Assembly (NCBI GenBank): GCA_021783595.1
Contig: JAJXTS010000004.1
Coordinates: 1 to 44,329, forward strand
Length of the DNA: 44,329 nt
Source: Chloroflexota bacterium
GTDB taxonomy: Bacteria; Chloroflexota; Limnocylindria; Limnocylindrales; CSP1-4
Direction of reading: 5' to 3'
Position 1 is the stretch's first letter. The number at the start of each line of letters is the position of its first letter. Position numbers and translations under genes: made by a program. The notes below the pieces were generated by a model that searched no databases, was not told the DNA's origin, and worked only from the letters and a program-made list of their open reading frames with translations. Shown piece by piece: positions 1 to 44,329 of this stretch.

Positions 1-2
1 TG

Positions 3-1475
3 TCAGCTCCTGCCGAAGCCCTCCGGCACGCCCGGCAGCGCCTCGCCCAGCCCGAACGGCGCCCCGGCCTCGCGCACGCGAGCGGCCATCGCCGCCGCGA
101 CGCCGGCGTCCACCGCAGGCAGCGGGTGCGTCGCCATGATCTCCTCGACCCGGCCGCGCGCCCGGCCGAACGCATCCTCGCCGCCGGCGTCGAGCCATGC
201 GCGCCGGGACTGGCGGTCGATGATCCGCGACGGCAGGTACTGCTCGGACTTGAACAGCCTCCGCGTCTCGGGCAGCTCGAGGAACCGGCCCTCGGGCCCG
301 GCCTCCGCGAACGACCCCGTCGCGAGCGTCTCGGTCGGCGTGCCGATCCCGCGGAGCAGCCGCTGCGCCATGCCGATCGCCTCGGCGTCCACGACGAGCT
401 TCTCGGCCGACTGCGCGAGCAGGAAGTCGAGCATGCCCGGGCCGGAGATGAGGTCCACGCCGGCCAGCGCGCCGACGAGCGCGGTCATCCCCGTCTCGAG
501 GCCCGCCTGCGCGTCCACGATCTTCGAGTCCGTGGCGCCCATGTAGGCGTGCGTCGGCAGGCCGAGCCGGTGCCCGACCGCGGCGTACCCGCCGTCGATC
601 ATCGCGGTCTCGATCGCGCCCATCGCCGTGGCGCCCGTCCGCATGTCCACGATCGCCGGGGCGCCGCCCCACACGATGGGGGCGCCGGGAGCGGCCAGCT
701 GGTTGAGCACGACGCCCGCGAGGCACTCTGCTGCGTGCTGCACAATCGACCCGATGAGCGTCACCGGCGCCGCGACGCCAGCCAGCGGCATCGAGACCAT
801 CTCGGAGGGCACCCCCGCCCGGCCGAGGTCCATGATGTTGCGGCAGGCGAACTCGGACCAGGTCAGCGGCGGCGAGGGGCACACGTCGAACACGGCTCGG
901 GGCTTGTCGGCGAGTGCCTGCCGGCCGCCCGCGTCGAGCGCCAGGAGATCGACCATGACGCCCGAGCCGCGCGGCGTGAACGCCCCGGTGACGATGGGCT
1001 TGTCCGAGTTGGCGAGGCAGACGAGGAGCCGGTACAGGTCGCCGATCTCGGTGGGCACGTCATGGCAGACGATCGCGGTCGAGACGGCGTCGTACGCCGG
1101 CAGCGCGTCGGCGACGCGCGTGAGCCGGGCGAGGTCCGCGGCCATCGACTGGCGGGCCTCGAGCGTGATCGGGTCCAGGTACGCCACGCCGGAGGAACCC
1201 GGGTCGAAGTGGACGGCGCCCGATCCGTAGCGGACCGCGGGCTTGCCCGACCGCGTGTACAGGTCGAAGGCGTGCGGGACGGTGTCGAGCGCCCGCTGGA
1301 CCATCGCCTGGGTGATCGCCACCCGGTTGCCGTCGGCGGTCCCGCCCGCGCCCACGAGCAGGCGGACGGCCTCGGGCTCCTCGACCTTGACGCCGGGGCT
1401 GGCGAGCAGCGCCAGCGCCTCGTCCACGACGCGGTCGATCAGGGCGGGATCGAGGAGCTCGAAGCTGGGTCGCAT
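3..1475 (-). CDS. MttB-family (trimethylamine methyltransferase family) corrinoid methyltransferase, copy 1
   Basis: 490 aa, close to the usual MttB length. Family members move a methyl group from a methylated amine (trimethylamine in pyrrolysine enzymes; quaternary amines such as glycine betaine, proline betaine or carnitine in non-pyrrolysine ones) to the Co(I) of a partner corrinoid protein. The reading frame is open throughout, so there is no in-frame amber codon and this is a non-pyrrolysine member. ATG at 1475 is preceded by CCGGAGATCCC, a good ribosome binding site. The stop at 3-5 lies just inside the window. It is the last visible gene of the minus-strand set corrinoid protein, mttB copy 2, mttB copy 1. 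The gap to copy 2 is 97 bases and holds a hairpin. The substrate cannot be told from sequence; a quaternary amine is the best guess. Confidence 0.9.
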   Translation of the reverse strand: MRPSFELLDPALIDRVVDEALALLASPGVKVEEPEAVRLLVGAGGTADGNRVAITQAMVQRALDTVPHAFDLYTRSGKPAVRYGSGAVHFDPGSSGVAYLDPITLEARQSMAADLARLTRVADALPAYDAVSTAIVCHDVPTEIGDLYRLLVCLANSDKPIVTGAFTPRGSGVMVDLLALDAGGRQALADKPRAVFDVCPSPPLTWSEFACRNIMDLGRAGVPSEMVSMPLAGVAAPVTLIGSIVQHAAECLAGVVLNQLAAPGAPIVWGGAPAIVDMRTGATAMGAIETAMIDGGYAAVGHRLGLPTHAYMGATDSKIVDAQAGLETGMTALVGALAGVDLISGPGMLDFLLAQSAEKLVVDAEAIGMAQRLLRGIGTPTETLATGSFAEAGPEGRFLELPETRRLFKSEQYLPSRIIDRQSRRAWLDAGGEDAFGRARGRVEEIMATHPLPAVDAGVAAAMAARVREAGAPFGLGEALPGVPEGFGRS

Positions 1476-1500
1476 GGGATCTCCGGACTGGGCGGGGTGG

Positions 1501-1528
1501 GGCGCCCGACCGGGCGGGGCCGGGCGCC
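1501..1528 (-). promoter_or_regulatory. Hairpin between the two mttB-type genes
   Basis: GGCGCCCG and CGGGCGCC form a perfect 8-bp stem around a 12-base loop in the 97-base gap between the two methyltransferase genes. There is no T-run on either side, so it is not a classic intrinsic terminator. It may be an RNA processing, stabilising or attenuation element that sets different levels for the two genes. Confidence 0.4.
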
Positions 1529-1572
1529 GGGACTGGCGACGGGGTCGGCCCCGCGGCCAGTGGGATCAGGGG

Positions 1573-3036
1573 TCAGGCGCCGAGGGCGGCCTTGCGGTGC
1601 CCCTCGACGAGCCCGACGAGCTCGCGGTCGAGCGCCGGGTCCAGCGGTTCGGGATGGTGGTTCCGGATCAGATGCCGCGCTTTCTCGAGCGCGTCGCGGT
1701 GGTACTTGTCCGGGTCGTCGTGCCACTGGCCGTACGTGCGCCGGTCCAGGTAGCTGGCCTTCCACAGGCCCTTCATCGCCGTGCGCGTGTGCGGGAGCGT
1801 CAGGTACTCGCCGCCCGGCCCCACCTCGGCGATGGCCTCGAGCGAGAGCGCCTCGTCGTCGAACGGGATGCCGCGCAGCATCGCCTCCACGATCGACGCG
1901 ATCTCCGCGTCGAGGATCATCTGCTCGAACGACCAGATCCTCGACCCGTGCAGCAGGCCAACGCCGAGGAGCATGTCCGAGCCGGCGACAGAGGCCATGA
2001 ACGACGACAGCCCGTTCTCGAGGCCGGCCTGCCAGCCGGACGTCTTGTCGCCGGTGGCGAACGCGCCCATCGAGAGCGGCACGTTGTAGAAGTCCGCGAG
2101 GGCGTTGGTGGCCGCGCCGAACAGGAAGTCCTCGGGCCCGCCGCCGGTGTAGGCGCCGGTCCGCAGGTCCATCGCGGTCTGCGCGGCCGCGTAGTAGACG
2201 GGCGAGCCCGGGTACGCCAGCTGCATCAGCGCCATGGCGCTCACGACCTCGGCGTTGCCCACGACCAGCGACCCGGCGATGGTCGCCGGCCCGGAGAACG
2301 CGCACGACGCCATGGTCATGAAGCCCACCGGCACGCCGGCCTCGGCCGCGATCAGGGAGGCCTCGATCGGGCCGCCGTCGTGGGCCAGCGGGCTGATCGT
2401 GCACTGCATCAGCGAGAGCACGGGACGCCGGCGCAGGGCCTCGCGCCCGCCGGCCACCGCCGCCGCCATGGCGATCGCGGTGCGGGCGTCCTCGGCCGTG
2501 ACCACGGTCTCGGTCTGGACGTGCTTGGTGGAGTTGCGCCAGACGGCGAGCAGCTCCTCGTGGGTGCGCGTCGCCGGGTCCGAGTCCTGCGCGGAAACGG
2601 CGACCCAGTGGAAGCCCACCTGGCCGAGCGCGTCGGCGACGCGGGCGATGTCCGCGACGTCCTGCAGCGAGGACCGGCGGACCTGGAGCGTCCACGGGTC
2701 CAGCACCTCGATGCCGCAGCCGTCGGTGGCGATGTGGACGTGGTGGCCGTCGAGCGGCAGGTCCTGGGCCGGGTTCCGCGCGGCCAGGGTGTACGCCGGC
2801 GGGGCCGTCTTGAGCGCGGCCTCGATGACGTGCGCGGGCACCTTCACGATGCTCGTCGCGCGGTCCACGGTGGCGCCGTGGGCAGCCCAGATGTCGAGGG
2901 CCTGCTCGGACGGGAACTTGACGCCGACCTTCTCGATGACCTCGAGGGTGGCCTGGTGGATGCGGTTGATGGCGGCGGGCGAGAGCACCTCGAGACGAGG
3001 GCGCACCCCAGCAGCTGTTGCCGGTGCCGTGTTCAT
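1573..3036 (-). CDS. MttB-family corrinoid methyltransferase, copy 2
   Basis: 487 aa when started at ATG 3036 (protein begins MNTAPATAAG), which has a strong GGAGG ribosome binding site. The longer start at 3243 in the ORF track would run into the corrinoid gene and adds an arginine-rich, non-family N-terminus. The protein matches the MttB family over its length and has no in-frame stop, so it is a non-pyrrolysine type. It differs clearly from copy 1, so this is an older duplication or two substrate specificities rather than a recent repeat. It follows the corrinoid protein gene by 83 bases in the same operon, which supports transfer of methyl groups to that protein. The substrate is unknown. 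Confidence 0.9.
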   Translation of the reverse strand: MNTAPATAAGVRPRLEVLSPAAINRIHQATLEVIEKVGVKFPSEQALDIWAAHGATVDRATSIVKVPAHVIEAALKTAPPAYTLAARNPAQDLPLDGHHVHIATDGCGIEVLDPWTLQVRRSSLQDVADIARVADALGQVGFHWVAVSAQDSDPATRTHEELLAVWRNSTKHVQTETVVTAEDARTAIAMAAAVAGGREALRRRPVLSLMQCTISPLAHDGGPIEASLIAAEAGVPVGFMTMASCAFSGPATIAGSLVVGNAEVVSAMALMQLAYPGSPVYYAAAQTAMDLRTGAYTGGGPEDFLFGAATNALADFYNVPLSMGAFATGDKTSGWQAGLENGLSSFMASVAGSDMLLGVGLLHGSRIWSFEQMILDAEIASIVEAMLRGIPFDDEALSLEAIAEVGPGGEYLTLPHTRTAMKGLWKASYLDRRTYGQWHDDPDKYHRDALEKARHLIRNHHPEPLDPALDRELVGLVEGHRKAALGA

Positions 3037-3119
3037 GCGTGCCTCCGGCCGGGTCGGCTGGCGACCCGGCAGCGTGTGCGGGGCGGCGGGCCGCCCCGGG
3101 GATCGCTGCGCGAGGGCGG

Positions 3120-3767
3120 TCAGGCCCCGACGAGCTGGCGGACGAGGGCCACCGCCCCGATGGCATCCTCGCTGTACCCGTCGGCGCCGATCTCGGCCGC
3201 CCAGGTCGCGGACGCGGGGGCGCCGCCGACGATGACCCGGCACTTGGGGCGCAGGCCGGCCGCGTCGAATTTCTCGACCACCGTGCGCTGGCCGGCCATC
3301 GTGGTGGTCAGCAGCGCCGACACGCCGACGATGTCCGCGCCGTGCTCCTGCGCCGCCGCGACGAAGCGGTCCGGGTCCACGTTGACGCCGAGGTCGTGGA
3401 CCTCGAAGCCGCTCGTGGCGAGCATCATGCCCACGAGGTTCTTGCCGATCTCGTGGATGTCGCCCTTGACCGTGCCCAGCACGACCCGGCCCAGCACGTG
3501 GCGCTCGGTGGCCTCCGCCTTCATGACCGGCTCAAGGATGGCGACGGCCCTCTGCATCGCGCGGGCGGACAGCATCATGTCGGGCAGGAAGAGCTCGCCG
3601 ATGGCGAACTGCTCGCCGACGTACGTCAGGCCCGGCACGAAGCCCTTGTCGATCGCGTCCAGGGGCGGGACACCGTTCGCCAGCGCCCGCTCGGCCAGGG
3701 CAGCCGATGCAGCCGCGTCGCCGTCGATGACCGACTGGCGCATCTGGGCGAACAGTTCCTCGCTCAT
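3120..3767 (-). CDS. Corrinoid (methyltransferase cognate) protein, MtbC/MttC-like
   Basis: 215 aa from ATG 3767, chosen for the upstream GGAGG and because the family N-terminus begins here. Residues 1 to about 90 form the helical cap domain; residues about 90 to 215 form the B12-binding Rossmann domain. The lower-ligand motif DIHEIG (Asp103, His105, Gly108) is intact, followed by the SALLTTTM segment and a GGAP loop. It carries the methyl group as methyl-Co(III) between the MttB-type enzymes and an acceptor methyltransferase. First gene of the minus-strand operon with the two mttB-type genes and divergent from the corrinoid activator gene. The acceptor methyltransferase (MtgA/MtvA type, to tetrahydrofolate) is not in the window. 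Confidence 0.94.
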   Translation of the reverse strand: MSEELFAQMRQSVIDGDAAASAALAERALANGVPPLDAIDKGFVPGLTYVGEQFAIGELFLPDMMLSARAMQRAVAILEPVMKAEATERHVLGRVVLGTVKGDIHEIGKNLVGMMLATSGFEVHDLGVNVDPDRFVAAAQEHGADIVGVSALLTTTMAGQRTVVEKFDAAGLRPKCRVIVGGAPASATWAAEIGADGYSEDAIGAVALVRQLVGA

Positions 3768-4114
3768 GTCGTCATTCCTCCGGTCGCCGCGCCGGCACGC
3801 GCCGGCGGTGGGGTGCGTCACGTGACGCGGATCAGGTCCCGAGCGGCGTCCGGGGTGGCGGGACGGCGGGTTCGTGCCCGTGCCCGACACGGCCGACGGC
3901 CGGCGCCCATGGCTCCGGCGACCGGCACGGACAGTCGCAGGATGATGGATATCACCTTATTGGCACGGCGGGGACGGCCTGATGCGCGGCAAGGAACGCC
4001 CTCCCGCGTGGCGCCGGAGCGGCGGCTGCCCGGCGGGGGAGCCGAGGCGGAAGGTCCCATCCCCGCGGGCCGCACGGCTGGGCGGGTTGCGGGGGTCCCA
4101 ACTAGACTTCCCGC
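3768..4114. promoter_or_regulatory. Divergent intergenic region between the corrinoid operon and the activator gene
   Basis: 347 bases without a gene. It holds a perfect 14-bp palindrome GCGTCACGTGACGC (3815-3828), about 48 bases upstream of the corrinoid protein start, a candidate operator or RNA hairpin. An AT-richer patch (about 3940-3962) contains a minus-strand TAAGGT hexamer (3954-3959) that could serve as the -10 of the methyltransferase operon, giving a leader of about 180 bases. On the plus strand, TAGACT (4103-4108) precedes the activator. I saw no cobalamin or glycine riboswitch signature in the leader. Confidence 0.5.
4103..4108 (+). promoter_or_regulatory. Leaderless -10 hexamer TAGACT for the activator gene
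   Basis: TANNNT-type -10 whose last base is 7 bases before the A of the ATG at 4115, so the predicted transcript starts at the start codon. No Shine-Dalgarno sequence and no clear -35 box. Confidence 0.55.
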
Positions 4115-5734
4115 ATGCCCGATTTCGTCCACGGGTCCGAGCGGCGCCCGCTCGTGCCCGGCCAGACCATCTTCGACGTGGCCGGCGAGCTGTCCGTGGT
4201 GGTTCCCGCCTCGTGCAACAAGACGGGCCGCTGCCACGAGTGCGTGGTGGAGATCCGGTCGGGCGGCAGCCAGCTCGCGCCGCGAACCGAGGAGGAGTCG
4301 TTCCTCGGCCCCACGTTCCGCCTCGCGTGCCAGGCGCGGGTGGCCGCGGCCGAGGAGGACGTGGAGTTCAGCGTCCTGCGCCGTCGCCTGCGGATCCTGC
4401 TGGCGCCGGACGAGCAGCGAGCGGACCTGGACCTCGACCCCGCCGTGCGGGAGGTGAACGGCCACCTCGTCGCGGACGACGGCACGGACCTCGGGGTCGC
4501 GGGCGGGGCGCCGGTCGGGGTCGCCGTGGACATCGGGACCACGACCGTGGTGCTGGAGCTGGTGGACCTGCGGACGGGCGCCGTGCTGGCGATCGCGTCC
4601 ATCGAGAACCCCCAGCGCTTCGGCGGCAGCGACGTGATGACCCGCATCACGTACGAGGCCGAGGTGCCGGGCGAGCTCCGCCTCTCGTTGCGGCGGGCGC
4701 TCAACCACGAGCTCAAGCGGCTGTGCGCGGACCTGGGCCTGGACCGCAAGCAGCTCGTGGAGATGGTGATCGTCGGCAACCCGACGATGCGCGACCTCGC
4801 GCTCAACCTGGACATCCTGCCCATCGGCCGGCTGCCGTACCGCTCGGTCACCGAGACGGCGTGGCGCGACGGCACGGCGCCGTCCACGATGGTCTCGCGG
4901 CGCGCCCACGAGCTGGGCCTGCTCATCCACCCGCAGGCACGGGTGGTCGCGGGGCCCCTCATCGCCTGCCATGTTGGCGCGGACGCCGCCGCGGACCTCG
5001 TGGCGGTGGACGCGATCGAGCGGGGCGGCTCGTTCCTGCTGGTGGACATCGGCACCAACACCGAGATCGTCGCCTCGGACGGGCACCGCATCCTGGCCGC
5101 CTCCAGCCCGGCCGGGCCCGCGTTCGAGGGCGGCGGCGTCCGCTACGGGATGCCCGGCGCCGACGGCGCAATCGAGAAGGTCGGCCTGCGGGACGGCCGG
5201 TTCCAGATCGAGGTCATCGGCGACGCGCCGCCCGAGGGGATCTGCGGGTCCGGCCTGGTGGACCTGCTCGCGGTCCTGCGGCGCTCGGGCCGGATGACCG
5301 ATCGCGGAGCCTTCGCGGACCGCGCGGACGAGTTCCGGATCGTGGACCAGCCCCGCATCACCCTCTCGCGCGCCGATGTGGGCCACCTCTCGATCGCGAA
5401 GGCGGCGACCGCGGTCGGCCAGCGCGTCCTGCTCCGGCGGCTCGGCCTGCGGCCCGAGGACCTCGACCGCGTGTACCTCGCCGGCGGCTTCGCCAATGCG
5501 CTCGACATTCGCACCGCGGTGGAGATCGGCCTCCTGGTGGACGCCCGTCCCGAGCGCATGACCCGCGTGGGCAACGCGTCCATCGCCGGCGCCCGAGCGC
5601 TGCTCCTGTCCCGGCGCCGTCGGGCCGAGCTCGACGACATCGTTCGCCGCATCGAGCACGTGGAACTAGAGTCCGAGCCGGACTTCTTCGACATGTTCAC
5701 CGACGGCTGCCTGTTCGACCCCATCGCTGTCTGA
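4115..5734 (+). CDS. RACo-type corrinoid activation protein (2Fe-2S ferredoxin plus ASKHA/DUF4445 domain)
   Basis: 539 aa. The N-terminus is a 2Fe-2S ferredoxin with Cys34, Cys40, Cys43 and Cys72. The C-terminal part, from about residue 130, is an ASKHA ATPase fold of the DUF4445 group, with a phosphate-binding DIGTTTVVLE strand and later VDIGTNTEIV and GSGLVDLL segments. Proteins of this group (RACo of acetogens, and activators of demethylases) use ATP to drive the uphill reduction of inactive Co(II) corrinoid back to Co(I). Being divergent from the corrinoid/methyltransferase operon fits that job. The start codon sits 7 bases after a TAGACT -10, so the message is probably leaderless. The gap to the next gene is 10 bases. 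Confidence 0.9.
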   Translation: MPDFVHGSERRPLVPGQTIFDVAGELSVVVPASCNKTGRCHECVVEIRSGGSQLAPRTEEESFLGPTFRLACQARVAAAEEDVEFSVLRRRLRILLAPDEQRADLDLDPAVREVNGHLVADDGTDLGVAGGAPVGVAVDIGTTTVVLELVDLRTGAVLAIASIENPQRFGGSDVMTRITYEAEVPGELRLSLRRALNHELKRLCADLGLDRKQLVEMVIVGNPTMRDLALNLDILPIGRLPYRSVTETAWRDGTAPSTMVSRRAHELGLLIHPQARVVAGPLIACHVGADAAADLVAVDAIERGGSFLLVDIGTNTEIVASDGHRILAASSPAGPAFEGGGVRYGMPGADGAIEKVGLRDGRFQIEVIGDAPPEGICGSGLVDLLAVLRRSGRMTDRGAFADRADEFRIVDQPRITLSRADVGHLSIAKAATAVGQRVLLRRLGLRPEDLDRVYLAGGFANALDIRTAVEIGLLVDARPERMTRVGNASIAGARALLLSRRRRAELDDIVRRIEHVELESEPDFFDMFTDGCLFDPIAV

Positions 5735-5744
5735 GGTTGTTGCC

Positions 5745-7490
5745 ATGAGCCCCGCGCCCAACCCCGCCGACGCCGCGTCCGCCCCGGCAGCCCCTTCCGC
5801 CGGTCCCGGCGCCCTGCGCGCGGCCCTGTCCTCGCCGGCCTCGTTCGCCACCGTGGTGGAGCTGGTGCCCTGGGCGGGCGAGCTCGTGGACCCCAAGGGC
5901 GCCTCGCAGCTCAAGGCCGCCCGGGAGCTGGCCGGCAATCCGCGGGTCACCGCGATGTCCATCACCGACAACGCGGGCGGCCACGCCAAGCTCTCGCCGT
6001 CCGCGCTCGGGGCCGAGGTCGCCAAGCTCGGCCATGACGCCATCGTCCACGTCGCCTGCCGCGACCGCTCGCGCAACGCGCTCCAGAGCTTGGGCTGGGA
6101 GCTGCTCAGCCGCGGGCTCACCTCGGTGCTCGCGCTGACCGGCGACTACCCGGAGTCCGGCTACGAGGGCCTGTCGCGGCCGGTCTTCGACATCGACTCC
6201 GCGGCGCTGCTCCACATGTATCGCGGCCTGGGCGAGGAGGCGGCGGCCAAGGCCGCGGCGGCCGACCCGGAGGCGGACCCGAACGCCCACCGGTTCCTGC
6301 TGGGCTGCGCCATCGACCCCTACAAGCGCGTCGAGCGCGACCTCGTGCCGCAGTACCTCAAGCTCGCGCTCAAGGTGCGCAGCGGGGCGGACTACGCCAT
6401 CGCGCAGGTGGGCTACGACGCGCGCAAGCTGGCCGAGCTGCTGGCGGTCATCCGGCGCGACAGCCTGGGCATCCCGGCCGTCGCCAACGCGTACATCCTC
6501 TCGGCGCCGGTCGCCCGGGCCTTCAACGCCGGCAAGGTCCCCGGCTGCGTGGTCACCGACGACCTGCTCGCGGTGGCCGAGCAGCAGGCCAAGGCGGCCG
6601 ACAAGGGCCGCGCGTTCTTCCTCGAGTTCGCGGCCAAGCAGGCCATCGTGGCGCGCGGGCTCGGCTTCAAGGGCGTCTACTTCTCCGGCCACCGCAACGC
6701 GGGCGAGATCGCCAAGATCCTCGAGCTGATCGACGCCCACCCGGCCGACGACTGGAAGGCGCTCCTGCCGGACGTCTCGTGGGCGCTGCCGGCCGCGTTC
6801 CAGCTGTTCGAGCGCGATGGGGACGGCCTGCCCACGGGTGCGCCCGCCAAGGCCTACGCCCGCTCGATCACGCCAGCGGCCCGCAAGGCGGCCCGGTCCA
6901 AGGTGGACCCGCTCTACCGCTTCAGCCGGATCGTGCACCAGCGCGCGTTCGAGCCGGGCGTGCCCGGGTTCAACGCCTGGGGCAAGGTCTTCGAGCAGAT
7001 CGAGCAGCACAAGCTCGACAAGCCGGTCCACGTGTTCGAGCAGGCCGTCAAGCTGCCCATGTACGACTGCCGGGACTGCGGCGACTGCTCGCTGCCCGAC
7101 ATCGCCTACCTGTGCCCCGAGAGCCACTGCCAGAAGAACCAGCGCAACGGTCCGTGCGGCGGCGCGCACGACGGCCTGTGCGAGGTACCGGGCCACACCT
7201 GCATCTGGGCGGACGCCTACAAGCGCCTCAAGCCGTACGGCGAGGAGCTCGCGATGCTCGACCGGGCGCCGGTGTTCCAGGACAACACGCTGCGGCGCAC
7301 CTCCGCCTGGGGCAACGCGTTCCTCGACCGGGACCACATCGCCAAGCGGCTGGGCCGCGCCAGGCTCCCCGAGGCCGCGCCCGCGCCGGCGCCCAAGCCT
7401 GCGCTGGCGGCCCCGAAGCCGGATGCTGCGCCGGCCGGCCCCAAGCCCGACGCCGAGGGGCCGGCCCCCAAACCCGACGCGACCAGGTGA
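5745..7490 (+). CDS. Methylenetetrahydrofolate reductase fused to a MetV-type C-terminal domain
   Basis: 581 aa, about twice the size of MetF. Residues about 25-330 form the MetF TIM barrel that interconverts 5-methyl- and 5,10-methylene-tetrahydrofolate. Residues about 420-545 form the cysteine-rich MTHFR C-terminal domain (DYDCRDCGDCSL-like, with CPESHC, GPCGG and a further C-x-C spacing), which is separate as MetV in many acetogens and supports iron-sulfur-linked electron input. The last 35 or so residues are a low-complexity tail with about four PKPDA-like repeats, probably a flexible linker. It is 10 bases after the activator gene, so probably the same operon. In this setting it most likely oxidises methyl groups coming from the corrinoid pathway, although the reductive direction is also possible. 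Confidence 0.9.
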   Translation: MSPAPNPADAASAPAAPSAGPGALRAALSSPASFATVVELVPWAGELVDPKGASQLKAARELAGNPRVTAMSITDNAGGHAKLSPSALGAEVAKLGHDAIVHVACRDRSRNALQSLGWELLSRGLTSVLALTGDYPESGYEGLSRPVFDIDSAALLHMYRGLGEEAAAKAAAADPEADPNAHRFLLGCAIDPYKRVERDLVPQYLKLALKVRSGADYAIAQVGYDARKLAELLAVIRRDSLGIPAVANAYILSAPVARAFNAGKVPGCVVTDDLLAVAEQQAKAADKGRAFFLEFAAKQAIVARGLGFKGVYFSGHRNAGEIAKILELIDAHPADDWKALLPDVSWALPAAFQLFERDGDGLPTGAPAKAYARSITPAARKAARSKVDPLYRFSRIVHQRAFEPGVPGFNAWGKVFEQIEQHKLDKPVHVFEQAVKLPMYDCRDCGDCSLPDIAYLCPESHCQKNQRNGPCGGAHDGLCEVPGHTCIWADAYKRLKPYGEELAMLDRAPVFQDNTLRRTSAWGNAFLDRDHIAKRLGRARLPEAAPAPAPKPALAAPKPDAAPAGPKPDAEGPAPKPDATR

Positions 7491-7567
7491 CCGCGGCGCG
7501 GGGCGCGACCGCCCTCGCCCCGCCGCCCGCCGCGACCGGGTGACCGCGACGCGTCGCGCGGGCGACG

Positions 7568-8311
7568 TCAGGCTGCCGGGACCGCCTTGACGACGCCCTC
7601 GTCCCAGCTCATCGCCAGCCGCTCGCCCGGCTGGAGCACGAGCATGTCGTCGTCCCACTCGCCGTAGACCAGCTTGCGCAGGAGGACCATCGAGCCCTCC
7701 ATCTGGTCGAACGCCCAGCCTCGCCGATCTGCCTGCTCGCGCGCGTACGCCGCCGAGGCGGTCTCGTCGGCCACGCCCATCTGCACGAAGGCCGCCCGCT
7801 GGTAGTGCGACTTCCAGGCCCCCATGACCTCCATCAGGTAGTCGGCGTTGTCCTCCCCGTACTTCTCGACGTACTCGGCGCGGATCGCGTCCATGTCGTC
7901 GTCGGCATCGCCGGACACCCCGAGCCCGATGGACTTGGCGTTGTACCCCTGGTTCCGCTCCACCTGGTCGTTCACGTACCAGTACGTGGTCGAGGCCCCG
8001 AACTCCGAGGCGTATCGCTCCCGGTCGCCCAGGAACAGCGTGATGCAGTCGTGGGCGCGGGGCAAGACCACCGGCGTGGCGCGGGCCACGATCCCCGCGG
8101 TCGCGCCGCCGCACAGGCCGTAGCCGAGGACGATGGCGTCGTAGCCCGGCTCCACCGCGTCGATCTCGCGCTGGAGGATGTCGCGCAGCTTGATCGGCTC
8201 GTTGTGCAGGCCGCGGGCGAAGAGCCGGATGTCCACCACGTGAGGCGAGCGGGCGGCGTTGAGGTAGACGGGTCGGGCGACGACGTCGCACGAGATCACG
8301 AGCAGCTTCAT
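7568..8311 (-). CDS. DUF1638 family protein
   Basis: 247 aa from ATG 8311 (begins MKLLVISCDV), where family similarity starts; the longer ORF to 8575 adds unrelated sequence. No catalytic motif that I can name. Cysteines occur early (ISCDV) and in a glycine-rich YGLCGG segment, with a nearby RAHDCITLFLG stretch, so metal or cofactor binding is possible. DUF1638 genes are often found next to MttB-type methyltransferases and corrinoid proteins, as here. It is convergent with the MetF-MetV gene (77-base gap). Its role is unknown; an accessory function in methylamine demethylation is inference. A six-codon leaderless ORF overlaps its start. Confidence 0.82.
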   Translation of the reverse strand: MKLLVISCDVVARPVYLNAARSPHVVDIRLFARGLHNEPIKLRDILQREIDAVEPGYDAIVLGYGLCGGATAGIVARATPVVLPRAHDCITLFLGDRERYASEFGASTTYWYVNDQVERNQGYNAKSIGLGVSGDADDDMDAIRAEYVEKYGEDNADYLMEVMGAWKSHYQRAAFVQMGVADETASAAYAREQADRRGWAFDQMEGSMVLLRKLVYGEWDDDMLVLQPGERLAMSWDEGVVKAVPAA

Positions 8312-8328
8312 CGGGTGGCGGTCCTCAT
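8308..8328 (-). CDS. Candidate leaderless six-residue upstream ORF (MRTATR) overlapping the DUF1638 start
   Basis: A minus-strand TACGAT hexamer (8336-8341) lies 7 bases before this ATG, so the transcript should begin at or one base before it. The ORF reads MRTATR and its TGA overlaps the ATG of the DUF1638 gene as ATGA. The DUF1638 gene has only a weak, distant GAGG, so it may be translated by coupling. Too short to be certain. Confidence 0.35.
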   Translation of the reverse strand: MRTATR

Positions 8329-8456
8329 GGGCCCGATCGTAGCAGCGGCCCTCGCCGACCCGGCGCGTGGGCCTGGCCGGGCCGACGCAGTCCCGCGCGG
8401 TCTCGGCGAGCTCTGGCGGCGGTCCCGCGGCCGGGGCAGGTTTCGACGACGCGGGG

Positions 8457-8462
8457 CATGCT
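8457..8462 (+). promoter_or_regulatory. Candidate near-leaderless -10 CATGCT
   Basis: CATGCT resembles TATGCT and ends 8 bases before the ATG at 8470. The region has no Shine-Dalgarno sequence, so near-leaderless initiation is plausible. Confidence 0.35.
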
Positions 8463-8469
8463 TGGCGCG

Positions 8470-9624
8470 ATGACCGAACCGCACCGACCCTCCCGATCCT
8501 GGAACCCCGCCCCCGCGGAAGACCTACCCGCACCGCGTCGGCGGCCCGCCGAGGAGCGGGCGGCCCTCGCCGCATCGTCCCGCCGCGCCACGCGCCTGGC
8601 GGTCGTCGCCATCGTGGTCGCCGGCATCGCGCTCGGCCTCACGGTCTGGCGCGCGACGGCCCCGTCCGGCGCCTCGTGCCTGACCGACGTCTGGAGCGCC
8701 CAGCCCGCGGCGAGCGAGATTCCCAGCGGGTGGGTCATGGCGGGCACCACGTTCGACACCAACCGCCGCACGACGCAGTACGTCGGCCCGGCCTCGAGCG
8801 CCGGCTCGGGCAGCCCGAACGTGCTGGCCACCGTCACGTGCTTTCCGGACGGCGCGGCCGATGCCGTGGCGCGCGCGGAGGCGGCGGCCCGCTCCATCGG
8901 CCAGCTGGTGAGCACGAAGAGCGACCTCTCCGACGGCGGGTTCGAGGCGACCGACACGTCTGGCGCGATCTTCCTGGAGTTCCGCCGAGGCGCCATCGTG
9001 GTGGACCTCGCGGCAGCCAACGGCGCCACGCCCACCGACATCGAGACCGTGGCGTCGGGCTTCGACAAGGCGCTCGGCGGTGACGGCGGGGCCATCGCCA
9101 CCCCGGCGCCCTCGAGTTCCGGCGCGGCGGCGTCCTCGGCCCCGGCCGCCTCCGGGAGCCCGACCGGGCTCACGCACGACGCCCCGGAACTGGAGAAGCT
9201 GCTGCCCACCCAGATCGCCGGCGTCACCCTCACGGTGGACAGCGCCCTCGGCGGCACCGTGCTGACGTCGGACGCGGGCGGCCGGGCCGCGATCGCCGCC
9301 CTCAAGGCCAAGGGCAAGGTCCCGAACGACCTGCGCTACGCCGAGGCCCTCGACCAGACGCAGACCCTGCAGGTCAGCGTGGTCGCGCTGTCAGTCAACG
9401 GCCTGAGCGCCGCGGACACGAAGGCGATGCTCCTCGACTGGTTCCAGCTCTCGGGGCCGGGCGTGACGCACGCGGAGGTCACCCTGGCCGGCAAGACCTG
9501 GACGAAGTACGACCTGGGGGACGAGGGCGCGATCAACTACTTCCGCACCAGCGGCACGGCGGTCATCGTGATCACGACCGCCGACCCGGCGCTCGCCGCG
9601 GAGGCCGCCGCGGCGATGCCCTGA
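8470..9624 (+). CDS. Hypothetical membrane-anchored extracytoplasmic protein
   Basis: 384 aa from ATG 8470, preferred over 8458 because of the -10 placed just before it. About 40 polar, proline- and arginine-rich residues precede one transmembrane helix (about residues 42-60, VAIVVAGIALGLTV). The rest is probably outside the membrane: a first domain of about 140 residues with two cysteines, a Ser/Ala/Pro-rich linker (ATPAPSSSGAAASSAPAAS), and a second domain of about 150 residues. I do not recognise a family. The order of anchor, domain, Ser/Pro linker, domain is typical of surface or periplasmic lipoprotein-like proteins, but there is no lipobox. It stands alone between the DUF1638 gene and a small hypothetical gene. 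Confidence 0.75.
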   Translation: MTEPHRPSRSWNPAPAEDLPAPRRRPAEERAALAASSRRATRLAVVAIVVAGIALGLTVWRATAPSGASCLTDVWSAQPAASEIPSGWVMAGTTFDTNRRTTQYVGPASSAGSGSPNVLATVTCFPDGAADAVARAEAAARSIGQLVSTKSDLSDGGFEATDTSGAIFLEFRRGAIVVDLAAANGATPTDIETVASGFDKALGGDGGAIATPAPSSSGAAASSAPAASGSPTGLTHDAPELEKLLPTQIAGVTLTVDSALGGTVLTSDAGGRAAIAALKAKGKVPNDLRYAEALDQTQTLQVSVVALSVNGLSAADTKAMLLDWFQLSGPGVTHAEVTLAGKTWTKYDLGDEGAINYFRTSGTAVIVITTADPALAAEAAAAMP

Positions 9625-9699
9625 CGCCCGAGCGGGTCTCGGGCCGCGCAGCGGCGATGTCCCGGCCGTGCGGCACCTGACGTCCGGGGCCGACCCGGC

Positions 9700-9705
9700 T
9701 ATGCT
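9700..9705 (+). promoter_or_regulatory. -10 hexamer TATGCT
   Basis: A good -10 match about 45 bases before the GTG start at 9757, which also has a purine-rich ribosome binding site (GGGGGAGC). This is a leadered promoter, unlike several others in the window. Confidence 0.45.
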
Positions 9706-9756
9706 GCACCGACGCGGGCAGATGAACCGTCGCACCGGAAGTCTCGGGGGAGCGCC

Positions 9757-10266
9757 GTGCGTGAGCCACTCGTCGCGTGGGCCGGGGACTGCGTCGTCCG
9801 GGGTGACGTCGCCCTCGGGGACGGGCGCCTGAGCGATCAGGTCAACCGGTTCGAGGTCATGACCTTCTTCGGGGCGGTTGTCGATTCCCTCGATGACGGC
9901 CGCCGAGTCGCGCTGGACGAGCTCGAGGTGGAGCGGCACGAGCTCCACATCATCGAGGTGGCGGGCCACCGCGGTGACCCGGCCCGCCGGCTGCGCACGG
10001 TCCCGGAGCGCGTGCGGCTGGAGGTCGGCCCGTTCGACGTGACGGGCTATGTCCACCGGGCGCCGAGTGCCGCTCCCCTGGCGGCGCTGTCCCGCTGGGC
10101 CCGGTTCGTGCCGGTGACCGATGCCGAGTTCCGGTGCGCGGGCCGTGACGACGAGCCCACCCGGCGCGAGGTCGTGCTCGTGAACCGCGACCGGATCAGC
10201 CGCGTGGCCGAGGTGGCGGTGCCCAGCTTCGAGCCCGACCCGCGCTCGGCCGACGCCCCGGTCTGA
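9757..10266 (+). CDS. Hypothetical protein, 169 aa
   Basis: Starts at GTG 9757 behind GGGGGAGC. A soluble, acidic protein rich in beta-type segments, with no signal peptide or membrane helix. The sequence alternates Val/Leu/Arg strands (VVRGDVALGDGRLSDQVN, ELHIIEVAGH, VRLEVGPFDVTGYVH), suggesting one or two small beta-barrels of the kind seen in uncharacterised Chloroflexota and actinobacterial proteins. I cannot assign a function. It has its own promoter and is separated by 210 bases from hypF, so it is probably not part of the hyp operon. Confidence 0.7.
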   Translation: MREPLVAWAGDCVVRGDVALGDGRLSDQVNRFEVMTFFGAVVDSLDDGRRVALDELEVERHELHIIEVAGHRGDPARRLRTVPERVRLEVGPFDVTGYVHRAPSAAPLAALSRWARFVPVTDAEFRCAGRDDEPTRREVVLVNRDRISRVAEVAVPSFEPDPRSADAPV

Positions 10267-10476
10267 GCGAGGCCGGTCGGGCACCCCGGGCCGCCGGCGC
10301 AGTCCCGCGCCTGACGCCGTCGGCGACGAGCTCGTCGGCCTCGTCCCCAACGGCCTGCGGCCCGCGGTCGCGCCGCGCCCCGGAGCGCGGCCCTCCGGGC
10401 TGACCCGCGAATGGCGCGCTCCGTTTCGGGCCGTTCGGCACGTCTGGGTCGGGCCTCTCTGGCCGACGCTACCCGC

Positions 10477-12876
10477 ATGGCTGCAACCGTCCACCCGGAC
10501 GCGCGCGTCCCGGCCGCCGATCCTCACCGTGTCGCCCGCGCGCTGATTGTCGAGGGCGTGGTCCAGGGCGTCGGCTTCCGCCCGTTCGTCTGGCGCCTGG
10601 CCACCGAGCTCGGGCTTGCCGGGCGCGTCCGAAACGCGGCCGGGCGGGTCGAGGTGGAGGCTGCCGGGTCCCGCGAGGCGCTGGACGCCCTGGCCCGCCG
10701 GCTGCGCACGGACGCGCCGCCTCGCGCCCGCGTGGAGCGGGTGACCGCGCGGCCGCTGGACCCCGTGCTCGCCGCCGGGCTGCCGGCCGGCTTCGAGATC
10801 GACGAGAGCGTCGTGGCGGCCGCGCAGGACCGGCTCTTCCCGCCGGACATCGCCACCTGCGACGACTGCCTGTCCGAGCTGTTCGACCCGACCGACCGCC
10901 GCTACCGCTACCCGTTCACCAACTGCACCAACTGCGGCCCGCGGGCCACGATCATCGACGAGCTGCCGTACGACCGCGCCCAGACCACGATGCGCGAGTT
11001 CCCGCTGTGCGAGGCCTGCGAGCGCGAGTACCGGGACCCGGCGAACCGCCGCTTCCACGCCGAGCCGGTGGCGTGCCCGGTCTGCGGGCCGCGGCTCTCG
11101 TGGCGGGCCACGGGCGCGCCGGCGCCATCGGCAACGGGCGAGGCGGCGCTGGTCGCGGCGATCGGCGCCCTGCGTGACGGGCAGATCGTCGCGGTCAAGG
11201 GCCTGGGCGGCTACCACCTCGCCTGCGACGCGACCGACGAGGCCTCCGTGCGTCGGCTCCGCGACCGCAAACGGCGCTGGGCGAAGCCCTTGGCGGTGAT
11301 GGTCCGCGACCTGCCGGCGGCCGAGGAGCTGTGCCGTGTCGGCGCCCTGGAGCGACGCCTGCTCACCGGACCGGCGCGGCCGATCGTCCTGCTGGAGGCG
11401 CGGCGGTCCGCCCGGCAGGCCCTCGCCCGGTCCGTTGCCGCGGGCAACCGTCGCCTCGGCGTCTTCCTGCCGTACACCCCGCTCCACCACCTGCTGCTCG
11501 CCCACCTCGGCCGGCCGCTGGTCCTGACGTCGGGCAACCTCACCGACGAACCCCTCGCGACCGACGACGAGGAGGCCCTGGTGCGCCTCGCCGGCCTCGC
11601 GGACGCGTTCCTCGCCCACGACCGCCAGATCCGGGCGCGCTACGACGACTCGGTCACGCGGGTGGTGGCAGGCCGCGAGTCGCTGGTCCGCCGCGCCCGC
11701 GGCTACGCCCCGGAGCCGATGCCGCTGCCGATCGCGACGCCCGTCCCGCTGCTTGCCGTGGGCGCCGAGCTCAAGCACACGTTCACCCTCGCGCGCGGGT
11801 CGCGCGCCCACGTGGCCCCGCACAACGGCGACCTCGAGGACCTCGCCACGCACCGAGCCTTCACCGACGGCCTCGCCCACCTGTCGCGGCTGCTCGCGAT
11901 GGAGCCCGAGGTGGCGGTCCACGACCTCCATCCCGAGTACCTGTCCACCAAGTACGCCGTGGCGCGCTTCGCGGCCGCCAAGCGGATCGCGGTCCAGCAC
12001 CACCACGCGCACCTCGCCTCGTGCGCGGCGGAGCACGGAATCACCGGGCCGTTCCTGGGCGTCGCGTACGACGGCCTGGGCATGGGCGACGACGGCACGC
12101 TGTGGGGCGGGGAGGTGCTGCTGGCGGACCTGCGCGGCTACCGACGCCTCGCCCGCTTCGCCCGGGCGCCGCTCCCCGGCGGGGCGCTGGCGGTCAGGCG
12201 GCCGTACCGGATGGCGCTCGGCTACCTGTTCGGCGGCGAGGCGTTCGACGACGACGCCGTCCCGGGGCTGGCGGATGCCGAGGGGGCCGCGGCCGCGTTC
12301 CTGGCCCGCCTCGACCCGCGCGAGACGGCGCTGGTCCGCACCCAGATTGCGCGCCGGCTCAACGCCCCCGTGGCCTCGTCGGCCGGCCGCCTGTTCGACG
12401 CCGCCGCGGCGCTGCTGGGCATCCGCGACGTGGCCGAGTACGAGGCGCAGGCCGCCGTGGACCTGGAGCTCGCCGCCGGCGACCGAAGGGCCCCCGCGCT
12501 CCCGTACCGGCTCCGCTACCAGGACGGGCTGCTCGTCTACGATCCGCGGCCCACGCTTGCCGCGCTGCTCACGGCCCCGGGGCCCGCCGGGACGCTCGCA
12601 GCCGCCTTCCAGGCGACGATCGCGGAGGTCACCCGCGAGCTGCTCTCCGACGCCCGCGCGCGCACCGGGCTCCGGACGGTGTGCCTCTCGGGCGGCGTGT
12701 TCCAGAACCGCCGGCTGGCGTCCGCGCTCCTGCGCGAGCTTGCGTCGGACGGCTTCGAGCCGAACATCAACCGCCAGGTCCCGGTGAACGACGGCGGGGT
12801 GAGTTATGGTCAGGCCGCGATCGCCGCGGCGCGACTCGCAGCCGGCGCCACGGGTGCGCCGCGATCGGAGGGCTGA
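10477..12876 (+). CDS. hypF: Carbamoyltransferase HypF
   Basis: 799 aa from ATG 10477 (begins [10 protein letters not shown]); the ORF-track start at 10411 adds 22 residues and is less likely. Domains in order: acylphosphatase-like ([15 protein letters not shown]), two zinc fingers (CDDC with CTNC, then CEAC with CPVC), a YrdC-like nucleotide-binding domain ([13 protein letters not shown]), and a Kae1-like carbamoyltransferase domain ([14 protein letters not shown] and [11 protein letters not shown]). HypF uses carbamoyl phosphate and ATP to load a carbamoyl group on the C-terminal cysteine of HypE, the first step in making the cyanide ligands of the [NiFe] site. Three bases separate it from hypC. 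A weak GACGCT -10 ends 7 bases before the ATG, so this operon may also be leaderless. Confidence 0.96.
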
Positions 12877-12879
12877 ACG

Positions 12880-13230
12880 ATGTGTCTGGGGATCCCGGGG
12901 CGGATCACCGAGATCCGCGACGAGGCCGGCCTCGCCATGGGCAAGGTGGACTTCGGCGGCGTGCGCAAGGACGCCTGCCTCGCCTACCTGCCGGAGGCGC
13001 GGCTGGGCGACTACGTCATCGTCCACGTGGGCTTCGCGATCAGCCGGGTGGACGAGGCGGAGGCCCTCAAGACGCTCCAGATCCTCGACGAGATGGGCGT
13101 CATGGAGCCCGAGCTGATGACCCTGGGCCCCGGCATGGAGGAGCCCGCCCTCATCAGCGACGACGACCCGTCGATCTACGTCTTCGACCCGGCGCAGCCG
13201 CCGTCCAACTTGGCCGGCCCCACGGCATGA
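12880..13230 (+). CDS. hypC: HypC/HybG/HupF family chaperone, C-terminally extended
   Basis: 116 aa. It begins MCLGIPG, with the essential Cys2 that binds the Fe(CN)2CO unit with HypD and hands it to the large subunit. The usual family ends near residue 80; here about 35 acidic, proline-rich residues follow ([10 protein letters not shown]...), with no cysteines. The extension could modify binding to HypD or to the hydrogenase, but this is a guess. It lies between hypF (3-base gap) and hypD (ATGA overlap), so it is translated with them. Confidence 0.95.
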
Positions 13231-14381
13231 AGTATCTCGACGAGTACCGCGACCCCGTGCTCGCGAAGAGGCTGGTGGCCGAGATCCACCGGATCACCAC
13301 GCGGCCGTGGACCCTCATGGAGGTCTGCGGCGGGCAGACGCACACGATCGTCAAGCAGGGGATCGACGAGGCGCTGCCCGAGGGCGTCCGCATGATCCAC
13401 GGGCCCGGCTGCCCCGTCTGCGTGACGCCGCTCGAGCAGGTGGACAAGGCCCTCGCCATCGCCGCGCGGCCGGACGTGATCTTCACCAGCTACGGCGACA
13501 TGCTGCGCGTGCCCGGCTCGTCGACGGACCTGCTGGCCCTCAAGGCCCGCGGCGCCGACGTCCGCATCGTGTACAGCCCGCTCGACGCGCTCAAGATCGC
13601 GCTCGCGAACCCGGACAAGCAGGTGGTCTTCTTCGCGGTCGGCTTCGAGACCACGGCGCCCGCCAACGCGATGTCGGTGGCGGAGGCTGCCCGGCGGGGG
13701 ATCGACAACTACAGCGTGCTCGTGAGCCACGTGCTGGTGCCCCCGGCCATGACCGCGCTGCTGGACTCGCCCACCAACCGGGTCCAGGGGTTCCTGGCCG
13801 CCGGCCACGTGTGCGCGGTCATGGGCTGGACCGAGTACGAGCCCATCGCCGAGCACTACCGCGTGCCGATCGTGGTCACCGGCTTCGAGCCGCTGGACCT
13901 GCTCGAGGGCGTCTACATGGCCGTCCGCCAGCTGGAGGAGGGGCGCCACGAGGTGGAGAACCAGTACGCGCGCGCCGTCACCCGCGAGGGCGTGCCGCTG
14001 GCCCAGCAGCAGATCCAGCGCGTGTTCGAGGTCGGGCCGCGCAAGTGGCGCGGCGTGGGCGAGATCCCGATGTCCGGCTACCGCCTGCGCCCCGAGTACG
14101 CCCGCTTCGATGCCGAGGAGAAGTTCGACGTCGGCGACATCCGCACCAACGAGCACCCTGCCTGCATGGCGGGCGCCATCCTGACCGGCGAGAAGGTGCC
14201 GCTCGACTGCACCGCGTACGGCACGCTGTGCACCCCGCAGCGGCCGCTCGGCGCGCCGATGGTGTCGTCCGAGGGGACGTGCGCGGCGTTCTTCGCGGCC
14301 GGGCGCGGGCTCGGCGCCGGCCGCGGCTTCTCGGCCGCGCTGCCGCTGGTCCAGGTTGTGCCGGCGGAGGGCGGGCGATGA
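13227..14381 (+). CDS. hypD: Hydrogenase maturation factor HypD
   Basis: 384 aa. Conserved cysteine motifs are present: EVCGGQTH near the N-terminus, HGPGCPVC, a central GHVCAVMG, and the C-terminal 4Fe-4S set ([25 protein letters not shown]). HypD is the scaffold on which the Fe(CN)2CO group is assembled with HypC and HypE; its 4Fe-4S cluster and thiols provide electrons. Its start overlaps the hypC stop and its stop overlaps the hypE start, both as ATGA. Confidence 0.97.
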
Positions 14382-15457
14382 CGGCCGACCGCGAGGCCGG
14401 GGCCACGATCGACGCCGAGGGCATCGCCTGCCCGGCGCCGATCCCCGAGGACCAGCGGGTCATCCTGGGCCACGGATCGGGCGGCCAGCTGTCCGCGGCG
14501 CTGATGCGGGACCTGCTCGCCCCGGCCCTCGCGGCCGCGTCCCCGGGCGGCGTGCTCAACGACGCGGCCGTCGTTGAGATCGGCGGGGCGCGGCTCGCGT
14601 TCACCACGGACTCCTTCGTGGTCTCGCCGATCCGCTTCCCCGGCGGCGACATCGGCGAGCTGGCGGTGAACGGCACGCTCAACGACCTCGCCATGATGGG
14701 CGCCACGCCGGTGGCGATCAGCCTCGCCTACGTCATCGAGGAGGGGCTGCCGCTCGAGGAGCTGCGCACGATCACCCTGTCGGCGGCGGCTGCGGCGCAG
14801 CGGGCGGGCGCGCAGATCGTCACCGGCGACACCAAGGTGGTGGGCCGCGGCGCGGCGGATCGGCTGTTCGTCAACACCGCCGGGATCGGCCTCATCCGCG
14901 ACGGCATGGAGCCGGCGGCGGACCGGGCCCGGCCGGGCGACGCGGTGATCCTGTCGGGGCCCATCGGCCTGCATGGCGTGGCGATCATGAGCGTCCGCGA
15001 GGGGCTCGAGTTCGAGGTGGAGATCGCCTCGGACACGCAGTCGCTGGCCGGCCTGGTGGCGGCCATCGCGGCGGTGGCGCCCGACGTCCACGTCCTGCGC
15101 GACCCCACGCGCGGCGGCCTCTCGTCGGCGCTCAACGAGATCGCGCAGGCGTCAGGCGTGGGCATGGTCCTCGACGAGCCGGCCATCCCGATCCCGGGCC
15201 CGGTGCGAGCCGCGTGCGAGTTCCTGGGCCTGGACCCGCTCCACGTGGCCAACGAGGGCAAGCTGGTGGCGATCGTGCCGGCGGCCTCAGCGGACGCGGT
15301 GCTCGCCGCGATGCGCGCCACGCCCGAGGGCGCCGAGGCCACGCGCATCGGCGAGGTCGTGGCCGACCACCCGGGCATGGTCACGATGCGCACGATCGTG
15401 GGCAGCGAGCGGATCGTGGACATGCTGGTGGGGGAGCAGCTGCCGCGCATCTGCTGA
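14378..15457 (+). CDS. hypE: Hydrogenase maturation protein HypE (carbamoyl dehydratase)
   Basis: 359 aa of the PurM/AIRS fold. The N-terminal ATP site [10 protein letters not shown] and the [10 protein letters not shown] and [13 protein letters not shown] segments are intact. The protein ends PRIC, the family signature whose terminal cysteine receives the carbamoyl group from HypF and is dehydrated with ATP to thiocyanate. About 20 residues precede the usual start. Last gene of hypF-C-D-E. No hypA or hypB for nickel insertion follows; those must lie elsewhere if the hydrogenase is active. Confidence 0.97.
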
Positions 15458-15471
15458 TGGCTGGGCGCGCG

Positions 15472-15524
15472 GCGCTCGCGCGCCCCGGCGGGTCGGCCGC
15501 GCTCGCGCGCCCCGGCGGGTCGGC
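15472..15524. repeat. Direct repeat, two 26-bp copies
   Basis: Two identical 26-bp copies (15472-15497 and 15499-15524, core CGCGCCCCGGCGGGTCGG) one base apart, in the short gap between convergent hypE and the EamA gene. The gap has no other obvious element. It may act as a GC-rich terminator region or be replication slippage. Confidence 0.7.
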
Positions 15525-15539
15525 GGCCCCCTGTCCGCC

Positions 15540-16517
15540 TCAGGCCGCGACCGCTGCCTCGACCGGCTCCGGCGCCTTGCGCCGCGTCGGCACCAGGGTC
15601 GCCGCCGCGATGCCGAGGATCACCAGCCCGAAGCCGGCCAGGTCCGCCAGCTCGAGCTTCTCGCCCAGGATGAGCGCGCCGGCCACGAGCCCCACGATCG
15701 GCGTGGCGAGGAAGCCCATCGCCGATGAGATCGGCCCCAGCGAGCGGGTGATCGACTGGCTGGCCCAGTACGCGAAGGCGGTGGCCAGGGGACCGCTGTA
15801 GAGGAGCACCAGGACCGCCCCGACGTCCCAGTGGATCGGCGCCCCGGGCTCGAACAGCAGGGCGGCCACGAGGACGGGCACGAGGGCGGTCAGGAGCATC
15901 CAGGGCTGGAGATCGAGCGGGGTCGAGCGCCACGTGTGGCGCCGGATGTGGATCGTGACGACGCCCCAGAGCATCGCGTCGATCACCAGCGCGACGGTGC
16001 CGCCCACCTCGGCCGGCCTGCCCCAGTCGATCACCGACGGGTTGACCAGGATCACGATGCCGATCACGCCCAGCGCCAGCCCCAGCACCTCCGCCCGCCG
16101 GGGCGGCACGCGGAAGCCCAGCCACAGCAGGACGGCCACCCACAGTGGCATGGTGTAGACGAGCACGGACGACCGCCCCGCCGGCACGACCTGCAGCGCG
16201 AAGTTCATGATCAGGATGCCCGCGGCGATCTGGAGGATCGCCACCGAGGCGATGATCGGGAAATCCGCGCGCGGCGGTCGGCGCAGGTTCCGGCTCGGCC
16301 CCAGGATCACGAGCAGCGTCAGCAGGCCCGTGCCGATCCGCAGCGCGGCGTAGGTGAGGGGCGGGAAGTAGTGCAGCCCCTCCTTGACGACCACCCAGTG
16401 GACGCCCCAGACGAGCGACAGGAGGGCCAGCAGCACCAGCGCGGCCGGCCGGCTGTGGACTGCGGGGACAGGGCGGCGCGGGGTCTCGGCGGCGGGCCGC
16501 GGGGCTGGGCTGGTCAC
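15540..16517 (-). CDS. EamA/DMT-family transporter
   Basis: 325 aa with about ten predicted transmembrane helices in two EamA repeats (first from LVLLALLSLVWGVHWVV, second from GGTVALVIDAMLWGVVTIHI), the usual size for this superfamily. Members export or import small metabolites such as amino acids or nucleosides; the substrate cannot be inferred. It starts at GTG 16517, exactly 7 bases after the last base of a TACGCT -10 (16524-16529), so it is probably expressed from a leaderless transcript. It is convergent with hypE and unlikely to belong to the hydrogenase system. Confidence 0.9.
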   Translation of the reverse strand: MTSPAPRPAAETPRRPVPAVHSRPAALVLLALLSLVWGVHWVVVKEGLHYFPPLTYAALRIGTGLLTLLVILGPSRNLRRPPRADFPIIASVAILQIAAGILIMNFALQVVPAGRSSVLVYTMPLWVAVLLWLGFRVPPRRAEVLGLALGVIGIVILVNPSVIDWGRPAEVGGTVALVIDAMLWGVVTIHIRRHTWRSTPLDLQPWMLLTALVPVLVAALLFEPGAPIHWDVGAVLVLLYSGPLATAFAYWASQSITRSLGPISSAMGFLATPIVGLVAGALILGEKLELADLAGFGLVILGIAAATLVPTRRKAPEPVEAAVAA

Positions 16518-16523
16518 CCGGTG

Positions 16524-16529
16524 AGCGTA
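16524..16529 (-). promoter_or_regulatory. Leaderless -10 hexamer TACGCT for the EamA gene
   Basis: The predicted start site is the G of the GTG codon. No ribosome binding site is visible upstream. Confidence 0.5.
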
Positions 16530-16593
16530 CCGCGGATGGCCGCAGAAATCGATTACCTACGGGTGGCGAGCGCCGCCGGGCGCTTCCCCGCGA

Positions 16594-17001
16594 CTACCGG
16601 GAGCGGCCGGCGACCAGCCGCATGGCGCCTCGCCCCGCGGCGTAGCCCACGACCGTCGGAGCGCCGAAGAAGCCCGCGGCCACGACCGCCGAGAACCAGT
16701 CCAGCGGCACGGGGTTGCCCCCCATCTCCGAGAGCATCAGGATGGCCGTCATGCCCACCGCCATGCCGACGAGCGACACCAGAAGCCCCGTCCAGCCCCG
16801 GGTGGCGAGGCCGGCGAGCACGCCCCCGGCGAGCAGCACCAGCGGCGACACGAAGATCACGGTGAGCTCGCAGGAGCCGCTGAAGTCGGTGTGGCCGACA
16901 CAGCCGAGGTTGGCGCCGCCGAACACCGACGTCGGGCAGGCGACGGCCACGACCAGGAACGCGATGAAGTCACGGACCGGGCTGGGAAGCGGCATCTTCA
17001 T
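16594..17001 (-). CDS. Small hypothetical membrane protein
   Basis: 135 aa from ATG 17001, with GGAGG about 10 bases upstream; ATG 16995 is an alternative. Four hydrophobic segments are seen (FIAFLVVAVACPTSVFG, LTVIFVSPLVLLAGGVLAGL, LLVSLVGMAVGMTAILML, FSAVVAAGFFGAPTVVGYAAG), so it is an integral membrane protein. Two cysteines lie in the first loop (LGCVGH and GSCEL). I do not recognise a family. It sits between the EamA gene and the ArsR-type gene with 76- and 167-base gaps, so it is probably a separate transcript. Confidence 0.65.
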   Translation of the reverse strand: MKMPLPSPVRDFIAFLVVAVACPTSVFGGANLGCVGHTDFSGSCELTVIFVSPLVLLAGGVLAGLATRGWTGLLVSLVGMAVGMTAILMLSEMGGNPVPLDWFSAVVAAGFFGAPTVVGYAAGRGAMRLVAGRSR

Positions 17002-17168
17002 CGGGGGGACACCTCCATCGCGGCAGGATAGCGTCTCGACAGTGACGTGATCGGGCCCGCGCGAACCTGCCCGACCTCTCAGGGGGCTGCGGCCTGGCCC
17101 GAGGCGCTCCGCCAGCCACTCCGCCAGCCGCATGCGCGTGCCGGCGCCGCCCCCGCCCGGAACCCCGG

Positions 17169-17537
17169 TCAGACCGTGCCGAGCGCCTCGTCCTCGACCA
17201 GCCGCAGCAGCTCCACGTTGCTTGCCAGGCGCGAGTTGTGGATGCGCCTCGCAACGTCGAGCAGGTCGAAGATCGCCTCGTCCGCCACGGCGTAGATGAT
17301 GGTGGTGCCGTGTCGCTCGGCCGTCACGATCCCCTGCCCGCGAAGGATCGACAGTTGCTGCGACACGGAGGACCCGCCGCTCGAGGTGGCCTCCTGGAGC
17401 TCGCCGACGGAACGCGCCCCGGATCGCAGGAGCTCGAGGATCCAGATCCGCAGCGGGTGGCCAAGGGCCCTGAAGAACTCCGCCTTGAACCGACGGAGCC
17501 GGTCCGCGTCGTCCGGGCGGCTGGCGGTGTCGCTCAT
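17169..17537 (-). CDS. ArsR-family winged-helix transcriptional regulator
   Basis: 122 aa from ATG 17537. Typical ArsR fold: FKAEFFRALGHPLRIWILELL in the first helices, a recognition helix around SSVSQQLSILRGQGIV, and a wing (AERHGTTIIYAV). It contains no cysteine, so it cannot sense metals through thiols as ArsR or CadC do; the signal is unknown. It is divergent from the hydrogenase operon, and two inverted repeats lie between them over the hydrogenase -10. It is therefore the best candidate for a local repressor or redox/metabolite regulator of that operon. The longer ORF to 19553 is a shadow of hyfB. Confidence 0.92.
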   Translation of the reverse strand: MSDTASRPDDADRLRRFKAEFFRALGHPLRIWILELLRSGARSVGELQEATSSGGSSVSQQLSILRGQGIVTAERHGTTIIYAVADEAIFDLLDVARRIHNSRLASNVELLRLVEDEALGTV

Positions 17538-17566
17538 CGGGCCGAGTGTCGCCCATAGGTCATAAC

Positions 17567-17599
17567 TTCGCAAGATACGAACTTCACGGTATTCTGAAG
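17567..17599. promoter_or_regulatory. Tandem inverted repeats overlapping the hydrogenase promoter (candidate ArsR operators)
   Basis: Repeat 1 is TTCG-7-CGAA (17567-17581) and repeat 2 is CTTCA-8-TGAAG (17582-17599), adjacent and similar in sequence. The second covers the TATTCT -10 (17590-17595), so a bound protein would block transcription of the hydrogenase operon. The same region serves the divergent arsR-type gene, fitting autoregulation. Confidence 0.5.
17590..17595 (+). promoter_or_regulatory. -10 hexamer TATTCT of the hydrogenase operon
   Basis: The last base lies 7 bases before the ATG at 17602, predicting a leaderless start at a 13-residue ORF. It is embedded in inverted repeat 2. 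Confidence 0.55.
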
Positions 17600-17601
17600 C
17601 C

Positions 17602-17643
17602 ATGCCTCTGCGTCCCCGTCGCGGCTCAGGTCGATGGACCTGA
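17602..17643 (+). CDS. Candidate leaderless upstream ORF (MPLRPRRGSGRWT) overlapping the hyfB start
   Basis: Thirteen residues, starting at the predicted first base of the transcript. Its TGA (17641-17643) lies just past the hyfB ATG (17634), an overlap of 10 bases in another frame. hyfB has only a weak AGG ahead of it, so ribosomes finishing this ORF may reinitiate at hyfB. The peptide is arginine-rich, with four arginines. Function as a peptide is unlikely; a coupling or attenuation role is inference. Confidence 0.45.
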   Translation: MPLRPRRGSGRWT

Positions 17644-19670
17644 CAGCCGCCGCCGCCTGCCTCCCGCCCGCGATCGCAGCCCTGCTCGCCCTCGCGCTGG
17701 TGGCTGCGGTGCTGCCGGCGGGGACACGCGCGCGATCCGTCAGCTACGGCGCGGCGGCGGCGGCATCGGCCGTCATGGTGGCGCTGTCCCTCGCGGTCCT
17801 GGCGGGCGCGGCGCCGGTCGCCTTCTCGTGGGGTGCCGTCCTGGGCTTCTCCCTCATCGACGTCCGGATCGACAGCCTGGGCGCCGTCTTCGTCCTCATG
17901 CTCGGGCTCGTGGGCACCGTCGCGTCCGTGTACGCCATCGGCTACGCACCGCACCCGGACGCCAGCGGCGCCCACGACGCGCCGGTCCGCTGGGCGGATC
18001 CGGTCCTGGCCGCCTATCCCGTGTTCCTGGGCAGCATGTTCCTCGTGTTCGGCGCGGCGGACCTCGTGGCGTTCCTCATCGCATGGGAGGCCATGGCCGT
18101 GGCGTCCGCGGCGCTCGTGGTGGGCGGGCGGCCGACGCCCGGCCAGGCGCGGGCCGGCTACCTCTACCTCGTCCTCACGCACCTCGCGACCGGCGCCCTC
18201 GTGGTGGCGTTCGCCGTTGCGGCGGCCGCCGGCGGCACGGCCCTCGACGGTCTGCCGGCCGTCGCGCGCTCCATGTCCGGCCCGACGCGGGACCTGCTGT
18301 TCGTGCTGCTCGCCGTGGGGTTCGCGACCAAGGCCGGCGCCGTGCCGCTGCACGTCTGGCTGCCCCGCGCCCATCCCGTCGCGCCCTCGCCCGTGTCGGC
18401 CCTGATGTCGGGCGTCATGGTGAAGGCCGGGATCTACGGGCTGGTCCGGTTCGTGCTGGTCGGTCTCGGGCCGGGACCCGAGTGGTGGGGCATGGTGGTG
18501 CTGGCGATCGGCACCGTGTCGGCGGTCCTTGGGGTGCTGTACGCGCTGATGGAGCACGATCTCAAGCGGCTCCTGGCCTACTCGACCATCGAGAATGTCG
18601 GGATCGTCCTGATCGGCGTGGGCACGGCGATGCTGGCCCAGGCGGCCGGCCTGCCTAGCCTTGCGACGCTCGCTCTCGCGGCGGCCCTGCTGCACGCCCT
18701 GAACCACGCGGCGATCAAGGGGCTGCTGTTCATGGCTGCGGGCTCCATCGCGCAGGCGGCCGGGACCCGCGACCTCAACCGGCTCGGCGGCCTGTGGCGC
18801 GGCATGCCCGTGACCGCCCTCGCGTTCGGCGTCGGCGCGGCGGCGATGGCCGGGGTGCCGCTGCTGGGCGGCTTCGCCGGCGAGTGGCTCACCTTCCAGG
18901 CGCTGCTCGGCGTGGCCGCGTCGGGCGGCGTGTCGGCGGAGGTTCGCTCCGTGCTGCTCCTGGCCGCGGGCGGGCTCGCCCTGGCCGCGGCGCTCGCCCT
19001 GGCGACCTTCGTCAAGGCGACGGGGACCGGCTTCCTCGCGCTTCCCCGCAGCCAGCCGGCGGCGCTCGCCCGCGAACCGGCGCGAGCGATGGTCTGGGCG
19101 ACGGCCGCCCTCGCCGGGGTGTGCGTCGCGATGGGCCTCGCCGCGGCGCCGATCGCCGGGGTGCTGGCGGGAGCTGCCGGGCCGCTGCTCGGCGTCCTGG
19201 GCGGCGCCGAGCCGGCCGGGCTCGTGCTGGGCGGGCCCGGCGGCGCGGGCTACGGACCCCTGGCGGTCGCCGTCGTGCTCGGCGTGGTGTTCGCCGTCGT
19301 CGGGCTGGCCGGTCGTCGGGGCCGTTCCGTCCGGCGTGTCCCGACCTGGACGTGCGGCATCTCGCCGGAGCCGTCGTTCGAGTACACGGCCACCGGCTAC
19401 GCCAAGCTGCTCCGCCTGTACTTCGGGCCGGTCCTCCGCCCGCAGCGCGAGGTCGAGGTGGAGCTCCATCCCGGCACGCCGTTCCCGCGCGCGGTGAGAT
19501 ACCGCGGCGGCGCCCGCCACCTGATCGACGAGCGCCTGTACGTGCCGCTGCACCGGGCGGCCGTGGCGGCCGCGCAGCTCGCCCGCCGGATTCAGAACGG
19601 CAGCCTCCAGCTGTATCTCGCCTACACCGTGATCGCGCTGGTGGTCCTCCTGCTGGTGGCGCGGCCATGA
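17634..19670 (+). CDS. hyfB: Hydrogenase-4 subunit B, NuoL/M/N-type proton-translocating subunit
   Basis: 678 aa, about fifteen membrane helices. The antiporter-like core is clear: WEAMAVASAALVV, FATKAGAVPLHVWLPRAHP (the conserved lysine and HxWLxxAH motif), and LKRLLAYSTIENVGIV. The C-terminal cytosolic stretch, TWTCGISPEPSFEYTATGYAKL with a final membrane helix, is specific to the HyfB/HycC branch. It is expected to pump protons across the membrane, coupled to electron flow between the ferredoxin-type input and the [NiFe] site. First large gene of the operon; its stop overlaps hyfC as ATGA. Confidence 0.95.
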   Translation: MDLTAAAACLPPAIAALLALALVAAVLPAGTRARSVSYGAAAAASAVMVALSLAVLAGAAPVAFSWGAVLGFSLIDVRIDSLGAVFVLMLGLVGTVASVYAIGYAPHPDASGAHDAPVRWADPVLAAYPVFLGSMFLVFGAADLVAFLIAWEAMAVASAALVVGGRPTPGQARAGYLYLVLTHLATGALVVAFAVAAAAGGTALDGLPAVARSMSGPTRDLLFVLLAVGFATKAGAVPLHVWLPRAHPVAPSPVSALMSGVMVKAGIYGLVRFVLVGLGPGPEWWGMVVLAIGTVSAVLGVLYALMEHDLKRLLAYSTIENVGIVLIGVGTAMLAQAAGLPSLATLALAAALLHALNHAAIKGLLFMAAGSIAQAAGTRDLNRLGGLWRGMPVTALAFGVGAAAMAGVPLLGGFAGEWLTFQALLGVAASGGVSAEVRSVLLLAAGGLALAAALALATFVKATGTGFLALPRSQPAALAREPARAMVWATAALAGVCVAMGLAAAPIAGVLAGAAGPLLGVLGGAEPAGLVLGGPGGAGYGPLAVAVVLGVVFAVVGLAGRRGRSVRRVPTWTCGISPEPSFEYTATGYAKLLRLYFGPVLRPQREVEVELHPGTPFPRAVRYRGGARHLIDERLYVPLHRAAVAAAQLARRIQNGSLQLYLAYTVIALVVLLLVARP

Positions 19671-20623
19671 CGTGGGACGCAGCCTCGCTCCTCCTCGGGC
19701 TGACCCAGACGGCGCTCGCCCTGGCCATCGCCCCGCTCCTGCTGGGGGTGGCCAAGCGCGTCAAGGCGCGTCTTGGCTACCGGACCGGCGCGCCGCTGCT
19801 CCAGCCCTACCGGGATCTCGCCAAGTGGTGGCGCAAGACCCCCGTGGAGAGCGAGGCGTCGAGCGCGGTGACCGCCTGGGCGCCCGCCGCAGTGGTGGCC
19901 GCGATCGTCACCGCGACGCTGCTCGTGCCGCTGGTGGGGGAGCGCCCGCTGCTGGGCGGCTCGGGCGACTTCCTGGTCGTCGTCGGGCTGCTCGCCGGCG
20001 CCCGGTTCCTCATGGCCCTGCTTGCCCTCGACGCGGGCAGCGCCTTCGGCGGCATGGGCAGCAGCCGCGAGGTGGCGATCGCCGCGCTCGTGGAGCCCGC
20101 GCTGCTGCTCGCGCTCGCCGTGGCCGCCGTCGCGGTCGGGAGCACCGACCTCGCGGTCATCGCCGGCGCCGGCGTGGCGCGCGGTCTCGCCTGGCTCACC
20201 CCGTCGCTGCTGCTTGGCGCCGCGGCGTTCGCGCTGGCGGCCGTCGCCGAGACGGGCCACGAGCCGTTCGACAACCCCGACACGCACCTTGAGCTCACGA
20301 TGGTCCACGAGGGGATGCTGCTGGAGGCGTCCGGGCCCCGGCTGGCGATGCTCGCGTACGCCGCGCAGCTGCGCCTCGTCGTGGTGGCATCGCTGTTCGC
20401 GGCCGCGTTCTTCCCGTTCGGCATGACCGTCGCGCTCACGCCGCTGTCGGTCGCCGTCGCGCTCGCCGCCGCGGTCGCCAAGCTGCTCGCCGCGGCCGTC
20501 GCGCTGGCGCTCCTCGACGCCGGGCTCGCGAAGCTTCGGATCCTGGCGCTGCCGGGCCTGCTCGGGTTCGCCTCCACGCTGGCCGTGATCGGGCTCGCTG
20601 CCCGCCTTTGGCTGCCGGCATGA
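19667..20623 (+). CDS. hyfC: Hydrogenase-4 subunit C, NuoH-like
   Basis: 318 aa with about eight transmembrane helices. The NuoH family signatures are present: a YRDLAKWW segment after helix 1, and an acidic loop, AETGHEPFDNPDTHLELTMV, that links the quinone-type cavity to the hydrogenase arm in this superfamily. It anchors the hydrophilic large and small subunits to the antiporter-like subunits. Overlaps hyfB and hyfE by ATGA. Confidence 0.95.
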   Translation: MTWDAASLLLGLTQTALALAIAPLLLGVAKRVKARLGYRTGAPLLQPYRDLAKWWRKTPVESEASSAVTAWAPAAVVAAIVTATLLVPLVGERPLLGGSGDFLVVVGLLAGARFLMALLALDAGSAFGGMGSSREVAIAALVEPALLLALAVAAVAVGSTDLAVIAGAGVARGLAWLTPSLLLGAAAFALAAVAETGHEPFDNPDTHLELTMVHEGMLLEASGPRLAMLAYAAQLRLVVVASLFAAAFFPFGMTVALTPLSVAVALAAAVAKLLAAAVALALLDAGLAKLRILALPGLLGFASTLAVIGLAARLWLPA

Positions 20624-21285
20624 TTCTCGACCCGAGCACCGCCTCGCAGCTCGTGGACGCGGTCGCCGCGGCGGTCGTGGTCCTGGGCATCGGCATCGCC
20701 TCCACGCGGTCGCTCGGCCGGATGATCTGGGTGACGGCCGCCCAGTCCGCGCTGGTGGGCGCCGCCGCGCTCGTCGTGGCGGCCGCGACCGGGGCCGCCC
20801 ACCTGGCGCTTGGCGGCGTGCTGGCGATCGGCGTCAAGGGCGTCGTGGTGCCCCTGGTGCTGGGGTCCATCCTGCGGCGGTCCTCGGTGCGTCAGGAGCG
20901 CCGCCCGGTCGTGGCGCCCCGCGTCACGTTCGTGCTGGCCGTGGTCATCGTGTTCGTCGCCACCGCCGCCACCCACGACGTCCGGCTGCCCGTGGCGCTC
21001 GACGCCGCCCGTGCGCTGCCCGCGGCCATCAGCACGCTGCTCACGGGGCTGCTGATCGTCATGACCCGGCGCAAGACGCTGTCGCTCGTGGTGGGGCTGC
21101 TGGTGTTCGAGAACGGGATCGCGCTGGCCGCGTTCTCGCTCGTGTACGCCATGCCGATCGTGGTGGAGCTGGGCGTCCTGTTCGACCTGCTCATCGCCGT
21201 TGTCGTGGCGTGGGTGTACTCGCGCCGGATGCTCGACGTGCTCGGCACGCTGTCCACCGACGAGCTGCGGAACCTGCGCGGATGA
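20620..21285 (+). CDS. hyfE: Hydrogenase-4 subunit E
   Basis: 221 aa from ATG 20620, which overlaps the hyfC stop; the ORF-track start at 20608 lies within hyfC. Six or seven membrane helices; the C-terminal half resembles NuoK (SLVVGLLVFENGIALAAFSLVYAMP, with the buried glutamate in FENG). HyfE is the membrane subunit that distinguishes Hyf from Hyc complexes and adds to the proton path. It overlaps hyfF. Confidence 0.93.
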   Translation: MILDPSTASQLVDAVAAAVVVLGIGIASTRSLGRMIWVTAAQSALVGAAALVVAAATGAAHLALGGVLAIGVKGVVVPLVLGSILRRSSVRQERRPVVAPRVTFVLAVVIVFVATAATHDVRLPVALDAARALPAAISTLLTGLLIVMTRRKTLSLVVGLLVFENGIALAAFSLVYAMPIVVELGVLFDLLIAVVVAWVYSRRMLDVLGTLSTDELRNLRG

Positions 21286-22769
21286 CCGAGCTGCTGACCC
21301 TGGCCATCGCGCTGGCGCCCGTCCTCGGGGCCCTCGCGGCGTGGTCCGCCGGGAAGGGGGGCAGGGCGCGCCTGGCGATGGGCATCGGCATCACCGCGAC
21401 CGGCACCTCCATGGCCGCGGCCGCGGCGCTCGGGGCATGGGTCTTCGCCGCGGGGACCGAGACCGCGTTCTCCGGGCTGGTGACCGTGGACGCACTGGGC
21501 GCGTACATGCTGCTGCTGGTGGCTGCCGTGGCCGCCATCGCGTTGGCGGCGTCGCCCGGGTACCTGGCGCGCCATCGGGCCGACGGCACCCTGCCGCCGC
21601 TCGAGGAGGGAACCTACTGGGCGCTGCTCGCGCTGTTCGCGGGCGGGCTCGCGACGGTGCCGCTGGTCGACAATCTGGGCCTCGTCTGGGTGGGGATCGA
21701 GGCGACGACCGCGGTGTCCGCGCTGCTGGTCGGCTTCACGCGGTCGCCGCGCGCGATCGAGGCGGCCTGGAAGTACCTGATCCTCGGGTCGATCGGGATC
21801 GGCTTCGCGCTGCTCGGCACGATGCTCCTGTTCGCCGCCGCGGGCCCGGCCGCGGACGCCGGCAACGCCCTCGCCTGGACCGAGCTGGGCCGGTCCGCGG
21901 CGAGCCTGGACCCGGAACTGCTGCGCCTGGCGTTCGTGTTCGCGCTCGTCGGCTACGGGACCAAGGCGGGTCTCGCGCCCTTCCACACGTGGCTCCCCGA
22001 CGCCCACAGCCAGGCGCCCGCCCCGATCTCCGCGCTGCTCTCGGGGGCCGGTCTGGCGGTGGCCCTGTACGCGCTGGCGCGGTTCCACCACATCGTCGCG
22101 ACGGCGCTCGGCCCCGGCTTCTCGGGGACGCTCCTGGTCGCCTTCGGCCTGCTCAGCCTGGCCGTGGCCCTGCCGTTCATCGTGGCGCAGGGAGACCTCA
22201 AGCGGCTCCTCGCGTACTCGTCCATCGAGCACCTCGGGCTCGCCACGCTCGCCCTCGGGTTCGGCGGCCGCCTGGCCCTGGCCGGCCTCGCGCTCCACCT
22301 GTTCTGCCACGGGCTCGCCAAGGCGTCCGCGTTCGTCGCGGCCGGCCGGCTCGTCGAGGAGGCGGGCAGCCACCGCATCGGCCGGCTCCGCGGCAGCCTG
22401 ACCCGATCGCCCGCGGCGGCGCGCGCGCTGGTCGTCGCGTCCCTGATGCTGTCGGGCCTGCCGCCGTCGGGCATCTTCGTGGCCGAGCTGGCGATCCTGT
22501 TCGGCGGGGTGGCCGCTGGCTGGGCGCTGGCCGCGGCCGTGGCGGCCGTGCTGCTGGCGCTCGCCGTGGCGGGGCTGCTGTTCCACGTGGCGCGGGTGGC
22601 GGTCGGACCCAACCGCGCGCGCGGGCCGCGAGTCTCCATCCGCGCCCGGACGGCGCTGGCGCTGGCGGCACCGCTGGCGCTGGTGGCGGCAGCGGGCCTG
22701 TGGACGCCGTCGCCGGTGGCGGCCGCCATCGCGCAGATCGTGGCCGTCCTCGGAGGCGGCCATGGATGA
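21282..22769 (+). CDS. hyfF: Hydrogenase-4 subunit F, NuoL/N-type antiporter-like subunit
   Basis: 495 aa with about fourteen membrane helices. Core motifs are FALVGYGTKAGLAPFHTWLPDAHS, LLSGAGLAVALYALARFHHI and LKRLLAYSSIEHLGLATLALG, matching HyfF. It is a second antiporter-like proton channel next to HyfB, so the complex has at least two putative pumping subunits. Overlaps hyfE (ATGA) and hyfG (8 bases). Confidence 0.94.
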   Translation: MTELLTLAIALAPVLGALAAWSAGKGGRARLAMGIGITATGTSMAAAAALGAWVFAAGTETAFSGLVTVDALGAYMLLLVAAVAAIALAASPGYLARHRADGTLPPLEEGTYWALLALFAGGLATVPLVDNLGLVWVGIEATTAVSALLVGFTRSPRAIEAAWKYLILGSIGIGFALLGTMLLFAAAGPAADAGNALAWTELGRSAASLDPELLRLAFVFALVGYGTKAGLAPFHTWLPDAHSQAPAPISALLSGAGLAVALYALARFHHIVATALGPGFSGTLLVAFGLLSLAVALPFIVAQGDLKRLLAYSSIEHLGLATLALGFGGRLALAGLALHLFCHGLAKASAFVAAGRLVEEAGSHRIGRLRGSLTRSPAAARALVVASLMLSGLPPSGIFVAELAILFGGVAAGWALAAAVAAVLLALAVAGLLFHVARVAVGPNRARGPRVSIRARTALALAAPLALVAAAGLWTPSPVAAAIAQIVAVLGGGHG

Positions 22770-24279
22770 GACGAGGGCCGGCGCGTGCGCGCAGGTGCCG
22801 GCGAGCGGCTTGGCCGAGGCGGTGGGCAGGAGCGTTGCGGCAGGCGGCCGGTACGCCATGCTGGTCGGTCTCGACGAGCGCTCGCTGGGCGGCGCAGGGC
22901 TCGGCCTGGAGGCGGTCCTCGTTGGCCCCGGCGGCGACCTGGAGCGGATCCGGGCGGCGGTGCCGCTGGACGCGACGGGCTACCCCTCGATCACGCCCCT
23001 CGTGCCGGCCGCCCACTGGGACGAGCGCGAGGCGCGCGACCTGCTGGGCACCGTCCCGGTCGGCCATCCGGACCCGCGGCGGCTCGTGCTTCACGAGCGT
23101 TGGCCGCGCGGCTACCACCCGCTGCGCAAGGACGTGCCCGTCGGGGCGCGGCCGCCGCTCGCGGACCGTCGCTTCGCGCCGTTCGAGGTGCACGGGGAGG
23201 GGACGTACGCGCTGCCGGTCGGGCCGATCCACGCGGGGATCATCGAGCCCGGCCACTTCCGCTTCTCCGCCATCGGGGAGCGCGTGCTGCACCTCGACCC
23301 GCGTCTGTTCTTCGCCCACCGCGGCCTCGAGAAACTGGCGGAGGGGCGGCCGCTGGCCGGGGCGACGCCGCTCATCGAGCGGGCCTGCGGCGTGTGCGGG
23401 GTGGCGCACGGCGTTGCCTGGGCCAGCGCGGTCGAGGCGCTCACCGGCACCCGGGCCCCGGCCCGTGCCGCATGGGCGCGGGTCCTGCTGGCCGAGCTCG
23501 AGAGGCTCTACAACCACGTCGGCGATCTCGGGAGCATCTGCGCCGGGATCGGTTTCGGGTCCGGCGCGGCGCGCCTGGGGCTGCTTCGGGAGCGCCTGGT
23601 GCGGGCGAACGACGCGCTCGTCGGGCACCGCTACCTCGCGGGGATCGTCGTTCCGGGCGGGCTCGGCCGGCCGCTGGACGCCGCCGCCCTGGCCGCGCTG
23701 CCCGGCCTCGTCGCCGACATCGAGGCCCAGGTGGCCGCCGCGGTGCGGTCGATCGTCCGCTCGGACGGCGTGATGGCCCGCCTCCGGACCACCGGCGCGG
23801 TCCCGGCCGAGACGGCAGCGGCGCTCGGGGCGACCGGCGTCGCCGCGCGGGCCAGCGGGATCGATGCCGACCTGCGTCGCGACCGCCCCTACGCCGCGTA
23901 CGCCGAGCTCGACGTGTCGGTGGCCACCGCCGCCTCGGGCGACGTCGCGGCGCGCTTCCACGTCCGGGCGCAGGAGGCGGCCGCGTCCGCTCGGCTGGTG
24001 GTCGAGGCCGCTCGCAGGCTGCCCGTCGGCGAGGATCGGGTGCCGCTCGGTGAGGCTCGTGCCGGCGAGGTTGCGATCGCGGGTGTCGAGGGGCCGCGGG
24101 GCGCGTCCTGGCTGTGGCTGCGGGCGGGTGACGCCGGGACCGTGGACCGCGTCCGGCTGCGCTCGGCGTCGTTCGCCAACTGGCCCCTGGTGGCGGCCGC
24201 CATGCCCGGCAACGTGGTGCCCGACTTCCCGCTCATCAACAAGAGCTTCGAGCTCTGCTACGCCTGCACGGACCGCTGA
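22762..24279 (+). CDS. hyfG: Group 4 [NiFe] hydrogenase large subunit (NuoC-NuoD fusion), without C-terminal extension
   Basis: 505 aa. Residues about 1-150 are NuoC-like (30-kDa subunit: HWDEREARDLLGTVPVGHPD, RGYHPLRKD); residues about 160-505 are the catalytic NuoD-like domain. The proximal motif RACGVCGVAHG (Cys209, Cys212) and the distal CYAC (Cys499, Cys502) supply all four cysteine ligands of the Ni-Fe site, so this is a real hydrogenase and not a complex I relative that has lost the metal. The protein ends CYACTDR with the stop directly after Arg. In HycE-type enzymes cleavage occurs after this Arg and removes about 30 residues; here there is nothing to cut, as reported for CooH-type large subunits. 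The Asp-Pro before the distal cysteine is replaced by Glu-Leu. Confidence 0.95.
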   Translation: MDETRAGACAQVPASGLAEAVGRSVAAGGRYAMLVGLDERSLGGAGLGLEAVLVGPGGDLERIRAAVPLDATGYPSITPLVPAAHWDEREARDLLGTVPVGHPDPRRLVLHERWPRGYHPLRKDVPVGARPPLADRRFAPFEVHGEGTYALPVGPIHAGIIEPGHFRFSAIGERVLHLDPRLFFAHRGLEKLAEGRPLAGATPLIERACGVCGVAHGVAWASAVEALTGTRAPARAAWARVLLAELERLYNHVGDLGSICAGIGFGSGAARLGLLRERLVRANDALVGHRYLAGIVVPGGLGRPLDAAALAALPGLVADIEAQVAAAVRSIVRSDGVMARLRTTGAVPAETAAALGATGVAARASGIDADLRRDRPYAAYAELDVSVATAASGDVAARFHVRAQEAAASARLVVEAARRLPVGEDRVPLGEARAGEVAIAGVEGPRGASWLWLRAGDAGTVDRVRLRSASFANWPLVAAAMPGNVVPDFPLINKSFELCYACTDR

Positions 24280-24281
24280 CC

Positions 24282-25112
24282 ATGCCCTTCGACGTGCTCG
24301 ACCGCTACCTGCGACCGCTTCGCCACGGCCGCGCCACCAGCCGCTATCCCGCCGAGGCGCCGGACCTGTCGCCGGCGTCGCGCGGGCTGCCGGCCCTCGA
24401 CGCGGCAGCGTGCGACCGGAGCGGCTCGTGCGCGGCCGTCTGCCCGACGGGCGCGATCAAGCTGGAGTCGGACGGCTGGCGGCTCGATGCGGGCTCCTGC
24501 CTGCTGTGCGACGCCTGCGTCGCGGCCTGCCCGACCGGCGCGCTGGGCCACACCGGCGAGATCGAGCTGGCGACCCGTCGCCGGAGCGACCTGGTGGTGC
24601 TGGGCGAGCCGCCCTGGGCCGTCGAGGGGGGCGCCGCCGGCAAAGCCCTCGCCGAGGCGAGAGCCCTGGCCGACGCGAACGCCCTCGCCACCGCGATCGA
24701 CCGTCGCCTGGGCCGGTCGCTCCACGTCCGCCACCTCGACGCCGGCTCCTGCAACGGGTGCGACTGGGAGATGAGCGCCCTGCTCAACCCGTACCACGAC
24801 GTCACGCGGTTCGGCGTGGACTTCGTGGCCTCGCCGCGCCACGCGGACGTGCTCCTGGTGACGGGCACGATGACCCGCAACCTCGAGGAGGCCGCGGTGC
24901 GGACGTACGAGGCCATGCCGGAGCCGCGGCTGGTCGTGGCGGTTGGCGCCTGCGCCATCGGCGGCGGGGTCTTCGCCGGCAGCTACGCCGGGCGGGACGG
25001 CATCGGCGAGGTGCTGCCGGCGGACGTGCTCATCCCGGGCTGCCCGCCGCGCCCGGAGGCGCTGATCCAGGGCCTGCTGCTGCTTGCCGACCGCTGGGTC
25101 CCGCGCGGGTAG
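24282..25112 (+). CDS. hyfI: Hydrogenase small subunit HyfI fused to an N-terminal two-cluster ferredoxin (HyfH-like)
   Basis: 276 aa. Residues about 40-90 hold two 4Fe-4S sets (CDRSGSCAAVCPTGAI and CLLCDACVAACPTGAL), the job of the separate HyfH/HycF protein in E. coli. The first set has its leading cysteine in a slightly altered spacing. Residues about 140-276 are the NuoB-type small subunit with the proximal cluster cysteines in SCNGCDWE, GACAIGG and GCPPRPE. Electrons would pass from a soluble donor, likely ferredoxin, through the three clusters to the Ni-Fe site in HyfG. Two bases separate it from hyfG. Last gene of the operon; no HyfA, HyfD, HyfJ or formate dehydrogenase follows. Confidence 0.92.
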   Translation: MPFDVLDRYLRPLRHGRATSRYPAEAPDLSPASRGLPALDAAACDRSGSCAAVCPTGAIKLESDGWRLDAGSCLLCDACVAACPTGALGHTGEIELATRRRSDLVVLGEPPWAVEGGAAGKALAEARALADANALATAIDRRLGRSLHVRHLDAGSCNGCDWEMSALLNPYHDVTRFGVDFVASPRHADVLLVTGTMTRNLEEAAVRTYEAMPEPRLVVAVGACAIGGGVFAGSYAGRDGIGEVLPADVLIPGCPPRPEALIQGLLLLADRWVPRG

Positions 25113-25220
25113 ACCCCCGGCCACGCCCCGGCGCCCGCGGCCCCGGCCGGTGGCGACCCCATCCGGCCAGGAGTGCGAAACTGGCGGCCGGCCCCGCCGC
25201 CTCCCCGTCCCAGTCCGCAG

Positions 25221-26858
25221 GTGACCGTGTCCCGCAGCGTCCGACTCCGGCCCTGGCAGCACGCCGCCCTGGCGCGCTTCGCCGCCGCCGAGCACCCCGA
25301 CTTCCTGGCCGTCGCCACGCCCGGAGCCGGCAAGACGACGTTCGCGCTGGCGGCCCTGCGGACATCGCTGGCCAAGCGGCCGGGCCGGGTTGTGGTGGTG
25401 GCGCCGACCGCGCACCTCAAGGTCCAGTGGGCGAGCGCCGCCGCGGGGCTCGGCCTGCACCTGGACCCGGCCTGGTCGCCCGCCGACGGGCCGATGCCGC
25501 CCGACATGCACGGCATCGTCACGAGCTACCAGCAGGTGGCGCTGTCCGCCGACGCGATCCGGGCCCAGGCGGCGGGCGCCCACGTCGTCCTCGACGAGGT
25601 CCACCACGCCGGCGAGGACCAGGCGTGGGGCGACGCGCTCCGGCACGCGTTCGCCACCACGCACCGCCGGATCTCGCTCTCGGGCACGCCGTTCCGCTCG
25701 GACACGCGGGCCATCCCGTTCGTGCGCTACGTGGCCGACGAGGCCGTCCCCGACTTCGAGTACGGCTACGGCGACGCCCTCCGCGACGGCCGCGTGGTGC
25801 GCCCCGTGTACTTCCCGCGGACCGGCGGCGAGATGGAGTGGAGCGCGCCCGACGGCGTCGTCCACCAGGCGACCTTCGACGACCCGCTCGCCAACCAGCT
25901 GGCGAACCAGCGGCTGCGGACCGCGCTCTCCATCGAGGGCGACTGGCTGCCGTCGGTCCTGCGCGAGGCTGTCGCCCGTCTCGAGATCGTCCGGCGGCAG
26001 CAACCGGACGCGGGCGGCCTCGTCATCGCCATGGACCAGGACCACGCCCGGGGGATCGCGCAGCTGCTGCGCAGGGAGATCGGCGCGCCGGCCACGGTGG
26101 TCACCTCGGACGATCCGGACGCGTCCGAGAAGATCGCCGCGTTCGCCGTGGGCAGGGACCCCTGGCTGGTGGCCGTGCGGATGGTGAGCGAGGGCGTGGA
26201 CATCCCGCGCCTGCGGGTGGGCGTCTACGCGACCACCGTGACCACGGACCTGTTCTTCCGCCAGGCCGTGGGCCGCTTCGTGCGCTGGGTTCCCGGCGTG
26301 CGCGACCAGCGCGCCTGGCTGTTCATTCCCGACGATCCTCGGCTCCGGGTCAGGGCCGCGGAGATCGCCGAGCAGCGCCGGCACTCGCTGCGGCGGCCGG
26401 TCCACCCCGGCGAGGAGGACGATCCGGAGGAGCAGCGCCGGGCCGCTGCCGCCGAGCTGGCGGCTGGCGAGCAGCTCTCGCTGTTCGCCGCGCTGTCCGC
26501 GGTGGCCGTGGGCGACGCGTCCGCGGGCGAGGCGTGGAGCGAGCCCCTCCCGGGCGACTGGGATTCGGGCGAGGACCCGACGATCGAGCTGGAGCTCGGG
26601 CCGCCCCCGCCGCTCGTCGCGCCGCCGGCCGGCCTGCCGATGGACGGGGCGACGCGCCGGGCCGCGAAGGACCGGCTGAGGGTGGCCAACGCCGAGGCAG
26701 CCAAGGACATCGCGCGCTGGTCGGGGCTGACCTACGCGGCGGTGAACCTGGAGCTGAACCGCAACTCCGGCATCCGTCGCGTGACCGAGGCCACCGAGGC
26801 CGAGCTGGTGGGGCGTCTCCAGGCGGCGCGCCGCTGGCAGTGGCGACTGGGGAAGTAG
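25221..26858 (+). CDS. DEAD/DEAH-box helicase (superfamily 2)
   Basis: About 545 aa from GTG 25221 (begins VTVSRSVRLRPWQ); GTG 25173 would add 16 proline-rich residues, and neither has a strong ribosome binding site. Motif Q-like RLRPWQHAALARF is followed by Walker A ATPGAGKT, motif II DEVHH, motif III SGTPFRSD, and in the second RecA domain motif V around SEGVDIPRL and motif VI QAVGRFVRW. The C-terminal 150 residues are unique, with a lysine/arginine-rich end. This architecture matches RAD3/UvrB-like DNA or RNA helicases of unknown role common in Chloroflexota and Actinobacteria. It stands apart from the hydrogenase operon and ends at a terminator shared with the convergent permease gene. 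Confidence 0.9.
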   Translation: MTVSRSVRLRPWQHAALARFAAAEHPDFLAVATPGAGKTTFALAALRTSLAKRPGRVVVVAPTAHLKVQWASAAAGLGLHLDPAWSPADGPMPPDMHGIVTSYQQVALSADAIRAQAAGAHVVLDEVHHAGEDQAWGDALRHAFATTHRRISLSGTPFRSDTRAIPFVRYVADEAVPDFEYGYGDALRDGRVVRPVYFPRTGGEMEWSAPDGVVHQATFDDPLANQLANQRLRTALSIEGDWLPSVLREAVARLEIVRRQQPDAGGLVIAMDQDHARGIAQLLRREIGAPATVVTSDDPDASEKIAAFAVGRDPWLVAVRMVSEGVDIPRLRVGVYATTVTTDLFFRQAVGRFVRWVPGVRDQRAWLFIPDDPRLRVRAAEIAEQRRHSLRRPVHPGEEDDPEEQRRAAAAELAAGEQLSLFAALSAVAVGDASAGEAWSEPLPGDWDSGEDPTIELELGPPPPLVAPPAGLPMDGATRRAAKDRLRVANAEAAKDIARWSGLTYAAVNLELNRNSGIRRVTEATEAELVGRLQAARRWQWRLGK

Positions 26859-26882
26859 CCCGCCCGGCTCAAGCGGACATGA

Positions 26883-26912
26883 CGAGGCCCCCCCGTTGCC
26901 GGAGGGGCCTCG
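26883..26912. terminator. Bidirectional terminator hairpin
   Basis: CGAGGCCCC and GGGGCCTCG form a perfect 9-bp stem with a 12-base loop, 24 bases after the helicase stop and 26 bases from the stop of the convergent permease gene. No long T-run, as is common at this GC content. Confidence 0.75.
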
Positions 26913-26938
26913 AATCGCGCCAGGGCGGACCGGCGGGG

Positions 26939-28489
<1,551 letters not shown>

Positions 28490-28981
28490 AGAGCCTCCCT
28501 CCGGGTGTGACCGATGCCTCGCACCTACGACGGGCGACACCCCGTGCCCCTCCGCCCTAGCGCCCCCCTGCCCGCGTCCTCCCCGCGAGCGGCACCAGGA
28601 GCGGGCGCGCGGGACGCGCCCTGGGGTCAGGCGTCGGGCCCTCGAAGGCCGGCAGGGTGCGGATTCGCGTGGTTCGCCAGGCAGGGACCGGACGGGCGCC
28701 TCCGCTCGACGGAGCGTCGAGACGAGTCGGAGGCTCGGCGGCCAGTGTCTGGTGCACCCTCACCCTTGCGCGATCGCGGACCGCGACGACTGGACGTCGC
28801 AAGTCGGCCCTGGTACCCGGCCGAGCGGCCGGGGCTGGACCTTGGCACGGGATTGTGCGCTGCTGCTGCATGGATTTCTCGGTGTTCCCGCACGGCGCGC
28901 CCGGCCACTCCGGGGCAGTGCGGCCGGGTGGCGGGACGGCCCCCCGCCGGCTGTGCGCCTGACCCGTCCCGCGTCCCCGGG
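28490..28981. promoter_or_regulatory. 492-base gene-free stretch between the permease and PreA-like genes
   Basis: No convincing gene on either strand; the 93-residue minus ORF (28627-28908) is arginine/serine-rich and looks like a shadow. It must contain the promoter or leader of the permease gene. It holds several GC-rich hairpins, for example CCCGGCC-GAGC-GGCCGGG (28816-28833), and a paired CTCGACG/CGTCGAG region near 28700-28725. I do not recognise a known riboswitch, but a structured leader would fit a transporter gene. Confidence 0.45.
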
Positions 28982-30109
28982 CTAGGCGGACGCGGGCGCG
29001 GGGGCGTAGCCCTCGGCCTCCTCCTCGTGCCCGCCGTGGTAGTCGCTGCCGCTCGGGCGCCGGATGTCGCCCTGGGCCACGATCCGGTCCCGGCGGAGAC
29101 CGCGGAAGTCGTCGAGGCTGGCCCAGCCCCGGTCGGCGTGCCGGTCGAGGAAGGCGGCCATGCCCTCGGTCAGGTCCCGGATCACGTTGGGCCCGATCGC
29201 GTGGTCGAGCATCGCGGCCGTGGCCACCTGGACGGTCCCGCAGCCGAGCAGGAAGTAGTCCAGCGCCTGCGCCCAGCCGGAGATGCCCCCGATGCCCGAG
29301 AACTCGCGGTCCGGGAATGCTTTCGTCATCTCGGCCATCTTGGCCAGCGACAGCGGCAGGATGGCGGGCCCGCCCATGCCGCCGGAGGAGACGTAGCCGT
29401 CCACGTTGATCTCGAACTCGAGCGTGTCGGGGTCCACCAGCGGCAGAGCCGGGAAGGTGTTGGACGACACGATCGCGCTCGCGCCGCCGAGGAAGGTTGC
29501 CTCCGCCTCCTCGGCGATGTTCGCGGTGGCCGGGGTGAGCTTGACCCAGACCGGGACCTTCGCCACCTGCCGCACCGCCATCGTGGACGTCGAGCACAGG
29601 ACCGGGTCCTTGCCCAGGTTGGAGCCCATGTCCACCCGGTCCATGTGCGGGCAGCTGAAGTTGAGCTCGATCGCGTCGGCGCCGGCCTCCTGGACGCCAC
29701 GCGCCAGCGTCTGCCAGTGCTCGAACTCCTTGTCGTCCCCGGAGCCGGCCATGATGGAGGCCACCAGCACGCGGTCCGGCCAGTTGCGCTTGAGCCGCTC
29801 GATGCGCGGCATCCACCAGTCGAGCGACTTGTCGCTGATCAGCTCCCAGTTCCACGACGCCATCAGCGGGGCTTCGGGGCGCTTGGCCATCGACGTCCGT
29901 CCCGTCGCCGGGTCGGTGCGGAGGAACTTGGTCCGGGGACCGGCGACGTTCTCGACGGGGTGCAGGCCGATCGTCTTGGTGACGACGCCGCCCCAGCCGG
30001 CCTCGAAGGCCCGCTCGATGTTGCTCTCGGATTCCGTCGGGGGCGCCGAGGCCAGCAGGAAGGGGTTGACGAATGGGATCCCGGTGAAGCGCGTGGACAG
30101 ATCGGCCAC
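28982..30109 (-). CDS. PreA-like dihydropyrimidine / dihydroorotate dehydrogenase family protein
   Basis: 375 aa from GTG 30109 (begins VADLSTRFTG), with AGGAG 8 bases upstream. FMN-binding TIM barrel: NPFLLASAPPTES at the N-terminus, IELNFSCPHM in the active-site loop, VWVKLTPATANI, and a GIGGISGWAQALDY phosphate-binding part. These match the catalytic domain of NAD-dependent dihydropyrimidine dehydrogenase (PreA). The C-terminal 4Fe-4S ferredoxin domain of E. coli PreA is missing: after the barrel come only about 40 acidic residues with no cysteines. No PreT partner is nearby, so the electron donor is unknown. It lies upstream of an NCS1 permease on the same strand, which supports pyrimidine catabolism. 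Dihydropyrimidinase is not in the window. Confidence 0.85.
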   Translation of the reverse strand: MADLSTRFTGIPFVNPFLLASAPPTESESNIERAFEAGWGGVVTKTIGLHPVENVAGPRTKFLRTDPATGRTSMAKRPEAPLMASWNWELISDKSLDWWMPRIERLKRNWPDRVLVASIMAGSGDDKEFEHWQTLARGVQEAGADAIELNFSCPHMDRVDMGSNLGKDPVLCSTSTMAVRQVAKVPVWVKLTPATANIAEEAEATFLGGASAIVSSNTFPALPLVDPDTLEFEINVDGYVSSGGMGGPAILPLSLAKMAEMTKAFPDREFSGIGGISGWAQALDYFLLGCGTVQVATAAMLDHAIGPNVIRDLTEGMAAFLDRHADRGWASLDDFRGLRRDRIVAQGDIRRPSGSDYHGGHEEEAEGYAPAPASA

Positions 30110-30316
30110 TGGGCTCGCTCCTGAACGTGCCGCCAGTCGGGCGCGGCAACGGAAGGCGAGATGGTTGTATGCCGACTGGCCTCGCGAGTAGGGCCACTTG
30201 TCACATCGTGCCCCGTGTCGCGGAGCGTGAGCCGGCACGGGCCGCGGGCGGCGGGCCGAGGGCCGCGGGCCGAGGGCTGTCCCAACCGGCCCTCCCGGTC
30301 GGCGCGCCCCGATCGG

Positions 30317-30322
30317 TACACT
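30317..30322 (+). promoter_or_regulatory. -10 hexamer TACACT for the aldo/keto reductase gene
   Basis: About 40 bases of leader follow before the ATG at 30369, with a good AGGAGGGAG ribosome binding site, so this is a leadered promoter. Confidence 0.45.
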
Positions 30323-30368
30323 CGGCCACGAGGCCCGCTGCGGGGCCGCAACCAGGAGGGAGCGCGCC

Positions 30369-31352
30369 ATGGAGCACCGCAGGCTCGGCAAGACCGGCCG
30401 TGCCGTCTCGGTCGTCGGCTTCGGGGCGTGGGCCATCGGCGGCGACTGGGGGTCGGTGGACGACGCGACGGCGCTCCGGGCGCTCCACGCGGCCGCCGAC
30501 GCCGGCGTCGACCTGATCGACACGGCCGACGTCTACGGCGACGGGCGGAGCGAGCGGCTGATCGGCCGGTTCCTGCGCGAGCGCCCGGGCGAGACGTTCT
30601 TCGTGGCCACCAAGATGGGCCGCCGCGCCCCGCAGCTGCCCGAGAGCTACAACCCGGACGCGTTCCGCGCCTGGAACGACCGCAGCCGCGAGAACCTGGG
30701 CGTGGACACGCTCGACCTGGTCCAGCTGCACTGCCCGCCGACGCAGGTCTACTACACGCCGGAGGTCTTCGCAGCGCTCGACGAGATGGCGGCGGAGGGG
30801 CGGATCCGCAACTACGGCGTGAGCGTGGAGAAGGTGGAGGAGGGGCTCAAGGCGCTGGAGTTCCCGGGCGTGGCGACCGTCCAGATCATCTTCAACATGC
30901 TCCGCCAGCGGCCCGCCGAGCGGTTCCTGGGCGACGCCGCGCGCCGCGGCGTGGGCGTCCTCACCCGGGTGCCCCTCGCGTCCGGCCTGCTCACCGGCAG
31001 GCTCCGGCCCGACACGGCCTTCGAGGCGACCGACCATCGCGCCTACAACCGGCAGGGCGCCGCGTTCGACGTGGGCGAGACGTTCGCGGGGGTGGACTAC
31101 GAGACGGGCCTCGAGGTGGTCGAGGCGTTGCGCGAGCTGGTCCCCGAGGGCGCCACGCTGGCCCAGGTCGCGCTGCGCTGGATCCTCATGCACGAGGGCG
31201 TGACCGCGGCGATCCCGGGTGCCAAGTCGCCGGAGCAGGCCGTCGCGAACGCCGCCGCCGCGGACCTGGCGCCGCTGCCGCCCGCGACGATGGCGCGCGT
31301 GGCGGAGCTCTACGACGCCCGGGTTCGCCCGCTGGTCCACCAGCGCTGGTAG
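30369..31352 (+). CDS. Aldo/keto reductase
   Basis: 327 aa, a complete (alpha/beta)8 enzyme. The catalytic tetrad is intact: Asp51 and Tyr56 in DTADVYGDG, Lys82 in VATKMG, His121 in LVQLHCPP. The NADPH-binding end (IPGAKSPEQ) is also seen. This group reduces aldehydes or sugars with NADPH; the substrate is not deducible. The closest general match is the YhdN/Tas-like branch. It has its own promoter and is divergent from the PreA-like gene by 259 bases. Confidence 0.92.
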   Translation: MEHRRLGKTGRAVSVVGFGAWAIGGDWGSVDDATALRALHAAADAGVDLIDTADVYGDGRSERLIGRFLRERPGETFFVATKMGRRAPQLPESYNPDAFRAWNDRSRENLGVDTLDLVQLHCPPTQVYYTPEVFAALDEMAAEGRIRNYGVSVEKVEEGLKALEFPGVATVQIIFNMLRQRPAERFLGDAARRGVGVLTRVPLASGLLTGRLRPDTAFEATDHRAYNRQGAAFDVGETFAGVDYETGLEVVEALRELVPEGATLAQVALRWILMHEGVTAAIPGAKSPEQAVANAAAADLAPLPPATMARVAELYDARVRPLVHQRW

Positions 31353-31377
31353 CGCGTCGGCCCGACCTCGCCGGTCG

Positions 31378-32190
31378 CTAGCGGCGGCTGCCCCTCACCG
31401 ACGAGGTCAGCTTCGACCCGTCCATCGTGACGGCCGCGCAGGCCACGTCGCGCGAGCCGGCGTCCCAGGCCACCTGCGTGGGGATCACCGGCAGGATGTC
31501 CAGCCGGGACGACGCGAAGGCGACGCCGACGTAGTCCTTGAACAGCGGCGGGCACCGCTGGCCCGCCTCGCCGGCGAGCGCGGTCTCTCCCGGGTACGCG
31601 GCGGCGTCGGCGGCCGCGTACGTCCCGACCACCTCGGCGTCGTGCGGGGCGTCGCACGCGACGGGCGTCGGCGCCCGGGTCACCAGGTCCGTGCCGGGGG
31701 TGAGGCCGGACAGGCACGTGCCCACGGTGTACGACACGCTGGCGCTGCCCATCGTCGTGAGTGCCGACCCGACCGTCGCCCATGCCCCGCCGGCGGCCAC
31801 CAGCACGGCGACCATGACCAGAGCCCGGGCCGGGGCCCGCAGGGGCGTGCGCCCGACGATCGCGTTCAGCGCCGTGGCGACCGCCCCCAGCGCGACGCCG
31901 ACCAGGCCGCCGATGACGAGCGCCAGCGGCAGGACGATCAGGGCGCGCGACCAGAGGGGCACCGGGGCCTCCAGCGGGACGTCCCAGCCGTCGGCGATCG
32001 CCCGCAGCCCGGTCCACGCCCCGGTCACGCGCAGCAGGTGCGCCTGCCCGTCCGCGCCCGGGACCTCGTAGACCCCCCGCCGGCCCGGCACGCGCTCGCC
32101 GTCCACGATCACCCGGATGCCGCCGATCGCGGTCCGCCGGATCAGGATCTCGGGCGCGTCGGAGTCGGGCAGGCGGTAGTCGAAGTCCAC
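31378..32190 (-). CDS. Membrane protein with septum-formation-like C-terminal domain
   Basis: 270 aa from GTG 32190, with GAGG 6 bases upstream. About 95 N-terminal residues form a soluble beta-rich domain (IRRTAIGGIRVIVDGE). Two membrane helices follow (about 100-125, ALIVLPLALVIGGLVGVALGAV, and about 140-165). The C-terminal 100 residues outside resemble the septum-formation/DUF4190-associated domain: GTCLSGL, VACDAPHDAEVVGTY and RCPPLF, with four cysteines that could form two disulfides. The exact role is unknown; some relatives are linked to cell division in actinobacteria. It is divergent from the peptidase gene. Confidence 0.7.
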   Translation of the reverse strand: MDFDYRLPDSDAPEILIRRTAIGGIRVIVDGERVPGRRGVYEVPGADGQAHLLRVTGAWTGLRAIADGWDVPLEAPVPLWSRALIVLPLALVIGGLVGVALGAVATALNAIVGRTPLRAPARALVMVAVLVAAGGAWATVGSALTTMGSASVSYTVGTCLSGLTPGTDLVTRAPTPVACDAPHDAEVVGTYAAADAAAYPGETALAGEAGQRCPPLFKDYVGVAFASSRLDILPVIPTQVAWDAGSRDVACAAVTMDGSKLTSSVRGSRR

Positions 32191-32225
32191 GGGCGCCTCG
32201 CTGGGGCATGGGGATGCTGTCTCGG

Positions 32226-32283
32226 AGGATACGGCCGGTCTGATCCCGGGCGCCGGCCGGGGGCAATTCGGGCAGGGTAGAGT
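32226..32283. promoter_or_regulatory. Divergent promoters: TATCCT (minus) and leaderless TAGAGT (plus)
   Basis: On the minus strand TATCCT (32226-32231) lies 36 bases before the GTG of the septum-like gene. On the plus strand TAGAGT (32278-32283) ends 7 bases before the ATG of the peptidase gene at 32290, a leaderless arrangement with no ribosome binding site. Confidence 0.5.
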
Positions 32284-32289
32284 GGCCCC

Positions 32290-33522
32290 ATGAGCGTGAC
32301 CTTCCGCGTGCCCGGCGCGGTCCTGACCGAGCGCGAGCACCTCGTCCCCCTGGCCCACGGCGACCCGTCTCGCGGCACCATCACGGTGTTCACCCGCGAG
32401 GTGGCGGCGCCCGACGGCCTCGACCGCCCGTACCTGGTGTTCCTCCAGGGCGGCCCGGGCATGGAGGCCGCCCGGCCGACCAGCCCGCTGTCCGGCTGGA
32501 TGGCCCGTGCGGTGGCGGACTTCCGGGTCCTGCTGCTGGACCAGCGGGGCACGGGACGCTCCACGCCGGTGGGCCCGGAGCTGCCGGGCGCCTCGGCGGC
32601 GGAGCAGGCGGAGTACCTCACGCACTTCCGCGCTGACTCGATCGTGCGCGACCTGGAGCTGATCCGCGCGGAGCTGGGCGTGGGGCGCTGGAGCCTGCTG
32701 GGGCAGAGCTTCGGCGGGTTCACCTCGCTGACCTACCTCTCGATCGCGCCGGAGGGGCTGCGCGAGGCCCTGATCACCGGCGGGCTCGCGCCGATCACCA
32801 ATCGGCCGGCCGACGACGTCTACCGCGCCACGTGGATCCGCGTCCGCGAGGCGAACGAGCGCTTCCGCGCGCGCTACCCGGGCGACCGGGACCGGCTGGC
32901 GAGCATCCTCCAGCGTCTCGACGCGGAGGACGTCCGGCTGCCCAACGGGGATCGCCTCACGGCCCGTCGGTTCCGCCAGCTTGGGATGTGGCTGGGCGAC
33001 AGCGCGGGGTTCGAGAAGCTGCACCACGTGCTCGAGCTGCCGTTCGGGTCGCTCGCCTTCCTCCGCGACGTGCAGGACGCGCCCGGCTGGGAGCGCAATC
33101 CCATTTACGCCACGCTTCACGAGAGCTCCTACGCCGACGGCGGCCCGACGCGCTGGTCGGCGCACCGGCTGGCCCCGGAGGACGCGGTCTCCGGCGACCT
33201 GCTGGGCGCCGAGCACGTCTTCCCCTGGATGTGGGAGGACTACAGCGGCCTGCGCCCGCACCGCGAGGTGGCCGAGCTGCTGGCCGAGCACCCGTGGCCG
33301 CGCCTCTACGACGCAGACCGCCTGGCGCGCAACGAGGTGCCGGTGGCCGCCACGATCTACGCGGACGACGTCTACGTGGAGCGGACATTCGCCGAGGAGA
33401 CCGCGCGAGGCGTCCGGGGCCTCCGGCCCTGGGTCACCAACGAGTACGCGCACAACGGCCTGCGGGCCGACGGCGAGCGCGTCCTGGGTCGGCTGCTGGA
33501 CCTGGCGCGCGGGCGCCGATGA
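32290..33522 (+). CDS. Alpha/beta hydrolase, proline iminopeptidase-like (S33)
   Basis: 410 aa. The oxyanion segment FLQGGPGMEA, the DQRGTGRSTP loop and the nucleophile elbow GQSFGG (Ser140) are typical of S33 prolyl iminopeptidases, which cut N-terminal proline from peptides. The catalytic His is likely in the C-terminal YAHNGLRADGER segment. The size is right for the multi-domain, cap-containing subfamily. It begins at a leaderless promoter and overlaps the following MFS gene by ATGA, so a peptide-related transporter is suggested. Confidence 0.9.
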   Translation: MSVTFRVPGAVLTEREHLVPLAHGDPSRGTITVFTREVAAPDGLDRPYLVFLQGGPGMEAARPTSPLSGWMARAVADFRVLLLDQRGTGRSTPVGPELPGASAAEQAEYLTHFRADSIVRDLELIRAELGVGRWSLLGQSFGGFTSLTYLSIAPEGLREALITGGLAPITNRPADDVYRATWIRVREANERFRARYPGDRDRLASILQRLDAEDVRLPNGDRLTARRFRQLGMWLGDSAGFEKLHHVLELPFGSLAFLRDVQDAPGWERNPIYATLHESSYADGGPTRWSAHRLAPEDAVSGDLLGAEHVFPWMWEDYSGLRPHREVAELLAEHPWPRLYDADRLARNEVPVAATIYADDVYVERTFAEETARGVRGLRPWVTNEYAHNGLRADGERVLGRLLDLARGRR

Positions 33523-34796
33523 GCGGCCGGGTCGGCGCCACCGACGACCGCGGCGCCAGCCCGGGCATCGACCGCCGCGACGTCGCGCTGCTGTTCGGGA
33601 CGCGCGTCCTGCGGATGTTCGGCTACGGCTTCCTCGCGGTCGTGCTGGTCCTCTACCTCCACGCGATCGGGCTGTCCGGCGCCGAGGTGGGGCTCTTGCT
33701 CGCCCTCACGCTGCTCGGCGACGCCGGCGTGTCCCTGTGGCTGACCACGCACGCGGACCGGATCGGCCGCCGCCGCGTCCTGGTCGCCGGGGCGGTCCTG
33801 ATGCTGGGCGCGGGCGTGGCGTTTGTCGCCACCTCGCTGCTGCCCGTGCTGATCGTCGCCGCGACGCTGGGTGTGATCAGCCCGTCGGGCAACGAGGTCG
33901 GGCCGTTCCTCGCGGTGGAGCAGGCGTCGCTCTCGCAGCTGGTGGCGGACCGGGAGCGGACCGGGCTGTTCGCCTGGTACCAGCTGGCGGGGTCGTTCGC
34001 CACCGCGGCCGGGACGCTCGCCGGCGGGGCCGTTGCGCAGCTCGCCATGGCCCGCGGCGCGCAGCCGGCCGACGCGTACCGCGCGGTCATCATCGGCTAC
34101 GCGCTGGTGGGCATCGTGCTCACCGGGCTGTTCCTGCTGGTGTCGCCTCGCGTGGAGCTGCCGACCGCCAAGATCCACGACGAGACCGTGCGCGGCCGGC
34201 TGGGCCTGCACCGCTCCAGGGGCGTCGTGCTCCGGCTGTCGATGCTGTTCGCGCTCGACGCGTTCGCTGGCGGCTTCGCGATCCAGAGCTTCATCGCGTT
34301 CTGGTTCAACCAGCGCTACGGCGTGGACCCGGCGGCGCTGGGCGCGGTGCTCGCGGGGGCGAACATCCTTGCCGGCTTCTCCGCGCTGGCGGCGGGACGG
34401 CTGGCCAACCGCTTCGGCCTCGTCAACACCATGGTGTTCACCCACCTCCCGTCGAACGTGCTGCTGGCGCTGGTGCCGCTCATGCCCACGCTGCCGCTCG
34501 CGATCCTCGCCCTGTTCGCGCGTTTCGCGATCAGCCAGATGGACGTGCCGACCCGCCAGAGCTACACCATGGCGATCGTGGCGCCCGACGAGCGCTCGGC
34601 CGCGGCCGGCGTCACCGGCATCGCGCGTTCCCTGGGCGTCGCCGCCGCGCCGCTGATCGCGGGACCGCTGTTCGCGACCGCGGCCCTCGCGTCCGCGCCG
34701 TTCGTGATCTCGGGCGGCCTCAAGATCGTCTACGACCTGTTGCTGTACCGATCGTTCCGGCGCCTGCGCGCGCCCGGGGAGACGACGGTCCGCTAG
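33519..34796 (+). CDS. MFS transporter
   Basis: 425 aa from ATG 33519. About twelve helices. The family loop motif is seen as THADRIGRRRVLVAG between helices 2 and 3, and again as LAAGRLANRFGLVN in the second half. Substrate unknown; drug- or metabolite-efflux type is most common for this motif. It is translationally coupled to the S33 peptidase, so the pair may process and move a peptide or amide compound. It ends 9 bases from the convergent cytochrome gene. Confidence 0.9.
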   Translation: MSGRVGATDDRGASPGIDRRDVALLFGTRVLRMFGYGFLAVVLVLYLHAIGLSGAEVGLLLALTLLGDAGVSLWLTTHADRIGRRRVLVAGAVLMLGAGVAFVATSLLPVLIVAATLGVISPSGNEVGPFLAVEQASLSQLVADRERTGLFAWYQLAGSFATAAGTLAGGAVAQLAMARGAQPADAYRAVIIGYALVGIVLTGLFLLVSPRVELPTAKIHDETVRGRLGLHRSRGVVLRLSMLFALDAFAGGFAIQSFIAFWFNQRYGVDPAALGAVLAGANILAGFSALAAGRLANRFGLVNTMVFTHLPSNVLLALVPLMPTLPLAILALFARFAISQMDVPTRQSYTMAIVAPDERSAAAGVTGIARSLGVAAAPLIAGPLFATAALASAPFVISGGLKIVYDLLLYRSFRRLRAPGETTVR

Positions 34797-34805
34797 CGCG
34801 ACTGG

Positions 34806-35594
34806 TCAGGGGGCGGCGGGCGCCGGCACGAGGAGGTGCCCGGCGACCCGGGCGGGCAGGCCCGCCGGCAGGACCGCCCCGGACGTCCCCGAGGTCGCGG
34901 CCGGCGCGGGCGAGCCCGACGGCGCGGGCGCGCCCGACGCGGCCGGCGCCGGCGTTGGGGCGCCGGACCCGACACCCGCCGACGGCGACGGGGAGGCGAA
35001 CAGGTACTGGAACTCGGGCCCGTTGTGGCAGATCCAGCAGTTGTCGCCGCGGTTGGCCATGTTTGACGGCAGGGGCGCGTGCTTGGCCGGATTGTGGCAG
35101 TCGGTGCACGCCTCGCCGGTCATGTGCTCGGGGCGCGCCGGCACCTGGCTCATGGAGGTCAGGTTGGGGTTCTCCTGGTGGCAGATCAGGCACTGGCTCG
35201 CGTGGAGGCTGGAGTGTCCGGGAGCCGTCTTCACCAGGCCCGTCGGGTTGTGGCAGGCGGTGCAGTTGGTGAACCCCTGGAGCGGGTGGCCGAGGTACGG
35301 GATCGGCTTCGTGCCCACCCCGCCGGTCGAAATCGTGTGGCAGGCCATGCAGTCGGCGTTGGGCGGCATCGCGATCCCGATCGCCGAGAGCGCCATGGCG
35401 GAGCTCGGTTGCGGCGAGCCGCTGGGACCGGCGCCGCCCCCGCCGGGGGCAGGCGTGCCGGAGGCGCCGGTGCGGAGCATGTTCGGCAGCGCGACCGTGA
35501 CCACGAACCCCCCAGACACGAGGATCGCCACCAGCAGCGCGAGAAACGCGACCGGGAAGGCGAGCCGCTCCGCGGAGCGCGGCAGGGGGCGCAT
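34806..35594 (-). CDS. Membrane-anchored pentahaem c-type cytochrome
   Basis: 262 aa from ATG 35594. One N-terminal membrane helix (LAFPVAFLALLVAILVSGG), then a glycine/proline linker, then five CxxCH haem-binding motifs (CMACH, CTACH, CLICH, CTDCH, CWICH). The C-terminal 65 residues are a Pro/Ala/Ser/Gly-rich tail. It would sit on the periplasmic face and carry electrons to or from the NrfD complex. It is the last gene of the operon, 11 bases after nrfD. The haem spacing resembles class III-type and NapC/NrfH-like carriers rather than a catalytic nitrite reductase. Confidence 0.92.
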   Translation of the reverse strand: MRPLPRSAERLAFPVAFLALLVAILVSGGFVVTVALPNMLRTGASGTPAPGGGGAGPSGSPQPSSAMALSAIGIAMPPNADCMACHTISTGGVGTKPIPYLGHPLQGFTNCTACHNPTGLVKTAPGHSSLHASQCLICHQENPNLTSMSQVPARPEHMTGEACTDCHNPAKHAPLPSNMANRGDNCWICHNGPEFQYLFASPSPSAGVGSGAPTPAPAASGAPAPSGSPAPAATSGTSGAVLPAGLPARVAGHLLVPAPAAP

Positions 35595-35605
35595 CACGGG
35601 CCGCC

Positions 35606-36964
35606 TCACGGGACGGCCTCCGCGGCGGCTGCGGGCGCGAGGCCCGACTCGGCCGCCGCCGGGGCCTCGGGAGCGCCGCCGCCCGCGTCCGCCTCTTCGC
35701 CGTGCTCGTGGTGCCTGAGCCACGGCCACGGCCAGAACAGGTGGACGTCGCCCTCGCCCATCGGCAGGTACCGCTCGCACAGGGAGTAGGCCATCGCCAT
35801 GAACGAGGCTGCCCCGACTAGGATCCCGATCTCGACCAGCGACGGCGTGTACGCGACGTACGGGTAGGCCACCGTGCCCGCCATCGTGGTGCGGGGCACG
35901 AACTCCCCGGCAACGACGAACAGCGACCGGTCCACGAAGATGCCGAGCAGGGCCAGCCCGGAGGCAAGGCCGGTGAAGCCGACGGTCCGCAGGCGCGGCA
36001 GGGCGAGGATGGCGAGCGGGGCCACAAGGCCGGCCGCAACCCGGAGACCCCAGAAGGCGGGTGCCAGCGGCCCGGCCACCATCGCCAGCGTGGACGGCCG
36101 GAAGCCGGCGACGTCGCTGGTTAGGCCGTCCGCGACCTGCCGGGCCAGCAGGGCGGCGACCACCAGCAGGCCGCCTGCCAGCAGCAGGCGCACCGACCCG
36201 AGCGCCACGCCGGACCGGCCCCAGTCGGCGAGGCGGAAGCGGCTGACCGCCCAGAACACGATCCCCAGCAGCGAGACCCCGCCGACGAACGCCGAGGCGA
36301 CCATCAGGATCGGCGTGAAGACCCCGGCCCAGAGCGGCTTGGCGGCGACCATGCCGAACACCGCCCCGAGCGTGGTCGGCGCCGCAATGCCGATCATCGC
36401 GGCCCCGGTGCAGGCGTACTTGTGGATGACCGGGTGGTTCGTGAACAGCGTCCACACCTCCACGATGAGGACCACCAGGTACCCGCCGTAGAAGACGCCC
36501 ATCCACCACATGGGCGAGCTGGGCGAGATCACCAGCACGGCCCCGAAGACCATCCGGACGGGGTACTGCAGCTCGAGCGCGATGACCCCGAAGGCCGTGG
36601 ACAGCGAGAGGATCGCGAGGATCGCGTGGCGCTTCTCGAGGGGGAGGAAGCGCTCGATGCCGAACACCGTGCCCAGCGAGGACGCCAGGCACAGGCCGCT
36701 GGTCATGATGGCGAAGAAGACATAGCCGACGATGAGCATGCCCCACTCGATCGACGGCGACGTGCCCATGACCTCCCAGCCCGGCGGCAGGGCGAGGATC
36801 GCGGTCACCGCGCCGATCGCGAGACCGGCCAGGAGCAGCGCATACCAGACCCGGGTGGCGAGGGGCATGGCGCTGACTTCCCGCGCCAGCGCGGCGCGGA
36901 TCGCGCGGGGGCTGGCGGGGAGGGCCAGCCTGCCGACGTGGAGCGTGCTGTCCACGACCTGCAT
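35606..36964 (-). CDS. NrfD/PsrC-family polysulfide reductase-type membrane subunit
   Basis: 452 aa with about ten membrane helices, nearer the longer HybB/ActC-like form than the eight-helix NrfD. Helix 1 is ALLLAGLAIGAVTAILAL; a conserved segment is EWGMLIVGYVFFAIMTSGLCLAS. It is the quinone-binding membrane part of several respiratory modules and here should exchange electrons between the menaquinone pool and the ferredoxin subunit. The C-terminus is a cytoplasmic Ala/Glu-rich tail of about 50 residues. It lies 3 bases after the ferredoxin gene. Confidence 0.92.
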   Translation of the reverse strand: MQVVDSTLHVGRLALPASPRAIRAALAREVSAMPLATRVWYALLLAGLAIGAVTAILALPPGWEVMGTSPSIEWGMLIVGYVFFAIMTSGLCLASSLGTVFGIERFLPLEKRHAILAILSLSTAFGVIALELQYPVRMVFGAVLVISPSSPMWWMGVFYGGYLVVLIVEVWTLFTNHPVIHKYACTGAAMIGIAAPTTLGAVFGMVAAKPLWAGVFTPILMVASAFVGGVSLLGIVFWAVSRFRLADWGRSGVALGSVRLLLAGGLLVVAALLARQVADGLTSDVAGFRPSTLAMVAGPLAPAFWGLRVAAGLVAPLAILALPRLRTVGFTGLASGLALLGIFVDRSLFVVAGEFVPRTTMAGTVAYPYVAYTPSLVEIGILVGAASFMAMAYSLCERYLPMGEGDVHLFWPWPWLRHHEHGEEADAGGGAPEAPAAAESGLAPAAAAEAVP

Positions 36965-36967
36965 CGC

Positions 36968-37984
36968 TCAGGACTCCTGGAGGGCGGGCCCGAGGTACAG
37001 CGCGCGGGGCTGCGTGCCGTACTCGGGGTGGAGGGGACGCGCTCCGGCGGCCAGCGCCGCCGTGCGGATGTCGTCATTGGGGTCGTTGGCGTTGCCGAAG
37101 CGCCGGGCGCCGACCGGGCAGATCTCCACGCAGGCGGGTTGCTGCCCCTTGCTGATCCGCTGGTAGCACCAGGTGCACTTGTCGGCGACCCCCGGCGTGC
37201 CAGCCGGCGTGTCCTCGCCGGCCGGCGTGATGTAGCGGGCGCCGTAGGGGCACGCCACCACGCAGTAGCCGCAGCCGATGCACCTGCGGGCGTCCACCAG
37301 GACGATGCCGTCCTGGGTCGTGTAGGTGGCGCTGACCGGGCAGACCGAGGTGCACGGGCTGTCCGCGCACTGCATGCACAGCCGCGGCTGGAAGTAGGCG
37401 GACTTGACGGTCTTGCCCCCCGCGCCCGGTGCCGTCGAGGTGGGCGGGAAGCCGTTGATGCCGGCGTCGGGCGAGTCCACGTAGACCGTGCCGTCGGTCA
37501 TCGTCACATGCCGCTCCACCCACGTCCGCGTGAACGCGGCGGACTCGGGCACGTGGTTCTCCTCCTTGCAGGCGACCACGCACAGCCCGCAGCCGATGCA
37601 CTTGGAGGTGTCCACCACGAACGTCCACGCCTTGGTGGCCGGGTCGTAGTTGGGGACCAGCGGCGAGACCTGGTCCCCGGCGCTCGCGAACACCGGGAAC
37701 AGCTGCCCGAGGACCGCGGCCCCCGCCACCCCGCCCGCCAGCGCCAGCCCGAAGCCGAGGAAGGCGCGCCGGGACAGGGAGGCCTGCCGGATGGCCGGGG
37801 CGATGGCCTCGAGCGGGACGAGGACGGCGTCGGCCGGGGCCTCGCCCGCCGTCGCGGCGGCCCGCCCGGGCGCGGTGGCACCTGCCACGGCCGGCTCCGC
37901 AGGGGGCGCTGACGGCTCGCCGACTGCCGGCTGCGGCTGGTCGAGCGGCTCGAGGCGGTCGAGGGGCTCCGACGGCTCGGTCAC
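36968..37984 (-). CDS. Tat-type four-cluster ferredoxin subunit (NrfC/PsrB/DmsB-like)
   Basis: 338 aa from GTG 37984, which overlaps the hexahaem gene stop as GTGA. A twin-arginine motif SRRAFLG is at about residue 71, followed by a hydrophobic segment. A normal Tat signal has it near residue 10, so the n-region is about 60 residues too long, and no alternative start lies between. Four 4Fe-4S sets follow: CIGCGLCVVAC, CMQCADSPCTSVCP, CIGCGYCVVACP, and CTWCYQRI with PACVEICP. It passes electrons between NrfD and the multihaem cytochromes on the periplasmic side. No molybdopterin subunit accompanies it. Confidence 0.9.
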   Translation of the reverse strand: MTEPSEPLDRLEPLDQPQPAVGEPSAPPAEPAVAGATAPGRAAATAGEAPADAVLVPLEAIAPAIRQASLSRRAFLGFGLALAGGVAGAAVLGQLFPVFASAGDQVSPLVPNYDPATKAWTFVVDTSKCIGCGLCVVACKEENHVPESAAFTRTWVERHVTMTDGTVYVDSPDAGINGFPPTSTAPGAGGKTVKSAYFQPRLCMQCADSPCTSVCPVSATYTTQDGIVLVDARRCIGCGYCVVACPYGARYITPAGEDTPAGTPGVADKCTWCYQRISKGQQPACVEICPVGARRFGNANDPNDDIRTAALAAGARPLHPEYGTQPRALYLGPALQES

Positions 37985-38727
37985 GGTGCCACCTTGCTCG
38001 GGCTGGGCTGCGGGCTGGGTACGGCCCCCCCGCTCACGGTCGGCTGCGGCGTGGGCAGGGTGAGCTGCTGCGGGCCGCGCCCCGCCTGGTGGCACTGGAG
38101 GCACTCGTTGTCCGTCAGCGGGCCAGAGGGGTGGCGCTCGTTGCGGGCCTTGAAGCCGTCGGGGCCGTGGCACGTCAGGCAGGGCGGCAGGTTGGCCAGC
38201 GGATGCGAGACGACCGGCGGGTGCAGGGCCCAGGTCGTGTGCGGGTCGTGGCACTGGAGGCACTGGGAAACGTAGTGGTTGGCCGGGACGATCGTCTGGA
38301 TGGTGGCGGGGCGGCCCTCGGTGGCCTCGTGGCAGCGGATGCAGACCGCGTCGGTCGGCATCGCGATCGCCGCGCCCGTGGTGATGCCGCGCTTGGCCGC
38401 GTCCTCGTGCGCCAGCATTGGGCCGTGGCAGCTCTGGCAGCCGATGCCGGCATGGGTGTGGCTGGCGAGCCGGCTCGCCTCGGTGAGGTGGCACGCCACG
38501 CAGTCCGACGAGGCCGCGAACGACATGTCCAGCGCCGCCCACTGCTTGGCGTTGCTGTCGCGGTGGAGGGCGAAGTCCAGGTACGGGCTCCACGCCATCG
38601 CGGCGCTCGCGAAGATCGCGACCGCGATCACGGCCGCGCCGACGAGAACGCCGGTGGTGCCGATCAGCCAGCCCCGGCGGGAGCGGGGCCGGACGGATGC
38701 CCAGAAGCGGCGCGCGCGCGTCCTCAT
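37981..38727 (-). CDS. Membrane-anchored hexahaem c-type cytochrome
   Basis: 248 aa from ATG 38727. After an arginine-rich start comes one membrane helix (LIGTTGVLVGAAVIAVAIFASAAMAW), then six CxxCH motifs: CVACH, CQSCH, CIRCH, CLQCH, CLTCH, CLQCH. The tail is Pro/Ser-rich. Histidines suited to distal haem ligation are frequent (HTHAG, HEDAAK, HYVSQ), as in NapC/NrfH-like and cytochrome c3-like carriers. It overlaps the regulator gene upstream (ATGA) and the ferredoxin gene downstream, so it is part of the same message. Confidence 0.92.
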   Translation of the reverse strand: MRTRARRFWASVRPRSRRGWLIGTTGVLVGAAVIAVAIFASAAMAWSPYLDFALHRDSNAKQWAALDMSFAASSDCVACHLTEASRLASHTHAGIGCQSCHGPMLAHEDAAKRGITTGAAIAMPTDAVCIRCHEATEGRPATIQTIVPANHYVSQCLQCHDPHTTWALHPPVVSHPLANLPPCLTCHGPDGFKARNERHPSGPLTDNECLQCHQAGRGPQQLTLPTPQPTVSGGAVPSPQPSPSKVAP

Positions 38728-39437
38728 AGGACCGACGGGTTCAGCAGGCCGCGCCGAACCGTGTACCGGAGGAGCTCGACCCGGTCGTGCAGGTCGAGCT
38801 TCTCCATGAGGCTGGCGCGACTGGAGTGGACGGCCTGCTCGGAGAGGTCCAGCGACCGGGCGATGTCGCGGTTCGTGTGCCCCAGGGCGGCCAGGAGCAG
38901 GATCTGGCGCTCGCGGTCCGTGAGGTGCTCGTACGGGTCGTCGGCCGCCGCCGGGGTCCGGCGGACGTACGTGTCCACCATGCGCGTCAGGATCGCGGGG
39001 CTCACGTACGTGTGGCCCGCGCTCACGGCCCGGATCGCGGCGACCACGTCGTCCGCGAGCGCCTCGCGGGTGAGCAGCCCGGTGGCGCCCGCCTTGAGCA
39101 CGGTGGCGAACTGGTCCGTGGCGCACCGGCAGTCGAGGGCGATCACCCGGGTCCCGGGGGCGGCCGCGCGGACCTCGTCGATCGCCTCCGGCACGCCGAT
39201 GCCGTCGGCGGCGAAGGCCTCGTAGCCCAGGATGACCACGTCGGGCGCCGCCGACCGCGCCTGGGCGAGGATGGCCTGGCGGCTCCGCGCCTCGGCGACG
39301 ACGGCCATGTCGCGCTCGTGGTCGACCACGGACCTGAAGGCGGCGCTGAGCATGGGGAAGTCGCCGATCGCGAGCATGACGCCAACCATGGCGCCATCGC
39401 GCGGCACTCCGGAGCTCTGGTCGCGGGCAGCCGTCAT
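38724..39437 (-). CDS. LuxR/NarL-type regulator with a degenerate receiver domain
   Basis: 237 aa from ATG 39437; GTG 39497 would add 20 residues. The C-terminal HTH is normal (LTDRERQILLLAALGHTNRDIARSLDLSEQAV). The N-terminal domain has the receiver fold but not its chemistry. At the phospho-acceptor site the usual VVLLD reads VVILG (Gly71). The conserved Thr/Ser after beta-4 is in an altered VIALDCRC segment, and the Lys of the last strand is replaced in GLLTREA. Phosphorylation is therefore unlikely; a ligand, redox change or protein partner could be the signal. Two cysteines (CRC) near the active-site edge are notable. It is translationally coupled to the multihaem operon it probably regulates. 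Confidence 0.9.
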   Translation of the reverse strand: MTAARDQSSGVPRDGAMVGVMLAIGDFPMLSAAFRSVVDHERDMAVVAEARSRQAILAQARSAAPDVVILGYEAFAADGIGVPEAIDEVRAAAPGTRVIALDCRCATDQFATVLKAGATGLLTREALADDVVAAIRAVSAGHTYVSPAILTRMVDTYVRRTPAAADDPYEHLTDRERQILLLAALGHTNRDIARSLDLSEQAVHSSRASLMEKLDLHDRVELLRYTVRRGLLNPSVL

Positions 39438-39772
39438 CGGGACGCCGCCCCCCGGGTCTCGAGCCTGTCGCGGCCTGTCATCGCTCCACTCCCGCACGTG
39501 GGCCCACCTTCGACCCCACGTCCGTCATGGTCGGCTGACCGGACCGGCTCCCGACAGGCACCCCAGGGCGGATCTCACGGGCCCCGGGTGGGCAAACGCG
39601 GCCACGGTGGCGCCAACCCGCCACGCATCCGGGTGGCGTCTGGCAACGCTGGTGGGGTTCTCGACTCACCAGCATTGGCCGGCACCCCCGTTCGGGGGTA
39701 TCGCCGCCGCCTCGCCCCGCGCCTCGGGAGCCCTCCGTGCACGATTCCCGGGCTGGCCGCTATCCTGCCCCC
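39438..39772. promoter_or_regulatory. 335-base divergent region between the regulator and the cysteine operon
   Basis: Contains no gene that I can support. It has a tight hairpin ACCCCCG-TT-CGGGGGT (39684-39699), and at its right end TATCCT (39761-39766), the -10 of the cysteine operon. The promoter of the minus-strand cytochrome operon should also lie here, but I see no clear hexamer. Confidence 0.45.
39761..39766 (+). promoter_or_regulatory. Leaderless -10 TATCCT of the cysteine operon
   Basis: The last base is 7 bases before the A of the ATG at 39773, predicting a transcript that starts at the start codon of the cysteine-rich short ORF. Confidence 0.6.
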
Positions 39773-39865
39773 ATGACCACCCGCACTCGTTGCCCCGGCC
39801 GCCGCGGCTGCTGCTCCTGTCCTGGGCGAGCGCCGGCAGCGAGCCCGGTCGCGGTCGTCCGCTAG
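39773..39865 (+). CDS. Cysteine-rich leader peptide, candidate cysteine-responsive attenuator
   Basis: 30 residues, too short for the ORF track, beginning [16 protein letters not shown] and ending AVVR-TAG. Four cysteines fall at positions 7, 13, 14 and 16, so ribosomes would stall here if Cys-tRNA were scarce. The ATG is at the predicted transcription start. It is 160 bases ahead of cysE, and the region between can form a strong hairpin plus a helix that could mask the cysE ribosome binding site. The layout matches the polycysteine leaderless ORFs shown to act as cysteine attenuators in mycobacteria. The peptide itself probably has no function. I base this on the codons and position; expression is untested. 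Confidence 0.65.
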
Positions 39866-39903
39866 ACCGTCGCCCCCCGCAGTCGGCCTCGCGCCCTTGC
39901 CCT

Positions 39904-39934
39904 GCCGCCCCGGCCGGCCCGAGGCCCGGGCGGC
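39904..39934 (+). promoter_or_regulatory. Strong hairpin in the cysE leader
   Basis: GCCGCCCCGGCC and GGCCCGGGCGGC pair as a 12-bp stem with one C-C mismatch and a 7-base loop, 38 bases after the leader-peptide stop. It is a candidate terminator-like or pausing structure for attenuation. No T-run follows. Confidence 0.5.
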
Positions 39935-39977
39935 GCGTCCCACCCGCCGATTCGCCGTGCCGTGGGGGCGAGCGTCC

Positions 39978-40022
39978 CGCTCCTCCCGCCGCGGCGTCCG
40001 CCGACCCGCTGACCGGAGAGCG
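39978..40022 (+). promoter_or_regulatory. Potential helix masking the cysE ribosome binding site
   Basis: CGCTCCTCC (39978-39986) is complementary to GGAGAGCG (40015-40022), the cysE Shine-Dalgarno region, with one bulged C. Formation would hide the ribosome binding site, while ribosomes stalled on the Cys codons could change upstream folding. The link to the leader is inference. Confidence 0.4.
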
Positions 40023-40025
40023 TCC

Positions 40026-40880
40026 ATGCCCACCCAGATCGACCACGACCGAGACCACGCCTTCGCCGAGGTGCTCACCGGCGACCGCGCCGCCCACGGC
40101 CGCATCTACCCGCTCAAGCGCGACGTGGCCGCCTTCGCGGACGAGCTGCTCGGGATCCTGTTCCCGCAGCTCTCCGACAACGCGCTGTGCGCCGAGGACG
40201 ACCTCGCTGCCCGGCTGGTGCTGGCCCGGCGGGACCTGCGGCGGCTGGTGGAGCCGCTCACCGACGCCGAGGCCGCGGACCGGGTCATCGCCGCGTTCGC
40301 GGACGCCCTGCCCCGCGTCCACGCGGCGCTGCTCGAGGACGGCGAGGCGATCCTCGCCGGCGACCCCGCCGCCGAGTCGCTCGACGAGGTGGTGGCCGCG
40401 TACCCGGGCTTCCTCGCCATAGCGATCCACCGCCTCGCGCACGAGCTCTACGCGCTCAAGGTGCCCGTGCTGCCGAGGCTGCTCGCCGAGGTGGCCCACA
40501 CGCGCACCGGCATCGACATCCACCCCGGCGCCACGATCGGGCGCGGCTTCTGCATCGACCACGGCACCGGCGTCGTCGTGGGCGAGACCGCGGTCATCGG
40601 CGACAACGTCAAGCTCTACCAGGGCGTGACGCTGGGCGCGCTGTCGGTGGTCAAGGCCCTGGCCGGGCACAAGCGCCACCCGACCATCGGCGACCGCGCC
40701 GTGATCTACGCCAACGCGACCGTCCTCGGCGGTGACACCGTGGTCGGCAGCGACAGCATCGTCGGCGGCAACGTGTTCATCACCAGCTCGATCCCCGCGG
40801 GCTCGGTCCTGTACCAGACCAGCCGGTCCCGCGTCCGCCGGGCCGACGAGGGGTTCGACGGTATCGACTTCGTCATCTAG
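40026..40880 (+). CDS. cysE: Serine O-acetyltransferase CysE (EpsC-like)
   Basis: 284 aa from ATG 40026 (begins [10 protein letters not shown]), with GGAGAG 5 bases upstream; the ORF-track start at 39897 lies in the leader. The N-terminal 130 residues are helical. The C-terminal part is a left-handed beta-helix of hexapeptide repeats with active-site histidines in [19 protein letters not shown] and the [20 protein letters not shown] core. The length and long N-terminus match the EpsC-like form. It makes O-acetylserine from serine and acetyl-CoA, the first step of cysteine synthesis. cysK follows after 66 bases. Confidence 0.95.
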
Positions 40881-40946
40881 AGCGGCACGTAGAGCGGCAC
40901 GCGCCAAGCGCGGCACGCCGGCGTCCCAGCAGTGAAGGAAACCACC

Positions 40947-41876
40947 ATGCCCGTCTCCAGTGTCCTCGACCTCATCGGCAACACCCCGCACGTCCGGCTC
41001 AACCGGCTGTTCGACCCGCGCGTGACCGTCTGGACCAAGCTCGAGCGCGCGAACCCCGGCGGCTCGATCAAGGATCGAATCGGCCTGGCCATGATCGACG
41101 ACGCCGAGCGGCGCGGGGCGATCGCGCCGGGACGGACCACGATTGTCGAGCCCACCTCCGGCAACACCGGGATCGGCCTCGCGCTCGTCGCGGCCGTGAA
41201 GGGCTACCGCCTGATCCTGACCATGCCCGAGTCGATGTCCGTGGAGCGCCGCAAGCTCCTGGTGGCGTACGGCGCCGAGTTGGACCTCACGCCGCGCGAG
41301 CTGGGGATGAAGGGTGCCATCGCCCGGGCGAATGAGCTCGCGGCCGACATCCCCGACGCTTGGATCCCGATGCAGTTCGACAACCCGGCCAACCCCGCGA
41401 TCCACCGGGCCACGACGGCGGACGAGATCGCCCGCGATTTCCCGGACGGGCTCGACTACCTGGTCACCGGGGTGGGCACCGGCGGCCACATCACCGGTGT
41501 CGCCGAGGCGCTGAAGCCGCGCTGGCCGCACCTCAAGGTGTACGCGGTGGAGCCGACCGCCTCGCCCGTCCTGTCAGGCGGCGCGGCCGGGCCGCATCCG
41601 CTCCAGGGGCTCGGCGCAGGCTTCGTGCCGGGCGTCATGCGGACCGACCTGCTCGACGGCGTCCTGCAGGTGGATGGGCCGGCCGCGATGGACTACGCGC
41701 GCCGGGCCGCCCGGGAGGAGGGCCTGCTGGTGGGCATCTCGTCGGGCGCGGCGCTGGCCGCGGTGGCGCAGCTGGTGCCGTCGGTGCCGGACGGGTCGCG
41801 GATCCTCACGTTCGCGTACGACAGCGGCGAGCGGTACCTGTCCGTCGAGGCGCTGTGGCCCGCGCTCGGCGCGTAG
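40947..41876 (+). CDS. cysK: O-acetylserine sulfhydrylase (cysteine synthase A)
   Basis: 309 aa from ATG 40947, with AAGGAA upstream; GTG 40932 is a weaker start. PLP enzyme with the Schiff-base lysine in [11 protein letters not shown], the substrate loop TSGNTGIG, the phosphate cup [10 protein letters not shown], and [10 protein letters not shown]. It joins sulfide to O-acetylserine to give cysteine, the second step after CysE. A terminator palindrome follows 24 bases after the stop. CysE and CysK can also form the cysteine synthase complex; whether the C-terminus of this CysE (ending DFVI) docks in the CysK active site is likely, as it ends in Ile as usual. Confidence 0.95.
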
Positions 41877-41899
41877 CGGGGCGCCGGGGGGACACGCGA

Positions 41900-41929
41900 G
41901 GGAGGCCGGCGGACGTCCGCCGGCCTCCC
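41900..41929. terminator. Perfect 30-bp palindrome, bidirectional terminator
   Basis: GGGAGGCCGGCGGAC is followed directly by its exact reverse complement, 24 bases after cysK and 52 bases from the stop of the convergent small gene. With no spacer, the tip of the hairpin must open. It probably ends both transcripts. Confidence 0.8.
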
Positions 41930-41981
41930 GGCTGCTTGGCGGGCCGGTCCTGCGGCGCCGGCCCCGCGAAAGGGGGCGGGG

Positions 41982-42197
41982 TCAGCCGAACCAGGTTCGC
42001 GCCTCGACCTCGCTGACGTCGGGCATCGTGAGGATGCCGACGATCGATTCGTGGGGCAGGCTCGAGCGGCGGGCGACGAGGTCGGCCACCCGGTGCGGAT
42101 TGCCGCCGCAACGGCGCAGAGCGGTGGGGTCGAGACGGGGCCAGACGAGGAGTGCGCGACGGCGGATCGTCTCCGCCGCGATGTCAGCCTGAGTCAT
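41982..42197 (-). CDS. Small conserved-looking hypothetical protein, 71 aa
   Basis: Starts at ATG 42197 with an ideal GGAGG six bases upstream, which is the main reason to accept it. A soluble, arginine-rich protein (ETIRRRALLVWPRLDP, GGNPHRVADLVARRSSLP, ESIVGILTMP) with one cysteine. The alternation of an arginine-rich helix, a short turn and a second helix suggests a small helical domain, perhaps nucleic-acid or protein binding. No family recognised. It is convergent with cysK. Confidence 0.6.
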   Translation of the reverse strand: MTQADIAAETIRRRALLVWPRLDPTALRRCGGNPHRVADLVARRSSLPHESIVGILTMPDVSEVEARTWFG

Positions 42198-42432
42198 CGG
42201 TTACCTCCGCCACCCATGCTGCAACTCCAGTGTTGCCATTCCGCAATCGCCCGGTGAAGATCTGGAAACTCTGGGCAATTCTGGGTAGGTTCTCATGAAC
42301 CGGGCCGGCCGCCCGCCCGAACCGGCCGCGCGGGATGCCGCGCCGGCCCGCCTGCCCGCCGTCGGGCGTGGCACCCTAGTCACGTCCCGGCGTCGCGGTG
42401 TCGCGATCGGCGGCGACGCACGGGAGGCCGTG

Positions 42433-42975
42433 GTGGAGATCCGCAAGATCGTGCTCGAAGTGGAGGAGACGTACGCCGCCGCCGGGCGCGTGCTGGCGCG
42501 GCCCACCCGCAAGGCCGTCGCGTCGGCAGTGATCGCGAACCCGTTCGCCGGCCGCTACGTTGAGGACGTCTCGCCGCTGGTGGACCTGGGCGCCGAGCTG
42601 GGCCGGCTGCTCGCTGAGCGGGCGCTGGCGGCGCTCGGGCCGGACGCTGCCGTCACCGCCTACGGCAAGGGCGCGATCGTGGGGACCAACGGCGAGCTGG
42701 AGCACGCCGCGGCCATCCTGCACCCCAAGTTCGGCGCGCCCGTGCGGGCCGTGGTCGGCGGCGGCCCGTCGATCATCCCCAGCACCAAGCTGGTGGCCGG
42801 CCCCGGGACGCTCCTGGCGATGCCGCTGGTCAACCGTGACGACCTGTGGAGCTTCGACGAGATGGACGCCGCAACGGTGCAGATCCCCGATGCGCCGCGG
42901 GCGGACGAGATTGTGGTGAGCCTGGTCCTGGCCGCCGGGGGGCGGCCGGGCGCACGGACGAGGAAGGCGAGCTGA
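42433..42975 (+). CDS. Amino acid synthesis family (DUF1185-like) protein
   Basis: 180 aa from GTG 42433, with GGGAGG five bases upstream (begins VEIRKIVLEVEETY); GTG 42430 and ATG 42295 are alternatives, the latter giving 226 aa with a low-complexity start. The family start is EIRKIV, supporting the short form. Conserved blocks are VIANPFAGRY, YGKGAIVGTNGELEHAAAILHPKFG and VGGGPSIIPSTK. Relatives occur in operons for degradation of nitrogen heterocycles or amides; the reaction is unknown. It overlaps the EthD gene (TGATG), suggesting translational coupling and a shared degradative task. Confidence 0.75.
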   Translation: MEIRKIVLEVEETYAAAGRVLARPTRKAVASAVIANPFAGRYVEDVSPLVDLGAELGRLLAERALAALGPDAAVTAYGKGAIVGTNGELEHAAAILHPKFGAPVRAVVGGGPSIIPSTKLVAGPGTLLAMPLVNRDDLWSFDEMDAATVQIPDAPRADEIVVSLVLAAGGRPGARTRKAS

Positions 42976-43280
42976 TGTTCAAGGCAATGATCCTGCTGAC
43001 GCGCAACGACGGGCTGTCCAGGGCCGACTTCCGCGACTGGATGCTCGTGGGGCACGCGCCGCTGGCCAAGCAGCTGCCGGGGCTGCGGCGCCTCACGTTC
43101 AACATCGTCGAGAACGAGGACGTGGCGATCGACGGCGTGTCCGAGCTGTGGTTCGACAGTCGCGAGGCGTTTGACGCCGCCTACGCCACGGAGATCGGCA
43201 AGGCGGTGGCCGGCGACTCGCTCGCGCACGTGAAGGCACGGGTCCGGCTGTTCGCCGACGAGCGACCGCAGGAGCTCTGA
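42975..43280 (+). CDS. EthD-family protein
   Basis: 101 aa from ATG 42975. A ferredoxin-like alpha/beta dimer fold typical of EthD: MILLTRNDGLSRADFRDWMLVGHAPLAKQLPGLRRL, then strand and ELWFDSREAFDAAYATE. Members help degrade ethers or other organics, or act as small oxygenase-like or isomerase helpers. Translationally coupled to the amino-acid-synthesis-family gene. Confidence 0.85.
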   Translation: MFKAMILLTRNDGLSRADFRDWMLVGHAPLAKQLPGLRRLTFNIVENEDVAIDGVSELWFDSREAFDAAYATEIGKAVAGDSLAHVKARVRLFADERPQEL

Positions 43281-43775
43281 GGGGACGGCGCCCGGTCGGC
43301 TGCTCCGCATCCGGCCGACCGGGCGGAACGCGGCGCGGCCGGGGCGATCGGGAGCCGGCGGGGTTGCGGCGGGGGCGATCGGCCGCTGCCCCGCCCCGAC
43401 GGCACGCGTCCGGCGCCCGGCTCGCCCCGACGGCGCTCGGCCGGCGCTCGGCTCGCCCCGACGGAACGCGTCCGGCGCTCGGCTCGCCCCGACGGAACGC
43501 GTCCGGCGCTCGGCTCGCCCCATCCACGGTTGAGGGCGGTGCATCGCGCGTCGGCTGCCCCAACGCGCCCTCGCCCACGGGTGTGAACCGTAGGTGACGC
43601 GAGCCCCGGGCCGGATTGGCCGCGGATGCCGCCCTGAACCGTGGATGGGGCCCCCGAGCGAGCCCCGGGCCGGATTGGCCGCGGATGCCGCCCTGAACCG
43701 TGGATGGGGCCCGGGCGCCCATGGCGCCGAACGGCCAGCGCGCCACCCGGCCGCCCCACCGCGCCCGGCCCGGCC
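43281..43775. repeat. Intergenic repeat cluster
   Basis: 495 bases between the EthD gene and the truncated gene. It contains four tandem copies of a 31-bp unit (43393-43516; core GGCTCGCCCCGACGG), then a pair of 55-bp direct repeats 59 bases apart (43599-43653 and 43658-43712; core CCCTGAACCGTGGATGGGGC). A 23-bp stretch at 43517-43539 is the reverse complement of part of the 55-bp repeats with one mismatch, so the two sets face each other. The translated ORFs here are repeat artefacts. It may be a small mobile repeat family. Confidence 0.75.
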
Positions 43776-44329
43776 TCAGTCTCCGGCGAGCCAGCGCGAG
43801 CCGTCGGCCGTGACCTCGCGCCCGGTGTCGGCGGCCTCGGCCATGCGCAGCCCCAGCTCGTGGTCCCAGGCCGCGTCCGCCAGCGAGCAGCGCGACGGCC
43901 CGCCCTCCGTGCGCTCGGCCATCGACAGCAGGCAGCCGGCTACCGCGATCTCGTCGTCGGCCAGGCGCGCCGGCACCGTCGGATTGCGGTACGCCCAGCG
44001 GCCGCCGAGCGTGTAGCCGAGGTGGTGGAAGCCCTCGAGGTTGCCGTCCTGGCCGGCGTCGCGGCGCTCCAGGCGCTCGGTGACCGGCGTCAGCGCGTCG
44101 CGCAGGCGCCGCACGGTGTCGCCGTCGATCTCGCCGCGCTCGCCCCGGACGAGCACCCGCGGGGCGCGGATCCACGAGAAGTACTGGTCGCCGGTGAAGT
44201 CGTACACGCCGAGCCGACCGTCGAAGTCCAGCCAGGCGAGCGTCTGCTCGGAAGTGGCGAGGCGCTCCTCGGCGGGCGGGCCGCCGCGGTCCGGTCCTGC
44301 CACGATGGGCGCGCTGAAGCGCCGGGCCC
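43776..44329 (-). CDS. Partial Gfo/Idh/MocA-like oxidoreductase (C-terminal part)
   Basis: At least 184 residues; the reading frame is open to the window edge, so the start lies outside. GTG 44303 is unlikely to be the start because the frame upstream (RRFSAPI) reads as normal protein. Segments DGRLGVYDFTGDQYFSWIR and LVRGERGEI resemble the C-terminal beta-sheet domain of Gfo/Idh/MocA oxidoreductases, ending in a helix-rich tail. The N-terminal NAD(P)-binding domain would be outside the window. The assignment is tentative without it. Confidence 0.6.
   Translation of the reverse strand, partial: ARRFSAPIVAGPDRGGPPAEERLATSEQTLAWLDFDGRLGVYDFTGDQYFSWIRAPRVLVRGERGEIDGDTVRRLRDALTPVTERLERRDAGQDGNLEGFHHLGYTLGGRWAYRNPTVPARLADDEIAVAGCLLSMAERTEGGPSRCSLADAAWDHELGLRMAEAADTGREVTADGSRWLAGD

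Follow-up and report, generated by a model that had tools for sequence, protein, structure and literature searches.

In complexes built around an NrfD-type membrane subunit, the established view is that quinone is bound within NrfD and that a ferredoxin subunit relays electrons to or from cytochromes at the outer face of the membrane (PMC8076601). Several sets of NrfD-type, 4Fe-4S and multihaem proteins without a molybdopterin subunit have already been described. NhcABCD of Desulfovibrio combines one nine-haem cytochrome and NhcD with a four-cluster ferredoxin and a long NrfD-type subunit of ten helices (NhcC), and Nhc is described as a TpIc3:quinone oxidoreductase (PMC8076601). In SirCD of Shewanella and CbcSTU (Cbc4) of Geobacter, a ferredoxin and a membrane subunit, which is of b type in the case of CbcU, serve a cytochrome network as its quinol dehydrogenase, and a c-type cytochrome is also part of Cbc4 (PMC11434368). 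In the archaeal Methanoperedenaceae, groups 4 and 5 include an operon for NrfD, an Fe-S protein, and a 3-haem and a 6-haem cytochrome, with no catalytic subunit, for which quinone-to-cytochrome electron transfer has been proposed (PMC7327174, PMC7082337). The NrfD fold (ActC) and a ferredoxin are also present in alternative complex III and in Qrc, along with pentahaem ActA or multihaem QrcA, and, in Hyd-2 (HybOABC), NrfD-type and ferredoxin subunits share an operon with a [NiFe] hydrogenase.

The locus considered here lies in a stretch of 44,329 nucleotides (the window; contig JAJXTS010000004.1 of assembly GCA_021783595.1) from a 2.6-Mb metagenome bin, 86% complete, of a Chloroflexota bacterium. 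A preliminary description of this DNA reported a four-gene module encoding a hexahaem and a pentahaem cytochrome, a four-cluster Tat ferredoxin and an NrfD protein. All four structural genes (g1-g4, table 1) are found in a tight operon, with a 4 nt overlap between g1 and g2 and gaps of only 3 nt between g2 and g3 and of 11 nt between g3 and g4, but a fifth gene had been overlooked, namely that of a LuxR/NarL-type regulator, which is the first of the operon and the frame of which would allow a start as far up as 39497. At one end the structural genes adjoin the regulator, and at the opposite end MFS and hydrolase genes follow. The sole tRNA call made by ARAGORN, a tRNA-Gly at 35407-35504 on the plus strand, antisense within g4, is most likely spurious.

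Table 1. Genes of the operon in window coordinates; the structural genes g1 to g4 run from 38727 to 34806 on the minus strand.
Gene	Product	Position	Strand	Features
Regulator	Atypical LuxR/NarL-type response regulator	38724-39389	-	Overlaps the start of g1 by 4 nt
g1	Hexahaem cytochrome c	37981-38727	-	248 aa; six CXXCH; N-terminal hydrophobic helix
g2	Tat-exported ferredoxin (PsrB/NrfC/DsrO type)	36968-37984	-	338 aa; GTG start
g3	NrfD-type quinone-site membrane subunit	35606-36964	-	452 aa; PF03916
g4	Pentahaem cytochrome c	34806-35594	-	262 aa; five CXXCH; N-terminal hydrophobic helix

The ferredoxin g2 carries a SRRAFL Tat motif and 16 Cys residues arranged in four [4Fe-4S] motifs, all 16 of which are invariant in an alignment of 15 sequences, and its top match in the PDB is the PsrB-type 2vpw_B (E 2e-40). 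The g3 product, the only match to PF03916 in the genome, scores 59 bits with this family (cut-off 25.8). Searching the PDB with an NrfD sequence profile returned no true relative, and only fold comparison did so: in the AlphaFold model of g3 (pLDDT 70) ten long helices are predicted, and Foldseek identified ActC of alternative complex III as its best match, with menaquinone-bound PsrC also among the significant ones.

The eleven haem motifs of g1 and g4 are all of the CXXCH type. The six of g1 are invariant among 14 aligned sequences, which share exactly six further invariant His residues (H92, H107, H151, H163, H175 and H199), that is, one possible distal ligand for each haem; the five of g4 are invariant among 16 sequences, with 5-8 haems found in the counterparts of relatives. 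The conservation of the motifs and of the six additional His of g1 rules out chance occurrence, and, with a conserved candidate distal ligand for all six haems, as six bis-His haems would require, g1 has no obvious open catalytic haem. A g1 profile gave as top PDB match 6r2q_A (E 1.8e-7), which we take to be MtrA, the haem wire of the MtrCAB complex, the molecule name in the file reading otherwise, and the top NCBIfam model was that of a DmsE-type decahaem protein, with a score far under its cut-off. By these matches, g1 resembles the MtrA/DmsE-type haem wires. The AlphaFold model of g1 (pLDDT 49) was too poor for use.

Membership in known complexes was evaluated with NCBIfam-type curated cut-offs and gene content, and no part of the module reached a curated cut-off of Nrf, Qrc, Hmc, Dsr, Ttr, Arr or Hyd-2. 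For NrfABCD, the scores were 125.5 of the required 377.6 with NrfC and 17 of 166.6 with NrfB, the NrfD model gave no match and the operon has no NrfA-type gene. QrcC scored 100.5 (cut-off 400) and no molybdopterin gene (QrcB) is present; HmcA scored 17.1 of 400 and HmcB 96.7 of 420, with no HmcC match; DsrO of DsrMKJOP scored 166.6 of 200, and the flanking genes are those given above. Alternative complex III was rejected on the single PF03916 match in the genome and the lack of ActB and ActDEF in the operon, and Hyd-2 on a HybA score of 104.2 of 263, no match to HybB and no hydrogenase adjacent to the operon in the window. The initial statement that the operon does not correspond to the standard Nrf, Psr, Act, Qrc or Hmc gene orders nevertheless goes too far if read to mean that no known arrangement resembles it, in view of NhcABCD, SirCD and the Methanoperedenaceae operons of groups 4 and 5. 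On the basis of its adjacent genes for an NrfD subunit, an exported four-cluster ferredoxin and cytochromes, with no Mo, nitrite or sulfite catalytic subunit in the operon, although two loci of relatives carry a [NiFe] hydrogenase, the module is assigned to the broad kind of NrfD/Fe-S/multihaem menaquinone:cytochrome c oxidoreductases, with quinone-dependent electron transfer predicted.

Features that set the module apart within this known kind are its pair of six- and five-haem cytochromes, its atypical regulator and its link to a hydrogenase. Nhc, which shares with it the multihaem, four-cluster ferredoxin and long NrfD-type subunits, has its single nine-haem cytochrome in place of the pair and NhcD, no counterpart of which was seen in the module. 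The Methanoperedenaceae sets, compared by description, have the same components and are likewise free of a catalytic subunit, but they are archaeal, and neither a hydrogenase nor a LuxR-type regulator is reported there. SirCD and CbcSTU, also compared by description, share the proposed role and differ in gene order and haem number, as well as in the b-type CbcU (PMC11434368). Alternative complex III and Qrc differ from the module in their molybdopterin-like ActB/QrcB protein and, for the former, ActDEF. What is new with respect to the described systems is the hydrogenase partner, and nothing specific on such an operon with a hydrogenase in CSP1-4 or Limnocylindria was found in the literature.

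An NrfD match above 400 bits, taken as presence of the module, was obtained for 26 of the 107 genomes examined in the family, which is probably CSP1-4; relatives that bear a name are Chloroflexi bins, RBG_16_72_14 for example. When 400 genomes from across the phylum were sampled, all strong matches fell within the family, and a single distant relative, G240, scored 165 bits. The succession of regulator, hexahaem cytochrome, ferredoxin, NrfD and penta(5-8)haem cytochrome is kept in most intact loci of relatives, the regulator adjoining g1 and being often preceded by a membrane ORF of approximately 110 residues. The G240 locus encodes a histidine kinase, a canonical regulator, the hexahaem cytochrome, ferredoxin and NrfD, and no g4. 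In another phylum, a similar arrangement (8-haem, Tat ferredoxin, NrfD, 8-haem) is present at 7747-12613 of a locus of the Deltaproteobacteria bin AB_1215_Bin_118 (L046). Distant NrfD loci of other phyla (L040-L045 and L048) were rejected as representing the same context, their NrfD genes adjoining large subunits, the size and surroundings of which point to molybdopterin enzymes, as confirmed for the one that was checked (L040).

The regulator scores 57.9 bits with the GerE domain and only 30.9 bits with the receiver domain. The position of the phospho-acceptor Asp is occupied by Glu in most relatives and by Gly in the window, and a CRC motif is frequently conserved among the regulators of the window and of loci L023-L039. 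Since the distant G240 locus retains a canonical receiver along with a histidine kinase and the regulator of the operon is degenerate, control by phosphorylation seems to have been lost, and the protein may respond to a phosphorylation-independent, perhaps redox, signal.

With two PsrA/TtrA-type proteins as tblastn queries, no molybdopterin subunit was detected in the window or at any of 25 module loci, so that the early proposal of a module devoid of such a subunit holds throughout this set. However, in two relatives of a single genus (G482 and G479), g4 overlaps by 4 nt the gene of a [NiFe] hydrogenase small subunit, so that module and hydrogenase form one operon, which continues with the large subunit, a b-type cytochrome that scores above the curated cut-off of TIGR02125 and a heptahaem cytochrome. 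In combining NrfD-type and ferredoxin subunits with a [NiFe] hydrogenase this operon resembles that of Hyd-2, from which it differs in its two multihaem cytochromes plus the heptahaem and b-type ones. The genome of the window carries this hydrogenase set as well, on a different contig (C61), along with genes for a maturation protease and the heptahaem protein. This locus is the only other multihaem locus found in the bin (86% complete) with an exact CXXCH pattern, which was adopted because a PF09699 search missed the cytochromes of the window itself.

Module and hydrogenase are also connected through their cytochromes. Among 120 multihaem ORFs of the fetched loci, g4 and the hydrogenase heptahaem proteins form one homologous group, in which the weakest heptahaem scores 70 bits and the best outsider 44 bits, and the tree of this family separates a hydrogenase clade from a module clade with a support of 1.0, g4 and the heptahaem protein being paralogues. 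Furthermore, of the 20 genomes assigned the heptahaem hydrogenase, six of them from truncated contigs placed by the large-subunit tree or by identity, 18 contain the module, as do 8 of the 87 genomes without this hydrogenase (Fisher p 2e-12). These counts are based on metagenome bins that are incomplete and on species that are related to one another; at 80% completeness or above, all 14 genomes with the heptahaem hydrogenase in the genera tested also contain the module. Permutation within genera gave a p value of approximately 0.002, unchanged at a completeness of at least 80%, for genera and labels tabulated by hand, with only genera with listed variation contributing and genomes of one genus not being independent. 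The association with the heptahaem-free hydrogenase type was weaker (p 0.05-0.13). Eight module genomes, several of which are fairly complete (G002, G029, G359, G397), have no heptahaem hydrogenase, which is therefore not obligatory. Thus, the suggestion of a free-standing conduit stands for the most part, since neither the window nor all but a few of the relatives have a catalytic subunit next to the module and the hydrogenase linkage is occasional rather than constant. Given the joint operon in two relatives and the co-occurrence in most others, however, complete independence of the module is unlikely.

Elsewhere in the window, a complex I-like gene set at 17634-25112 (antiporter subunit, fused 30/49-kDa subunit, ferredoxin and 20-kDa subunit), the fused subunit of which retains two CxxC pairs (CGVC and CYAC), probably encodes a group 4 [NiFe] hydrogenase; next to it, at 10477-15457, are hypF and the likely hypC, hypD and hypE genes. 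Genes at 1-7490, which from their N-terminal sequences encode MttB-like methyltransferases, a corrinoid protein and corrinoid-activating ferredoxin-like proteins, suggest a metabolism of methylated amines or similar methyl groups.

In other genera, decahaem clusters are found in the vicinity of the module. In G033 the module is about 6 kb away from a Rieske/cytochrome b/decahaem set, in G181 it lies tail-to-tail with ResB/ResC/TlpA-like genes and a decahaem cytochrome, and several relatives contain, elsewhere in the genome, large multihaem clusters with a NapC-headed decahaem, Rieske and cytochrome b genes. These neighbours indicate that the module resides in genomes rich in extracytoplasmic cytochromes, the hydrogenase being one partner among others. 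The association of the module with the Rieske/cytochrome b/decahaem cluster (p 0.01 with all genomes, 0.05 at 80% completeness) implies that some of the co-occurrence could stem from a lifestyle that is rich in cytochromes in general. As a separate observation, loci L081-L091 (from G001-G006 and G015) are large clusters in which 6-10-haem proteins are accompanied by CcdA/ResB/ResC-like genes, a NapC-headed decahaem, a Rieske-like protein, cytochrome b, a second decahaem and stand-alone degenerate receiver-like proteins (VLLLYSHPLMGEGL...EEGG), and are candidate extracellular electron transfer loci of Limnocylindria.

Taken together, the gene content and linkage make it fairly likely that the operon encodes a membrane-bound menaquinone:cytochrome-pool oxidoreductase that shares its cytochrome network with an H2-oxidising enzyme. 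Menaquinone would bind to g3, and electrons would pass between g3 and the four clusters of g2, and between g2 and the wire-like g1 and g4 at the outer face of the membrane, with the four proteins assembling in one complex. The module has no substrate-reducing subunit, its partners would be other extracytoplasmic multihaem proteins, and it probably couples the quinone pool with a network of extracytoplasmic cytochromes. Proton translocation has been attributed to NrfD-type subunits, and g3 might perform it as well. The best-supported partner is the [NiFe] uptake hydrogenase with its small, large, cytochrome b and heptahaem subunits, and the paralogy of g4 and the heptahaem protein suggests that the two complexes most likely serve the same cytochrome pool. 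As to direction, draining of menaquinol into the pool is estimated to have a little better than an even chance, since a quinone-reducing b subunit is already part of the hydrogenase, and the entry of H2-derived electrons into the quinone pool through the module is put distinctly lower. Counting against this reading of a shared network, the b-type cytochrome of the hydrogenase can reduce quinone without the module, the hydrogenase is missing from eight module genomes, and in the genome of the window the two gene sets lie on different contigs.

That the module instead feeds decahaem cytochromes and external acceptors, for example Fe(III), with the hydrogenase only sharing the same lifestyle, has an appreciable, if less than even, probability. 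The large clusters of the relatives and the G181 and G033 neighbourhoods argue for it, and the same arrangement has been proposed to serve metal reduction in Methanoperedens (PMC7082337); however, the exact-pattern search of the 86% complete genome of the window (G000) showed only the hydrogenase locus as a further multihaem locus, and G000 has only a distant Rieske-complex-type cytochrome b. It is rather doubtful that the module serves H2 uptake, with electrons flowing from H2 through the hydrogenase, the heptahaem protein, g4/g1, g2 and NrfD to menaquinone, much as Desulfovibrio uses Nhc or Qrc together with cytochrome c3 and a periplasmic hydrogenase. As an electron donor H2 is strong enough to reduce menaquinone, and the shared operon, the paralogous cytochromes and the assignment of Nhc as a TpIc3:quinone oxidoreductase (PMC8076601) are consistent with this route, but it would be redundant because of the b-type cytochrome of the hydrogenase operon, and the module also occurs without the heptahaem hydrogenase. 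Less likely still, module and hydrogenase might form one assembly, in which H2 electrons would reach menaquinone and, through the paralogous haem wires, go straight to an extracytoplasmic or extracellular acceptor under a phosphorylation-independent regulator. If true, it would be an H2-powered multihaem system in Chloroflexota. A replacement of complex III, in which the module would feed an oxygen reductase as menaquinol:cytochrome c reductase in the manner of alternative complex III, is improbable: the g3 model is closest to ActC and a haem-copper oxidase is encoded in most family genomes searched, but a bc-type cytochrome b, which chiefly determines the low rating, is present in G000 and most relatives, ActB-type fusion, ActD, ActE and ActF genes are missing from the operon, no oxidase was found in G000 and many oxidase-bearing relatives lack the module. 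Finally, a reductase of Nrf or Mcc type acting on nitrite or another oxyanion, with g1 or g4 itself catalytic, is very improbable despite a gene order resembling NrfBCD and weak NrfB/NrfH-like matches, given the six candidate distal His for the six haems of g1, the CXXCH nature of all motifs and NrfC and NrfB scores far under the cut-offs.

For the abundant uncultivated Chloroflexota of soils and sediments, the menaquinone:cytochrome-pool oxidoreductase proposed here would provide a specific, testable route by which H2 oxidation and the quinone pool meet in a multihaem network. The duplicated cytochromes of the two complexes, g4 and the heptahaem protein, joined in one genus, may also illustrate how modular NrfD complexes gain a catalytic partner.
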